Translations under genes and position numbers: made by a program | Shown: in pieces, positions 1 through 64,000 of the stretch | How positions within the stretch are numbered: the first letter of the stretch is position 1 | Layout: each line of letters begins with the position of its first letter | The notes under the pieces: generated by a model | What the model was told of the DNA's origin: nothing | What the model saw: the letters and a program-made list of their open reading frames with translations, nothing else | Databases searched by the model: none | From: Ulota crispa | Taxonomy: Eukaryota; Streptophyta; Bryopsida; Orthotrichales; Orthotrichaceae | DNA: 64,000 bases | Direction of reading: 5' to 3' | Assembly: GCA_963920765.1 (NCBI GenBank) | Contig: OY987246.1 | Span: 20,913,428 to 20,977,427, forward strand

Positions 1-486
1 CGCCAGTAGAGTAAAGTATGAGATGTTAGAATGCATTTTTTTGTGCGATGAAATGCACTGGAAATCTGCTAATGAAATGCGCCTGTAATTTGCTGAACTT
101 GTTGCTCAAATCTTTGTGCATCGGTTTCTCCTATTTTTTTCTTTTTCAGGTGGTCGTTCCTTTCTTTAGAACCGTAATTTGCTTTTACATCTTGCTCTGG
201 ATCCTGTGCACCCGGCAATTAGTGGGATTCTAGCCTGCTTATTTACCTGCTGCACAATCATTTGGGTTTCTCAAGTGAAGAATTTACTGGATTGTGTGAT
301 TTTGGAGGATTTTAGGTATTCAAGCTTTCTAAATTTTCATTTTTGCCTTACATGTATTGCAAAGGATAAAACTTGAACACCTTCAAGTACTCAGGTACTA
401 CATTTGTTGTCATTGTTAGGTTACCTTGAGTCTCTCTTGAAAGTTGTGTGAAATTGTGTAGTAAAAGTACTTGATTGATTGTTTAG
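1..486. other. Non-coding start of window, probably intron upstream of the eL28 exons
   Basis: No convincing exon is visible. The stretch ends in a splice acceptor (AG at 485-486) that opens the first recognisable eL28 exon in phase 1, so it is most simply read as intron. The N-terminal half expected of eL28 is not recognisable here. It is either left of the window or missing. Confidence 0.5.
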
Positions 487-924
487 GGTTGGCAAACAGG
501 AAAAATGTCGGTATTGCATCCGTTGAAGGTCTTTCTGTGGTGTTGACTACCTTGAAGACCAAGAAGAGGAACCAGTCCGTAAAGTCACGTCACAATTCTC
601 ACTTGAAGGAGGATTCCTGCAAGATGGTTAAGATTATTGTCAACCAGGTACTTGCATTTTGTTAGATTGTTGAATGTAATTGTATTTCTATATGATAATT
701 CTTTGCTTTGCAGCTTTGTTTTTATTAGAGCTTCAAGAGAAACACTATTTTAATAGACACCTTTGCTGCTGAGTGTTAACTTGCTGAAATGTTCACTGAT
801 GTAGGTTGCCACTAAGGGTTACATGGCTCATTTGAAGGCTGCCTCTCTAGCCCATTTGGTTGCTATACACAAGAGCTTGCACATGATCAAGGCCGGTGCC
901 ACCAAGAAAAAATCAAAGACTTGA
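487..924 (+). CDS. RPL28: 60S ribosomal protein eL28, last two exons (partial gene or captured fragment)
   Basis: eL28 is a cytosolic large-subunit ribosomal protein. Two exons are seen. The first, 487-647, is preceded by AG and ends CAG before GTACTT; it begins GLANRKNVGIASVEG and includes VVLTTLKTKKRNQ. The second, 805-924, follows an AG and encodes VATKGYMAHLKAASLAHL through to a TGA stop at 922-924 after a basic KKKSKT tail. The order matches the plant eL28 C-terminal half (GLANKK..., VVL.TTKTKK..., ANQV, DLKKAALARLSA). Both exons are open and joined in phase 0. The N-terminal exon(s) are not in the window. The protein is more diverged from remembered plant copies than usual for a ribosomal protein. 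Helitron coding sequence starts only about 50 bp after the stop, so this may be a fragment carried by the Helitron or a host gene that the Helitron landed beside. Confidence 0.82.
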
Positions 925-974
925 ACTTTGGCAAGACAGTGAAGTAGCTGTGCTTTCTATTTTGGATTAGTCTC

Positions 975-3900
975 ATGTCCAAAAGTCCACGATCCCGCAA
1001 AAATAGACTTGCATGCGAACGTCGTGCAAAGCGCACATATGCTGAGCGTGATGCAGAGAACGCAACGCGGCGCGCCAAATGTATAAATCACCAGGAGTTG
1101 GAAGCTGCACGCGAAAATCTGCCCAAGGCTCGCGTAGATGATCTCAACAAAGATGATGAGTTCCACGTTGTCCAACTTGGTGCTACAACTGAAGAGGAGA
1201 CAATGGTAGTTTGCGAACAAAATCGGCAAGCGTTGCAAGCACTGGTGGAGGTACCATTAGCGCGACGTGTGGTGGATGGCTTGGCTGGCGGTCTTCGACA
1301 TGCTTTTGGGCGTATGAACAGTGTCTGCATCGCATGCAACGCTTTACATTGGGTTGAGGAGCGAGTCATTGGATGGGGCTCTACTATGGCAAACCCAATC
1401 TTCACCATGTGTTGCAAGCATGGGAAAGTTAGCCTTGGAGCATTGAGCATAGCTCCTGAGCCTTTGCAAAGTTTGCTGTTGGGTGGCACACAAGAGGCAA
1501 AGAAATTTTGTAATTCAATTAGGGCTTACAACAGCGCTTTGGCATTCACGTCCCTTGGAGCAAATATAGATCAACGATTCTCCCAAGGTGGTAACTACAC
1601 CTTCCGACTATAAGGCGCGTTATATCATTGCGTGGGTAGTCTTTTGCCAGCCAAAGGGGACAACCAAAAATTTGCGCAATTGTATATTGCGGACAATCAA
1701 GCTGCGTTCAACAGTCGAATGGTGGCCTTCAAAAATTTGGACCAAAACTTGGTGGAAAGACTTCAAAATATGTTAAGTCAGCACAATCCATATGCACAAC
1801 TTTTTGAAAATGTACGTGCACAATTGGCTGTGCAATCGGCAATCAATTTGGAACTTTGTCTTTTAACCTTGCGATCTAAGGACAAGCAAATGTACAACAC
1901 TCCAACGGCAGATGAGGTAGGCGCTATTATGGTTGGAGATGGCCATGATGGTAGTATATCCAAGAGAGACATTATTTTGAAGAGGATAAATGGGCCTCTT
2001 CAGCGGATATCCGCATTGCATTTTGCTTATTCGCCCTTGCACTATGTGCTTCTTTTCCCTTGCGGATGTCAAGGGTGGTCTCCAAACATCCCCTTGCGAG
2101 GCTTTGATGAAAGATTTGAGGAAGTGGATCAAACTGCTGTCAGGGGTAGAGGTGGGTCACGTAGAGTAACACAGATGCAGTTTTATGCACATGTGCTCCA
2201 CCCACGCAATCGGCACAACCACATTTTCTATGCAGGTCGCCTCTTACAACAATATATGGTTGACGCATGGGCTTGCGTTGAGCAGAACCGACTCAAATTC
2301 TTCCAAGACAACCAAAGGGACCTGCGATGTGAGCTATATAGTGGGGTCATGGATGCACTCAATGCTGGCAATCATGATGCATCACAAATTGGTCAAAAAT
2401 TCATTTTGCCGTCATCGTTTGCTGGAGGTAGACGTCAAATGAATCAATTATACCAGGACGCAATGGCCATTGTGCGTATGCATGGACGTCTCCATCTAAT
2501 CCTAACATTTACATGCAATCCAAAGTGGGCAGAGATTATAGCTGAATTATTACTTGGGCAAATTGCAAAAGAGCAACCAGATTTAGTCATGCGCGTATTT
2601 GAGATGAAATTTGAAGAGCTAATGACAAATTTGAAAGACCACAAGATTTTTGGGATAGTGATGGAGCAGATTTGGGTGATTGAATTTCAAAAGAGAGGTT
2701 TGCCGCATGCGCATATCTTGCTGATCCTTAACGCGCAATCACAATTGAGAACTGTAGATGAAATTGACTCGGCTATATCTGCAGGTAAGTTTACTTGCTT
2801 TTCTTTTTACAATGTTTTATGCAATAGGATCATTGTTTTTAGCCCAAATTTTGTAGAGTAGCTGGAGTATCTTGCTAAGCCATAGGCTCTGATATTAGAG
2901 AAGATGATATGATAATAATGTTGGGTATGTGCAAATATAGAAGGTTACATGAAAATGATTAGATTGTAGACTACTAAGCTATTTTGAACCTCAATCTTCA
3001 TGGCAAAATTGTCACTAATTTTTCCAATTCATTATGTTATTTTTTGTGGTTGGGGATCTAGCAAGTGAGAGAACATTGGACTTCACATCAACGTGGGCTT
3101 TGTGTTCATCTTGATATCCATAGCTATGGCGCACAATTTGCACATTCTTGAACAAGTATGTTTCATCTTTCTAACTCAATGATTAATAGTTTCAACAAAT
3201 AAGTTGTGTTTTCAATTATGATGCATCTACTTGGCTATGTGTGCAGAAATCCCAGATTCCGTTACCCATCTGGAGGCGTACGAGACAGTGACACAATGCT
3301 TAGTGCACAATCCTTGCGGCGCATTCAATCCAAACGCCCCCTGCATGGAGGATGGTAAGTGCACAAAGCATTATCCTCATAATTTTGCCAGAAAAACAAA
3401 AACAGACAACAATGGCTACCTTGCGTACAAGAGAAGAGATAATAGACACTTTTTTGTGGATAGCAAGGGCAATTCAATTGATAACCAATGGGTTGTACCG
3501 CATAACGTTTATCTAGCAACTAAGTATAACGCCAATATAAATGTAGAGGTACGATGTTGTTTTATCACACACTTTTTATTTCATGTGAAAACATTCATTT
3601 TACAGTGTGGCCATGTCTACTTTAGTGACGGTGTTTGTTGACGTTTACCGGATTGATTGTTATAGAAGGAGCTCCAAATATACATGCAATGGATCATCTA
3701 CCAATTTGACCACAAGGCTGTGCTTTATGTGCATGACAACAAAGAGTGGCCAAGATCAATTTTGTTACAAACATTGGACGATGAGATCAAATTTGTTAGA
3801 AACTTTGGAAAAAGAGACTTTGGACAATGAGACTTTGGACTCTATTGGGTGGTTTCTTCTTGCTCATTGTACAAAAAACAACTATCATCATGTTTGATGT

Positions 3901-4881
3901 CCTCTTGAGAAACAACGTGGCTCTATAAAGACATCAAAAGGCCACTTGGCACTCTTGGTGTTGTCCACATGATTGAGTCAATCAAACTTGCATACATTTG
4001 GCTCTTTGCTTTTTATGCAAATGAGATGTGTTTTCTTCACTAGCATAGCAAGTTCATGAATGATGCTATAGCTCTTATGGAAATGCTATAGATTCATTGA
4101 AAGGTTAGCTGCTATTTTATGTATTTTTTTTTCAAAATACCTCTTTTTTTATCTAAACTCATTTTATTGTGCGCAGGTTTGCTCATTCTTTACAGTTGTG
4201 AAGTACCTCTTTAAATATGTTTATAAAGGTCACGATTGTACAAATGTGGTTTTGCAAAGTTATGATGAAATTCAACGATACATTGACGCACGCTACATCT
4301 CTGTGTCTAAAGCAGCTTGGAGACTTTTTGGGTTCAAAATGCATGATCAATCTCCGCCAATTCAATGTCTCCAGGTACATTTGTCCAATCAGCAGCGTGT
4401 GACATTCAATATAGATGGTAGTTTGGCGGATATTGTTGCTGCGGATCAAGCTAGAAAGATAATTTTAACATAATAGTTTGAAGCAAATCAAACCATTCCA
4501 TTGGCCCAAGAAAAGTCCTATTTGGACTTTCCTTCACACTTTACTTGGCAAGCCACTGATAAAAAATGGGTGATTTGAAAAAGAGGATACTCAATTGGTC
4601 ATCTGTATTTTGTAAGCCCTTTGGCAGGCAAGAGGTATTTCTTATGCACGTTGTTAACCGTGGTAAGAGGTGCTACATGTTTTGAAAGTTTGCATACCTT
4701 CAATGGCAAAACTTTCAACTCTTTTAAAGCTGCGTGTATTGCACTTGGACTATACAAAGATGACACAGAATGGGAGCGTTGCTTAGGAGAAGCAGCAAGG
4801 ATGCAATTTGGCTCTCAACTCCGATCCCTTTTTGTGACCATCTTGATACATGGACCTCTAGCAAGTCCCTTAAAGCTTTGA
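975..4881 (+). pseudogene. Helitron Rep (HUH-Y2) domain and linker, frameshifted
   Basis: Rep of Helitrons nicks and rejoins DNA during rolling-circle transposition. Blocks in order: basic N-terminal region (975-1613); after a frameshift, IGSLLPxxGDxxKFxQLYI-type block (1632 on); long Rep core to 2784 with the HUH motif in KRGLPHAHILLIL near 2695-2725; intron 2785-3246 splicing A|EIPDSVTH; zinc-like block NPCGAFNPNAPCMEDGKC; WVVPHN; intron 3549-4176 splicing NINVE|VCSF; then the two catalytic tyrosines in KYLFKYVYKG at about 4200-4230. DARYISVSKAAWR and a VHLSNQQ block follow to 4473. After another frameshift, the linker GKRYFLCTLL...EWERCLGEA runs to 4881. HUH and both tyrosines are kept, but frameshifts at about 1613-1632 and 4473 and stops in the linker make it a pseudogene. 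Confidence 0.88.
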
Positions 4882-5086
4882 CAAGACCTTTGTGAAGACA
4901 TGTCAGATGATTGCTCTCACCAACTGCGTCAAATCGGAGTCAAACAAGCGTCACAAGACTAGATACATAGTCTTGCTTTGAACCTCATTGCTCAACTTCT
5001 TGCAACTTATGATAAGTTGTTAGAGGATTTTAATCTGCCACAACCTGCATTTTTGTTGGAAGAATTGCAAGGAATCAAGTTCATTT

Positions 5087-6546
5087 TTGAGGAGCTTGAT
5101 AGAAAATGTGGAAGAGTTGAGAGAAAAGATTCAACGGCAAATTCCCACTCTTAACATGGAGCAGCACGACATCTATGACAAAATCATGCAATTGTGTTCA
5201 CTTGACACGTGTGATAAAGTTAATTTTATTGACGGTCCTAGAGGAACCCGCAAGACCTATTTGGAAAATCTTCTCTTGAAAAGTATATGATCACAAAATT
5301 AGATTGCATTGGCTCTAGCTTTGTCTGGCATAGCTGCATTGCTTCTAGAAAAGGATGGACTGCACATTTGCGTTTGAAATTTCCACTGGAGCTAAATACA
5401 ACTTTTGTATATAGCATTCAAAGGCAAGGTGAGCTTGCTGAACTCATCCGTCGCACCAAACTTATCCTTTGGGATGAAGCACCGATGGTGAACAAGTTGA
5501 CATTTGAATCTCTTGATTGGACTTTACGCAACATCAGTGGGAAACATGTGCCGTTTGGAGGAATTGCTTTTGTAATGTGTAGAGACTTGAAACAAGTCTT
5601 GCCTATTGTTCCAAGAGGACTACGTCCAAATATTGTTGCGGTGTCAATTAAAGAATTGTACCTCTGGAGGCATGTTGAGGTGCACGCACTACGTCAAAAC
5701 ATGAGTGTTATGGGACCGGCTTTGCTTCATGATGACCTTGGGAATTGCACTTTTGCTAATTGGCTTCTGGCACTTGGTGAAGGCAAGCTTGACATGGTCA
5801 AAGAAAATTACGTTTGCTGCCAAAATTGGTAGTATTACAAGACCAAAGTTTGGAGGGTTTGATCACTGCAGTTTACTCAGGAATTGCAACTAGACAACAT
5901 GGACGAGAGTATTTTAGCAGCCGTGCCATTCTTGCCGCCCACAATGATGATGTGGCAACAATCAATGCAGCTGTGCTTGATAGAGTTCATGGGCAAGCTC
6001 AACAATTTTTGAGTGCTAACAAGGTTGATGATGCCAAAGGCAAGAACATGGTATCAACCAAATATTTGAATTCCCTAGAGGTTAGCGGATGGCCGCCACA
6101 TAAGCTCACAATAAAGGTTGGAACTCCTGTGATGCTACTTTGTAATCTAGACCCATCGAATGGGTTGTGCAATGGTACTAGATTAATTGTGCGGCGTCGG
6201 TCTCCCCGGGTTTTGGAGGCTGAAGTCCTTATAAGAGATCATGCAGGATTCATTGCATTTATTCCTTGAATTCCCTTGATCACCAAAATTTCTGGATTGC
6301 CTTTTGCAATACATCGCAAGCAATTCCCAGTTTGCGTTGCTTATGCAATGACAATAAACAAATTGCAAGGACAAACGCTCATGAAAGTAGGAATTTGCCT
6401 TACAAAGGATGTCTTTCTCATGGCCAGTTATATGTGGCTTTTTCACGTGCAACTGCTCTAGAAAATGTTTTGGTGCTTTTTGGTGCACAATCAAATCCAA
6501 ATGAGCCATTGATGCGGAATGTTGTGTATAGCAAAGCACTTAGTTA
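5087..6546 (+). pseudogene. Helitron PIF1-type helicase domain, frameshifted
   Basis: This is the SF1 DNA helicase half of the Helitron RepHel protein. LNMEQHDIYDKI leads into the Walker A region, which reads GPRGTRKT where the family has GPGGTGKT. After frame changes come TAHLRLKFPL, Walker B LILWDEAPM at about 5458-5485, PFGGIAFVM, LKQVLPIVPRG and LWRHVEV. From 5814 the C-terminal helicase motifs follow: NDDVATINAAVLDRV, HKLTIKVGTPVMLLCNLDP, GLCNGTRLIV, then AYAMTINKLQGQTL and, in another frame, HGQLYVAFSRAT, ending at 6546. At least four frame changes and two glycine-to-arginine changes in Walker A show that the enzyme is dead. Confidence 0.88.
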
Positions 6547-6948
6547 AGTGTGCAAGGTTTTGAAAGTTGCACTTTTTTTTGATGATTGGTTTTTGTGAGG
6601 TTGATTAGCCCATTGCAATGGAGTTTTGAAATTTTTGTGCAAGGTGGTGGCAATCCATGGCATGGGACTTGCCTCAACTAGGTAAATAGCCTTAACACTC
6701 TTCTACAATAGCTTTTTTGGTGATCTTGTGCAGAATAAGGTAGAGGTCATTTGTTGCTTAATGTTTATAGAAGTGTGCTTTTTGAGACATGTGTGAGGAT
6801 ATCTTTGGACATGGCAAGCATGATGATCCAAGTCATGCGCCTTTAGGCATCCGTCAAACTTGGCAAGTAGTTTCTTTACATGGTTGACAATATGCAACAA
6901 CTATACTAAAATTATAATCACGGTATTTGGCAATTGCGCACTTGCAAG

Positions 6949-7064
6949 CTGGAGCTGTACATTAAACAAATTCACAAAAATGTGGAGAGTGCTAAGAGCA
7001 AGCTAAATACTCTCCATGAGGATATGGAGCAGACACTTAAGCTGCAGCGTTGGTTGGCTCAAAG
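6949..7064 (+). other. Orphan exon-like segment downstream of the Helitron helicase
   Basis: The 116-bp stretch is bounded by AG at 6947-6948 and GT at 7065-7066. It has an open frame encoding a charged, probably helical peptide (LELYIKQIHKNVESAKSKL, then DMEQTLKLQRWLAQR), ending in phase 2. Its codon pattern looks like coding sequence, unlike the AT-rich DNA around it. I do not recognise the source gene. Helitrons are known to carry pieces of host genes with intron borders, which would fit. A 3' exon of another gene is an alternative. Confidence 0.4.
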
Positions 7065-7099
7065 GTACAGCGGCAATCTCATATTAGAATCTTAGAAAC

Positions 7100-9500
7100 T
7101 ACCAGTCAAAATATTGCTTCAACTAGTGATTTTTTTCCATTCTCACTATCTACTTTTTAGTTTTTACTTAATATGTGCTTAACAAGCTTTGAGAGTCCAT
7201 ATCCACAACCTAAAATTGCACAAGCAGGTCAAACATGGTGATAAAAACTCAATCAGACACTTCTAACTAAAGTGATATCGATGCTTTTGAACAGCCCTCA
7301 CAGACATCATATACGTGGTCATGGTTAAGAAGAGGTATCTTGCAATGGAATGTGTAGCCACGTTAAATTCAACCCACGGCAAGATCTCAAAAGTGTAGTT
7401 TGCACAAGTAAAAAAGAAACCCTTCTTCATGTGAGGCTCTTAATTTGAAAGTGAACTCTGTAATCCTAACTCTAGGTTTTTCTCCTTGGTTATGAAGCCT
7501 TTTTAAGTAAAGTTGATGCTGGTGGGAATGATGTATCATGGTGTTGGAGGGTGACAGCTACTAGAAGAATTAGAAACGCATGTAAAGTGACCTTTATAAA
7601 TAATTTCTCTAAGCCCCAAGAAAACTCGTCAAAACAACGAGTAGCATTACTAGTTTATACAAATGAACTAACTAAGGCGTAACTTAATCCATACTTAGAT
7701 TCATGTGATTTTTCACTTAGGAATCAGTATTACAAATAAAAAATGGAATGTAAGATTGATTTTTCTAGACTTCTGTTAATACTACACCCATTGTACTTCT
7801 CACGGGAGGATTATAATGCATTGCCTTGCACAATAGAATTAGAGCAACGCCTTTGTGGAGGCGGTCAAATCTCCATAAAGAAATTTTTGGTGAGGGCGTG
7901 TTACAATGAGTATGCTTGGTCAATTGGGACCTCCCCCATTGTGGGCCAAGAGGTTTGAATCTTTGCCAAATAAAAAAAAAGTTAATTTTTGGCAACTAGA
8001 CCCAGCCACTTAACCAAAATGACCAAATTAACTACACCTAATAGTGCATTTAGGTTGCCTTAACAATCAAATTGCCCTACCTTGGCAAAGTTACCTTATG
8101 ACTCACCTTTGGTCACCTAGAGAGACATGAAACTCTATGTATGCTACAATATTTTTTGATTTTGTCTAAAGAAGTTCCTTGACTTTTACGCTTGTTGCAG
8201 TGCCCAACTTCTTATTGCTTCTTCCATTATTTATCGTAGTAATTATTAACAAAAATTACTATAATTTCAATAAATATATAAATAGTGTGCAATGTCAAGA
8301 GATTAGTATGGAGCAACCTAAATGCACTATTTGGTGTAGCTTTAATTTATGCATCCCAGCACATTCAAAGCTCTAAGCATAACAATTGTTTCGATTGTGG
8401 CTCTTATGGTTACTTCTAAACAAGCTTTGTTCTTGAATATAGTGCAAAAGGGTTTCTACGTCAATCAACTATGGGCTCCAAACAAATTCTCCATCCACGC
8501 TCATCTAATATACCCTCTAAAAATTGGACTTGCCAATGCAAAAAAACATCTCGTCTAGTGTTGCAGTGGGGAGATCTCAACATGGTTTTTTTAGTTTCGT
8601 TTGGTCAAGGTAAAGCAACCTACAAACCTACATCCTAGAATGCATGCAAGTAAGGAAATTTTGGTTAAATTTGGAAAGAATGAACAATGTGTGCAATTCC
8701 ATCCAAAAACTACTAATATAAGCTATTTTTATCCAAAATCTAACAAACTATACTTTTGCTCAAAGAAGAATCTGGTAATTTTATTCATTTTTTCACCCAG
8801 TTTTTTTGATATAGTGGTAGCCAAAGGTAGTTTAACCCCTAAATGCCCAATCGACCATTTTCTAGTTGCTGCCCTTTTTTGTGGATTGCCCATGACAAAA
8901 AAAAAACTTTTTTTGAAAAAAATAAAAAATACCTTCATACAAGAAAGCAATTCTACTTTCCAACCTACTATTTGAATCATGTCAATCCAAGTTGAACTTC
9001 ACCAAGGAGAATTTTCCAAAGACAAACACTTCAATATTTGCTAATGTTCTAAAATATAGTATTTCAAGAAACTAATGATGTTCTCTTCTTCAAAAAGAAA
9101 ACATTTTTTACTTTTAGAATAGAATGTTAATTTCTAGCCAATCATATCAAATTTTATATTCCATGAATAAAATTTGTAGCTTTGATGAATACTAAATGGT
9201 AAATGCTTCTAAATTCATTACATAAGAATCCAAAACTTTTTTTGAATGTTTGATTATATGGATGATTATTGAACATCATGATTCTTGTTTTCTCTTATAG
9301 AAGCAACCTTCATCAAAGTTACAAAAGTATCATTTTATAATGAATTTGTGTTTTGCCCTTACCCCTTGTGCGTTTAGGGATCAAGGTAAGATTTGGCAAA
9401 AAATTGCCTCGAAAAAGAACTTTGGGTCCCATGCCTTCGCCCTTGCCTGTGGCCCCCTAGCCGAGTAACTTAAGGGGAGTGGGGATGTTGTTAAGAATAA
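7100..9500. other. AT-rich intergenic DNA with repeat remnants
   Basis: No gene is supported. Long homopolymers and short chance frames dominate. About 7990-8360 resembles 39990-40500 (both have a GTTACCT.ATGACTCA block, and both later a GGGGCAACTTAAATGCACT-type block), so it is a dispersed repeat of unknown class. Confidence 0.5.
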
Positions 9501-9796
9501 GGTAGGAGGTTCTAAAATGCGTTTAAGGGCTGAAACTGCATTTTGGAGAGGTGAAACTTCTTGAAATAATTTTTAGTTAATTTTCCTTGAAAGACAACAG
9601 TAATTGGCATCTAACCCAATAATTTTTGGAGTTTTGTGAACTTAGTTATGAAATTTTGAACTGGAAAGGCCATAGGTGCTCTAAAGTGGTGCACCTCCTC
9701 AAATGTACATCACCAGTACATTGTTGCATGGCTATGAAGATAACATATATAAACTGAGTACATTTGAGGAAGTGCATCGTTTTAGAACCTCCTACC
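9501..9796. mobile_element. 296-bp MITE with double inverted repeats
   Basis: The ends are a perfect 17-bp inverted repeat, GGTAGGAGGTTCTAAAA at 9501-9517 and its complement ending at 9796. A second inverted pair lies inside: GCACCTCCTCAAATGTAC at 9691-9708 against 9758-9775, with one or two mismatches. The flanks are TAA on the left and TTA on the right, which suggests a PIF/Harbinger-like 3-bp target but is not an exact duplication. No coding capacity. Confidence 0.6.
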
Positions 9797-10562
9797 TTAG
9801 TCCATGAAAATCATGTCAAAAGTCAAATATTCATTGGGCATTGGAGTGGACAATAATCCATGAGTGCTAGATAAAATACTTGACAAGCAGGGTGTAACAA
9901 GACAACAAGGAGGCCAAGAGGGGGTAGTGTGTTACGGTGGTGATTTTTCTTACTTTAAAAAAGGGAGGAATTTTTTCCCATCTAATAAATTTAACTTTTG
10001 AACATTGATATTAATAAAAACCTCCCTTCATTTGTAACTCAAAACATTAAAACACCTAAATTAAACAACAATTTATATTTAACAAACCATAAAGATTACA
10101 AAGGCTTCAACCTCTTGCCATAGGGAGAGGTCAATTTTCAAAGCAAAGAGACTTCCCCACCTTCCACGCTCCCTTTTATATCATCAAAATTATCACAAAG
10201 ATCAGTAGTCCATCAAAAAAATTAGAACTGACTTCTTTATCTAATTCTACTTTTCTATCCTTAATTTCATCTACAACCATTTAGAAAGTGAAACTCTTAG
10301 TCATACTTAGAAATATTTGGAGTATAATTTCATAAATTATCCAATTTCTTCGACTTGAGTTATCTTATTTCAAAATTACTAAATTCCAAATTTCAACACT
10401 TTGTTTATTTTTAGGAGTTCTCTAACTCCAAAGTACTCCAAATACGCTGTTCATCTAGGTGGAGTTGTTTTACTCTAATGCACAAATCTATTATCTGAAA
10501 ACACCTACCTCTAAGCAATATTTGTTTACTCACTAATTCATATTTCAACATGAATTTATCCA
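9797..10562. other. AT-rich intergenic DNA
   Basis: Nothing recognisable: no sustained open frame, no clear repeat border. Confidence 0.4.
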
Positions 10563-11692
10563 CCCATTAATGCATTCAATCATTAATAATCATGACCAAG
10601 GTCATACCATAATTGTCATCAATTCTCTCATTTATCAATGCATTCATTCATCAAAAGGTTGTGACAAGCAGTGAAAATATTTTGGATGAAGTGGCCTTAG
10701 CTTTTTTTCTAACCAAAAAATGGTTGAGTAGCAAGGATGGCTACATTTTTTTTACAAATGTAAAGTTGGGTGCTTTCAACCTTTTATCAAATCTAAATCT
10801 CATGATGGCTTAGTGAGAAATTAAAATATTGTACTAGTAGGATAAGGCAACATCAAGTGGAACCCTAAAATCTGGGCTCCTAATTCCAAACTTGTGTATA
10901 AAAGTTGGCTAAATATTTTACATGTTTTCAAAAAATACTATAGAACAATTAGCCACACCAATTTTGGTGTAGCAAAAAAGCAATAATTAGCACAAAACGT
11001 TTTCACTGGTGACAAGGGTTGTGACACAATCCCCTCCCTCAAATCATTCATTATTCTTATAGAATGAGCTAAGGTAATCCTTTGGAAAATCAATATTGCT
11101 TTTCCAAAAAGCTTCATCTTCAAGCTTTAGTTATGATCATTGAAGCGTGACTTTCAAAAACACTTTATCACTTGTCTATTTTGCATCAAAATAGCTTCAA
11201 TTGCTAAATCATTAGCATTAGTACATAAATTTCCACTCTCTTTGACAATAACAATAAAAAATAAGAACATGAGTTAAAGCCAAGTTCAATGTAAAAAAAA
11301 ATCAAGTCACATTTACAATTGCAAACAATCAAGTCAAACCTCCTTTCTCAAAAAGATAGTCATAGAAATAGCTACTTTGGAGAATCCTTTCTCAAATTGC
11401 ATATAATAACTAACAAGACTTTAGAAATACTTATTCCAATTTTATTTTTAGGTACCATCCAATCTTTAGTTACTTTGACATTTTGAGTGTCAACTAAAAT
11501 CCCATCTTAAGAAATAAGACAACCAAGGTAATCATTTTGGAATTTAGAAACTCACATTTGCTCATGTTGCCAAAGAGTTTAAGAGTTCTTAAAATTGCAA
11601 ATGCATTTTTGAGGTGATCCTTGTTTTATGCTATTGTCTTCGAATATATCAATATATTGTCTATAAATATACATACAATTTTATCCTAGCTT
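10563..11692 (-). mobile_element. Ty3/Gypsy pol remnant, left arm of a large inverted duplication
   Basis: Read on the minus strand, this arm gives a decayed reverse-transcriptase region. A VYL.DI-type block (about 11670-11640) is followed by YLGCLIS-DGILVDT and VKVTKDW at about 11530-11450, then a YYMQFEKGF-like block and NANDLAIEAILMQ-like residues near 11200, in the order of Ty3/Gypsy RT. Every block has frameshifts or stops. It matches, in reverse orientation, three pieces on the right (13334-13473, 15327-15518, 16465-16925). A 340-bp hAT-like MITE interrupts it at 10669-11008. No LTRs were found. Confidence 0.75.
10669..11008. mobile_element. hAT-like MITE, 340 bp, 8-bp target-site duplication
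   Basis: Terminal inverted repeats CAGTGAAAATATTTTG and, at the other end, the complement of CAGTGAAAACGTTTTG match at 14 of 16 positions. The exact 8-bp direct repeat GTGACAAG flanks it at 10661-10668 and 11009-11016. The other arm of the inverted duplication has the same sequence with a single copy of this 8-mer (complement, near 16800), which is the empty site. TIRs starting CAG and an 8-bp duplication are typical of hAT elements. No transposase. Confidence 0.85.
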
Positions 11693-12275
11693 TGATGAAG
11701 TAAAATTTCCATCTAAGTAGCAAAAGAATTTACAAGTCCAAAAAACACTATGACACACTTTTAAAGGCCTTATTTAGATCATTAACTCTATAATATGGTG
11801 AACGTTTCTAATTCATAGCAAGTCTGTTATTTAATTTGAAAATAATTATTTAGGTTGATTCATGAGTAATGAGTTTTTTTTTTTTTTTTTTCAATTTTAC
11901 CTTATTATGCATTTCACTGATGTATAGTGAATGTATTTCATTATCCTTATGAGGATTCCTTTTTTCATTTGTAAATGAGAAAGTGGAGGGACTTGGGTCC
12001 CCGATTTTTACCCTTTTATAATAGAAGACTTTCTATTATCCTCTTTCCATTGAGAGCTTTTCCTTATAAGCTATTCAAGTATAACTTGATGTAACCAGAA
12101 CATATAACTATATTATAAAAAGCAATATTGAACCTCCAAAGTTCAATTTTATCTCAACTCCTTGAATGCTCACAAGAACATTCAAAATGCAATAGTCAAT
12201 TCCACTAACCTCATCATTTTGTAATAATACTAAGTAAAGCTCTACTGGAATTAGAAAAATACCCGATGTCTTTAA
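11693..12275. other. Spacer between the Ty3/Gypsy arms, left part
   Basis: AT-rich DNA that may continue the minus-strand Ty3/Gypsy remnant (weak RT-like residues to about 11850). It includes a poly-T run at about 11873-11891. No gene. Confidence 0.4.
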
Positions 12276-13194
12276 CCCCTAAAGGACCAAGCTCATTTTC
12301 TGTGAAAGAAAACTGCCACTTTTGGGGGAATGAGCACAAAGGTGGGAAAAAAAGTTTTTTGAAAATTCATCCCGGAGATCTTGCCCTAGACTATGGGAGG
12401 TACTTGTGGAAAAAAAATCAGCTCATTCTAGATGTAGAAGAGTGAGACATTGACACCCAAAGTGCAAAAAAAGTTTTTTTCCTTGTTGCCTAAAAATCTC
12501 AAAAGCTTTTGATTGCTCCAATATCAAAAAGGTTGCTCTATGCAAAGTTGAGGTTTATTTTCTCCATGTTGAAAACCAAATTAGGTATGTGTGGGAGAAT
12601 TTTCAGATGAATTGGAGGTGTGGATCATACTTTGTAAAATATTGCAATGTTGTAAGGCCATAAAATTTGCATGTACACTAGGCAAGATTGGAGGATTTAT
12701 GTAAAATTGAGAAATATGAGTTACTGTGATCCAAATGGTAAAAACTGAGGAATCTTAGTTTACTACAACTTGGAATAAAAAAGTCAAATAAATAAATAAA
12801 GCGCCAAATTTTACAAGGGGCAAAAGGAATGGATGTTTGGGAGTTCCATACGTGCCCACAAACTAAAACTTCTCACTCATCAATCAAAGTTAAATGATTC
12901 AAAGTTTTCCACATATATAAAAATATAAAGAATCAATTTCAGATTTTTATGTTTTCAATGCAATTTTTAAAGAAATTTTTTGGATTGCCTGGATTGCTGG
13001 CCCTCCTTGTTTTTCAGAAATTCATGCATAACTTCTTCAATAAATGTCAGAATGAACAAAAAATAAAATCTTCACGTACATCTTTGAATTCCCCACCAAT
13101 CTCAAAAATTTCAAAAAATTATGAAAACTAGTTTTGTTATAAGTACATGCCCAAGGTCCATTTGTCCCCCTAAGGACAGTTGGTTCTTTAGTGG
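12276..13194. mobile_element. TTAA-flanked non-autonomous element, copy 1 (919 bp)
   Basis: It starts CCCCTAAAGGACC after TTAA (12272-12275) and ends with the mutated complement GGTTCTTTAGTGG before TTAA (13195-13198). The interior is AT-rich and non-coding. It shares long blocks with copies 3 and 4 (for example ATCTTGCCCTAGACTATGGG). The CCC terminus plus TTAA target duplication is what piggyBac-type elements show. Kolobok or Sola3 also use TTAA and are not excluded. Confidence 0.8.
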
Positions 13195-13477
13195 TTAACT
13201 GAGTTTGCTGAAATCATATACTGCACGGATCCCAAGTGAATCAAAATCGTAGAACAATAGACAAAATTCACACAACCTCTAGGTGGAACCCTTCTTGATT
13301 CTTGCTCCACTTTCATTATTGTTATTCAATATTAGGATAAAACTGTATGTATATTTATAGACAGTATATTGATATATTCGAAGACAATAGCATAAAATAA
13401 GGACTACCTCAAAAATATCTTTGCAATTTTAAGAACTCATCAATTCTTTGTTAGCATGAACAAATGTGAGTTTTTAA

Positions 13478-15322
13478 TCCCTCAAGCTTTGGGGCCTTTA
13501 TTTTGTCAAAAGACACTTAAAATAGTCATTTTTATTGTAAAGAGTAAAGAAGTTTGAAAATTGGTCTTTTTTCATATCTAGCCATAGGGTCTTGTACTAG
13601 ACTAGCATAACAATGTGGGAAAAAAAACTCCAAAATTTTGACCACCTAGATTGCAAGATATTTGCGTTAAAAATGTAAAAAATTAACATTTCTGCACCTT
13701 GCATGACTAAATTTTATGACTTTGAATTTTTTTTACTTGAAAATTTTCACCACAAAGTTTTAGGTTTATTTTTTTATGGTGGAAAATTGAGTTGTAAATT
13801 TTTGGAAAAAAAAATAAAACTAAATGTACATAGTTTTCATTCTTAAAAAAATATTAGGTGGAAGAAGGTATGAGATTGAATAAAAACTTAATTTGTTAAC
13901 CCCTAAAGGATTGAGCCAAATTTTTAGTGAAAATCACTCAAAATTGCCACTTTTGGGGGGGTTAGTAAAAATGTTTTCTTTTTTGAAAATTTGGGAAATC
14001 GAATCGTAGGATCTTGCCCTAGACTAGATTAGGTACTTGTGGAAAAAAAATCAGGTCATTCTAGATGCACATGAGTGAGATATTTACATCTAAAGTGAAA
14101 GAAAAGTTCTTTTTCATGCTGCCACAAAATTTTAGAAGCCTTTGACCATTCTTACATGAAAATAATTGCTCTATGCAACTTTGTGCTTTATTTTTCCCAT
14201 GTAGGAGATCAAGTTAGCTATGTGTAGGAGAATTTTTAAATCAACCAGAACTACACAACACATAGGAAAAATCAGTAAGTAAAAAGAAGTAGAGAATGAG
14301 TCAAATCACTAAATTGTTAAGAATTTAATTATTAAAATGAAAAATGCAAATCCCAACGGGAATAATGTTGCAATAAAAAATCTACATCCTTTGGTTTTGT
14401 TTTTTTCTAAAATGATAAAAATTGAGTAAAATAAAGGACTTCAAAGTTTATTTTAGAGTAGAGATTCCATAACTGCCCGCAAATAAAAACTCCTCATAAC
14501 TTTCATGTCATTGATTGAAAATGAATGATTCAAAGCTTCTCACCTATAAAAAAATCTAAAGAACCAATTTCAAATTTTAGTTTGAAAAAAAATTAAATTT
14601 TCAAGTAGTTTTTGGGCTGCCCGGGCGGGCAATCCTCCCTTGCTTTTCAGATTTTCATGCATAACTCTTCAATAATTGTTGGAATGAGGAAAAAATTACA
14701 TGCCCGCATAGATCTTTGAATTTTGCACCTTCAATAAAAGCTTCAGAAAATCACACAAAATAGCTTATCCAAAGGTACATGCCCAAACTTCCACCTGTCC
14801 CCCAAAGGGACAACAGTCCTTTAGGGGTTAATAACCTTGCAATGGAATTGAAATGCAATAATCTCAATGATCAGATTGTTCTAAAAGCAAACTTCACCCT
14901 TTCCAACAATTTGTTTTGAAAAAATGTTAAACTTGCATACAAATTTGAAGTTTGTAAGTTACTTTTTCAAGAAGATACTTGAATTACCCAAAAAACAAGA
15001 ATGTCCATAACTTTCTTATAACTAGTCCAAATGGAATGAATCAAAGCTTCAGATGTAGAAAAAACTATAACTTTTGAGAAGAAAAATTTAAAAAAAACTC
15101 AAGTTTTGTTATTTTTTTTGTTGCCCAATCTCCATAACTTTTTGCTTATTTTGGCGTAACTTTTGCTTTTGGGCATAGATTGGAATAAAAGTTGTATTCT
15201 CCAAAAGCTAATGTGTTTACCTACCTCCAAAAAATGTTTCTAAAAATCAAAACAAAAATGAGGTTGTAGGTACTTGCCCAAGATCTCATTTGTCCCTTGA
15301 AGGGACACTCGGGAATTAGGGG
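13478..15322. mobile_element. TTAA element copy 2, carrying copy 3 inside it
   Basis: The outer element begins TCCCTCAAGC after TTAA (13474-13477) and ends AATTAGGGG before TTCA (15323-15326, a mutated TTAA). Without the nested copy (932 bp including its duplicated TTAA) it would be about 913 bp, the family length. Its left part (GGGGCCTTTATTTTGTCAAA) matches copies 5 and 6. The left arm of the Ty3/Gypsy duplication retains the uninterrupted site. Confidence 0.8.
13900..14827. mobile_element. TTAA element copy 3 (928 bp), nested in copy 2
   Basis: CCCCTAAAGGATTG follows TTAA (13896-13899), and AGTCCTTTAGGGG precedes TTAA (14828-14831). It has a subterminal hairpin with stem TGTCCC/GGGACA near 14797-14812. 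The interior is similar to copies 1 and 4. No coding sequence. Confidence 0.85.
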
Positions 15323-15522
15323 TTCACTTCCAAATTGATTACTTTGATCATCTTATTTCTTAAGATGGGATTTTAATTGACACTGAAAAGGTCAAAGTAA
15401 CTAAAGATTGGATGATACCTAAAAACAAAACTGGAAAAAATATTTCTAAAGTCTTGTTAGTTATTATATGCAATTTGAGAAAGGATTTTCCAATGTAGCT
15501 ATTCCTATGACTATCCTCTTAA

Positions 15523-16460
15523 CCCCTAAAGAACCAAACCCTTTTTTTTAGTGAAAGTTATTGAAAATTGTCACTTCTAGGGGAATGAGTACAAAGGTAG
15601 GAAAAACATTTACTTTTGGAAATCCAACTGTAAAATCTTGCCCTAGACTATGGGAGGTACTTGTGGAAAAAAAATTAGCTCACTCTGGATGTAGAGGAGT
15701 GAGATTTTGACATCTGCAGTGAAAAAAAAGTTTTTTTTCACTGTTGCCCAAAATTTTTAGAAGCCTTTAATTGCCTTTAAATCAAAAAAAAAAAAAAAAA
15801 CTTTACGCAAAGTTGAGGTTTATTTTTTCCATGTAGAAGATCAAGTTAGGTAAGTGTAGGAAAATTTTCAAATGAATTGGAGGTGTGAATCATACTTTCT
15901 AAAATCTTGCAATGCCATAAGGCCATCAAAGTTGCATATACACTTATAAAAATTGGATGATTTCTGTAAAACTCAAAAACCTAAATTACTTTGATCCAAA
16001 TGGTGAAAACCAAAGAATCTTTGTCTACTACAACTTGTAAAAAGAAGAAGTCAAAAAGCAAATTCACAAAGAGCTCAAAAAAGTAAAGCACCAAAGGCAA
16101 AAGAAATGGAGGTATGGGAGTCCTATACCTACCCGCAAACTAAAACTTCTCACTCATAAATCAAAATTGAATGTTTTAAAGCTCCCCACATTTGTATAAA
16201 TCTAAAGAACCAATTTCAGATTTTAATTTTGAAAAAATACTAATTAAAAAAAAAATGGCTACCCGCCCTCCTTTGTTTAAAAAAAATTTATGCCTAACTT
16301 CTTCAATAATTGTCAGAATGAAGGAAAAATTAGATGCCCATGCAAATCTTTGAATTCCCCATTTTCAATAAAGGTTTCAAGAAATCACTCAAAATAGTTT
16401 AGCCATAGGAACATGCCCAAAATCCCATTGTCCCCCAAAGGGACAATGGTCCTTTAGGGG
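15523..16460. mobile_element. TTAA element copy 4 (938 bp)
   Basis: CCCCTAAAGAACC follows TTAA (15519-15522), and GGTCCTTTAGGGG precedes TTAA (16461-16464). Just inside the right terminus is a perfect 10-bp stem, CCATTGTCCC/GGGACAATGG, with loop CCAAA. The flanks rejoin to the sequence of the opposite Ty3/Gypsy arm, which lacks the element. No open frame of note. Confidence 0.88.
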
Positions 16461-16925
16461 TTAAAAAAGGAGGTTTGACTTGATTGTTTGCAATTGTAAA
16501 TGTGACTTGATTTTTTTTGCATTGAACTCGGCTTTAACTCATGTTCTTATTTTTATATTATTGTTATTATCAAAGAGAGTGGAAATTTATGTACTAATGC
16601 TAATGATTTACCAATTGAAGCTATTTTGATGCAAAATAGACAGGTAATAAAGTGTTTTTGAAAGTCACACTTCAATGATCATAACTAAAGCTTGAAGATG
16701 AAGCTTTTTGGGAAAGCAATATTGATTTTCTAAAGGGTTGCCTTAGCTCATTCTATAAAAATAGTGAATGATTTGAGGGGGGCATTGTGTCACAACCCTT
16801 GTCACAACCTTTTGAGGAATGAATGCATTGGTAGATGAGAGAATTGATGACAATTATGGTATGACCTTGGTCATGATTATTAATGATTGAATGCATTAGT
16901 GAATGAATGCATGAATGAATGAACT

Positions 16926-18285
16926 AACTTATATTGATCAACTCATAACCATTGATAGTTGAAAGAACCAATGTCATGATCTAGGTCAAGACTAATGATC
17001 ATCATCAATTTTTTCACCTATCAACTCATTCATGTGTCAATGGTTGTGACAAGGGTAGTAACAAAGATAATCCTTGGATTGAAACAAGAGGTGCATACAT
17101 AATTTTGTAATACATATTTAACAAAATGAATGCAAGGCCAGATTGAATAATTCTCCATGTACCCTTGTACTCTATCTGCTAACAAAGAATTTGTTATGAT
17201 GCTCTTAAGAAAAGTGAAATGAATTTTTGAAGGATGAACTAGCCTATATAGTGTTGACTATATTTTAAATACAATCAGGGATATTGTTGGAAAAAGCATA
17301 TGTTTCAAATTTGACAAACATTATTTTTAGAATAACTCTCAATATTAGTGTAAAAATAATTTAGGATAATAGTAATTTTATGTTTTACTAGTTGTGGTAC
17401 CCGTTGTACAAATGAGTGCAATAGCAAGTTAGAAACCTTATCACAAAAGGTGGCCAATTAAAAAAATTGTAATTTAGTTAACTCACAAATGCTAGCGACT
17501 TGATCAAAGCCTCATTAGAAACCACATTATGCATGTATCCCTCTCTCGCATGTAGGAACGCTCATGTATTCTTTTGTATAAGTAGACACCTTCTTGTTGG
17601 TTAGTGAGTTCATCCCAAGTAGTGATCTAGTTAGTGAGTTTGTCCACAACTTTCTTTGGATCCATCAGAACGCTCATGTATCTAATCTAATATATTAATG
17701 GTTGTCACATTGGGCCGCTTGCCAGCTTGTATGCGCTAAGTGTCCAATTTAGGTCATGGTGCGTCCGGTGAAGTCAACTCATAGTTGATTTTTTAAAATG
17801 TTGCAAATTTATTAAAAAAACTTACTTTGTACATGCTAGTGAAACTTGTTGTTGCCAACATGAAGTCAACTTGTGGATTCAAAGCCATATAACATAACAA
17901 AAATGAAAATTTACAATTTGATTCTTCCATTTTTAGGTCAAACACCCCAAAAATGCCCTAAAAAACGTGAGTGGACAAACATGTCTGCCTGTCCGGTCCA
18001 ATTTATATGCTTGTCCGTGCTGTTCGACATCCTCAACTTGCCCAAAGTAACAACATTTATATAAAAGATTCCCTGTGGGCTATTTTGGATGAAAAGTAAA
18101 ATAGAGCAAAGTAACACTAAAGTATGACAAATCACTAGAAGTTACACCACTCATTGCAAGTTATACCACAACATTCTATTTTATCCACATACAACACTAT
18201 CTTTTATTTGCTTCACCAGAAGTTAACAACAAGTCACTAGCAGTTGCACAACAACTTTCTCTTGGCCAAAGGGGGGCACGTGACA
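16926..18285. other. AT-rich intergenic DNA
   Basis: No gene, tRNA or clear element recognised. Confidence 0.4.
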
Positions 18286-18575
18286 TAGGGGACGGGGCAT
18301 AAGGGGTAGATGGATAGGGGGTACATGAATAGGGGGCATAGGGATAGGGGGCATGGGAATAGGGGCATGGGGATAGGAGGCATGGGGATAGGGGGCATGG
18401 GGATAGGGGGCATGGGGATAGGGGGCATGGGGATAGGGGGCATAAGGATAGGGGGCACAAGGATAGGGGGCATGGGGATAGGGGGCATGGGGATAGGGGG
18501 CACAAGGATAGGGAGGTACAAGAATAGGGGGCACATGGATAGGAGGCATGAGGATAGGATAGGAGGGCACAAGGA
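18286..18575. repeat. G-rich minisatellite, about 16-bp unit
   Basis: About 17 imperfect head-to-tail copies of a unit like GGGGGCATGGGGATAG, varying as CACAAGGATAG or CATAAGGATAG. The open frames across it on both strands (for example repeated PCPLS or GIGGM) are artefacts of the repeat. A related array in the opposite orientation is at 58405-58615. Confidence 0.9.
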
Positions 18576-18769
18576 TAAGATTGCTATTGCACAATTTTTT
18601 TCTTGCAAGGATATTTTTGTTGCCTCCGTTGGTACAATGGATACTTAAACAAGTTCTTTTATATAAGTAGATTTATTAACAAAATTAGTGATAGAGGAAT
18701 TACCTTTTTTAATCTTAGAAAGAGATATATGTCAAAACGCTTGTTCTTCTAACTTTAAATAAGAGTTTT

Positions 18770-18990
18770 TAGAGTAACTATCAATACCTTAAATTAGGCT
18801 ATTTATTTGGATGTTTGTTTGGAAGTTTATTTTCTTGTCAAACTAAGATCTCCTAGACCATGTGTCTCTCGTTGCATGCTTGGTACTATTGAAAAGCTCT
18901 TGGCAAGGAGAGGTGCACATGCTTGGTTTTGTGGCATTTGGATCTAAGGTGGAAAAGTTATTGAAATTCAAAGTTTTTTATGGATTAAAA
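18770..18990. repeat. Dispersed repeat, inverted relative to 40985-41180
   Basis: The segment containing TTAAATTAGGCTATTTATTTGG and later TGGTTTTGTGGCATTTGG is matched, reverse complemented, by 40985-41180. In both copies weak coding-like residues occur, but frames are broken. This is a remnant of some transposable element, class unknown. Confidence 0.6.
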
Positions 18991-19213
18991 ATAAAGAAAA
19001 ATACCTTTAATCAAATGAGGTCCAATTTTGTCCAAGTTTTGTGTTAAAATTGTATAGAGTACAAGTCCAACTAAAATTAAATAAAAATAGAGTACAAGTT
19101 TAACCAGGGGTGGCATGAAGGGATGGCATAGAGGCCATGCCATGGAGCCATGAATTGGGCCAACGCCATAAGGCCTCACTAATTTGTTTTGATATCAAGA
19201 AGACATATTTTTA

Positions 19214-19363
19214 CACAACAAGAAATTGTGTCCTAATTAACATGTCCAAATTGACTAAATGTGTCCAAAATGACAAAAAAATGTCAAATTGTACAATTTC
19301 TATAGATTTGGCCATGTTGATTTGGACATATTTTTGTCATTTTGGACAATTTTCCTTGTAGTG
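19214..19363. mobile_element. CACTA-like MITE, 150 bp
   Basis: The ends are CACAACAAGAAATTG and the complement of CACTACAAGGAAAATTG, resembling the CACTACAAGAAA terminus of plant CACTA/EnSpm elements. It is flanked by TTA on both sides (19211-19213 and 19364-19366), the 3-bp duplication expected for that superfamily. Inside, TGTCCAAAATGACAAAAA at about 19262 is repeated inverted at about 19330, so nearly the whole element can fold back. No coding capacity. Confidence 0.7.
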
Positions 19364-20384
19364 TTAAAGTTAATGACATGTTTTTTTTTTGTTTCAGTTT
19401 TTAGAATATACATCTAGAGTAACTTGTTGTGTTAATGGGTGATTGCAAGAAACACTTGTACTATTTTTTGTCCCCTTGCACTATGACGGGTGCTTTTTGG
19501 ATCATAACTTGTGCTACATAACTTTATTTGACCTGAAATTTTAAAATAAGGTACGTATGGTAGTTGTAGACATCTAGTAATTTCTTGAGTATTTTAAAAA
19601 TTAGCTAACTATTTTTCATGATGCCTCAATATTTTGTCTACCTTTGCCAAAATGAGGGTTTTCAGTACTATTTGGAACTCAGAAAAGGGAGTTTGATGCT
19701 ATAAATTGGAGGGGCTGTTCATTAGGGACCACTACATAGATTTATAAAAGGATTTTTGAAAGCTCTTAATTTTGTGCTTTGCACATGGCCTGAAAGTTAG
19801 CAACCATTGGTCAATCATTGGATGAACATAACAAACTTCCTCCCAGAAGTACTTACATCATTGTAAGCGTCTCAAGGAGGACACAAACGGCTAATTTTTG
19901 TTTTAATTTTCTAAGATTTTCTGTAATTACTAAAAATGAAAACATGACTCCACAAAGTTTCTGGTATTTTCTGCCTCCCATGCATTATGAGTACTACATT
20001 CCCATTAGTAGCACAATTTAGTACTATCGACCGTTCTTGTTGGTTGTAGTTCAGGGTCTCTTTTTCATCCATGCATTTAATTTTTGTCACTGTAAGTTTG
20101 CCTTTTGCCGTCATCTTTGTTCATAAGGAGTAATGCCCACCGACTTGAGATCATGGAACTCCCTCGGCGAGTGTTACTTGCCGTCTGTTACTCAAGATAG
20201 GACTTTTGCAACATTCTGCTTGTAGTTTGTAGAAGGTAGGATACAATTGTCATGTCGTGTATCCCAAAACGTAGTGATGCCGCCACGCAATGCCAGAGAG
20301 AGGAGCCCCGGTCCGATGATAAGGCAAGACATGGTGCGGTTATCCAATGATAGGCGGCGGAGACAATGGAGGGAGAAGCAGCGT

Positions 20385-23300
20385 AGGTACCGTCAGTGAT
20401 TGGAGGAAAGAATGCATAGTGCGACAAAAGAAGTGCAGTCAAGCTCATTCCGCGCCACTCTTCATCGACGGGCTGGCAAACTGTCCAAAGATCTGATTTA
20501 TCACCTGGAGCAATTACCTAACTACAAATTAAGTGCTGCCATCCTAGACACCGCGTTCAAGAACCAAACTGTGAGGATGCTCATTCCAGACTACTACCCC
20601 AGTTCCGAAGACGCAAGAGCTCAGCGTGACATTTTGCAGAACATTAGACTAGACTTGCAGGTGATGAAATTCCTGCATTGCGGCGGCATGCTGGCCCAGA
20701 AGCGCGTGATCCTTGAAGCAATTGTATTGGAATGGGATTGCAATTCAAGTTGATTCCACAAGATCCTTGAAATTTGCAAGCAGAATGTAGAGTCTACCAC
20801 GCGTAGGCTGCAGGAAGTTGATCCAGATTCATCTTTTGTTTCAAAGTGCCATACAAGAAGAAACGCGACGGAGGCATTGCAGAGGACGTGCAGGCCGCTG
20901 TGATCATTTGGTGGACTGCTGAGATGCGAGTCAGTCCCAACCGCAAGCAAGTGCGTGAGAAAAGGTTAGGGCGACGCATGTACGAAAGTCACGCTGTCCA
21001 TGTACTAATGGAGAGCCAGGTATGCACTACACTTAGGAATTGCGATGTACTTATGACTGCCAAGTCTATACTGTATCAATTCCGGAATGATTTTAACTTG
21101 CCTTCTATGTTACAACATAGTTAGCAATAATTTTGTTCCAATGTTTTTTCTTTTAGGAGCCATTCATGCACTTCTGCTGTGACCGCTCCCCAGACCTACT
21201 AGTGCAAGAAGAAAAGGGAATGCACCATACGCAAATGCTATGAAGGCGCTCATGCTTCTTCATAGTGGATCGCATCTACTTATTTACGCTACAGTAGTGT
21301 CGTTTGAGATCGGTGTCCTGGCCAACATCATAATCTTAGGATTTCGTAGTGCTGCTGGTGCCACTTCCATGGTTTAAGCTGCCGTTTAGTACTGCACACC
21401 ATGGTATTTTGGGAACTATAAACGCCCATATTACTAAATCCGTGGTACAGATGCTCATTCTGTCAATACTAGTAGCCATGGAAGGCATTGTAACGCTCTC
21501 AGGTATACCGTCAAACAATTTATTTGTACTACATACTCTCTTGTCTTCTTCTGTACGCTTCTTGGCATTCTAATGTAGTACATAAAATTTGTTAAGTTCT
21601 TCTATCCTAGTACTAAATGACAGTGTCCTATACATACAGCGACTGCATACAGATACCACGCAGTAAAATTGATTTCTATGGCAGTATAACACCACCTTGA
21701 CCGTTCCTTGGAGGTTCCAGTGGGTGGTGTATAGTGCTACCTTTGTACAGTCTTGTCACTTGCAAGGTATGGGTGGGAGAGTAGTAGTTACTGTTGGGAG
21801 GGGATAGGATTGTAACCGCTTAGCGTTGATACTCTAGAAGGGATTGGCATTACTATCTGCTCTCCATTGTATTTCAAAGGTACTAGGATAGTATCCAGAC
21901 CTGCAGCCAGTACTAGCAATGTACATTTTTAACGGTACACTGTATTTTCACCACGTTGTAGTAATGCTTTCAAAGTACTGCTACGCACATCCAAAGTACA
22001 GTTATGTAATTCCAAAGTACTGTTGCATATTTCCTAGGTACTGCTCCCTATTTTCAAGGTCCTATTGCATACAACCTATATATGTCGTATAGATGATAGT
22101 ACTATTAAAGGGCACTTGTATACTTTCCATAATATTGAGGCAAACTAAGTCCACAGTAAATAGTACTACAATCTCACTACGTTCTTGCTGTAGTACTGAA
22201 TGCGAGAGTGGAATCATTTTGTAGTGCTACCAAATACCTTGTTCTCATGAATGGATGTGAGTTGCAGGCCAAATTGTTCTAGCGCTTCCAAGATAGTCAT
22301 CTTGATTTACAAATCATGATGCGGTCTTTTGTCAACTTGCGGCCCTTCTTTGTTATCACATGTGAAGAATGACATGTTTGTTGCTGTCGCCATCGCATTC
22401 AAGTCCTGTTTCTTCTATAAGCATTGAATGTCTTTTGCGATCCACAACACGGGGCACATGTCCTATTTCATTGCAATTGCCAATGTGGTGTTTGCGGTTC
22501 CAGTGCTAATGGAAGCTGCCATGTCAGGGCCAATCTCCTATCAGGTGTAACGGAGATGTGGATGTTTGAGTTATGTCAGAAACCAGAACACACCGAGTTC
22601 CACAATATCAAGTACTGTTTTTTACAAATGAATTCCACTTTTATGATTTCTTCACTTTCTCGGGAGGCTCACATTCTTCTCATGCTTGTTAATGTGCATA
22701 GTCCTTGCAGGTGCTTGATGGGATCATGTGAACAATGCAGAGTACAGACTTTTCACTTATGTCCTCTCAAAAGAGTAGACAGACTCCACTATGTAATTAA
22801 GTGGAAAAAATTTCAATACAAAATTGTTGAAGCACTAGATTCACTAAGTCACAAAAGCAGATCAAAGAGGTCACTCACAGCACTACTTTCTCTGCTTTCA
22901 TGGACTCCTTCAAGCCAAATCTAAAGACGTTTGTGGTCCACAACTTTTGCGCTTATTGGCAAGCCGATCAAGCCAAGTTAGCTAAAGATTGCTTGCCCCA
23001 AGGTGCAATACTCACACATATTCATTTTGCTAAAAATTATAATTTCCAAATTCAAAACAAAATCTAGTCCATGTACTATCATTCAACGCAAGTGACAATA
23101 ATGGTTCAAGTGGTTTACCGCATAGAAATCGTGGACGACCAAAACAACAAAGATCCAACTCTCATTCGTGAGACACACTACTAGATTTCCGACAATATAG
23201 CCCACAACACACTATTTGTGCAGCACTGCATGCTTAAACATTAGCGGTGGTTGGTGGATCGAGGTTGCAGTCCCAATATGCACCTAGTCTTTAGTGATGG

Positions 23301-25154
23301 ATACTCAGCAATGATTCAAAGGTGCACGCTTGTTGTATTTTGTGGCAAGGTACGCCCTTCAATATGAACCACAATTGTATACTCTAGTTTATGTCTTCCC
23401 TTCAATGTAGTTGTTTGACTGGTATTGGCTGTTGTCAATGTCTACCTCCTGGATTTCAGGTACCCATTTCTTACAAGTGGCTGTAAATGATTTGGAACTT
23501 CTATGATTCTAGTCACGGTAAAGGAGAGTGGGATGGCGCCGGCACAGTTGTCAAGAGAGCACTGCAGCAAGAGCAGCTCAGGAATACTGACCGACCACTA
23601 GAAAATGCCCGCAATTGTGTGTCTTTCTTGGTTGCTACTATGGAGGGGCCAGTGGCCGTCTGTAATGGACGGATGAGGTATGTGCACATCACTTCTCACC
23701 TACTAGAAGATGCTATTTTGTATAACTGAAGGGGTCCACACTTTCTTTGTCGCACCGTCTCTATATAACCACCCACACCCCAAGAAAAAATACTTTCACA
23801 TATTCCGTTCTGTTATATGGTACTAAAAATAAATCATCCTTATAACATACTTGTAACTACAGTTAGAAAATCTTGAATACAAATATGCTCAATGTCAAAC
23901 ATAAACATCTAGTAAAATGAGATAAAATTACTACCTAATTCAAGGGGTGAAATACGTGACGCTACTGTTCATGACAATGAAAGAAATAATGACTCATACA
24001 AATTCCGTCAATACAATTGTAATGGACGATGCAGTCAACATGGTTGCCCAAATTACCCTCCGTTTCCATGAAGGTCACTCTATGTGCAAATAGTACATAA
24101 CCAATATTGCCTACTCATGGGAACAATAAAAAAAAAGGGGACGCCATATGGTTTATGACACTAATCTTACTTGCGACTAATCTCAAATTTTAACTATAAT
24201 ATTGTCATGCAATAAGGACACTTGTATTCATTTTTTAACTTAATGACTGCTTATTGGGATCAAGTACTACATCCAGTAAGGAAACATGTACATATATTAT
24301 ATTTCTTGAAAAAACAACTTCACATAAACATGATTTCTTTTACAAAACACGTGGGATCTCTTAATGTTTTGCATGTTTCACGTTTTGCTCCATATTCTAT
24401 AGATTTTGATAAAATGTGAACTTACACTTACAGATCGTACTGCTACTTCTATCTAGTTGGAATTGATGATGTTGACCGCAGCTTTGGCTCATGCATGCTG
24501 TCAAATACCTGGTTCCTCTAAATTTCACTTTGTGTTTGCACCTGATACACGTGACCCTACAAAGGTCATGGTCCGCCCTTTCAGTTGTTTTTGCAAACCT
24601 TGTTTGGAGGAGGACTTTGGCAGTTGCGATCAGCAATCGTATGTGCTAGAGTAGAAAGTCTACAAAATCCAGCCGCTAAATGTCAATTATGCACAAATTG
24701 TATTAGAAATTGAAGAAGGTGACAACAAAGGGAACTAGGAATACAAAGAGGATGAGGGGAACATGTTGGAATTGGTCCAGCCAGGCGACAATTTTGCAAT
24801 ACCTGCAAAGGTGGACAATGCCAAGGGAATATCATTCTACATTCTTCAATGCTAGACTAGAAAGCACCTTGTGGAACAGGACTTTGAATACCCGTGGGGT
24901 GCATCTTTCAAACGAGGGGACTTCATCATCACATCAACTTACTACCAAAAGTGGAAAAGATCGGCTCACACAATTATGTTTACTTGAAAAATTCAAGACA
25001 AGCTCACATCGACGCTGATATTGTCTTAGCTTGCAAATTCCAAATGATACCTCGTGTGCATAGAGTAAAGGGTGGCGCTCTAGTGTACTCCTTGCTACCT
25101 GAAAGCGTTGATGTGATTAGCTGCTCGTTGGAAGAATATTACAAAAGCCATTGA
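20385..25154 (+). pseudogene. Transposon-encoded DDE-like protein, degraded multi-exon gene
   Basis: Coding-like pieces lie in order. 20385-21018 is a helical N-terminal region ending at CAG|GTATGC. 21157-21243 includes FMHFCCDRSPDLLV. 22424-23348 has cysteine clusters (CNCQCGVCG, CLMGSCEQC), then ILTHIHFAKNY, then LVFSDGYSA. 23460-23729 contains MIWNFYDSSHGKGEWDGAG and VVKR. 24433-25154 includes VRPFSCFCKPCLEEDF. The SDG and HGKGxxDGxGxxVKR signatures occur in large transposon-like protein families of plants and animals whose catalytic core I believe is DDE-like, with an acidic residue in DFAENY. Here that block reads HFAKNY, so the putative acidic residue is lost. Several frameshifts and stops occur. 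Likely the element's former transposase; the family name is uncertain. Confidence 0.65.
21380..22210. promoter_or_regulatory. GTAC/AGTACT-rich tract, left
   Basis: Roughly 17 GTAC sites, many as AGTACT or AAGTACTG, fall in about 830 bp. The random expectation is about one per 256 bp. The tract sits between coding pieces of the plus-strand gene. It may be an array of binding sites for the element's own protein, or just an internal degenerate repeat. Confidence 0.35.
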
Positions 25155-25597
25155 GTCCATGACTATCACCACGTTGTTGTTAAGGTTCAAGTACAGATAT
25201 ACTCTTTGTATCCAAGGATCTCGTAGAAGGTGTTTCAGTTTTAGATAACCAGATGTGTTATTGCATCAATACGTCTATAGTGATGGATACTTCCATGTAG
25301 TGAAGCTACTGCTTTCAGTCTTTCCAATGAAGTAGAACTAATTGTAAAGAGGGCTGCATATTACAATGTAAATGTGAAGGACTAGAGTCCACCCATCAGC
25401 CTAATGTAGTAGTTACTATAAACCGTCAAAGTCAGTGACAGAACATTTGAAAATTTGATTTTGGTTCACAGCCTTACTTTCTTCACCAATTGTCACAGTG
25501 GAGACATACAATAGGGGTGGTCCTTCTAGTACGTCTTAATCCTATCCGGGCTATTAGGGTCCCTATAAAATTAGTTGAAGTTTTTGCTACCATGTGG

Positions 25598-26960
25598 TCA
25601 TGACTGCCTACAAAATGCACTACCATAGATGCAAGCAAAAGGAAGAACCCTGGACTCATTGCTCTTCAACTCAACCCCATAATCCCACGTCAATTCTTCA
25701 CCGCCTGGAAAGTCTCTATTTGTAAAGAATGCAACCTGCATTGCATGCAATAATAAGAATCACAAGCACAATGATAAGGACAATGCGCACTTGTAAATGA
25801 AAATAAATTAATCTTTTGTACCATGTTTTTGTACGTATGTGGTATAGGGTGGGTTGCGTACTCTCAGTCCTCACTGGCATCTCCATTACATTAGCGTTGC
25901 AACATTTGCAAGCATTAGCAACAATCAGTGACTGAAATGGATGTAGTTTGAGCAGTAGAACTAAAATGTCAATGGAGTTTGCATACTTGTGGTTCATCCA
26001 ACAAGCTATATTAGTGCAATTTTTGGCATCAACGCATAGCAAGTCCTCATCCCCCTTATAGGACTCAGATTGCCAGTGGGCATTAAGTAGAACTAAAAAT
26101 ATACCCCCTTTTGCACGTTTGAACAACTCTACGTTTGTCACAACCTCACCCGCATACTAAAACAGAAAGGACCCTTTACAAATTGGCTGCAGGGAACAAA
26201 TTCCCACCCCTTCTGACTATTCACAAGAAATACCTAAAAAGCCACACAGTTTGAGCATTTCTAGACACTTGGCACGTAAAATTGGAGATGCGAGTATAAT
26301 TAATACAAGAGTGACAATTGATTTTGCATACCTCAAATGGCAGCATGATCCCTCTCTGCATAACTCAATTTCCACAGTCAAGATTGCAGTGGCATCTTGA
26401 GGTGCACTCTTTTATGTAAACTCATTGGACCTGACCAAGGCATGCTTCCCTCCAATAACCTTTACACATGAAATCCCTCCAGCACTGGACAACATTGTCT
26501 TTGCCTCCATCTCTGCACTTCAGAAATTGGAGAATACGGCGGTAATTTGTAATTAGGACTAAAAATAATTTAAGAAGCAAGGAACTCTGTTTAACATTGC
26601 ACATGAATAAATTAATGCGCATGATATAATAGAGAACACTCTAGATTAGTTATGCCATCAATCAATGGACATGAGAACATTCCTGCTAGACTATTTGATC
26701 TTTGAGTTGTCCATCTCTACTACAAATGCATCCTCCACTCACAAGACAGTAGCAATAGCCGCCGGTCCGATTTGTACAAGAAGTTGCACATGCACAAAAC
26801 TATTCTTCACAAGGCAATGCGATTATTGATCGCAACCATATAGAGGAGTGCACAATCTGGGACCGCGTGTATTGGTACGACAAGACGTCCCAGCATGGGG
26901 CTTCTTGCATGCCACTACTTTGAGAGCAGCGAATGGGAGTGCTCTCAACACCTTGAAAGT
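25598..26960 (-). pseudogene. SUVR-type SET-domain histone methyltransferase, pre-SET to post-SET, degraded
   Basis: SUVR proteins methylate histone H3 lysine 9 in plant chromatin. Minus-strand exons give, in order: a cysteine-rich pre-SET piece (26805-26678, with TGGYCYCLVSGG); YIKECTSRCHCNLDCGN, a stop in place of an expected arginine, then VMQRGI (near 26420-26332, ending at a GTATGC donor); after an intron SQKGWEF (family KGWGV); YAGEVVTNVELFKR; LLNAHWQSES; DEDLLCVDAKNCTNIACWMNH; an intron; NANVMEMPVRTES; and the last exon 25735-25598 with VAFFTNRD, GEELTWDYG and PFACIYGSAFC, ending TGA. This matches SUVR4-like order closely, including the NH and the WDYG tyrosine. Damage: the stop, a frameshift before YAGE, G-to-E in KGWG and loss of one post-SET cysteine (family CxCGSxxC). 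Introns are retained, so it is not a processed copy. Confidence 0.85.
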
Positions 26961-28625
26961 AGTCCAACTCGATGCAGCCCTATGCTTATAATTCATCTTT
27001 AAGGGAATTGGAGTAGAGAAGATAATGACAACAACACACGTCAGCAATAGCAGGTGTGCAAGAAATCCAAAAGACATGGACACAGCTCCTCAAAATGCAA
27101 GTAAACAATTCAACAATGCAGAACAATTCTACAAGAAGTGCAACAAGTACACAGCGCCAATGAGTTCTAATGACCTTCCAAATGATAACAACAGCGTGTA
27201 CTCAACTCTGATAGGAATAAGCCATGAAGCAAACAAAACAATTTTCCATTACAAAAATGCCCTCAATGGCTATAAGGGAATATGACAATAACCAATAATT
27301 GGAAAGAAAGTAGCAATCAGAATGACGGTAGTGATTAGCAAGGGTAGCAGCTCCAGCTCCGCCAATGCCGGTGATGAACCCCTGCATCACTTGCACACGC
27401 GCAGATCCAAGCAAGAACCTCAAACCATGCCTACTTCTTCGTTACCTTCTATTTCCTAGCTCCACGAGTGACGTGAGGCCTTTTGACTTTTGGCGGTGAC
27501 AAAGCAACGAGCACTTGTTTTGACGACCAAAGAAATCTGATGCGTTCAAGCAACAGAGGTTCTCGCTGCAATAGGTCAGGACTTGTACTCCCCTATGGAA
27601 TTCCCATTAAATTGTTGTAGCTATCTGTAGTGGATGAATCACCTGTCCTATGCAAAATATTGCCCTCCAATAACATTGGTGGCAAAGGCTCTCCCTCCCT
27701 GTCCGGACCTAGAACATTCCACAATCTACAAAGGCATTTTAGATATTGTAGATAGAGAATAAGTGAATGTAAATGAAAGTCTAAAATTTCAATTATGCCA
27801 TACCATATGTGTACCTTTATCAATCGCTTGCAAGGCTTTTAAAGCTTCCTCTTTGAAGAACTCCATGTAAGCATTTTTTTTGGTGGCGAATCAAGGTCAA
27901 TAATGGGCCCCCCCTGATATAGAAAATATGCTGGCTTCCCTAGGCAATGCCATGCTAGCTTTGGCATGAACCTTTGAACGTGATCACCACGCAAGAAGGG
28001 AAGCGAATTAGAAATCCTGACTATAATGGGATCACATTCCACACAACAATAATAATTTTTGGTAACGTGTAAGAACCCACCTGCATGTCATTGGCCACCG
28101 GCTGTGCATGCAAAATGGACCACTCTTCATGTGTCAGCTGGTCACTGGCTGTAGCTGCATTTGAGGTACTGTCCAGCTTAGCTTCACCAACTATGTTTGG
28201 CAAAGGAGACACAATGTTCTCCATCCCTGCAATTCTTGTTAATAGAGCTTGTGCCACACCACTGTTGTAGACAACACCCATAGTACATGCAGGTGACAAA
28301 TTAGAGCGAGGAGTCAATGCGAGGGATACATGGGAGAAGTTTGAGCCAAGATTTTGGGAGGGCAGCTATACAAGAGGCCGTCCGCTACTGTTGCCGGCTT
28401 CCGCAATTGATGTCAAGAATGTACTCCCGGACGCTGACGCCGTGGCTGCACCGTGCCCAAATGCATCTGAACTTACAACATGAACAGAAGAAGACATGTA
28501 AGTCTCAGACCAAATACAAATTTTAGACATTTTTTGAAGTAACCTACACCAACTGCAATAATGTTAGAAGCTAAGTTGCCAACACTGCATGTCCCGTCCT
28601 TTTGGTGGTGCATAGTACAAGGGTT
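26961..28625 (-). pseudogene. Possible linking exons between the RING-like and SET parts
   Basis: Short open segments on the minus strand (28317-28080, ending DMQ before GTGGGT; 28042-27839 with LPFLRGDHVQRFMPKLAWH; 27823-27593; 27560-27420) look like exons of the same gene because they follow the RING-like exon, whose end (near 28638) is a GTAATC donor. I recognise no domain. The expected WIYLD domain of SUVR1/2/4 is not seen. Confidence 0.35.
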
Positions 28626-31079
28626 TCACAGATTACCTGTGATTGCATACCCTTCTGTAGATTTGAGATGCACCCTTGTCACATTGTCGCCAGGGGTGAT
28701 GCTGTCGCGGGTGGCCGTACTGCAATCTTTGTCGTCCTGGCCAGCAAATCCCCATGCTTTCAAGCACATGGGTGACACTTGGCCACATTCCAATGTTGCG
28801 CAGTCAGATGTTTCTCTGAACCAAGAGGCTGCGCACCATGGATGGTACAAGTGCTTGCAACTATAAATGAATGTGTGCCAGTACAGAAAGTTGTCAGAGC
28901 AAACGGCACACACCGGTCTAGATGGCATCTCCTCAAAATCAAGGTTTGACTGTATGTCTAGCCCCGGCAAAGGAAGAGCTGCGGGATGCATTACGCAACC
29001 AAGGCGGCCTGCTTGCAATGTCGCTTGCTCGGCTTGCAGGGCTATCAAGTATTGAGTTGATGCTTGTAGGCAAAACCCGGCATGCCCTTCCTTGACCTCA
29101 AGCATGGGCTTGCGCATTATCACATTTGAGTAGTTGTCCATGTTGTTTTGCAACATATCATGTATCGTGCTGTCTCCAACAACCTTGTTGCGAGACATTT
29201 CCTAGTTGTCATTGGAGGGAAGATCAAACATTGTCCCAAATTTTGCAAATTGTTTCACCTTTTGTACAATCATGGCATTGTAGAACAAGGCTTCCTTGTC
29301 GACGTCAGCAAGCCTATTGGTGATGTCGCCGACCTCCTCAATGAGAAAGTCCACCTCTTCCTGTACCTTACTAACTACCGCATCCATATCAAAATTCCTG
29401 CACCAAGTGGAGCCAACATTAATGTAGTTGAGCCTTAAGAGATGAGCAAATGCACATTGCCTCATTTGAAACCCAAAGCTGCCCGTCATGAAGTCAAGGA
29501 AGACATGGAAACATTAGAAAATGAAGGGATGGGGTTACCTGGCCAATAGCATATCAAAGTTGTACGTTGGCATTGTGAATGTAGACTAAGGCTCCTTGTC
29601 GTTTCCAGTGGTGATGTCAACATCCTCAGGATGCCAGAATTCCTTCTTCACAGCGGTGGTGCCATCTTTAAAAGCCCTGCCTCCAATGATGGCATCTACT
29701 TCAGATGCTACATCCACGTTGGTCTGCTCTGCTCCTTGTAGGCGAAGGAGCCACATCTTCACTCGTACTCTATAATTAGGTTGCTGGAGATGATTAGTCT
29801 CCGCTGCAAATTTTGCCCAATTAATATGCTCACCTTTTTTGTGTTATAGCACCTAACCTATTGCCAATTCTTTTGCAACATGGTGAGAGGGCGTCTTCTT
29901 TTTATAGTAAAGACAATACATGGCCTCCACTTCCCTACGCTCGCTAGTTGTTAGTCTCTCAGACAAACTAAAGTCATTGCGGCTTTTGTCCAAACCAAAG
30001 ACTTCCTCAATTTTAGAGACACAAACATGTTTCCCAAGCTTCAATTTGTGGAGGTTAATGCCGGAGCTACTAAGTTTGAATTCATCATAGAAGTCTGCCT
30101 TGGTCAAGACCCGAGGTGGCATTCTCAACGGCATCTGCAGTTTTTCTAAAGCCTTTCTGCATTGCTCGGCGGTGAAACACTTCTTCTCTCGCTTTGGTCG
30201 CTGCAAAGAACACCACCCCTAAACCAAGTCACTGGAACACAATAAAGCAGCAGCATGGTCATAACCCAAGCTCCTATCATTGCCACTCTATAGAGTTTCT
30301 AGTCACAGTAATTTGACAGCGTGGTTACTGTGATTTGTGACGTACTTTGAACTTTGCGAGGCGGTTGGGGGAAGAGGATGCGTTGTTGTTGTTGTCTTCT
30401 TCCGTATAGTAGTCAAATGCATTTGATTCCGCCTTCCTTTGGCATTTTTCCTAACGTGCCTGTTTCGACGCAAATATGAGTGATTGTCACATACCGGTTT
30501 TCTCCGTCCTCAATGGACTGTGCTTTTCCTTTGCTAGAGGAGTTGCAAACACCTCATCGCCAGTCTTTGACAATCTGTGCTTCACGAGTGTGGGAGGTGG
30601 TCCTCCCAAATGCCGTCAATGCAGCAAAACCTCCTCGACAAAATCATTGTCCAAAATCTCAACGGCAGTAGACATAGGGGCCTCGCGGGGTACCGGTTGA
30701 CGTGCATTGTTTTCAAAGACTATGTCGCCCCTAGAGCTTGCACTACCCTTCTTTGCTTGATCGGAAATGCAGCAGACGTCAGACATGTGGCCCCATCTTT
30801 CTCCGCTCCGGACGAGGCCCTTTTTGTAGAGTTCTTGCCTCTGGATCAAAAAATTTTCTTGTAAGTGATCGCCTGCCCCCCACGGTTGCCATCAAATGTG
30901 CCCTGGGCTACTTCTATGTTGGCCGTATGCTTGGTGGATGCGGCCTGTTCAATAGCGTCACGCAATCCGCCCTTGGCATGTAGCTTCACAGTATGAGACT
31001 TTACGGGTTTCCAAGAACTCGGAGCTGGTCGGCTAGCCTGCAAAATAGTATAGATACTTAATGCAAAAGCAATGGGCAA
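28626..31079 (-). pseudogene. RING-like zinc-finger N-terminal part of the minus-strand transposon gene
   Basis: Minus-strand exon pieces: 31079-30846; 30849-30616 (MSTAVEILDNDFVEEVL); about 30440-30350 (NAFDYYTEEDNNNN, donor GTACGT); 30206-29853, a charged helical domain (RPKREKKCFTAEQ, KLKLGKHVCVSKIEEVFGL); 29489-29202 with a probable coiled coil (VVSKVQEEVDFLIEEVGDI); and 29198-28638, which holds a RING-H2-like finger, CAVC, then CKHLYHPWC and C-x4-C, near 28915-28800. RING fingers usually act in ubiquitin transfer. Frames are longer and cleaner than in the facing gene. It could be a separate gene from the SET part, but same strand, spacing and a donor at the end of the RING exon favour one transcript. 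Confidence 0.5.
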
Positions 31080-31204
31080 TATTAGCCTATTGTGAGGGGC
31101 TTCATGCGATGAACAAGTGCAAAGACGTCATATCAATTGTTGTGTTTCATAAAGCGCTGCCATCGTAAGAGCTATTGCAATCCAGCATTATTACATGTGC
31201 ATGT

Positions 31205-32260
31205 AGTACTAGAGCACGGTAACAAAAGGACTACTACTGCACACTGAATCATAAAAATAGTGCCTCTAAAGTACTTAGTGGGATACCAAATACTACCAGC
31301 AGTGTTGTCGTCAGTATAACTGGGTAGTGCTAGACGTAGTAGTATGACTATGTATGTAGATGATGGAGTACTACAAGGACAACTTCCACTAGCATTACTT
31401 TTACAGCACATGGTAGTTGTAATCGAATGTCCTACAGTCGTATGAGAGAGTAGACGCACCCCATGAATTTCAAACGAGGTTTAGTACAATGTTCACTAAG
31501 TCAGGAAATGAGGACTGGCTAAACTAGTAACAGCGGTGGACTGCTGCACACCAATACTAAACAAAGAAGAGGTAGTACTGTCACTAAGAGGTGAGAGTAA
31601 CAAATGTGAAGGACAGAGTTAGTAATACAATAAGATGGAAAAACCTTGAGGACTGATTGTAATACTGATGAGGTGCACAGGAAAGTAGTTGGGAGAAGAG
31701 ACAAAAGCAGTCAGTACTGTATAGTATTAAACCTGCAACCTCTCGTATTCGAAAGTGGTGTTTTGTGACCAAAATAAACCATTAAGGAAGATGAATATGC
31801 AAGCACAAGGAAGACAGTAGTATCACTAAGTACATTGAGGACTACAGCACCTACTAATGGCATAGTTACCCGCACCTTGTAGAAGGCAAGGGACATTGAC
31901 AAGGACTCTCCTATGCTCTTCATGCAAGAACAGCACTATCCAATACCACTTGGTAATGGAATTAGTACAGGGGGCTGCTGTGTTGTCCTAAGTATTTGGC
32001 AAAGTAATGGTTGTTTTTTTTCAATAGGGTGTACTGTCTTGGAGGCACTCTCTAGGGACGTGGAACCGTACCTTAGTAAGAGTTTGACAAAGAATTACCA
32101 ATGTTTGAATAAAAACCAGAAACAAATGTACGTGAAGTGATTTTATTTCATTTTATCAGCAATAGTGACATGTGGCTTAAGTACTACTCTATGTAGACAT
32201 TGTTATAAAAAAAATTTAAAAAAAAGATAGCTATTGCATGTACTTGATATAGGAAAGTAC
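31205..32260. promoter_or_regulatory. GTAC/AGTACT-rich tract, right
   Basis: About 14 GTAC sites, several as AGTACT, lie in about 1 kb just upstream of the minus-strand gene. This resembles the tract at 21380-22210. It is a candidate promoter or protein-binding region of the transposon. Confidence 0.3.
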
Positions 32261-34096
32261 TTGAGATGAAATTCCTGTCACTATTTTAATTGAATAGGTG
32301 AATTGTGACAAATGTGGTAATTTGTAATCTCTCTAGAACCCCTACTATCTCTTGTCATTATTAAGCTACTGTATTGTTTATGTATTGTGAGAGAGTTTGT
32401 CCTCTTGGTAAGATTGTGGCTGAGTAAACTGTGAATTATGAACTAGGATATAGTAACACAAAGTATTAGTGTGTTTGGAAAAAATGTATTGTCAAATAAT
32501 TAAGCAAACGGTAGTAAAATGAAAATTAGGATAAGATGGGCAAAATGTGTTGGAAATATAGAATCAATGTATTATGAAAAGAGGATTGTGTTGATATTAG
32601 GATATTCAATGGGGAGCATGTGTGTTGTGTGGTTTAACATGTGTAATCTCTATTTGTATATAGCAAAATTTATGTAAGTCAAAGAATTACAGATAATACT
32701 AGGCAATGATGTTGTTATGTTTGGAGTAGATATTTCAGCATTAGAAAGGACTTTAGAACCTATGTATGGCTCATTTTGTAAATTGTTAAAAATTTTGTAA
32801 CTGTGGAAAACAGTAGCAAAGTATTTGAAAATTTTTTGTGAAAAGAAGATTCTGCTAGGACCCTTAGACTGCCTGTCCTAGTCACTTTGCAGCCCTTCAG
32901 TCATAATCCAAGGTGACCTAGACATTCTCTCGGGAGTCTAGTACCCTGAATGTTGAGACAATGACCTCAGGATACCAAGACAGGTACATTGTCTAGGAAC
33001 CCTAAACAATCACCACTAGCAGAAGAGAGTAATCTACACAGGGCATCTACACAGACAAGAGGCGTCAAACATTTTGTTCAAAACAAACACAAAGTCCTTG
33101 AAGTTGCATTGTCTACCCCTGACAAAATCACCGACATACATAGCACACTCTGAAGAGTAATACTACAAAGAACCACTCTATGGAAGTGCCAAAAAAGTAG
33201 TCTTCAATTTGACAAACATGAGAGCATTGCCCTACAAGCGCATGGCATACTCCAAGGTGCTAACCTGGACATGGTAGGGACTCCTACGAGATCCTGCCAC
33301 TGACATAGTAAGCCAGAGACGGAACCTCTTTCAGGAAAAAGCTAGAACCTGCTCCCATCAAAGGAGATACCCTCATCTCCTAATGCATCAAAATGAAAGG
33401 ATTGGAAAAGAACTTGAATCCTAAAACTATGGATTTGGAAATTAAAAATGCCTAACAAACATGGGCAATAGTAAGGAATTACCTCTGCCATTCTCAAAAG
33501 AGAGTTGTTGATGGAGGTGATCACGTGTAGCACTTTCTGAAAACGCATAGCAAAACCCCCGCACCCAAACCGCCCTAAATGTTTGTTGAAGTCTCTAATG
33601 AAGTAGCTTGAAATTGTGGTCTTCTTCGTGTTGTGAAATCAAACCCTCAAAAGTGTTCTTGCCAAAACATGAAACATTGACACTTAACAAAACAGCGCAT
33701 CCTTGAACCGAATATTACGCAATTTTTGTGATGCGCAAAAAAAGTAGTACACCACCTTCCACAAACCGCGCAACACAGAGGGGCCTTGGAACCCTTAGTT
33801 GCAACATTCAATGCTTCAAAACAAAGCCACACTAAAGCGGATGTCATCCGCGGTCTCTATTGACAGAGGGATTGGTGTTATTTGCCACATGCCGGCCAAC
33901 CGGGCAAATTGCGAAGTCTGTGGGCTATCCCTATTAAAGCGCCCTACTACTTTACAAACACATGTCACATTTCAATTGAATCTTGAATTGCATGGATAGT
34001 CCAGATCTCTTGTAGTTGGATATTGTGCAGTACTTGTAGCACAGGTAGTGCTGACACCATTAGGGTCGGAAACGTCCCTTTTGAGACAGAATTGTT
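32261..34096. other. Right inner end of the TAAT element
   Basis: Mostly non-coding. A minus-strand frame at 33847-33647 encodes CCAVCGRWC...HHKNC, then CFVKCQC, a possible zinc-binding fragment that may be a leftover first exon. Nothing else is recognisable. Confidence 0.35.
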
Positions 34097-34203
34097 AAGT
34101 CTTTCTTGCAATGACCCTAATGTAGAAGTAAGTCAAAGGTAAAAGTAAATTTATCATTTAATATTGAAAATAGTTGATTCAAGAAAAATCATAATCTGAG
34201 TCA

Positions 34204-35124
34204 CCCCCAAAGGACCATGGCCTTTATTTTGTCAAAAGACACTCAAAACTACCACTTCTATGGCAAAGAGTAAAAAAGTTTGCAAATTAGTCTTTTTGCA
34301 TATCTAACTGTAGTATCTTGTACTAGAATACTGTAAAAATGTGTCATACAAAACACAAGAACTTTGACCTCACAGATTGGAAGATACTTGCATTTAAAGT
34401 GTAAAAAACAACTTTTTTTGCACCTTGCCAGACTAGATTATTTAACTTTGAACTTTTTAACTTCAAATTTTTGCACCACAAAGTTTATAATTCTTTCTTT
34501 GCATGGTGGGAAGTTGAGTTGGTAATCTTGGGAAAAAAGCATAACAAAAAAAAACCAATTTTCATTCTTAAAAAACAAACATGAAGCAGAAGAAGGTATG
34601 AGATTGAACAAAAACTTAAATTGCTAATAACCTTGCCATGGAATTGAAATGCAATAATCCCAAAGGTGAGATTGTTCTAGAAAGCAACCTTCACCCTCTC
34701 CAACAACATGTTTTGGAAAAATGTTAAACTTGCATTCAAAAATGAAGTTTACAAGTTATTTTTTCAAAAAGATGCTTGAATTGCCCAAAAAACAATAATG
34801 TCAATAATTTTCTCATAACTAGTCCAAATGGAATGAATCAAAACTATAGATGTAGACAAAGATATATTCTATAAGAAAAATTAATTAATTTTTCTTTTCA
34901 AGTTTTTATAAGATTTTTTTTGCTGCCCGGAGTCCCCAATTTTGTGCTTATTTGGGCATAACTTTTGCTCCTTGACATCAATTGGAATAAAAATTGGATG
35001 CCCTTGCACATCTTTGACTTTCCCATCTTCAAAAAAGGTTTCAAAAAATCATGCAAAATGTTTAGCAATAAGTACATGCCCAAAATCTCATTTGTCCCCC
35101 AAACGGATTATGGTCCTTTAGGTG
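34204..35124. mobile_element. TTAA element copy 5 (921 bp)
   Basis: It begins CCCCCAAAGGACCATGGCC (one change from the family end) after a mutated TTAA (GTCA, 34200-34203) and ends GGTCCTTTAGGTG before TTAA (35125-35128). The left interior matches copies 2 and 6 (CCTTTATTTTGTCAAAAGAC). It lies 82 bp outside the right end of the TAAT element. Confidence 0.8.
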
Positions 35125-35486
35125 TTAAGAAATGTATATGAATCAATTTTCTTGTCTAAGCTCATTTGAAAACAATAAAAAGAAGTCATGGGAAGAGGAC
35201 CCTCTCATTGTAACAAGCCATAAGCAACTGTTTTCCCATTAGAATTTGACCACCTCTTGGTGGCAATGCTCTTAGACAAATTTGCCAAGAAAAATAACCT
35301 TAGAGAAAAGGGCTAAAATTGGTAAATACTAGATTTTTGCCCATATAGTGCAAAAATCTCATCTCAAACATAAGGCTACGCTAGTCAATTTTATAAAGTT
35401 GGCCTTGTTATCATATCTAATTATCCATATTCACTATGGTGTCAGGTCATTTACATTACATTGGCAGCTGTCATGGGTTCTTTTAA

Positions 35487-36406
35487 CCCCTAAAGGACCA
35501 TTGTCCCTTCGGGGGACAAATGGGATTTTGGGCATGTACCTATGGCTAAATTGTTTTGTGATTTTCTGAAACTTTTATTGAAGGTGGGGAATTCAAAGAT
35601 CTATGTGGGAATGTAACTTTTTTTTCATTCCAACATTTATAAAAGAAGTTATGTATGAAAATCTAGAAAATGCTGCTCCCTGGGCAGCCAAAAACTTCTT
35701 TAAAAATTTCATTTTTTTCAAATAAAAATTTGAAACAGGTTTTTTAGACTTATATAGACGTGGGCAGCTTTGATTCATTCAATTATGATAGATGAGATGA
35801 AAGTTATGAGGAGTTTTTGTTTGCAGGTAGGTGTGGTTTCACTCTGAAAAAATAACTTATAAACTTCATTTTTGAATGCAAATTTATTATTTTTGCAAAA
35901 AAAAATTATTGGAAAGGGTGAAGATTGCTTGCTAGAATAATCTCACCATTGGGATTAGTGTGATTCAATTCCATTGCAAGGTTATTAACAATGTAAGATT
36001 TTGGTCAATCTCAAACCTTCTTCTATTTAATATTTTTTTTAGAATGAAAATTAAGTTTTTTTTTTTTGGTATTTTTCCAAAGATTCTCAACTCAATTCCC
36101 CACCATAAAAAAATAAACCTCAAAACTCTATGGTGCAAAAAATTTAAGTTAAAAAGGTTCAAAGTCAAATAATATAATTGTGTAAGGTGCAAAAAAGCTT
36201 GTTTTTTACACTTTAAATGCAAGTATCTTGCAATCTGTGTGGTCAAAATTTTTAAGTTTTGAATGACACATTCCTATACAAGTCTAGTACAAGATCCTAC
36301 AATTAGATATGCAAAAAGATCAATCTTCAAACTTTTTTACCTTTTGCCATAGAAGTAGCAGTTTTGAGTTGTTTTTGACAAAATAAAGGCCATGGTCCTT
36401 TAGGGG
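35487..36406. mobile_element. TTAA element copy 6 (920 bp), opposite orientation to copy 5
   Basis: CCCCTAAAGGACCATTG follows TTAA (35483-35486), and CATGGTCCTTTAGGGG precedes TTAA (36407-36410). Here the hairpin-bearing end (TTGTCCC/GGGACAA stem around 35500-35520) is on the left. Both 13-bp ends are intact, so this is one of the best preserved copies. Confidence 0.88.
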
Positions 36407-38218
36407 TTAAACTACAATTACCCTTTTGGAAAGTACTATTAAATTGAAAAGTATTGCTCAATGAATGAGTTGGAAAAAATCTACACACTTAAAAATTATA
36501 AATTTAATTTTAGCACACTTCAAAATCATAATTTGGTGATCACTACAGTTGTTCAAAGGATTCCATTACAACTATGTATAAATTACTGCACATAAGTTAA
36601 GTGGTTCAAAAAATTCAATAGCCTAAAAAGAGGCTGCCTTTCCCTCTCTTCAAGTATCATCCACAAACTTCATCATGACAATATATATATATATGTATGT
36701 ATATATATATATATATATATTTTTTTTTTTTTTAATAATATTTTTGACATGGCTGGTCCCCACATCGACATATGTGCACAAAATTGAGCCTCTCTTTCAT
36801 AAACTCTTTAACAAATTCAGCCATGTGTCCTCTCAGCTATTGATGGGTGTGGAATATTCCACAATCTTCATTTGGAAGGAGGGCAGGCATAATGAGCGCT
36901 ACTGAATGTTATGTTGTGGGGTTGGTGCGGAAAAGCTAGTAATTTCACTTTCCATAAAATTCAAGAGTTTAGAAATTTGTCAAATTCTGGGATTTTGAAT
37001 TCACATCTGAATCCATTTCTTTGTAAGGTAGGCGCACCAATAAGCGTGGAAATAAGGGTTTTGGAGTAGGCAAAAAAATTGACTAAATTTGAAAAAAATA
37101 TTGTAAGTTAGGAAGTGGAAACCAAAAATATTGGCATCAATTTCAACGTTCCAATTGTAAGCATTTGTTCACAAAGATTTTTCAAGTCCAAAATCACTGA
37201 AATTGTAAGAACCATGTGTAAGAGATGCTAAAAACAAGGCTTGTTGGTTCTTAAATAGTGAGATGGGTACTCAAAGAGTCATGCAAGTCACCCACAACCA
37301 ACACTTTGTCACTCATAACTATCACTTAATTACCCATAACCATTTGATTTATATTTGTTAGTTTCTAACAATGTCAGGCAACGCCCATGGGGACATGACG
37401 GGGATGGGTGCGCCTACCTTAAAGGAGATAAAGTTGACCAAGTACAAAAGAAGAGTAGCTAGACCGGTGCTTTTACCCGTGTTTGTAAAAATGAAGGCCC
37501 AATTTTCCATTCTAGCTCCACGTAAAATGCATGTGCAATATATCAAACTTTTCATTAAGCTTAGAGTGAGTGAAGTAAAAGTGCAAGTAATACTATTGGT
37601 AACACAATACTAAATACCATAAATAGTATAGTTCCTAGTATTTTAGATGGAAGCTCTTTGTACCAAATCCAAATGGTAGAATGTTATATTGTCATAATTT
37701 GCTTAAAATGCAATCAACAAATTTGAAATGAAGAAAGAACTTATATCTATAATTGAACACAACTAAAGCTGCATTTTCATAAAAGATCTTTTGAATGTTG
37801 ATCTTAAAAGTTGCACACTTCCATGATTGATTGAGCCAATTGTATGACCTAACTAGTAGAAGTTGCATCTGATCCATTGCTATACATTTTTTCCTAATCT
37901 CATTGAGTTATTTTTGAATTTTTGAAGTTAGAAAAGGTTTTTTGAAGATATTTTTTACTCTAAAATGTCCCTTAGAAGATTGGTTTGAAGACAAGGTGAG
38001 GGCACTTTAGGACATTCTCCTTTATAAAGAATAAAAAAACATATATACTTGCAAGAAGTTGGAAAATTTTGTTCTAAAAAAGACATACAAGACAAAGAAT
38101 GTGACTTTATCTTATTTTTAATACATTGTGAATTCATGACACGTGTAACTTTTTCAAAATAGAATTGTGCCAATAAATATAGGAAGTTGGCAACAATTGG
38201 AAAGTACAAGTATGTTAA
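36407..38218. other. Intergenic DNA with an AT/T microsatellite
   Basis: A (TA)n run followed by poly-T is at about 36686-36734. The rest is AT-rich without gene signals. Confidence 0.5.
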
Positions 38219-39126
38219 CCCCTAAAGGACCAAGCAAAGTTTTCACCACTCTTCAAAATTGCCATTTTTAGAGCATCAACCAAATTTGAAAACAAAAATA
38301 TTTTTATGCATATGTGACTATAGGATCTTGTAGAAGAATGGTTTTAGAAGATGTGGAAAAAATTTCAGAGTTTTCCACCACGTGGATTGGAAGTTAGAAT
38401 GGTTTGAATATTCAAAAACGTCTTGTGAAAAACCAGGCAGCTACCATTTAGAGGGTGAAATTCCTAAGGAAAAAAGGCCATATGGGTGGAGCTTCTCTAA
38501 ATTTCTTAATCCACCCAAGTAAAGTAAATGCCAAAAATGTTTCAAATCATTTGGAGTTGTATAACATCTGAAAAAAATTAATGAGTAAAAAGAAGTAGAG
38601 AATGATTCAAACACTAAATTGTTAATGATTTAATTTTGGAAATGAAAAATGCCAACCCCAATGGTCATAATGTTGTAATAAACAATGTTCATCTATTGGT
38701 TTGGTTTTTTTTCCAAAGTGTTGAAAATCGAGTAAAATAAAGGACTTCAAAGTTTCTTTTGGAGTAGAGGATCCATAACTGCCCGCAAACAAAAAATCCT
38801 CATAACTTTCATCTTGTTGATCCATACGGATTGATTCAAAGCTTCGTACATTCACGTAAATCTCCTAAACTAGTTTGAAATTTTTGTTTTTGAAAAATGC
38901 GATTTTTAAAAATCTGCCCAAGCTGCTCGACGAACTTAAAAAGCAACATATTAGGCCATAACTTTTTACTCATAATTCCAAATATCATGAAATTTAGTGC
39001 ATATGAAAGATAAACCTTGTTCACACAATCTATAAAAATTTCAGCCTAAAATATGAAAATCTCCAATCATAAGTATCTGCCCAAAATTGCTATGTTTCTA
39101 AAAAAGGGGGTCTGGTCCTTTAGGGG
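38219..39126. mobile_element. TTAA element copy 7 (908 bp)
   Basis: CCCCTAAAGGACCAAGC follows TTAA (38215-38218), and GGTCCTTTAGGGG precedes TTAA (39127-39130). The interior is only partly similar to the other copies, so it is a third subfamily. No coding sequence. Confidence 0.85.
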
Positions 39127-39130
39127 TTAA

Positions 39131-41400
39131 GATTATTTCATAAACATTCATTTAACCACATGAAATTAAGTGATTGTTGTTTTTGGCTTGAATTTTTATA
39201 TTAAAACTCAACTTGAACAGTGAGTGAAAAAAAAAGACATAGAAACTAAGGTAGGAGCACCCAATTGCAACATTAGCCGTTCTACAACATCTAAAATTAA
39301 ACCTAAAATAGACACTCTTGCACCCTAACAGGACACAAATGCACCCAAATTAGACACACAAGTTGACATTTGAGAATAGAAAGTGTGTAGGTGGTAGTTT
39401 TTGATTGGGTGTGACATGCTCTTTTTGTTATCGCTTTTTCAGGGGTCTAGTGTTTATAATAGGTGAATCTAGGGAGTTATCTTCAACAATTCACAACTTA
39501 TTCACACAATCTCAAAAAATTCCCAAAACAATTTTGCTTGAATTTATACCCATTTCCTAACAACCCCACGCCATTACATTCTCAAAAGACCCTCTCGATT
39601 ACCACATCTGAGCTAAGTGTCACATTTGGGTGCTTCTACCTTCATTTCAAGGCACGTTCATTACAAGACAGAATATCAATCTTTGTCATAAACTTTGTTT
39701 TGGAGATTTCACTACTTAAGAGAAAAACTAAAATTCAAATTGCTACTGTACATTGGTAAGTGTGCACTAATGATTGGTGTTTTATGGTGTCTTGTTCAAA
39801 AAATACACGCAAAAGATCCCATTGAAATATTCTTTCAATCAATGATACAATTTATAAAAAAAAGTTTACTACAACATTACAATTAAGAGCTCAACATTTC
39901 AACATCAAACAAATTCAAAAAGCACTAAAATTTTCAAAATAATTGTTGAGAAACCCTAGAAATGATATTGTATTGCCAAATTTGTGGTGTCTACATTGAA
40001 CAATGCACATAAGTTGTTTTAACAGTTAGGTTGACTTACCTTAAAAAGTTACCTCATGACTCATTGTTTGGCCACTTGGAGGCGCACACAACTTTCTGTA
40101 TATTAGGATTTCACATGGTTTACAACAATGACTTTGTTAGTTTATTGTTCTACAACTTAACTCCAAACTTTCTAAAGAATTGTTTAACCCTTAAAAATTT
40201 ATAGGGCATAATATACACTTTATCAAATAATTGACATTTGCTACCAATAAGAAGTTTGAATTTGGGATCTCAAATATCTCAGTGGGACCGCATTAATTCA
40301 TATTCCAACTCCTTTGTTGATCTCAAATATAATAAAGGTGTCAGTTTATTCCAAATATGAAAAAAAAATCTTGTAATATATTGGTCACAACAACTTGCTT
40401 ATTCATTTAAGGGACAACAATGAAAATATTGTAATACTAGTAAGTATTTGTATCATATAAAATATCACAAAACTAGAGTGGGGCAACTTAAATGCACTAC
40501 CATAGTGTGACATGGGTTTTATTTTTCATTAATTAAAAAACATTAAAATCAAAAATCCACAAAATTTCAAGAAACAAACAACAAATTTGTGAAAAATGAG
40601 TAAGCTATGACACAAAAAGCTCACTAATAATACACCAACATTAAAAGGGTTTTGAACTACACATACCTTGAACCTTTAACAATTTATTTGAAATTTGTTA
40701 CGCACCTACTTCCATTCATGGTATAAACATTATAGAAACTACACCGTTTCCACTCTTTTGTCCCTTTAAATTTGAAGGACATGATATTTTGTTCACATTG
40801 AGTATATGACAATTAGTGAAATAATCACTTGCTTACAAAATTAAAACCATCTTTATTACATGTAAATACTAGTGTGGTCAATTGGTCATGTGTTGTTGGC
40901 CTAATTTTCATCTTGATTTAATCATGTTAGCTTTCCAACAATACCAAGAACGTCACCAAAATTAAAGTAAAAATAATTTTGTAAGTTTTTAGTCCATAAC
41001 AAATTTTGAAATTCAATAACATTCTCATCATAAGCCCAAATGCCACAAAACCAAACCTGTGCAACCCTCCTTGTTGAAAGCTTTTTGACAATACCAAACA
41101 CATGATAGGGTACACACTCTTTGAAAGATCTCAATTTCACAAACATCCAAACAAATAGCCTAATTTAAGTTATTGATATAGACGAACCACTTTGGATGAA
41201 AATAACAATCGTTTCATTACTGCAAAGACAAAATCTATGTCACATAACGGTATTTACCGTACAATATACTGTATCTGGAGCCATAGATCCCAACATAAAA
41301 AAACAATCAAAAGTGAAAAAGTAAGATAAAAGGCCGCACCAAACAGATTTCCAACGGGGTAGTTGAAGAATCAAATATTTACGGCACTAACTTATCGCGC
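39131..41400. other. Intergenic DNA with dispersed repeat remnants
   Basis: 39990-40500 resembles 7990-8360, and 40985-41180 is the inverted counterpart of 18770-18990. No gene is supported. Confidence 0.5.
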
Positions 41401-43492
41401 TTTTTTACTCTCGTCATCAGTCATCACTGCAGGCACGCACTTCGAAGCGCGCGTGCTCATCTCCGAAGCCTCGCTCTCGTCTCTCTCGTCTCTCTCGTCT
41501 CTCCTGTTCGTCTCGCCACACCCAGCTCCCCTCCGTTGACGCGCTCTTCCGATTCTCTGAAAACCAAACTAAGCTTATTCAACAATTCTCACGCACAATT
41601 CTCCTCATCGTGCTTCAAAACAAGGTTCGATCAATCTGCATATTTTTCATTTCTTCACTTTCTTTCTTTCTCCAATGCTGTAATTTCTTGGCCTTGAAAT
41701 ATTTAATCTCTGTAGGAGTGACCTATCATGAGGTGTTTTAATTGCGATGAGGACGACGCTGGTGTGCTAAAGCATGTTTTCTGAAGTTAATTTACGTGTA
41801 ATTTAATTGTAGCAGTTTTACTTGCAGCAACAATTATTCAACAATTTTTATGCACAACTCTCCTCATTGTGCTTCAAAACAAGGTTTGATTGGTCTGGAT
41901 AACATATCTTTCATTTCTTTACTTTTTTCTCTTTTCTTTCTTTCTTTCTCCAATGCTGTAATTTCTTGGCCTCGAAATATTTGATCTGTGTAAAGAAATT
42001 TGCACAAAAGAGTGACCTATGATGAGGTTTCTTAATCGCGCTGACTTTGACGCTGCTGTGCGAGTGTAGGTTTTCTTGATTTAGTTCACTTGTATTCCAA
42101 TTGTAGTTTACCAGCAGTTTACTATTAGTTTTACTATTAGTTGACTAACAGTTTTCTTGTGGTTTCTTTGTGGTTAGGCCAGATTTTGCAATGCATGCTA
42201 ATTGCTCTTGTTTTTGCCGCTGCGGATGCTTCATAGTAAAGGAACAAGCTTCATCAGGAGTGAGTTGAGAGTGTGAGGTTTAATTTGCTTCTTTTTTCAT
42301 TAATTCTGCGTGATTGTGCCGTCATTGCTCGTTGAAGTTTCCGTGGCGATAGGACGACCGTGCTCATTGTGTTGTACACGAAGTATTGAGTTCGATGTGA
42401 GTCTTGAACGTTTTGGTTTAACTTTCTTGAAATCTTTCTCGTTCGATGATAGCGAGGCTACTCAAGTTGTACGCTGGTTGATTACGAGCTACGCCAGGGG
42501 TTTAGAGTGGTGTCGTGATTGACCTAATCCTCATACTTAACGAGCATTGTGTATGCCGTAAATAGTTTCTTCTCTATGCATTTCAGTTGTTTTCAGGGAA
42601 TAACAGAAAGAAGCTATCTCGGTTTAGTAATCGTCGAACAGGATTTGGATTGGAGAGACGGAGTTTACAAGGTCTTAGAGTTGATATGACTGTGAACATT
42701 CATGAGCATTGCGTGGACGTCTTCTTAAGCTTTTAGTTGAAGCAAGGCAAAAAGATACCGATAATTGAGTATTTTCTTGGTGTGTGCTGTAGATTGTTAC
42801 AACGGGAGTTGTGTACCTTTGCGCTTATGCGATGTTACTTCCTTCAGAGTCGGCAACTTGAGGAATCCCTTTGAAGTCGAGGTGAGTGAGATGCTACCAA
42901 TTTCTTCTCTTTTGAGTTTTTTTTTTAATTTTTTTTATTTGCATCTATTAACGAATTAGCATGTCTATGTTAAGCTTGTCCATTGTTCGTACTTGCTACT
43001 CTGTGCCGAATTAATTAACTCTTTAACGTCTGGTCGACCACTTTCTGGTCGAACTTGCCACTCACTTTTTCATTTGTAGGCAAAGTGATACATTGAATTT
43101 GGATATGGACCAAAGAGGACGGTTGTGGAGAATTGGGAACCAAATGAATTGGGACAAGAATCAGAACAATTTGTGTTGACACGCAATTATTGTAGGATTG
43201 AAAAAATAACGCAATTTTGGCTATAAATACAACAATCAATGTGGAAAGATGCTCATAAACACGCGTCATTCCAAGCATGCATGCCACTTCCATTGTCACA
43301 GACAGATCTTTGGAACGCGTTAATTTTCTCTAGTTATTTCTCTTTATTTCCTACTACCAAAAAATGCTTTGCCCGCTCCCAAAATCGACCACGGTCCTTA
43401 ATGGGTTAAATAATGAATGCATTATGCTCCATGAAGTTTGGCTGGCTGAGGTGATTAGGTTAGGTTAAAAGTAGTTTACGAAGGCATAGCCG
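41401..43492 (+). promoter_or_regulatory. Promoter and 5' untranslated region of the GMI1/SMCHD1-like gene
   Basis: Base composition changes from AT-rich to mixed near 41400. A (CTCTCGT)n microsatellite lies at 41471-41502. From 41575 a roughly 259-bp unit is present twice in tandem (41575-41833 and 41834-about 42095), each beginning TTATTCAACAATT and containing TCCAATGCTGTAATTTCTTGG and a GTGACCTAT.ATGAGG block. Pyrimidine-rich stretches and possible GT/AG borders suggest 5'-UTR introns. A 387-bp TTAA-flanked element (43019-43405) ends about 90 bp before the first ATG. The transcription start is not placed. Confidence 0.5.
43019..43405. mobile_element. Short TTAA-flanked element (387 bp) just upstream of the GMI1-like start
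   Basis: TTAA occurs at 43015-43018 and 43406-43409. The left end CTCTTTAACGTCTGGTCG and the complement of the right end CCCATTAAGGACCGTGGTCG are alignable with a few mismatches. The right end resembles the family terminus (GGTCC-TTA-GGG). The interior is unlike the 0.9-kb copies. It is a diverged or independent TTAA element. Confidence 0.5.
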
Positions 43493-46400
43493 ATGACGAG
43501 ATTTCAGCATGGTTTAAAGTTTGAGAGTTTATGGCAGATCGTTCGTGTTGAGATGGAGAGCTCTGAAGTGGCAGAGAGCAGGGGAGCCGAATCATCTGCA
43601 GGTGTGCGAATTTTTAAGAGGAGGCGGGAGCCGGCATCAGATGCGGACCTTTTGGCGTCGAGTCCGAGTTCTTGTGTCATCCCTGTTTCGAAGAAGCGGA
43701 GCCTTTTCAAGGATCCGGCTACCCCGGCTTGGAGAGTTATTTCCGTGTTGTTACCAAACAACACGAAACTAACTCTTCCGAATGCACAAGTGTCTCGAGT
43801 AGTTTCTATCGAAGATTTTATAAATTGCATCCGAATCGAGGCAGAGAAGGGGGTTGAGAAGGGGGTCGTCCATGGAGCGAAGAAGAGGAAGAGGGACGTG
43901 CGCTGGGGAGAGCACGTTTACCTTGAGGACTCCCATGGCTACCATATTGGAGATGTTGCCTCTCTGAAGAAGATTCTTCATCAAACTTCTGTCACTATAC
44001 TCGTCCAGGTATGCATCTTCTTGCATTGTACTGTGCAGAGCTCAGTGCAATCATTCCTAATTGACATCTTTAACTTTTATCATATTTTATGTTAATATTG
44101 TATTCAGATTTTTAAACTTTTTTGTAAGAAAAGCAAAGAAGATACTAATGCAACAAAAATTGCATTGTGTGAGTACCATTTGCTATTCTTGTAAGAGTTG
44201 AAAGTTTTATTGGTAAAGAATTTAGATTTTAAAATAGTTTTGATGTTGAGGTTATCTACATTCTCAAAATCGATTTATACCCATTTTGCAAGGTTTTAGA
44301 GTGTCATGTTTTGGTAGGTAAAGCAATTGGGTGTGATTATCTCACTTAAGTAATGATTGGAGACGTGAGATTTGGAAACACCCGTCATAAAAAGGATTTG
44401 AAGGTTTCGTGTCTGCTTTATAACTTTGACCTGCTGTGTTGCGTGTTTTGGTGTAAACAGGATGGAGAATCCGATACAAAACACTTTCATGAGGTAGATT
44501 GCTCACCTCCCTATTGGATGCGATGGTTTTTCAATCTGGGTCGCTCATATGCAAAATTGATGAATTTTGTGATCACTTGTTGCGTGTTTTCAAAATGGAC
44601 TGAGATGTAACTGATTGTTGCAGCTGGATATTACTCCAGAGCCTAAAATGCTTGGACGACTTCCACAGGGTTACAATGTTGAAACAGCACTTGCTGATGA
44701 AGTGGTATGATCTTAACCCGTTAATCATCAAGAAGCTAAACTCGGATCTCATAGTATTTCAGTACTTTTGAGTAAATCCTGTACGGGGACTTTCTTCTGT
44801 CCAACTTCATATAATTTTTGACGAAAACATGTAGAGCTCTTTACTGATTCTGGCGATACACAATTTGGTCTCATGCTCTACATTTTTTCCATAATATGGA
44901 CAATCGAATCGGTCATTCGTAAAACCATGAATTCTTGGTCGTCCAGGTGGCAGTCAGTTCATTTTTTATAGACTTTAAGCTCCTGCTGGTATATTGCCTT
45001 GGTTGTTCCTTTTAGGTGGCCTCGTTGATTACTTTCGTTGCGTGAAATTGACTCGCAATGTGCGTGTAGGACAATGCACTTCAAGCGGTATGGAGTGTAA
45101 CCGGGCGGAGGCGGTTGATAAGGTAGGAAGATACAAAGTATTTAGAAAAGGCTTTTTTCTATTGAAAGAAAGTGGAATTTGGCTAAATGTGGACTAGAAC
45201 GTGTTCATGTTGAGGAAAGAAACTTGCTATTATTGACCCTACATTTGCTTTTGTACTTATAGCGTGAATATTCAGTCCGAGAAAATTAGCATCTTCGACA
45301 CTGGTTCGGGGATGGATGCAGATTCGATCAAGTACTGGTAGGCCCTCTTTGTCCTCAACTTAGAGTTTTGCGTGAGGTTAATATCTGCTTTCTACTTTTG
45401 CTTTAGTTCTTATTTCTCTATTACTTTCACGACAATGTGGACGTCAGGGGCAAGCCTGGAGGCTCCACTCATCGGGATGTGCACATGCAGGCCATCGGCG
45501 GAACACCTCCTTTTCTCAAGGTAACTCGTCAATGACGAAGAAGCTTGAACAAAATGCTTATCTGATAATTTAAAATGTTGTGCAAGATCATTCGTAGTAC
45601 AGATGTTTTAATGATAGCGATTTTGGATGTAGGATATTGTTGTTAAACTATCACGTTGTGATGAGCTCATTTCATATTGCAGCCTTTTCTCGGAAAATAT
45701 GGAGCTGGAGGTGTAGCAGCAGCACTCCACTTGGGCAGGTTAGCTTTCTCCTATGTATTTGCTGTTTGTACCTTCGTTGGTACTTTGTTCTGGCAGGTGA
45801 TTAGTTTATTAAGGTTTGGGGTACTTCAGGACTTCGTTAAATCGTTTGTGTTTTTTGCATGTAAGCGTTGTTGTGTACTAGCGAGGCTTTTGTTGAAACA
45901 AGCACTGACCTTATTTCTTCATATCATTTGGGTGGAGGGTAGTTTTGTAACTGTATCTTCAAAGACAAGGGAGTCGAAGAAAGTTGTGACGCTGGATTTG
46001 TCAAAGGAAGATTTGGACAAGCGTTGGCAAACCAACAGAGATCATTGGCTGGTAATTGAGTTGGTTGGGTTAATGCATGCTTGTATTAAAGTGACGGTGT
46101 ATTCTTCTAGAGAGGATGATTCTTCTGGTTTTTCGTCAATCCGTCGTTTCTCAGTTTGTGGTTCGTTAGCCTCACATTTAATCGGAGCTTTGATGTTCTT
46201 ATAACGGAGTTACATAGTTTTGAGATTGAAGCCGGCGTACCATTGTTGCTACTAATCTTTAAATCATCAATAATGAGGAGCTGACAGCATGCACAAATAT
46301 GGTACTTTTTGCATTGAATTGGGGTGTCCAAAGATTTTGCATACATTTGGTAGATGGTATATTGATTGTAGAATGCTTGTGTCACTAGCACAAAGACTAA

Positions 46401-49400
46401 AAACACGCTTATTCCTTTGCAAGGAAGCTTTTTGGTTTTTTTTAGAGGGACAGAGGGAGTATTTCAATAAAACATTTGTTAAATTGTAAACACAGACTGA
46501 TTGACTAGGCGCCTAAATATCCGGTTGTTTCTGTGCTTGTTTTAAGGAATGGGTGGTGATTGTTAAGGAGCGAATGAAGGCTTGTCTTCTCTAGTCTTGC
46601 ATTTGAGCCTGTCAAATTTCTTATGAATCTCAATTGCATTGTTTTTTGTTTTATTATTATGCAGACTCCGGGTCAATTTCGAGATATGACAGCTGACGAG
46701 AAGAAACGAGCACCTGGTGGCAGCTTTACTTGTGTTGAGATCTCGAAACTGAAGCGGCAATATAACAATTTGGAGAAAGATATTTTAAAGACAAGATGCC
46801 TACTGGCTGACATCTACTACGATTATATTCAAGTATGCTGCATTTAGTATTTATGCCTTATTTTCTTGATTTTTTTGGTTGTTTTCTTAGTTGATTGAAA
46901 CAATCCTGTTGAGATTTTTGGTTGAACTCAAGTAAGTTTGGTGGTGCTCACGTGTGTGATGTTGCTTTCTGTGACTCAAGTCGGAGGAGTTTGGCGTCGC
47001 AAACAGGGTCTTGAAGTATCCCATTGAGTTTGAGGTGAACGGCAAAAATCTGGCCGAAATTCAGAAATGTGAAACGGTCACGTTGCTGCAGCACAGATGC
47101 AACGGGCCACCATTTGTCATCGAACTTGCCTTCTCAGGCCCAATAGAAGGTACAACTCTGGCCTCATTTATAAATCCAAACCAATTCTAAAGCATTGCAG
47201 CGACACTTGTCATCAAGTTTTCAATTGTCTGAACTACTGCTCGATTCTTCTTTTGAGCGTCTACAGAAGAGCTACCCAAATGGTTGCTTTTCCTTGGATG
47301 CAGATCCTGACGATGCAGAAAGAACACGATTGCGGAACAAATCTCTAGCACATGCTCGACTAACCTGCCATTATTTCCCTAATTTAAAGGTAACATCTCT
47401 TCCTATTTGTACCAAGTGTTCACCATATTGGAATTATTAGATAGTTTGTTGGATTTTTGTTCTTTTTTCAACGTGGTTATAAAGATCAAACGTTCATTTC
47501 GACAGGGGAAAGAGATGCTAGATTCTGCTATTGAGGAGTTAATGCATTTGGGTATATGTAAAAAGAGTTTCGAAGACTTTCCTCGAGTCGTTGTTCGTTG
47601 GCTTGGTCGACTTCTCCCTGAGAACCAATGGGTATACTCCTTCAATTCAATTTAAGAATTTAAGAACGGTGATGTTATCAATATTTCAATTTTCAAACAT
47701 ACGTGACTTCCAGCTTTTAATGCCGTTGACAATATTGTATGTTTTCTAGGATTTACTTCCCTTCATGAAATTAATCGGGAGGAAAGAATCTGAAGAAGAG
47801 TGGAAACGCCATTGGACTAAACGAGTGAGAACAACTATCGGTAAGTATTTTCATGACTTCCTCTCACTTTGTATTTGCTTAACACCAGTTTATGCTGCGT
47901 TTGGTGTAATCAGGATTGTTACTTACAAATTTGTGTGTGATATACAGAATTAGATGCAGGATTCCACCCTACGCAAAGTAAGACTCAATTAGAACGAGAT
48001 CATCCGTTTACAGTGGCACTGCAGAAGTTGGGAGACCCAAACGAGATTAAGAAATCATCTGCTGCTGGTAATGTATTTTTTTTGTTTCATCATTATACTT
48101 GATAATTGAGTTGATTTGCTCATGAAGTTGTGTTTGTTCTAATAAGTGTGTGTTACTGTTTGTAATTTGAACAGATACCGAGGTTGTGATTAAATTGGGA
48201 GGGAGGATTATTAATTCGAAGGAGTTAATTAATGAATACGTGATATGGTTGAAAAATACACACAATGCTTATGATGAAGAGGTTGTGCTGTTGGATAACA
48301 ATCCCACTTTTATTTGCGACCAGCCAAACATTTACGAAGTTTTAGGGCTGACCACGGACAACAAATTTCAGTGTGAGCACACTTACTCATGTAATTACAT
48401 TCTTAAAATGCATTAGCGTGAGCACAAAATTGAAAATGCCTGTATTTCTTTTTAAGCAAATTTACAATCCGTGCATTTTGTTGTTGAGCAGGGGCTGTTG
48501 TATTCTATAAACACATGAGTGATGGCCAAGGGGAGTGGAAAGTGAACAACTCGACGCCACTTCATGTTAAGATTCCGAAGGCAGCAAGTCACACATCTTC
48601 CGATTTGTATGCAACGGTTGAGTGGTTCTATTGTCTAGGCGCTGACAAAGATGAGCATGGTATGATGCCTTTTAAATCATATGCTTCTTTTTGTGACAGT
48701 TATGCGGTTAAGGATTAATCTCTCCTGTCCTTTCTTTCATTAGGCAAAGTTTTTCTTAATGCAATTTTTCTGTTGACACAGGAGAAATCAAAATGGTAGT
48801 AAGACCAATCGATGTCCCGCAGAGCGAGGGAAGCGAGATGAAGAAGCTTAAGGATGAGAGATTAGTTTTTGTTCTCAAAAAAAGTAAAGCATTATCTTGG
48901 ACGCTTCCCAAAAACTCAAAGGTAATTTTTCAAGAGATTTATATTAACTCGTTTTTATCATGATCGCATTGTGTACACCCTGATTGTGATTTTCATTTCC
49001 GTTTTGTACTTGAACAAACACAAGAACTGATCTCTGAGACTTTGAACACAGCTCGTACGCTTGTCACCACAAGAGTGGTCGAAAAAGGAAGAGGAGCTTG
49101 CAAATAAGGCTCCGTCTCATATCGAGGTTTTAAACGCAGCAGACAGCAAAGCATTAAACTGTGACCAGGTCTGCTAATTTCAATGGTATTTTATAATGTG
49201 TCTTATAAGTTGCATGTATAATCTTCCCTTTGTTGTTGGTTTTCTTGATTTTGAGGATTCAGCATCGTTTTGTACGAGTGTTTGCTTACAATGAAGCCTC
49301 CTTTCCTGACCTTGTTTTAATGCCTTTTCAGACACTTCCCTCCAAGTTGACTGCTGGCTCTGGACTTCCGGAATTCTTAGTCGTAGTTCGGCCGAAAAAG

Positions 49401-52400
49401 GGTTCTGGGGCATCTTTTAAACAACAGATGGTGTGTCCCAAATCCTTTGAGATGACATTGCAAGTGACCCTCAAGGAAGGATCCTCATGTTATATGAAGG
49501 AAAACGGTGTAGCGACGGATATACTCTCTAAAAAAAGTCGACAGAGCTCTTTGCCAGACGAGACGGTGTGGAAGGGTTCTGTTAAAGGTAGTGAGAGGAG
49601 CAATGTTAAACAATGCTACGTCTTCGATACTAAAGATCTTAAATTTGTGAAGCAAGGGACTTACCACTTTAAGTTCGAGCTGGTAAGATTATCTATATTG
49701 AAATGAGAAACATTCTTCAGTATTTTTTTTGCTATATGAACCTTCATAATAAGTTCTATTGCTTGTTTGAATTTCTCATCGAGTTCTTAATAATCATGTA
49801 ATAAACTTGTGATGCTAAGAGCAAACAGAACTATATTCATTAAAGGTGTTGGTTATGAGCAGGCAGCCTCAGATAGTCATGTGAGACCTTTGGAAAAGAC
49901 AATCACAGTTGAACCTTCAGCAGAGAGCAAGGGATGGAAGATGTGCCTTGATCCTAATCTAGATTCTCCACTCCCTATCAGGTACTTATCGGGCATACTG
50001 GGGCAAAAATTAACTTTATATGTGCATTCTTTGAAAGGAATCATAACTCTTGAATTCTTTATGTTGATTCTTGCGGTGATTGATGTTCTGAATTAAGAGA
50101 CAGTCATAGAAACTTGATTCGGCTTTCTCTACGCTACATTTGAATAAATGCCCGAAGTTAAATGGTTGTAAGGATTTTTTCTAGCCTTGCGGTAATTACA
50201 TTGGCACTGCAGTGACTGAAGCTTTTACTTTTCAATGCATCAACAGATTTGTTGCTCTTTCGAAATCCTCTACGGGACATCATTTCGTTGTGCACCCTAG
50301 TCTCTCATATAATTGAGTCATACCTTGGGGCTAATCTTCGGTGCCTAATCTTTCTCCTGTTTTGTGTTCAATTAACAAACTCCTGCTTATGGATGTTTTT
50401 CTCTTGACTGGGCAGATTGAACGGTCCGATGACAGAAAGCTTGTTATTTGTAAAACTGGACATCTATGACAACCGTCAGTATATTCCAAGAAATCCAGGA
50501 TTTCAGGTTTCGCTAGAATCATCCGACGGCACTGAAGTGTTTTCCAAAAGAAGCTGTAGTTCAGAGAATTTTACGCTTTCTACTGACAAGAAGAATTTGA
50601 CACTTACGGAGGTATTTTCTTTGATGGTCTTGGGAACCATTTTGTTACGATGTTTGTTTATTTATTATTTTTCGTAGGCCCTAGCTGTTAAACGAAGTGA
50701 TAGAAAAACTTCAAAATTATGGGGTGGCTACCATATTTTAGTAATTTCATATTAAACCAGCTCATCGTATTCTTCTTGCAGGCAGTTCTATTTTGTGAGG
50801 GCAATGCAGGTCCGTTAGGTCCTACAGGAGAGGGTTATTTGGTATTTCACATCCAAGAGGAAGTTCGGTCTCAGATCGAACAGAGCACCCATAAAACTAA
50901 ATGTCGAGGTAAGTTTCATTGATCTCACGTCTGCTGTCGTTCCACATTGGCAACTTTTGCACCGAGCAAGAACAATCAGCAGTGCCGAATTATGGCTTCA
51001 GCTAGTTTTTTAAGTTTGGTGGAATTTAATACTTTGAAAATAATATTTCTTTCAACCTGTCTGCAGTTTATCCTGACAGGATTGCTATCGTCTCTGTCAT
51101 TCAAGGGCCACCACTGCAATCAGGGAATCCTATGTCTTTTATGCATCCGCTAAGGCCTAATGACAACATAGACACATTGTTGTTACAGGTAAAAAAAAAA
51201 GTTTCTAGCCTGCCATAACTATCTTGTGCACTGTAAGTATTTGAAGCTTGGTAATTGAAAGTCTGTTGTTTTCAGGTTGAGGCTCAGGATTATTACTGAT
51301 AGGAGGTGGGCAACATTTGCAGGGCGAAGATAAATCTGGAAACCCTGTTGTCAAAGGTCAGCGAGTAGAAGTTCGACTCGATAATTTACGGTTCCGGGAC
51401 AAGATTGGTTCGTTTAGACCGGTAACAGAGAGATCTCTTTTAACGCTAATTCTACTGAGTTTGAATTTGCGCTCTAATCTAGAATACAAGTTCATAACAA
51501 TGGTCACTTCATCTATATTTGCAATACATGTGAGCTACGTTTGATGTTGGTTATAGTTCTTGGTTTAGTTTGCTGGTGAACCTGATAGTTAATCTAGTCT
51601 GACGAATGGATATTTTGTAACAAAAAACCTTCAAGACGAAGTTTTGTTTGACTGGGTATTCTATTGTCGGCAGTTGGCTGAGGAGGGCATACTGGATCTT
51701 GGAGGACTCCTGGTGGTGACCGGACCTTACAATTCTAGAGGTTAGTATCTTCAAATATGATTCTTCTCCATTATGGATTGTGGCAAAATTGACCCAGATG
51801 TTGACATTTTTTAATGTATTTGCTTGAATCCATGTGTAAGGAAACAAGGGATACTTTAATGACTTTGTAACTTCACTTATTCTGATCAACCGCACACTTT
51901 TCATCCATAAGCTTACGTGAATGACTGTTTTGTAGGTTCCATTTCCTTATTTTGTGAAAACCTGGCTGGAGAAAGGAAAAAATTGATTGAAATACTCTTT
52001 AGAGTAGCCTCTTGCCGGATGCAGATTGCACATCCGGTATGCGATATTTCCAACACCATAAACAGTTTCATTCTTGTATGCGTAGGAACCAAAGTAGATA
52101 CAGCAAGTAGTATGAACCAATTTCAAGTTGCTGAATCCTTATATATTTGGTTCTCGATTTGGTTGCAGGTACAGAGACGCTTTCCTGGAGGAAGCACTTT
52201 AGAAGGAGTTGTTGTAGAAATTTTAGGTGAAGATGGACTTTTGTTTACGTCCATGGATGGTCCATTTCATACTTTGGTATTAAGCTGGATGAAAAATGTT
52301 ATTTGCCCAGTCGTTAAGGGTCGTTGTGAGCTTCCCAGCTTTCCGTTACCAAGTAAGCACGGTCCTTGGTGTGGTCAAATTTCTCACTCCTCTTATGAGA

Positions 52401-55400
52401 ATTTGAAGGTTGATTTACAGGTTAGCAACAATCCCACATCGAGTCATTTTATGTAGTATTTTTCTAATCAGTCGATCTGCAAGAATAAACTATATGCTTG
52501 CTTGTGATAATTGTTTGATCTTGTTAAATAATTTTCCTACTAGGAGAATTTCTGGATCATTAGGGCTGACGTATATGTTGACCGTAAAAATAGATTGGAT
52601 GTTTTCTTTTGTGAAGGAAACGGCTGTTTTACATTTTGTTCTGTTGTTTCGCAGTTGAGCCTTGAAATGAGTATCGCCAGCAGATTAGTATTGCCGGCGG
52701 ATTACCATGCTGCTTCAGCTAAGAACGATGAAATCTTTCTGCTGAAGTTTTTGGCCTTGGATGCCCAGGGGCAACCAGCTATTCTTACAAGCGACATGAT
52801 TGGAAATGTAAAATTCCTCTTAACTCCTGTATCTCAATTTTTTTGATATTCTCAGTGTTGTATGATTTACTTCAGTGAAGGTTGAAGTGATAAATTTTTG
52901 AGTTCATTCTTGTTTTTTGCAGATGATTGTTGAGGTTGATTCTAGCCGTTGTTCGGTGACGGGGTTCAAAATTACTGCAACGAGCGGCTCTCTCACGAGT
53001 TTCACCGCTCGGGTTCAGCTTGGAGGGGCAGAAGGGAAGTACACTGTAGTTTTAAGAGCCTCACCTGATGCATATCCTTCTATAGGTTTAGAAGAACAAC
53101 CAGGATCGACGGCATTACTTGCTTGGGGAGTTCATTTGAAGCCTGGGAAATTAGCGAGACTTACGTACCAGGTTATGCAAAATGACTCGTGGGTGAATGG
53201 TGTCAACTCCATAGAGGTCCCTCGCCTGGCTATGTTCCCGGCCATTAAGGTTCGATTGTTGGATGTGTACGACAACATCTTTCCACACCACGACGGGCAG
53301 ATACTGGATCTTATACAAGAGAAACAGGGTGCTGGTAGAGATTCGGCATGCCAAAATTGTCAAATCAACAATGGTGAGGGTATTTTTCAGCCATTTGAGA
53401 TGGGTGCAACAGAAGGACAATATCAGATGATCATCAGCGCGTCACGGTTTACGTTTTCACCAGGGTCAGCTGTAGTAAGAGAGCCTGCATTCAATCTTAG
53501 AGTTACGCGTGGCATTTGCTCCGCTGCGCTGCGTTTGACGGATTGTAATCCACTTCGAATTGCCTTGATAGCGGACCTGAAGCCCCTTAAAGATTTGGCT
53601 GTCATTGTGGATCCTGTTGGTAATCAGCCTCTCAGAATCCTCAGTCCCCCGCTTTTGATACTAGTGGCTTCAAGCAAGTCAGACTCTTGCAATCAGGAAT
53701 TCGTAGGGAAAGAAGTGGCCTGCTCCGATCCAAGTGCCAATCAATCAAAGACGTTTCAATTTCCTCCGTTTAACATTCCTACTGCTGCAGGAAGATATAT
53801 ATTGAAGTTTTTACTTCCTGATTCTGAGGTTGATCCTTGCATTCGTCACTTGGAGGTGCTACATAGCCATCCTATACGGTTGGGTCTTTCTGTTACACAG
53901 ACCAAAAATGAAGGGTGGGTCGCACAAGCCAGTATTTTGGATATGTACGACAATCTTTGTGAAGATGAAATCGGTTTAGTTCTTAATTTATCACTGAAGG
54001 TATCAAACGAGAACTTGTTTCTAGCATCCTCCAGCTTTGGTTCACAACGTTCATGTTACTTGAGAAGCAAGGCGCAGGCAGTTGTCCAGTCCGGGGTGGC
54101 GAATTTCGAAAAAATCGAGCTGTCGCAAGGTGGACGACCTGGCCCGTACGTTCTGAGGGTGTTTGTGGAGCCAGATCAGAAGCTGGCCCTCGGACAGTTG
54201 GGTTATTTGAAACCCGCTGAAGTGGAGATGTTTGTGAATAGTGAAGCCCAGCAGCTCCAGCTACAGGAAAGTTTACAGTCATGCCAGGAAAATGTCAAGG
54301 TAATATATTTCTTTTTGGTTTATTTGCATTTATAAAATGCCATCATGTACACGCCTGAAATTCATTTGAGAGATTATTTTCAGTTAAGTGACCAACTGTG
54401 ATTGAATGTATATGCAGGCTCGGAGGGATGAGCTGATCAAACAAAAAGACCGAACAGAGAGTGCCAGAAATGAAGCACGTTGTGAACGAGGTATAAATAT
54501 TATCTTGATGCAACACCCTGGAAATGTTTTGACGGTTGGAAAAGCTTGAGGTTATCTTCGTATGTTTCTGAATGATAGTTGGTGCTGAATATACCAGTCT
54601 AATTTCGTTACTGCAATTACAGCTGCATTAGAGAAGTTGTTGCAAAACCATCCCGGACGTAATAGTGCCGAGAACTTGACCGCTGTGGATGAGGAGATTT
54701 TGAGAAGAGAAAGGGAGAGACCAAGGCGTGGCGAGTTTGAAGTTATGCAAGATCTGGATAGACTAGCTGTGCAGGGAAACTCTGCAGCAGCAGCGGCTCT
54801 AGCATTTCTGCAGGCTCGTGAAGGAAACAACTTCCTTTCTCCAAACCGTCCACTGGCAAATGAAGCAATCGGATTGGTAGTGACTCTTGCCCGGGTGGAG
54901 AACGAAGCTTTTAACAGGTACGTTACTTTCTGAGTGTCCCTTCCATCCAGTTCTTGCAACTAGATTTTTCCTTTTTCAGTCAAAGCAAAACCATATGGAA
55001 CCCTTTTGCTTTATGTGTTTGACATGCTTGTGGCATTTTGATCAGGATTTTGTGCGAGTTTATGTCACCTAGTACATTGTTGCTCCCCATCTGCATGACT
55101 CAAGAAGGAGTGAACGCCTTGGAAAGGAGAAGAGGGGGCATCGTGGACAGTAGTTATGGGCTGGCAAGTGTCAGCCGTTATCCTCTGACGTCGAACTATG
55201 ACGTATTAGCTCTGTCTGACGTGAGGTAAATCGATCGATATCTCTGCTTGTAGTATTGTGCTCAGTTTCCATTCCGATGAACAAACATGGATGCAATTAA
55301 ACTCAAAATGTTGGTAAAACCTTATCCTTTCCTGTTTCTTTTGGTTGAGTGAATTAACTTGGTCTTTGGAAGCTGGTTGCTTGCTGGGATTTGACTTCTT

Positions 55401-56112
55401 CACCTTGTTGTTGTTGTTTTCCAGGGTATGGAATAGTTATGAAGATACAAGCCACCCCCAGCTGCTGTTGAAATTACCACTACCACGGGTTTCGGGAACC
55501 AGCGGCTCAGTGCCGCGTGGATTTTTAGGGTACGCCGTGAACCTCCTCTACATCAAGCCGGAGCACCTCAAGATTCGAGTGAAGGTAACATCCAAGCCCA
55601 CATGCACGTACAATCTTCGCCAGTCCCTGTTCTACCACCATCTGCAACAGGTGCAGGTATACGACACTCGGGAGAACATGAACCATGCCAAGGACGCGAA
55701 CGCGCTCAGTGGAGGTGCCATGTCACTTGATGGGTATTTGATCAAGGCGAACATGAGGCAACAACTCGGCATGCGTGACCGAAGAAATTCTTCCATTAGT
55801 TTTGCGTTGGTTCCCTATGACGAGCGTGTGAATACTTGTGGGCTCTTGCCTCCTGCTTGCGAAGCCATCTCAAAGCTCCAACGACAGCTAATGCTTCAAC
55901 AGCAGGTGGAAGCCCATGAGCGTTACATCCAACAGATGAAAGCATCGTGTGACGAGAAGCATCGAAACGTGGAGAAGCTTTTGAAAGAAGTGGTTGATGC
56001 AGACCAGGCACTGCAAGAGGCGGAGGCAAAAGAGAAGGAAGTGCAAATGCAGCAACTGGGGTTGCGGTCATCACTCGAGAGAAGCAACCAACTGCACTAC
56101 AAAGTTCGGTAA
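43493..56112 (+). CDS. GMI1: GMI1/SMCHD1-like protein: GHKL ATPase plus SMC hinge, 32 exons
   Basis: Plant GMI1 is a chromatin and DNA-damage-response relative of animal SMCHD1. Exons: 43493-44008, 44624-44704, 45070-45122, 45263-45337, 45448-45520, 45683-45738, 45943-46051, 46665-46832, 46981-47149, 47193-47389, 47506-47631, 47750-47840, 47948-48067, 48175-48372, 48492-48659, 48782-48921, 49052-49168, 49332-49682, 49863-49981, 50416-50611, 50782-50908, 51067-51188, 51323-51421, 51674-51740, 51936-52036, 52169-52420, 52655-52807, 52923-54299, 54418-54490, 54623-54917, 55046-55225, 55425-56112. All junctions are GT-AG and phases agree; they sum to 6,657 nt, 2,218 residues plus stop. The first ATG has a weak context; the in-frame ATG at 43553 (residue 21, G at -3 and +4) is the likelier start. 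Arabidopsis GMI1 is shorter as I recall; this length is nearer SMCHD1. No internal stop in the chosen exons, so probably functional. Confidence 0.88.
43553..47631 (+). other. GMI1: GHKL ATPase region of the GMI1-like protein
   Basis: Residues are numbered from 43493. A basic, low-complexity N-terminus (FKRRREP, KKRKRD) may hold a nuclear localisation signal. The N-box is split over exons 2/3 as ALADEV|DNALQAVW (about 194-207), with the acidic residue and Asn that bind Mg-ATP. The ADP-contact motif DTGSGMD is at 229-235 in exon 4. The glycine-rich lid GKYGAGG is at 270-276 in exon 6. SSKTRESKK (exon 7), APGGSFTCVEI (exon 8) and RWLGRLLPENQW (exon 11) match the post-catalytic part of GMI1. All key ATPase residues appear intact, so ATP binding is expected. 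Confidence 0.85.
47750..54299 (+). other. GMI1: Central region of the GMI1-like protein (repeated beta-domain type)
   Basis: Exons 12-28 encode about 1,270 residues with few charged helices and recurring patterns such as LLFVKLDIYDNRQY, IKVRLLDVYDNIF and ASILDMYDNLCED. These suggest repeated immunoglobulin-like beta domains, as proposed for the long middle of SMCHD1. Exon 28 (1,377 nt) is unusually long for this gene. GWHG-like residues (GPWCGQISHSSYENLKVDLQ, exon 26) match a conserved SMCHD1/GMI1 patch. Confidence 0.65.
54418..56112 (+). other. GMI1: SMC flexible hinge and C-terminal coiled coil of the GMI1-like protein
   Basis: Exon 29 and the start of exon 30 are charged and helical (ARRDELIKQKDRTESARNEA). 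The hinge begins near residue 1905 (ANEAIGLVVTLARVENEAF), continues over exon 31 and includes GFLGYAVNLLYI, QVQVYDTREN and SGGAMSLDG (about 2085-2093), as in DMS3 and SMCHD1 hinges. The last about 80 residues (QRQLMLQQQVEAHERYIQQM onward) form a coiled coil. In SMCHD1 the hinge dimerises and binds nucleic acid. Confidence 0.8.
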
Positions 56113-57085
56113 TAGGAACTCATGTCAAAGCTTTGCATCCTAAAAGATTTGTATATTTGGAGGGGACAACTTTTTATTTATCATCTTTGTACAGTAAGCT
56201 CTGGTTGTATTTTTGTCATTTGTGGGAACCAATTGGCTTTACATACATGCCTCGCATTTTGGGAACCCAAGGTATCAGAGGATTGTAAATTATCGAACAA
56301 CTTTTATTGTTATCATCCTTGCAAGTTCTGGTTGCGATATTGTTACTTGTCTTACTCCATAGGTTTGCTCTTTCTGCAAGTTTTTTAAATTGTGCAAGCA
56401 CACGAGCATCATTTTTTGACTATGGTTCCAGTCGGAACATTGTTTTCCGGTTGCTTTCATCATCTTTATTGTATAGCTCTAGCATTCATGCTTTGTGTAG
56501 CTTTTGTAGGATTACTTCTACATTATTTGTTATTTTTTTATTACATTATATCTAAAGAGGGTTGATTCTGTCAAGAGACCCTTTCTTGCAGGAGCATGAG
56601 TTCAGGATCCCGGAGTTGGAACGTCTCAGCTCGTTCTCCTCTGATTTAGACAAATGTAAGCTTTTCTGATTATGAGCGAATACTGAATTTGGTGTTGGAA
56701 ATGTTTGTGAGTGGGTTGGGTGTGCAACAAGTGAAACTTTGACCCTCAAATTTACAGTATAGGCTAGATCTTCGTGAGTACTTGGATTTTCTTATGGATA
56801 AATCTGGTTGCTACGGCAAATGAGAAGAAATTCTCTCATTTGGCACACAAGTAGTCTCTTTGTTGAAAATGGTCAAGGAAAAGTTGGATGGACTGGAAGA
56901 GAAAGCAAATTGGCGGATACTTTGGCTTCTTCAGATCCAAGTATGGCGAATTTCAGCTGGTTCTCTCTCAGTAAAACCATATATTTGTGGGCTGTTTTAA
57001 ATCTATTGTAGCAAACACCATAAGCTCATTCGAGGTTGGCGGAGGATATGAAGCTACTTGCTGTGCTAATGGAATGAGGTTGAGG
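56113..57085. other. 3' flank of the GMI1-like gene with a possible alternative last exon
   Basis: GTAATA at 56108 inside the last codons can act as a splice donor, and an acceptor TTGCAG at 56586-56591 would add GSRSWNVSARSPLI-type residues and a stop at 56647-56649. Otherwise this is 3' UTR or intergenic sequence. Confidence 0.3.
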
Positions 57086-57091
57086 CAGTAG

Positions 57092-57172
57092 TACTGGATT
57101 GTGTTTGAATTGTATTGAAAACAACTGGATTGTGTTTGGATTGTGTTTGGATTGTATTGAAAACAACTCTGA
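57092..57172. repeat. Short tandem repeat
   Basis: ACTGGATTGTGTTTG plus ATTGTATTGAAAACA occurs twice, the second copy with an extra GGATTGTGTTT. A small local duplication; no function suggested. Confidence 0.75.
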
Positions 57173-58404
57173 ACTCTAAAACTCAAATCTAAAAAACACG
57201 GTCTTTAAACTTTTATCTTGATAAATAAACAGAGTAGTAATGAGGACTGAAATCAAGCTTTGGCTACAAAGATCATTAGTATTTAGTGTAGAACCAATTT
57301 AGCTTAAAGTTTTATTGGTGAATTAGCGGTTGGTGCTTGCAATGCTGTGCATTCACCATTAGGATTTGAAAGTAGAAATTTCAGTGTGTCTTCAAATTAT
57401 ATGATAATTTCACAGAGATTGGAGAGGTGATATTACAGAAGGCATCTATGATATTATAGAGGTCATTGTGATTTTAGTAATATGATACAGTAACAGATCT
57501 GTTATAGACATGACCTATGGGTCATAATTTATAGCTTTTGCTTGAAAGTTACCATTACATTATTTTTCTGAATTGCACATTATTATTTATCTATGTGTTT
57601 TTGAAATTTTGGATTGTGTCAGAAAAGGATTGGGTTTTGTTGCTTCTCTTTTAACAGCACATTTTGACAATTTCGGTGAGTTTTGATTGTATTGTCTTGA
57701 GGTTACAGCATTGAATCTTGTTCAATTCTTTGTAAAATTGTGCGCAATTGTATCTATCTACTTCAAGATTCTTCAATTACATTTTTTCAGTTGAGTGACA
57801 AAGGATTTTGAATAAGTTTTTGTGTGAGGTTCGTCGCAAATGGCTGTCCATCCTTGTCCAAGCTTTTAAAGGATTTTCAAAAATTGTAAAATACAAAACA
57901 CTAATAGCAAGGAAAACCATGGAAATAGATTATGATCTTAATGAATTTTGCTACTATATCTTTACAACTTCTGTAATTTTCAGTGACGTGTTATAACATA
58001 ATGAACGTATGATAAACATGTGCAATTTTTTTAGAGTTTTTCAGTGGTCAAGCGGCAAGCAACCTAGAGTGCGCTCAACTACAAGAAACTAGGATACAGT
58101 TATCCATGTGTGCATGTTCGTAAGTAAAATTAGTTGATAGTAATTATTTTCATCCGAGATTTGGCACACCTAATGTTTCATTCAATGGGATTCGGCAGTC
58201 TCCTTCATTTCCTCACCCAATTTCTTTTAGTGATAATGGGATCGTATTTTATTTTTCATTAGTTGAGCAACACACCTTGTAATGCATACAAGATAATGCA
58301 TACAAGTAAGTTATAAAACACTACTATACTACTAATTGTATTAGTCGTATTGACAGGATTATGTATGGCATGGTCCCATGCTATTTCATGTCACATCATT
58401 CTTT
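57173..58404. other. Intergenic DNA
   Basis: No gene or clear element. An ACTACAAGAAA string at about 58079 recalls a CACTA terminus, but no partner was found. Confidence 0.4.
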
Positions 58405-58615
58405 ATCCCATGCCCCCTTATCCTCGTGCCTACCTATCCCCTTGTCCCCTATTTCCGTGCCCCTTATCCTTGTGCCCCCTATTCCTATGCCTCCTATTCC
58501 CGTGCCTTCTATCCTTGTGCCCCTAAATTTTACTTTATTCCATATGTTGTACCAACGGGTTGATCCTTGTGCCCCCTATCCCCGTGCCCCTCTATCCTCA
58601 TGCCCTTCAAATTTT
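58405..58615. repeat. C-rich minisatellite, opposite orientation to 18286-18575
   Basis: About 11 imperfect units such as CCTATCCTTGTGCCCC, the complement of the 18.3-kb array, split by a unique 45-bp stretch. The next 60 bp (containing CAAACTTGTACTCTACTC) match the complement of about 19087-19105, so array and flank were copied together. Confidence 0.8.
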
Positions 58616-60203
58616 AGATTATTCTATTTGTAACTTTAGTCAAACTTGTACTCTACTCTATTTTTAAGTGGAACTAAAAATGGACTTTGTGGAATTGTCT
58701 TCCTCACCTACAAAACCGTTGAGAGTGACCGCCTGATATTCTATTATATATATAGATATAGATGAAAAGAATCATTCATCCAAGTATTCACAAGTTTTCA
58801 ATAAATTAGTTGATATTAATAAATTTCATCCTAAATATGGAAGCCTAATATTCATTTGAGAAAGATTTAACAATCTCATTCATTTATTCACCCATTATTT
58901 TTAATGTTTAGAGCATCTCTAGCCAACCTCTAGAATTTTGTCTTTGAAAAACAACGTGTTTCTTGTTTCCAATATTGAATAGTAATTTTCCCCACTTGTG
59001 TGACTAGATAAAACAACTTTCAACCAATAGGAAGTCTTTTTATTTGAAAGAGTAGCAAGCCTTTTATTTGAAAAAGTAGATTAGATTTTCCATCATTGCT
59101 TATTCAACCTACTAATTGTGCAAAAAAAAGTGGTATTTGAGAGAGTTGTCATGCACTGAAAAAATCAAATTACAAAGAAGAATATTTTGGCATGTCCATT
59201 CATTAATTACTTCATTTTCATCCAAAAGCCTCCTTAACCCTTACATGTCAAAGCAGACGGTTTCCGTTCACTCACTTAGAAAAACGCTTTCAAGGTTGGA
59301 AAAAAACTTTTTTCATCCGTTTTTTTTTTCAAAAGTGGACTTGGAGATGTGCTCCATTATGAAATGACAAAAATAGACTTATAGATTACCCTCACATTTT
59401 ATAAACTCTAGTTTGTGAGAAAATTGACAACATGGTTGAAGGTTCCCTGCTGCCCTAGTTACAATTTTTGTGAGGGCAGTTAGCATTGTTGACTTTTGGA
59501 ACTTTCAAAAATAATACTATAATGCAGTACTGTAGAATCATTGTTCACGCAAAAACACTAGCAGTAGTCACGGTTCAATTTTTATCATTCTCAATCTTCA
59601 CAGAAACCGACGTGGCTGTTAGTCCACCACTCGCGCAAGAGGTTTTCCATGAAAATTGAGAATTTTCACCTAGGCGTGGAGAAATGTCGTCCTTCAAATT
59701 TTTGCAAGAAAACTTTTACTTCTTGTAATTTTGAGTTCATCTCGCGTTGCTACTCCCATTGTATTGGCTCGTACTTTCACTCTACCTTTTCTCAGCCTGC
59801 ACAAAAATCTGAATCTCAGACCAACCGTGACTACCACTACTGTTCCAGTGCAGGCACGGTGACCACCCGGCGTTTAGGGTTAATGTTAATTGTTTACCCC
59901 GGTGTTTCACAGTGGGGGTGGAGATGCTCTACTGTATCCAGAAACGGTAACATAATAGCGAAACAAGCCTCAGTAAAGTCCATTGTCGGCGAGCATGAAA
60001 ACAGAAGCTCTCGTTGCCAGCTATGGCGCATCAACCTCCTCGCATGCTCGCTCTCACCATTGCCGCACCACACAGCTCCCGTCGCAGCACTAGTCCACTT
60101 CTCCCGCCTCCCATTCCTAACACCACAAACCACACCCCCTTCTCCTTTACAAACTCCGATCGAAGCTCATCCTGAATGCACTGCCGCCCGTCTCATTTTA
60201 TAA
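58616..60203. other. Intergenic DNA and probable Taspase-like promoter
   Basis: To about 59500 it is AT-rich without features. From 59600 it is less AT-rich, with pyrimidine stretches as expected near a promoter or 5' UTR. A 184-codon frame at 59649-60203 has no recognised homology and is probably chance or UTR. Confidence 0.4.
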
Positions 60204-63200
60204 ATGTCAAAGCCAGTACCCGAAGGATGTGACAACGGCAAAGATCCACGAGGCAAGGACGGCATGGAAGAAACAAAGCGACAGAAGAGGAGTGCGACTA
60301 CCACTACGGATTTGTTTTTCGTGGCGGTACATGTTGGTGCGGGGTTTCATGACGACAAGAAAGCCAAAGCGTATAAACTAGCCATGCGACGTGCTTGTCA
60401 GGCTGCGTCGTCCGTTCTTTTGCAGGTATTCCGAATCATTTAGAGCAATGCGGAGTTATTTTGATCGTGATTGTCGCATTTTGAAAACAATTAAAATGTT
60501 TCTTGGCTTATTTTTCAATGATCGCTCTGCTCTACACTTTCGTCTTATGGCCAGAATAAGGTCAGTCGTCCATTTTCTGAGGTTTTCTTAGATATTACAA
60601 CATTTTCTAAAAAGTGCAATGTCATAAGACTACGCAAGTCCTGTCTCTTTACAAATACTGAGGAAACGATTGATAAGGATGCGAATTAATGTCCTTCAAA
60701 TGCACTGTAAATCGAGATTGAAGGAGAAGCTGAAAACTGATATGTAAATGAAAATTTCGAGCTTAAGATGTTTGGCAAAGCATATAAACTAGCCATGCGA
60801 CGTGCTTGTCAGGCGACGTCGTCTATTCTTTTGCAGGTAATTGATAGAACCGAATAGTTTAGAGCAATGCGGAATTATTATGATCGTGATCGTCGCATTT
60901 TGAAAACAATTGAAATGTTTCTTGGCTTATTTTTTAGTGAATTTGAGTCGTCGCTCTGCTCTACACTTTCGTCTTATGGCCAGGTCGTCAATTTTCTAAG
61001 GTTTTCTTAGATATTACAACATTTTCCAAAAAGTGCGCTGTCGAAAGACAACGCAAGTCCTGTCGCCTTACAAATAATGAGGAATCAATTAATAACGATG
61101 CGAATTAATGTCCTTCAAAGTCACTGGAAATCGAGATTGAAGGAGAAGCTGAAAATTGATCTGTAAATGAAAATTTCGAGCTTAAGATGTTAGGCAATTG
61201 CTACTAATGATGGTCATACTTCTGTGTCGTGATTAGCGTCGTGGTCGCACTTGGCTATTTGTTGTTTCTTCATAGTTCTCTTGCATTGTCTAGACCTAGA
61301 CATTTGAGTTTTACATCGGCGACAAGACCGATGCACAACTGTTTTATGTTTTCCTTTGTATTGCATTATGTCTTAAGCGATCTAGTTGATGGTGTTAAGC
61401 ATAGATTCAAGAGATGAGGTCAGACCTAGTTTGTGTTCTCATTGTTGCATGTGATTCAGGAGTCAGGGACCAGCCTCGACGCTGTTGCAGCGGCAATCAG
61501 AGTGCTTGAGGTGAGGCCATTTTGTTTAAAGCATTGTCATTCTGTCTTGCATATCCAAAGGAAGATCATTATATTGTGAACCTTATGCATATGGTATGAG
61601 GAGGTTGGCAAGTCGCGGATATTATGTCAAATCGTGTGGAAGGCTTAGTGGCTTGTAATTCGTTTGCAGTTTGCAGTTAGTTTTGTATTTGGCAGTGAAA
61701 CTTGAAGTCGTGCCTTGTTTCTGATCATCTTACTGAAGGTGGATGGAGGCTCTTCACTGCCAATGACCATTTTCTTAATGTCAGTTGCAACTCTTCTCTT
61801 TCAGGTGCTCGGCACTGGAATGTTAGGCGCATTTTTGAAATCTTCGTGCATGACAACTTAGGACTTTGAGTACACATTTTCCAGGACGATGAAGCCACAA
61901 ATGCTGGCAGAGGTTCAAATCTGACAGAAGATGGCCGAGTGGAGTGCGATGCTAGTGTGGTGGACGGGCATAGTGGAGTTTTTGGAGCTGTTGGAGCAGT
62001 TCCTGGTACTTTTACGTTCGACAGACTCGACGACGCGTGAAATGAAATCTGTTTCTATTCACTTTTTATTGGGACTTTGTATTTATATCATATGCTCACG
62101 GTCATTGCAGAAATAAACGTAGCGCTTACATGCTTATTTGGACGAGCACAAAGATCAAGGAATAAGGGATAGGTGTTATTAATCGTGTACACATTTTCTG
62201 CAGGTATTCGAAATGCAATTGATGTTGCCGTGCAGCTGGCTAAAGACAGCCGCCAAGGAGCCCTTCCGCTCGGTCGAACTCCTCCTGTGTGCGGAATAAG
62301 CTTTTCCATCACTCCAATGATGCATGCATGCTGTAGGAACATATGAGCGTCGATATTTCTTTGTTTTGAAAGTGATTATGAGCAATGCTTTATTCATCAC
62401 GTCTGTATAAATGTGCTTGCAATTTTGATTTGCCTTCCATCATCTTGAAAGAAAAATAGCTTCATGTCATTTCTCCTTTTATCATCTATGTATAGTTGGC
62501 TAACAATATTTACAGTATTATTTTGTGGAGAGAATGACAGTTTCCTAGCGGGTGATGGAGCAAGGGAGTGGGCATCTCGACATGGCCTTGCAACCGCAAA
62601 AGCTGATGGTGAAGTCGAGAGGGTGAGGAATGGGTTCTAGTGCAACTGTAACAACCAGTAATAATTATTCTTAATCAAGGTGCTGAACGTATCTGTTTGA
62701 TGCCCTGCATTATATACGCGACGTCTTTTTGGGAATAAATGCTGCTCTTTTCTGATGTGGACTGTAACAAAAGGACTTCGTGAGTCCCATCATTTGTGTT
62801 TCTGACCTAAGAATCTCTTGGTACATGTCAGCTTTCTCTACCTTCAATTCCTGTCGTATTAGATTTCCATTACTTCCTGTGAGGTTGCTCTTTTGTTTTC
62901 TTTAAATCCCAACATTCAGATTCGTTTTCTATTTGGCAGTGGCTTGTAACCAAGAAGGCATACGGGCAATGGGAAAAATACAAGCTCATGCTAGCCGAGA
63001 CCATCCCAACTACTGTTAGGAACGACGTAACAGATGCTCAGTTAATGAATGATATTGACGAAGAGAGCAGGGAAAACGCGGTGCTAGATACGGTGGGGGC
63101 TGTCTGTGTTGATAGAGATGGTAACGTTGCTGCAGGTGCTTCAAGTGGTGGCATTGCTATGAAAGTAAGAATCGACATCTATGAACTCCGTGGACTTGAT

Positions 63201-64000
63201 GACGTTGCTTGCTGCCAATTGAGTACTTTGAATATTGAGTTGCCTTTGACTATCAGCTAAAAGCTTATGAGGTACTGCAATGCTCTCATTCTATGACTTT
63301 TGACTGTATGTTGTAGAGAATTTTTTTGAACATATCATCTACAATTTGACTCAGGTTAAAGGACGGGTAGGTTTAGCGGCAGCTTATGGGAGTGGTTGTT
63401 GGGCTACCTCGAAAGATACTCTTGGTTCTTCAATTGGCTGTACTGTCTCAGGAGCAGGCGAGCAACTTATGAGAGGCCTTGCTGCATACGAATGCGCTTC
63501 GTTGGCCACAACGTACGTCGCAGTTTTCTTGTCTCTTTTACATTTGTAATTCGTAGCCTAAATGTTGCTGAATGAAAGGATGGATATCTAAAGCTTGATT
63601 ATTTTCATTACCTATACAGGCTGCAATTCGGTCCAGGATATGCTTGTGAGAGGATGCTGCGCTCTGTTATTGAGAAGGGTCGGGGCTTTGGGGGGACACA
63701 TGACGCTGGGGTTTTATTTCTGCAGTCAAGTTCGGACTCAATTCGGGTAAATGATTGGAATATGAACTGCAAATGACCATTTCCTGATTCTTTGTTCCCT
63801 TGTTTAGGCCTCAGCTTGATGCGCTTTCTCCCCATCTTTTCCTATATTTCCCTAGTTGCTCAACTAACAGGAGATAGATTTCTTTGACGGGAGTGTTGTT
63901 CGTGAGTGGAATGTCAATATAGTCCAGCCACTAAAACTATTGTACAGGAGTTCCAGCATTTTGGGTGGTAATGGAGATTGTCAATTTTATCTCCTGTACA
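60204..64000 (+). CDS. Taspase1-like threonine aspartase, 3' end outside the window
   Basis: Taspases are Ntn-hydrolases that self-cleave before a catalytic threonine; in animals the substrate is MLL. The plant role is little known. Exons seen: 60204-60425, 61460-61510, 61885-62005, 62204-62288, 62541-62622, 62940-63164, 63355-63512, 63620-63746 and 63871-63901 (donor GTGAGT), all phase-consistent. Motifs: [19 protein letters not shown] (exon 1), [12 protein letters not shown] (exon 2), [10 protein letters not shown] and [10 protein letters not shown] (exon 3), [20 protein letters not shown] (exons 4/5), and [17 protein letters not shown] with catalytic Thr at about residue 238 (exon 6). [13 protein letters not shown] and [10 protein letters not shown] follow in exon 7. 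All catalytic features appear present, and the gene looks intact as far as it goes. The ATG at 60204 is chosen because it opens the only frame leading into exon 1. Confidence 0.9.
60365..61197 (+). repeat. Tandem duplication of the exon-1 end plus intron sequence in the Taspase-like gene
   Basis: Unit 1 (60365-60775) and unit 2 (60776-about 61197) are near-identical, offset 411 bp. Unit 2 contains a copy of the last about 60 bp of exon 1 (AACTAGCCATGCGACGTGCT and on) still ending TTTTGCAG before a GTAATT donor. It lacks an evident acceptor of its own, so it probably stays in the intron. Confidence 0.9.

Follow-up and report, generated by a model that had tools for sequence, protein, structure and literature searches.

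Does a plant transposon carry, as an integral part, a gene for an enzyme that writes silencing marks, or was a single host gene copy caught between transposon ends? This question is raised by a locus within the window, i.e. the whole 64,000-nucleotide stretch of Ulota crispa DNA analysed here. A preliminary description had proposed a 14.7-kb segment with matched ends and a TAAT duplication, containing a DDE-like transposon gene and a convergent SUVR-type SET gene.

Ends and gene content of the window element

The segment at 19437..34117 was identified as a 14.7-kb DNA transposon with 21-bp inverted ends. The left terminal inverted repeat (19437..19457, plus strand) reads GGGTGATTGCAAGAAACACTT and is 90% matched to the right repeat (34097..34117, minus strand), the complement of GGGTGATTGCAAGAAACACTT. 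A TAAT target-site duplication was read directly from the sequence on the left (19433..19436) and on the right (34118..34121), bearing out the proposed ends. Among eight short derivatives that were fetched, five exhibited an exact 4-bp duplication. The first 180 bp of the left end also occur at numerous additional genomic sites.

Two convergent genes lie between these ends. The transposase-like gene (20229..25157, plus strand) comprises several exons or frames, with tblastx blocks shared by five distant copies at 20229-20978, 22262-22840, 22831-23349, 23487-23690, 24420-24482, 24487-24960 and 24957-25157. Conserved tblastx blocks of the minus-strand SET gene extend from about 31073 to 25604. 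The proposed gene arrangement was upheld but the window copy is not intact, as stop codons occur within conserved frames of both genes. The C-terminal SET and post-SET exon (25604..25747, minus strand) lacks the full post-SET motif and matched PF00856 weakly (18.3 bits, E 0.0032, below the cut-off of 22.4). It is preceded by an N-terminal SET block (25815..26213, minus strand), conserved across copies and containing TAG stops in the window copy, and by conserved pre-SET blocks at 26326-26535 and 26683-26973 (together 26326..26973, minus strand). Both domains were detected in a less decayed relative, L029 (pre-SET PF05033, 8.4e-13; SET PF00856, 1.9e-8), whose nearest solved structures were EHMT2, EHMT1 and SETMAR. 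Further upstream, an open frame (28629..29201, minus strand) contains a RING-like zinc-binding module with its core at 28746-28919 (zf-RING_2, E 6.6e-4, below cut-off). In 46 of 62 SET loci the module lies on the strand of SET and upstream of it, a raw count for a module scoring below the Pfam cut-off. An additional coding block conserved in tblastx (29541..30203, minus strand) belongs either to this gene or to a neighbour.

Ceratodon purpureus (P0061) and public sequence sets contain relatives of the transposase. The label 'DDE-like' draws on conserved acidic motifs only, since no Pfam family was found for the transposase-like frames and relatives scanned; that part of the preliminary description thus stands at the level of motifs and not of a family. 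A PDB search produced one weak match, to an interleukin (E 0.011), and a superfamily name was obtained from neither the Pfam nor the PDB search. MuDR/MULE elements generate 8-11-bp duplications, which do not agree with the 4-bp duplications and missing Pfam match of the moss element, and CACTA/EnSpm elements have CACTA ends and 2-3-bp duplications, as compared to ends of GGGTGATTGC and a 4-bp duplication here. Sola and Ginger are among the superfamilies with 4-bp duplications, and Lanisha is of moss origin. The transposase of Lanisha is described as EnSpm-like with C(2)C and H(3-4)H motifs (PMC12730594). Assignment to PIF/Harbinger (HarbingerS), for which a 3-bp duplication is given (PMC2213677), is at odds with the 4-bp duplications and with the lack of a Pfam transposase match, and assignment to KDZ/Zisupton is at odds with the 8-bp duplication given for Zisupton (PMC12730594).

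Copies of the element and pairing of its genes

Both ends surrounded both genes at six of the eight loci scanned for ends, the window included. The five further copies thus share paired ends and both genes, two of them being about 88% identical. Duplications were exact in four of the six full copies (TAAT, CACA, AATT and ACTT) and contained one mismatch in the other two. This evidence of paired ends and duplications pertains to the first of the three clades into which the element SETs fall (see below); second-clade ends were looked for in the sequence stretches examined and none were found, and third-clade ends were not seen either.

Genome-wide, a convergent SET locus was present within 15 kb of 52 of 71 transposase loci, as compared to a mean of 0.2 and a maximum of 3 convergent pairs in 1000 runs of random placement. 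No convergent SET was detected within 15 kb of the other 19 transposase loci, and only one of these (C10:2172621) has any SET within that distance, on the same strand. Nine of the 62 SET loci had no convergent transposase within 15 kb, including two host-like genes of SUVR type and two of SUVH type. These nine loci would be in keeping with duplication of host SUVR genes followed by insertion of transposons beside them. Such an origin is nevertheless extremely improbable given the prevailing convergent order and the solitary, same-strand SET near unpaired transposase loci, and it is wrong for the first clade, where both genes are bounded by the same ends and flanked by duplications. Another amplified SET family (L049, L050) is not part of the element and was set aside.

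The clade of the transposase was the same as the clade of the SET in all 50 pairs that could be sorted out of the 52 paired loci. The prediction that several copies would each hold the two genes within matching ends was confirmed, and the alternative offered alongside it, capture of a single host gene copy, fails in the face of these many copies.

Most of the SET copies that were read have decayed. Stops were present in all eight first-clade rows and in nine of ten second-clade rows (in the SET parts read), and the tenth second-clade row (L029) contains a frame break. Third-clade genes, read from the end of pre-SET to post-SET only, were stop-free across the SET to post-SET blocks in four of five loci. 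A complete intact element gene was not established among the copies read. SET and post-SET motifs were partly kept, as NHxC, WDYG and post-SET CxCx4C were found in 8, 8 and 6 of ten second-clade rows and in 3, 4 and 5 of five third-clade rows, respectively. The first clade had WDYG in four and CxCx4C in five of eight rows; its NHxC count of 0/8 (NH itself 7/8) is partly an artefact, because the residues following NHx were left out when these rows were put together.

Phylogeny, selection and decay of the SET gene

In a tree, 23 element SETs formed three supported clades near plant SUVR. Element and SUVR rows grouped together against SUVH and EHMT2 with support of 100/98, in agreement with the SUVR-type assignment first made from the window, and the element rows fell outside a clade (96/97) formed by six host SUVR rows. 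A second-clade SET query was 29-45% identical to element SETs of the other two clades. Constrained trees with one clade for all element SETs (p-AU 0.224), or with element SETs joined to moss SUVRb (0.223), to all moss SUVR (0.22) or to SUVRa (0.104), were not rejected. Joining the second clade alone to moss SUVRb was rejected at 0.017, a value uncorrected for several tests. As these alternative groupings were not rejected, the tests fit a capture that either preceded or followed the divergence of mosses and angiosperms. A protein search limited to lengths between 0.55 and 1.75 times that of the query returned six proteins (E up to 1e-10); these bear domains of SUVR or SUVH type, and none is an element SET.

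Past selection was assessed by dN/dS. Second-clade SETs exhibited a mean of 0.24 (45 pairs from 10 loci), with 41 pairs between 0.11 and 0.37 and the four closest pairs between 0.39 and 0.71. Distant pairs of the first clade gave 0.16 for pre-SET plus SET and 0.12 for the transposase; synonymous sites of distant copies are near saturation and many pairs were unusable. A non-coding control, made for close copies only, had means of 0.52-0.57 (single frames 0.31-1.54). Because of this control, close copies were taken to be neutral and the case for selection was based on distant pairs alone; low values between close copies were ruled out as a sign of selection. Among close copies, C-to-T decay affected 24% of CG, 21% of CHG and 6% of CHH sites, a methylation-type signature.

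Gene-fragment capture is common in plants, and a host SUVR gene could have been picked up once and merely spread by the copies without use to the element. The stops in most SET copies read, and the decay of the closest copies at about the rate of non-coding sequence, are what such a passenger would exhibit. The persistence of SET in three diverged clades, the partial retention of WDYG and CxCx4C in all three, the low dN/dS between distant copies and the complete clade agreement with the transposase make this reading improbable. Paired ends, pairing, clade agreement and SET conservation across copies together indicate that there was no one-off capture. The window segment is therefore very probably a degenerate member of a cut-and-paste family in which complete elements contain, besides the transposase gene, a convergent one for a SUVR-type methyltransferase with a RING-like module upstream; this methyltransferase is very probably an integral component with a history of selection.

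Possible roles and comparison with known systems

Plant transposons are among the main targets of H3K9 methylation, and yet one of them appears here to have retained a gene for a member of the enzyme family responsible for that mark. The methyltransferase of an active element would act in trans on chromatin at element copies, most likely on H3K9, and may prolong the element's survival by making host silencing weaker or setting it differently. A plausible, if tentative, account is that extra or modified H3K9 methylation on the copies blocks or diverts the host's silencing. A possible route is a feed-forward loop from H3K9me2 to H3K36me3; in Arabidopsis, H3K9me2 is reported also to trigger anti-silencing H3K36me3 (PMC11204290), and the VANC genes of VANDAL are described as anti-silencing genes of plant transposons (PMC5735166, PMC10398659). 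The enzyme might instead silence its own copies, limiting copy number or insertion damage and allowing persistence at low activity. H3K9 activity of SUVR4 in vitro (PMC7218100), participation of SUVR2 in Arabidopsis silencing (PMC4260354) and the possible self-methylation proposed for retrotransposons with cytosine methyltransferases (PMC5890265) speak for such self-restraint, as does the CG/CHG decay in the copies. Host silencing alone predicts that signature equally, and selection would find a self-restraint gene harder to keep among competing copies, so that this role is rather doubtful. Some other role altogether is unlikely, and a direct aid to transposition, e.g. in target choice or end access, is less likely still. 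As some mosses are transformable, whether a parasite can gain from writing a silencing mark is a directly testable question. The three diverged lineages also allow the evolution of a captured chromatin enzyme away from its host counterpart to be compared.

The closest plant counterparts are SUVR1/2/4, which share pre-SET, SET and post-SET and form the nearest clade in the tree. WIYLD (PF10440), an N-terminal domain of plant SUVR proteins, was present in both host proteins scanned (P0130, P0131) and is listed for P0132 and P0133, whereas the element frames scanned had the RING-like module instead and no WIYLD, although an exon-split WIYLD could escape such a scan. It is conceivable, though unlikely, that the superfamily has carried its own chromatin-writing cassette as far back as can be traced; the RING-like module would replace the ubiquitin-sensing WIYLD, and the element would supply both ubiquitin signal and methyl mark, setting the chromatin of its copies and short derivatives independently of the host.

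VANC proteins are not known to be SET enzymes. VANDAL resembles the moss element as a plant transposon with a gene that influences, or in the moss would influence, how the element is silenced, and differs in that VANC proteins are described as binding element DNA (PMC5735166, PMC10398659). In primate SETMAR, a SET methylase and a transposase were likewise brought together (PMC6326780), but as one domesticated fusion with mariner downstream of the SET gene; the moss genes are separate and convergent in a dispersed family, and scans of transposase frames and relatives gave no Pfam mariner match. DNMT retrotransposons of dinoflagellates and charophytes also took up a writer of silencing marks, but are described as retrotransposons acting through DNA methylation with the enzyme inside the element's coding region (PMC5890265). 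Fungal TET/JBP DNA transposons similarly encode an enzyme whose targets are epigenetic marks; it oxidises methylcytosine and is accompanied by other transposases (PMC12730594). SET-bearing DNA transposons are already known from oomycetes, namely HarbingerS and MuDR of Phytophthora (Kojima and Jurka 2014, cited in PMC12730594), which likewise incorporated a SET histone methyltransferase gene. As far as these are described there, the moss element differs in its plant host, its 4-bp duplication, a transposase without a Pfam family and a gene of SUVR type with pre-SET and post-SET.

Ends, copies and short derivatives of the element

The window (G000:C5:20913428-20977427) was compared with the rest of the genome (274.8 Mb, 157 contigs). 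Matched ends and a TAAT duplication, as claimed in the preliminary description, were confirmed for the element at window 19437-34117, with 21-bp ends that are 90% complementary and a TAAT at both flanks. A scan for these ends covered eight loci, the window counted among them, and the proposed check for several copies with both genes inside the same ends was borne out by six of the eight. Besides the window, both ends surrounded both genes at C7:6890187 (flanks CACA/CACA), C1:24.52 Mb (AGCA/AGTA), C1:37.77 Mb (AATT/AATT), C2:18.97 Mb (ACTT/ACTT) and C4:8.52 Mb (GTGG/GTGA). Only the left end was seen at C3:33.02 Mb and only the right end at C5:4.29 Mb, where the stretch examined stopped short of the left side. 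A ninth stretch (C6:18.79 Mb) was included in the alignment and lay outside the end scan. Identity among the three closest copies was 87.6-88.0%. The alignment also placed ~2.1 kb of additional sequence in the C7 copy (~6899.4-6901.5 kb), probably a nested insertion, at the point equivalent to window 29649.

A left-end search gave 1119 first-look candidates, from which 40 matches, including the window and two close copies, were scored; nearly all of the others ended at about base 180 to 194. Eight of these remaining matches were fetched (L051-L058). Six short derivatives (L052, L053 and L055-L058) had both ends, 739-843 bp apart, and five of the six exhibited exact 4-bp duplications (ATGA, CTAG, TGGT, ATAA and TAGA), L055 having unmatched flanks. 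The right end of L054 was doubtful and the left end was not found in L051. As exact duplications recur in five of the eight fetched derivatives, a 4-bp duplication is well established for this family.

Other features were observed in the window. A Helitron-type element (948-6269), whose coding parts are apparently split by introns, contains a Helitron_like_N match (1614-2858, E 5e-56) and a Pif1 2B domain (5793-6266, E 5e-20). Tandem 15-bp repeats at 18257-18575 have related repeats in inverse orientation at 58387-58604, and a direct duplication of ~0.4 kb, roughly 90% identical, lies at 60365-61197.

Genes carried by the element

Pre-SET and SET matches exceeding the Pfam cut-offs were obtained for METHYLTRANSFERASE in L029, a less decayed SET locus. 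The best solved relatives of this gene were EHMT2, EHMT1 and SETMAR, and the best SUVR protein match was P0130 from Ceratodon. The earlier SUVR-type assignment was upheld by a tree built on 179 columns, in which 23 of the 34 rows were element SETs; these and plant SUVR were separated from SUVH and EHMT2 (support 100/98). Element SETs fell into three starred clades (the window copy in the first, L029 in the second) and the six moss and angiosperm host SUVRs made up a separate clade (96/97); capture of the SET may have preceded or followed the moss-angiosperm split. WIYLD was found in both host SUVR proteins scanned and was absent from the element frames scanned. The element frames contained a RING-like module scoring below the Pfam cut-off. 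A second amplified SET family (L049 and L050), diverged and dispersed, was observed at ~30 places by match length near 342 bp, with L049 matched at the DNA level in 16 places; this might be a gene family or a passenger on another element.

The transposase matched no Pfam model. Near-invariant motifs (i.e. ENY, S.D..HD and SDGC..QFK) were common to 47 aligned rows of relatives chosen from those found by searches; relatives included a named one from Ceratodon purpureus (P0061) and one from a mollusc (P0114, Tegillarca granosa). With Ceratodon supplying both this relative and the best SUVR match, the host is most probably a moss, and its eleven large contigs (41 to 6 Mb) would suit a moss with eleven chromosomes. 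From the acidic motifs and their order we infer a DDE/D enzyme, in agreement with the earlier 'DDE-like' label.

Both genes described for the window copy were present, each interrupted by stops and hence not intact. Stops occurred in the SET parts read of all eight first-clade rows and nine of ten second-clade rows, the tenth (L029) having a frame break close to its end. Four of five third-clade rows were stop-free across the stretch read (end of pre-SET to post-SET, a part of the whole gene), and for this reason some element copies may still be open.

Linkage of the transposase, SET and RING-like sequences

A transposase core query from locus L030 produced 126 matches and a SET query from L029 produced 75. 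After matches at one locus were merged and two SET loci from an earlier search were included, 71 transposase and 62 SET loci remained. A convergent SET was present within 15 kb of 52 of the 71 transposase loci. When loci were placed at random on the same chromosomes 1000 times, the average was 0.2 such loci and no run exceeded 3. No convergent SET was detected within 15 kb of the other 19, and nine of the 62 SET loci, among them four host-like genes (two SUVR, two SUVH), were without a convergent transposase within this distance. Clades were sorted for the 50 paired loci in which both genes had an identity to second-clade queries (the other two SETs came from the earlier search). With a threshold of 54% identity, set after the lists were seen, 18 pairs were second clade by both genes, 32 were other by both and none were discordant.

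A RING-like module was located upstream of the SET, on the same strand and within 18 kb, at 46 of 62 SET loci by raw count; the two may or may not belong to one gene. The nearest distance was 2.4-10.7 kb (median 3.0). At fifteen SET loci (e.g. C8:20.73-20.74 Mb) another such module lay farther upstream of the SET, at 11.9-15.3 kb, which suggests larger elements with one more gene. At two transposase loci without a detected SET (C1:12.93 Mb and C3:22.03 Mb), a RING-like module was observed on the opposite strand, 5-7 kb off; as this module persists nearby, the SET may have been lost or missed. Contig C11 (6.3 Mb) carried ~14 transposase loci per 10 Mb as compared to 0.8 to 4.8 on the other ten large contigs.

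Past selection, putative function and known systems

For the second-clade SET, mean dN/dS was 0.24 over 45 pairs of ten loci, with the four closest pairs spanning 0.39-0.71 and the other 41 pairs 0.11-0.37. Distant first-clade pairs (usable pairs in brackets) exhibited dN/dS values of 0.12 for the transposase (13 of 25), 0.16 for pre-SET plus SET (22 of 25), 0.22 for the RING (8 of 18) and 0.18 for the block next to it (6 of 18). Close first-clade pairs, at 0.32 to 0.59, look neutral since these values are near those of a control using arbitrary frames of six non-coding stretches, drawn from close copies only (means 0.52 to 0.57). It is the distant pairs alone, whose synonymous sites are near saturation, that speak for selection. 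C-to-T change was 24% at CG, 21% at CHG and 6% at CHH, with A/T-site transitions at 2.7%; such an excess is what would remain where silenced copies in plants had been methylated at CG and CHG.

These comparisons, made at the level of sequence, show that the family is mobile and that the methyltransferase gene is an integral part of it, with marks of past selection. At the copies of the element the putative enzyme would target H3K9, working in trans. H3K9 activity is described for Arabidopsis SUVR4, altered by ubiquitin, and no activity for SUVR1 and SUVR2 in an in vitro assay (PMC7218100), so the element's enzyme need not be active. In Arabidopsis, H3K9me2 can trigger an anti-silencing branch (PMC11204290), and an element could thus conceivably profit from depositing this mark. 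Re-tuning of host silencing by the enzyme is a tentative reading, favoured over self-restraint, in which the enzyme would hold back its own element and which we consider rather improbable.

No plant transposon with a SUVR gene appeared in titles and abstract openings among the matches listed for SET domains with transposons in open-licence PubMed Central, a collection that most subscription papers fall outside. DNA transposons with a SET gene (HarbingerS and MuDR) are reported from oomycetes (Kojima and Jurka 2014, as cited in PMC12730594), and retrotransposons carrying cytosine methyltransferases are described in PMC5890265. The present element is a variation on an already known association of SET and transposon, and not the first of its kind.
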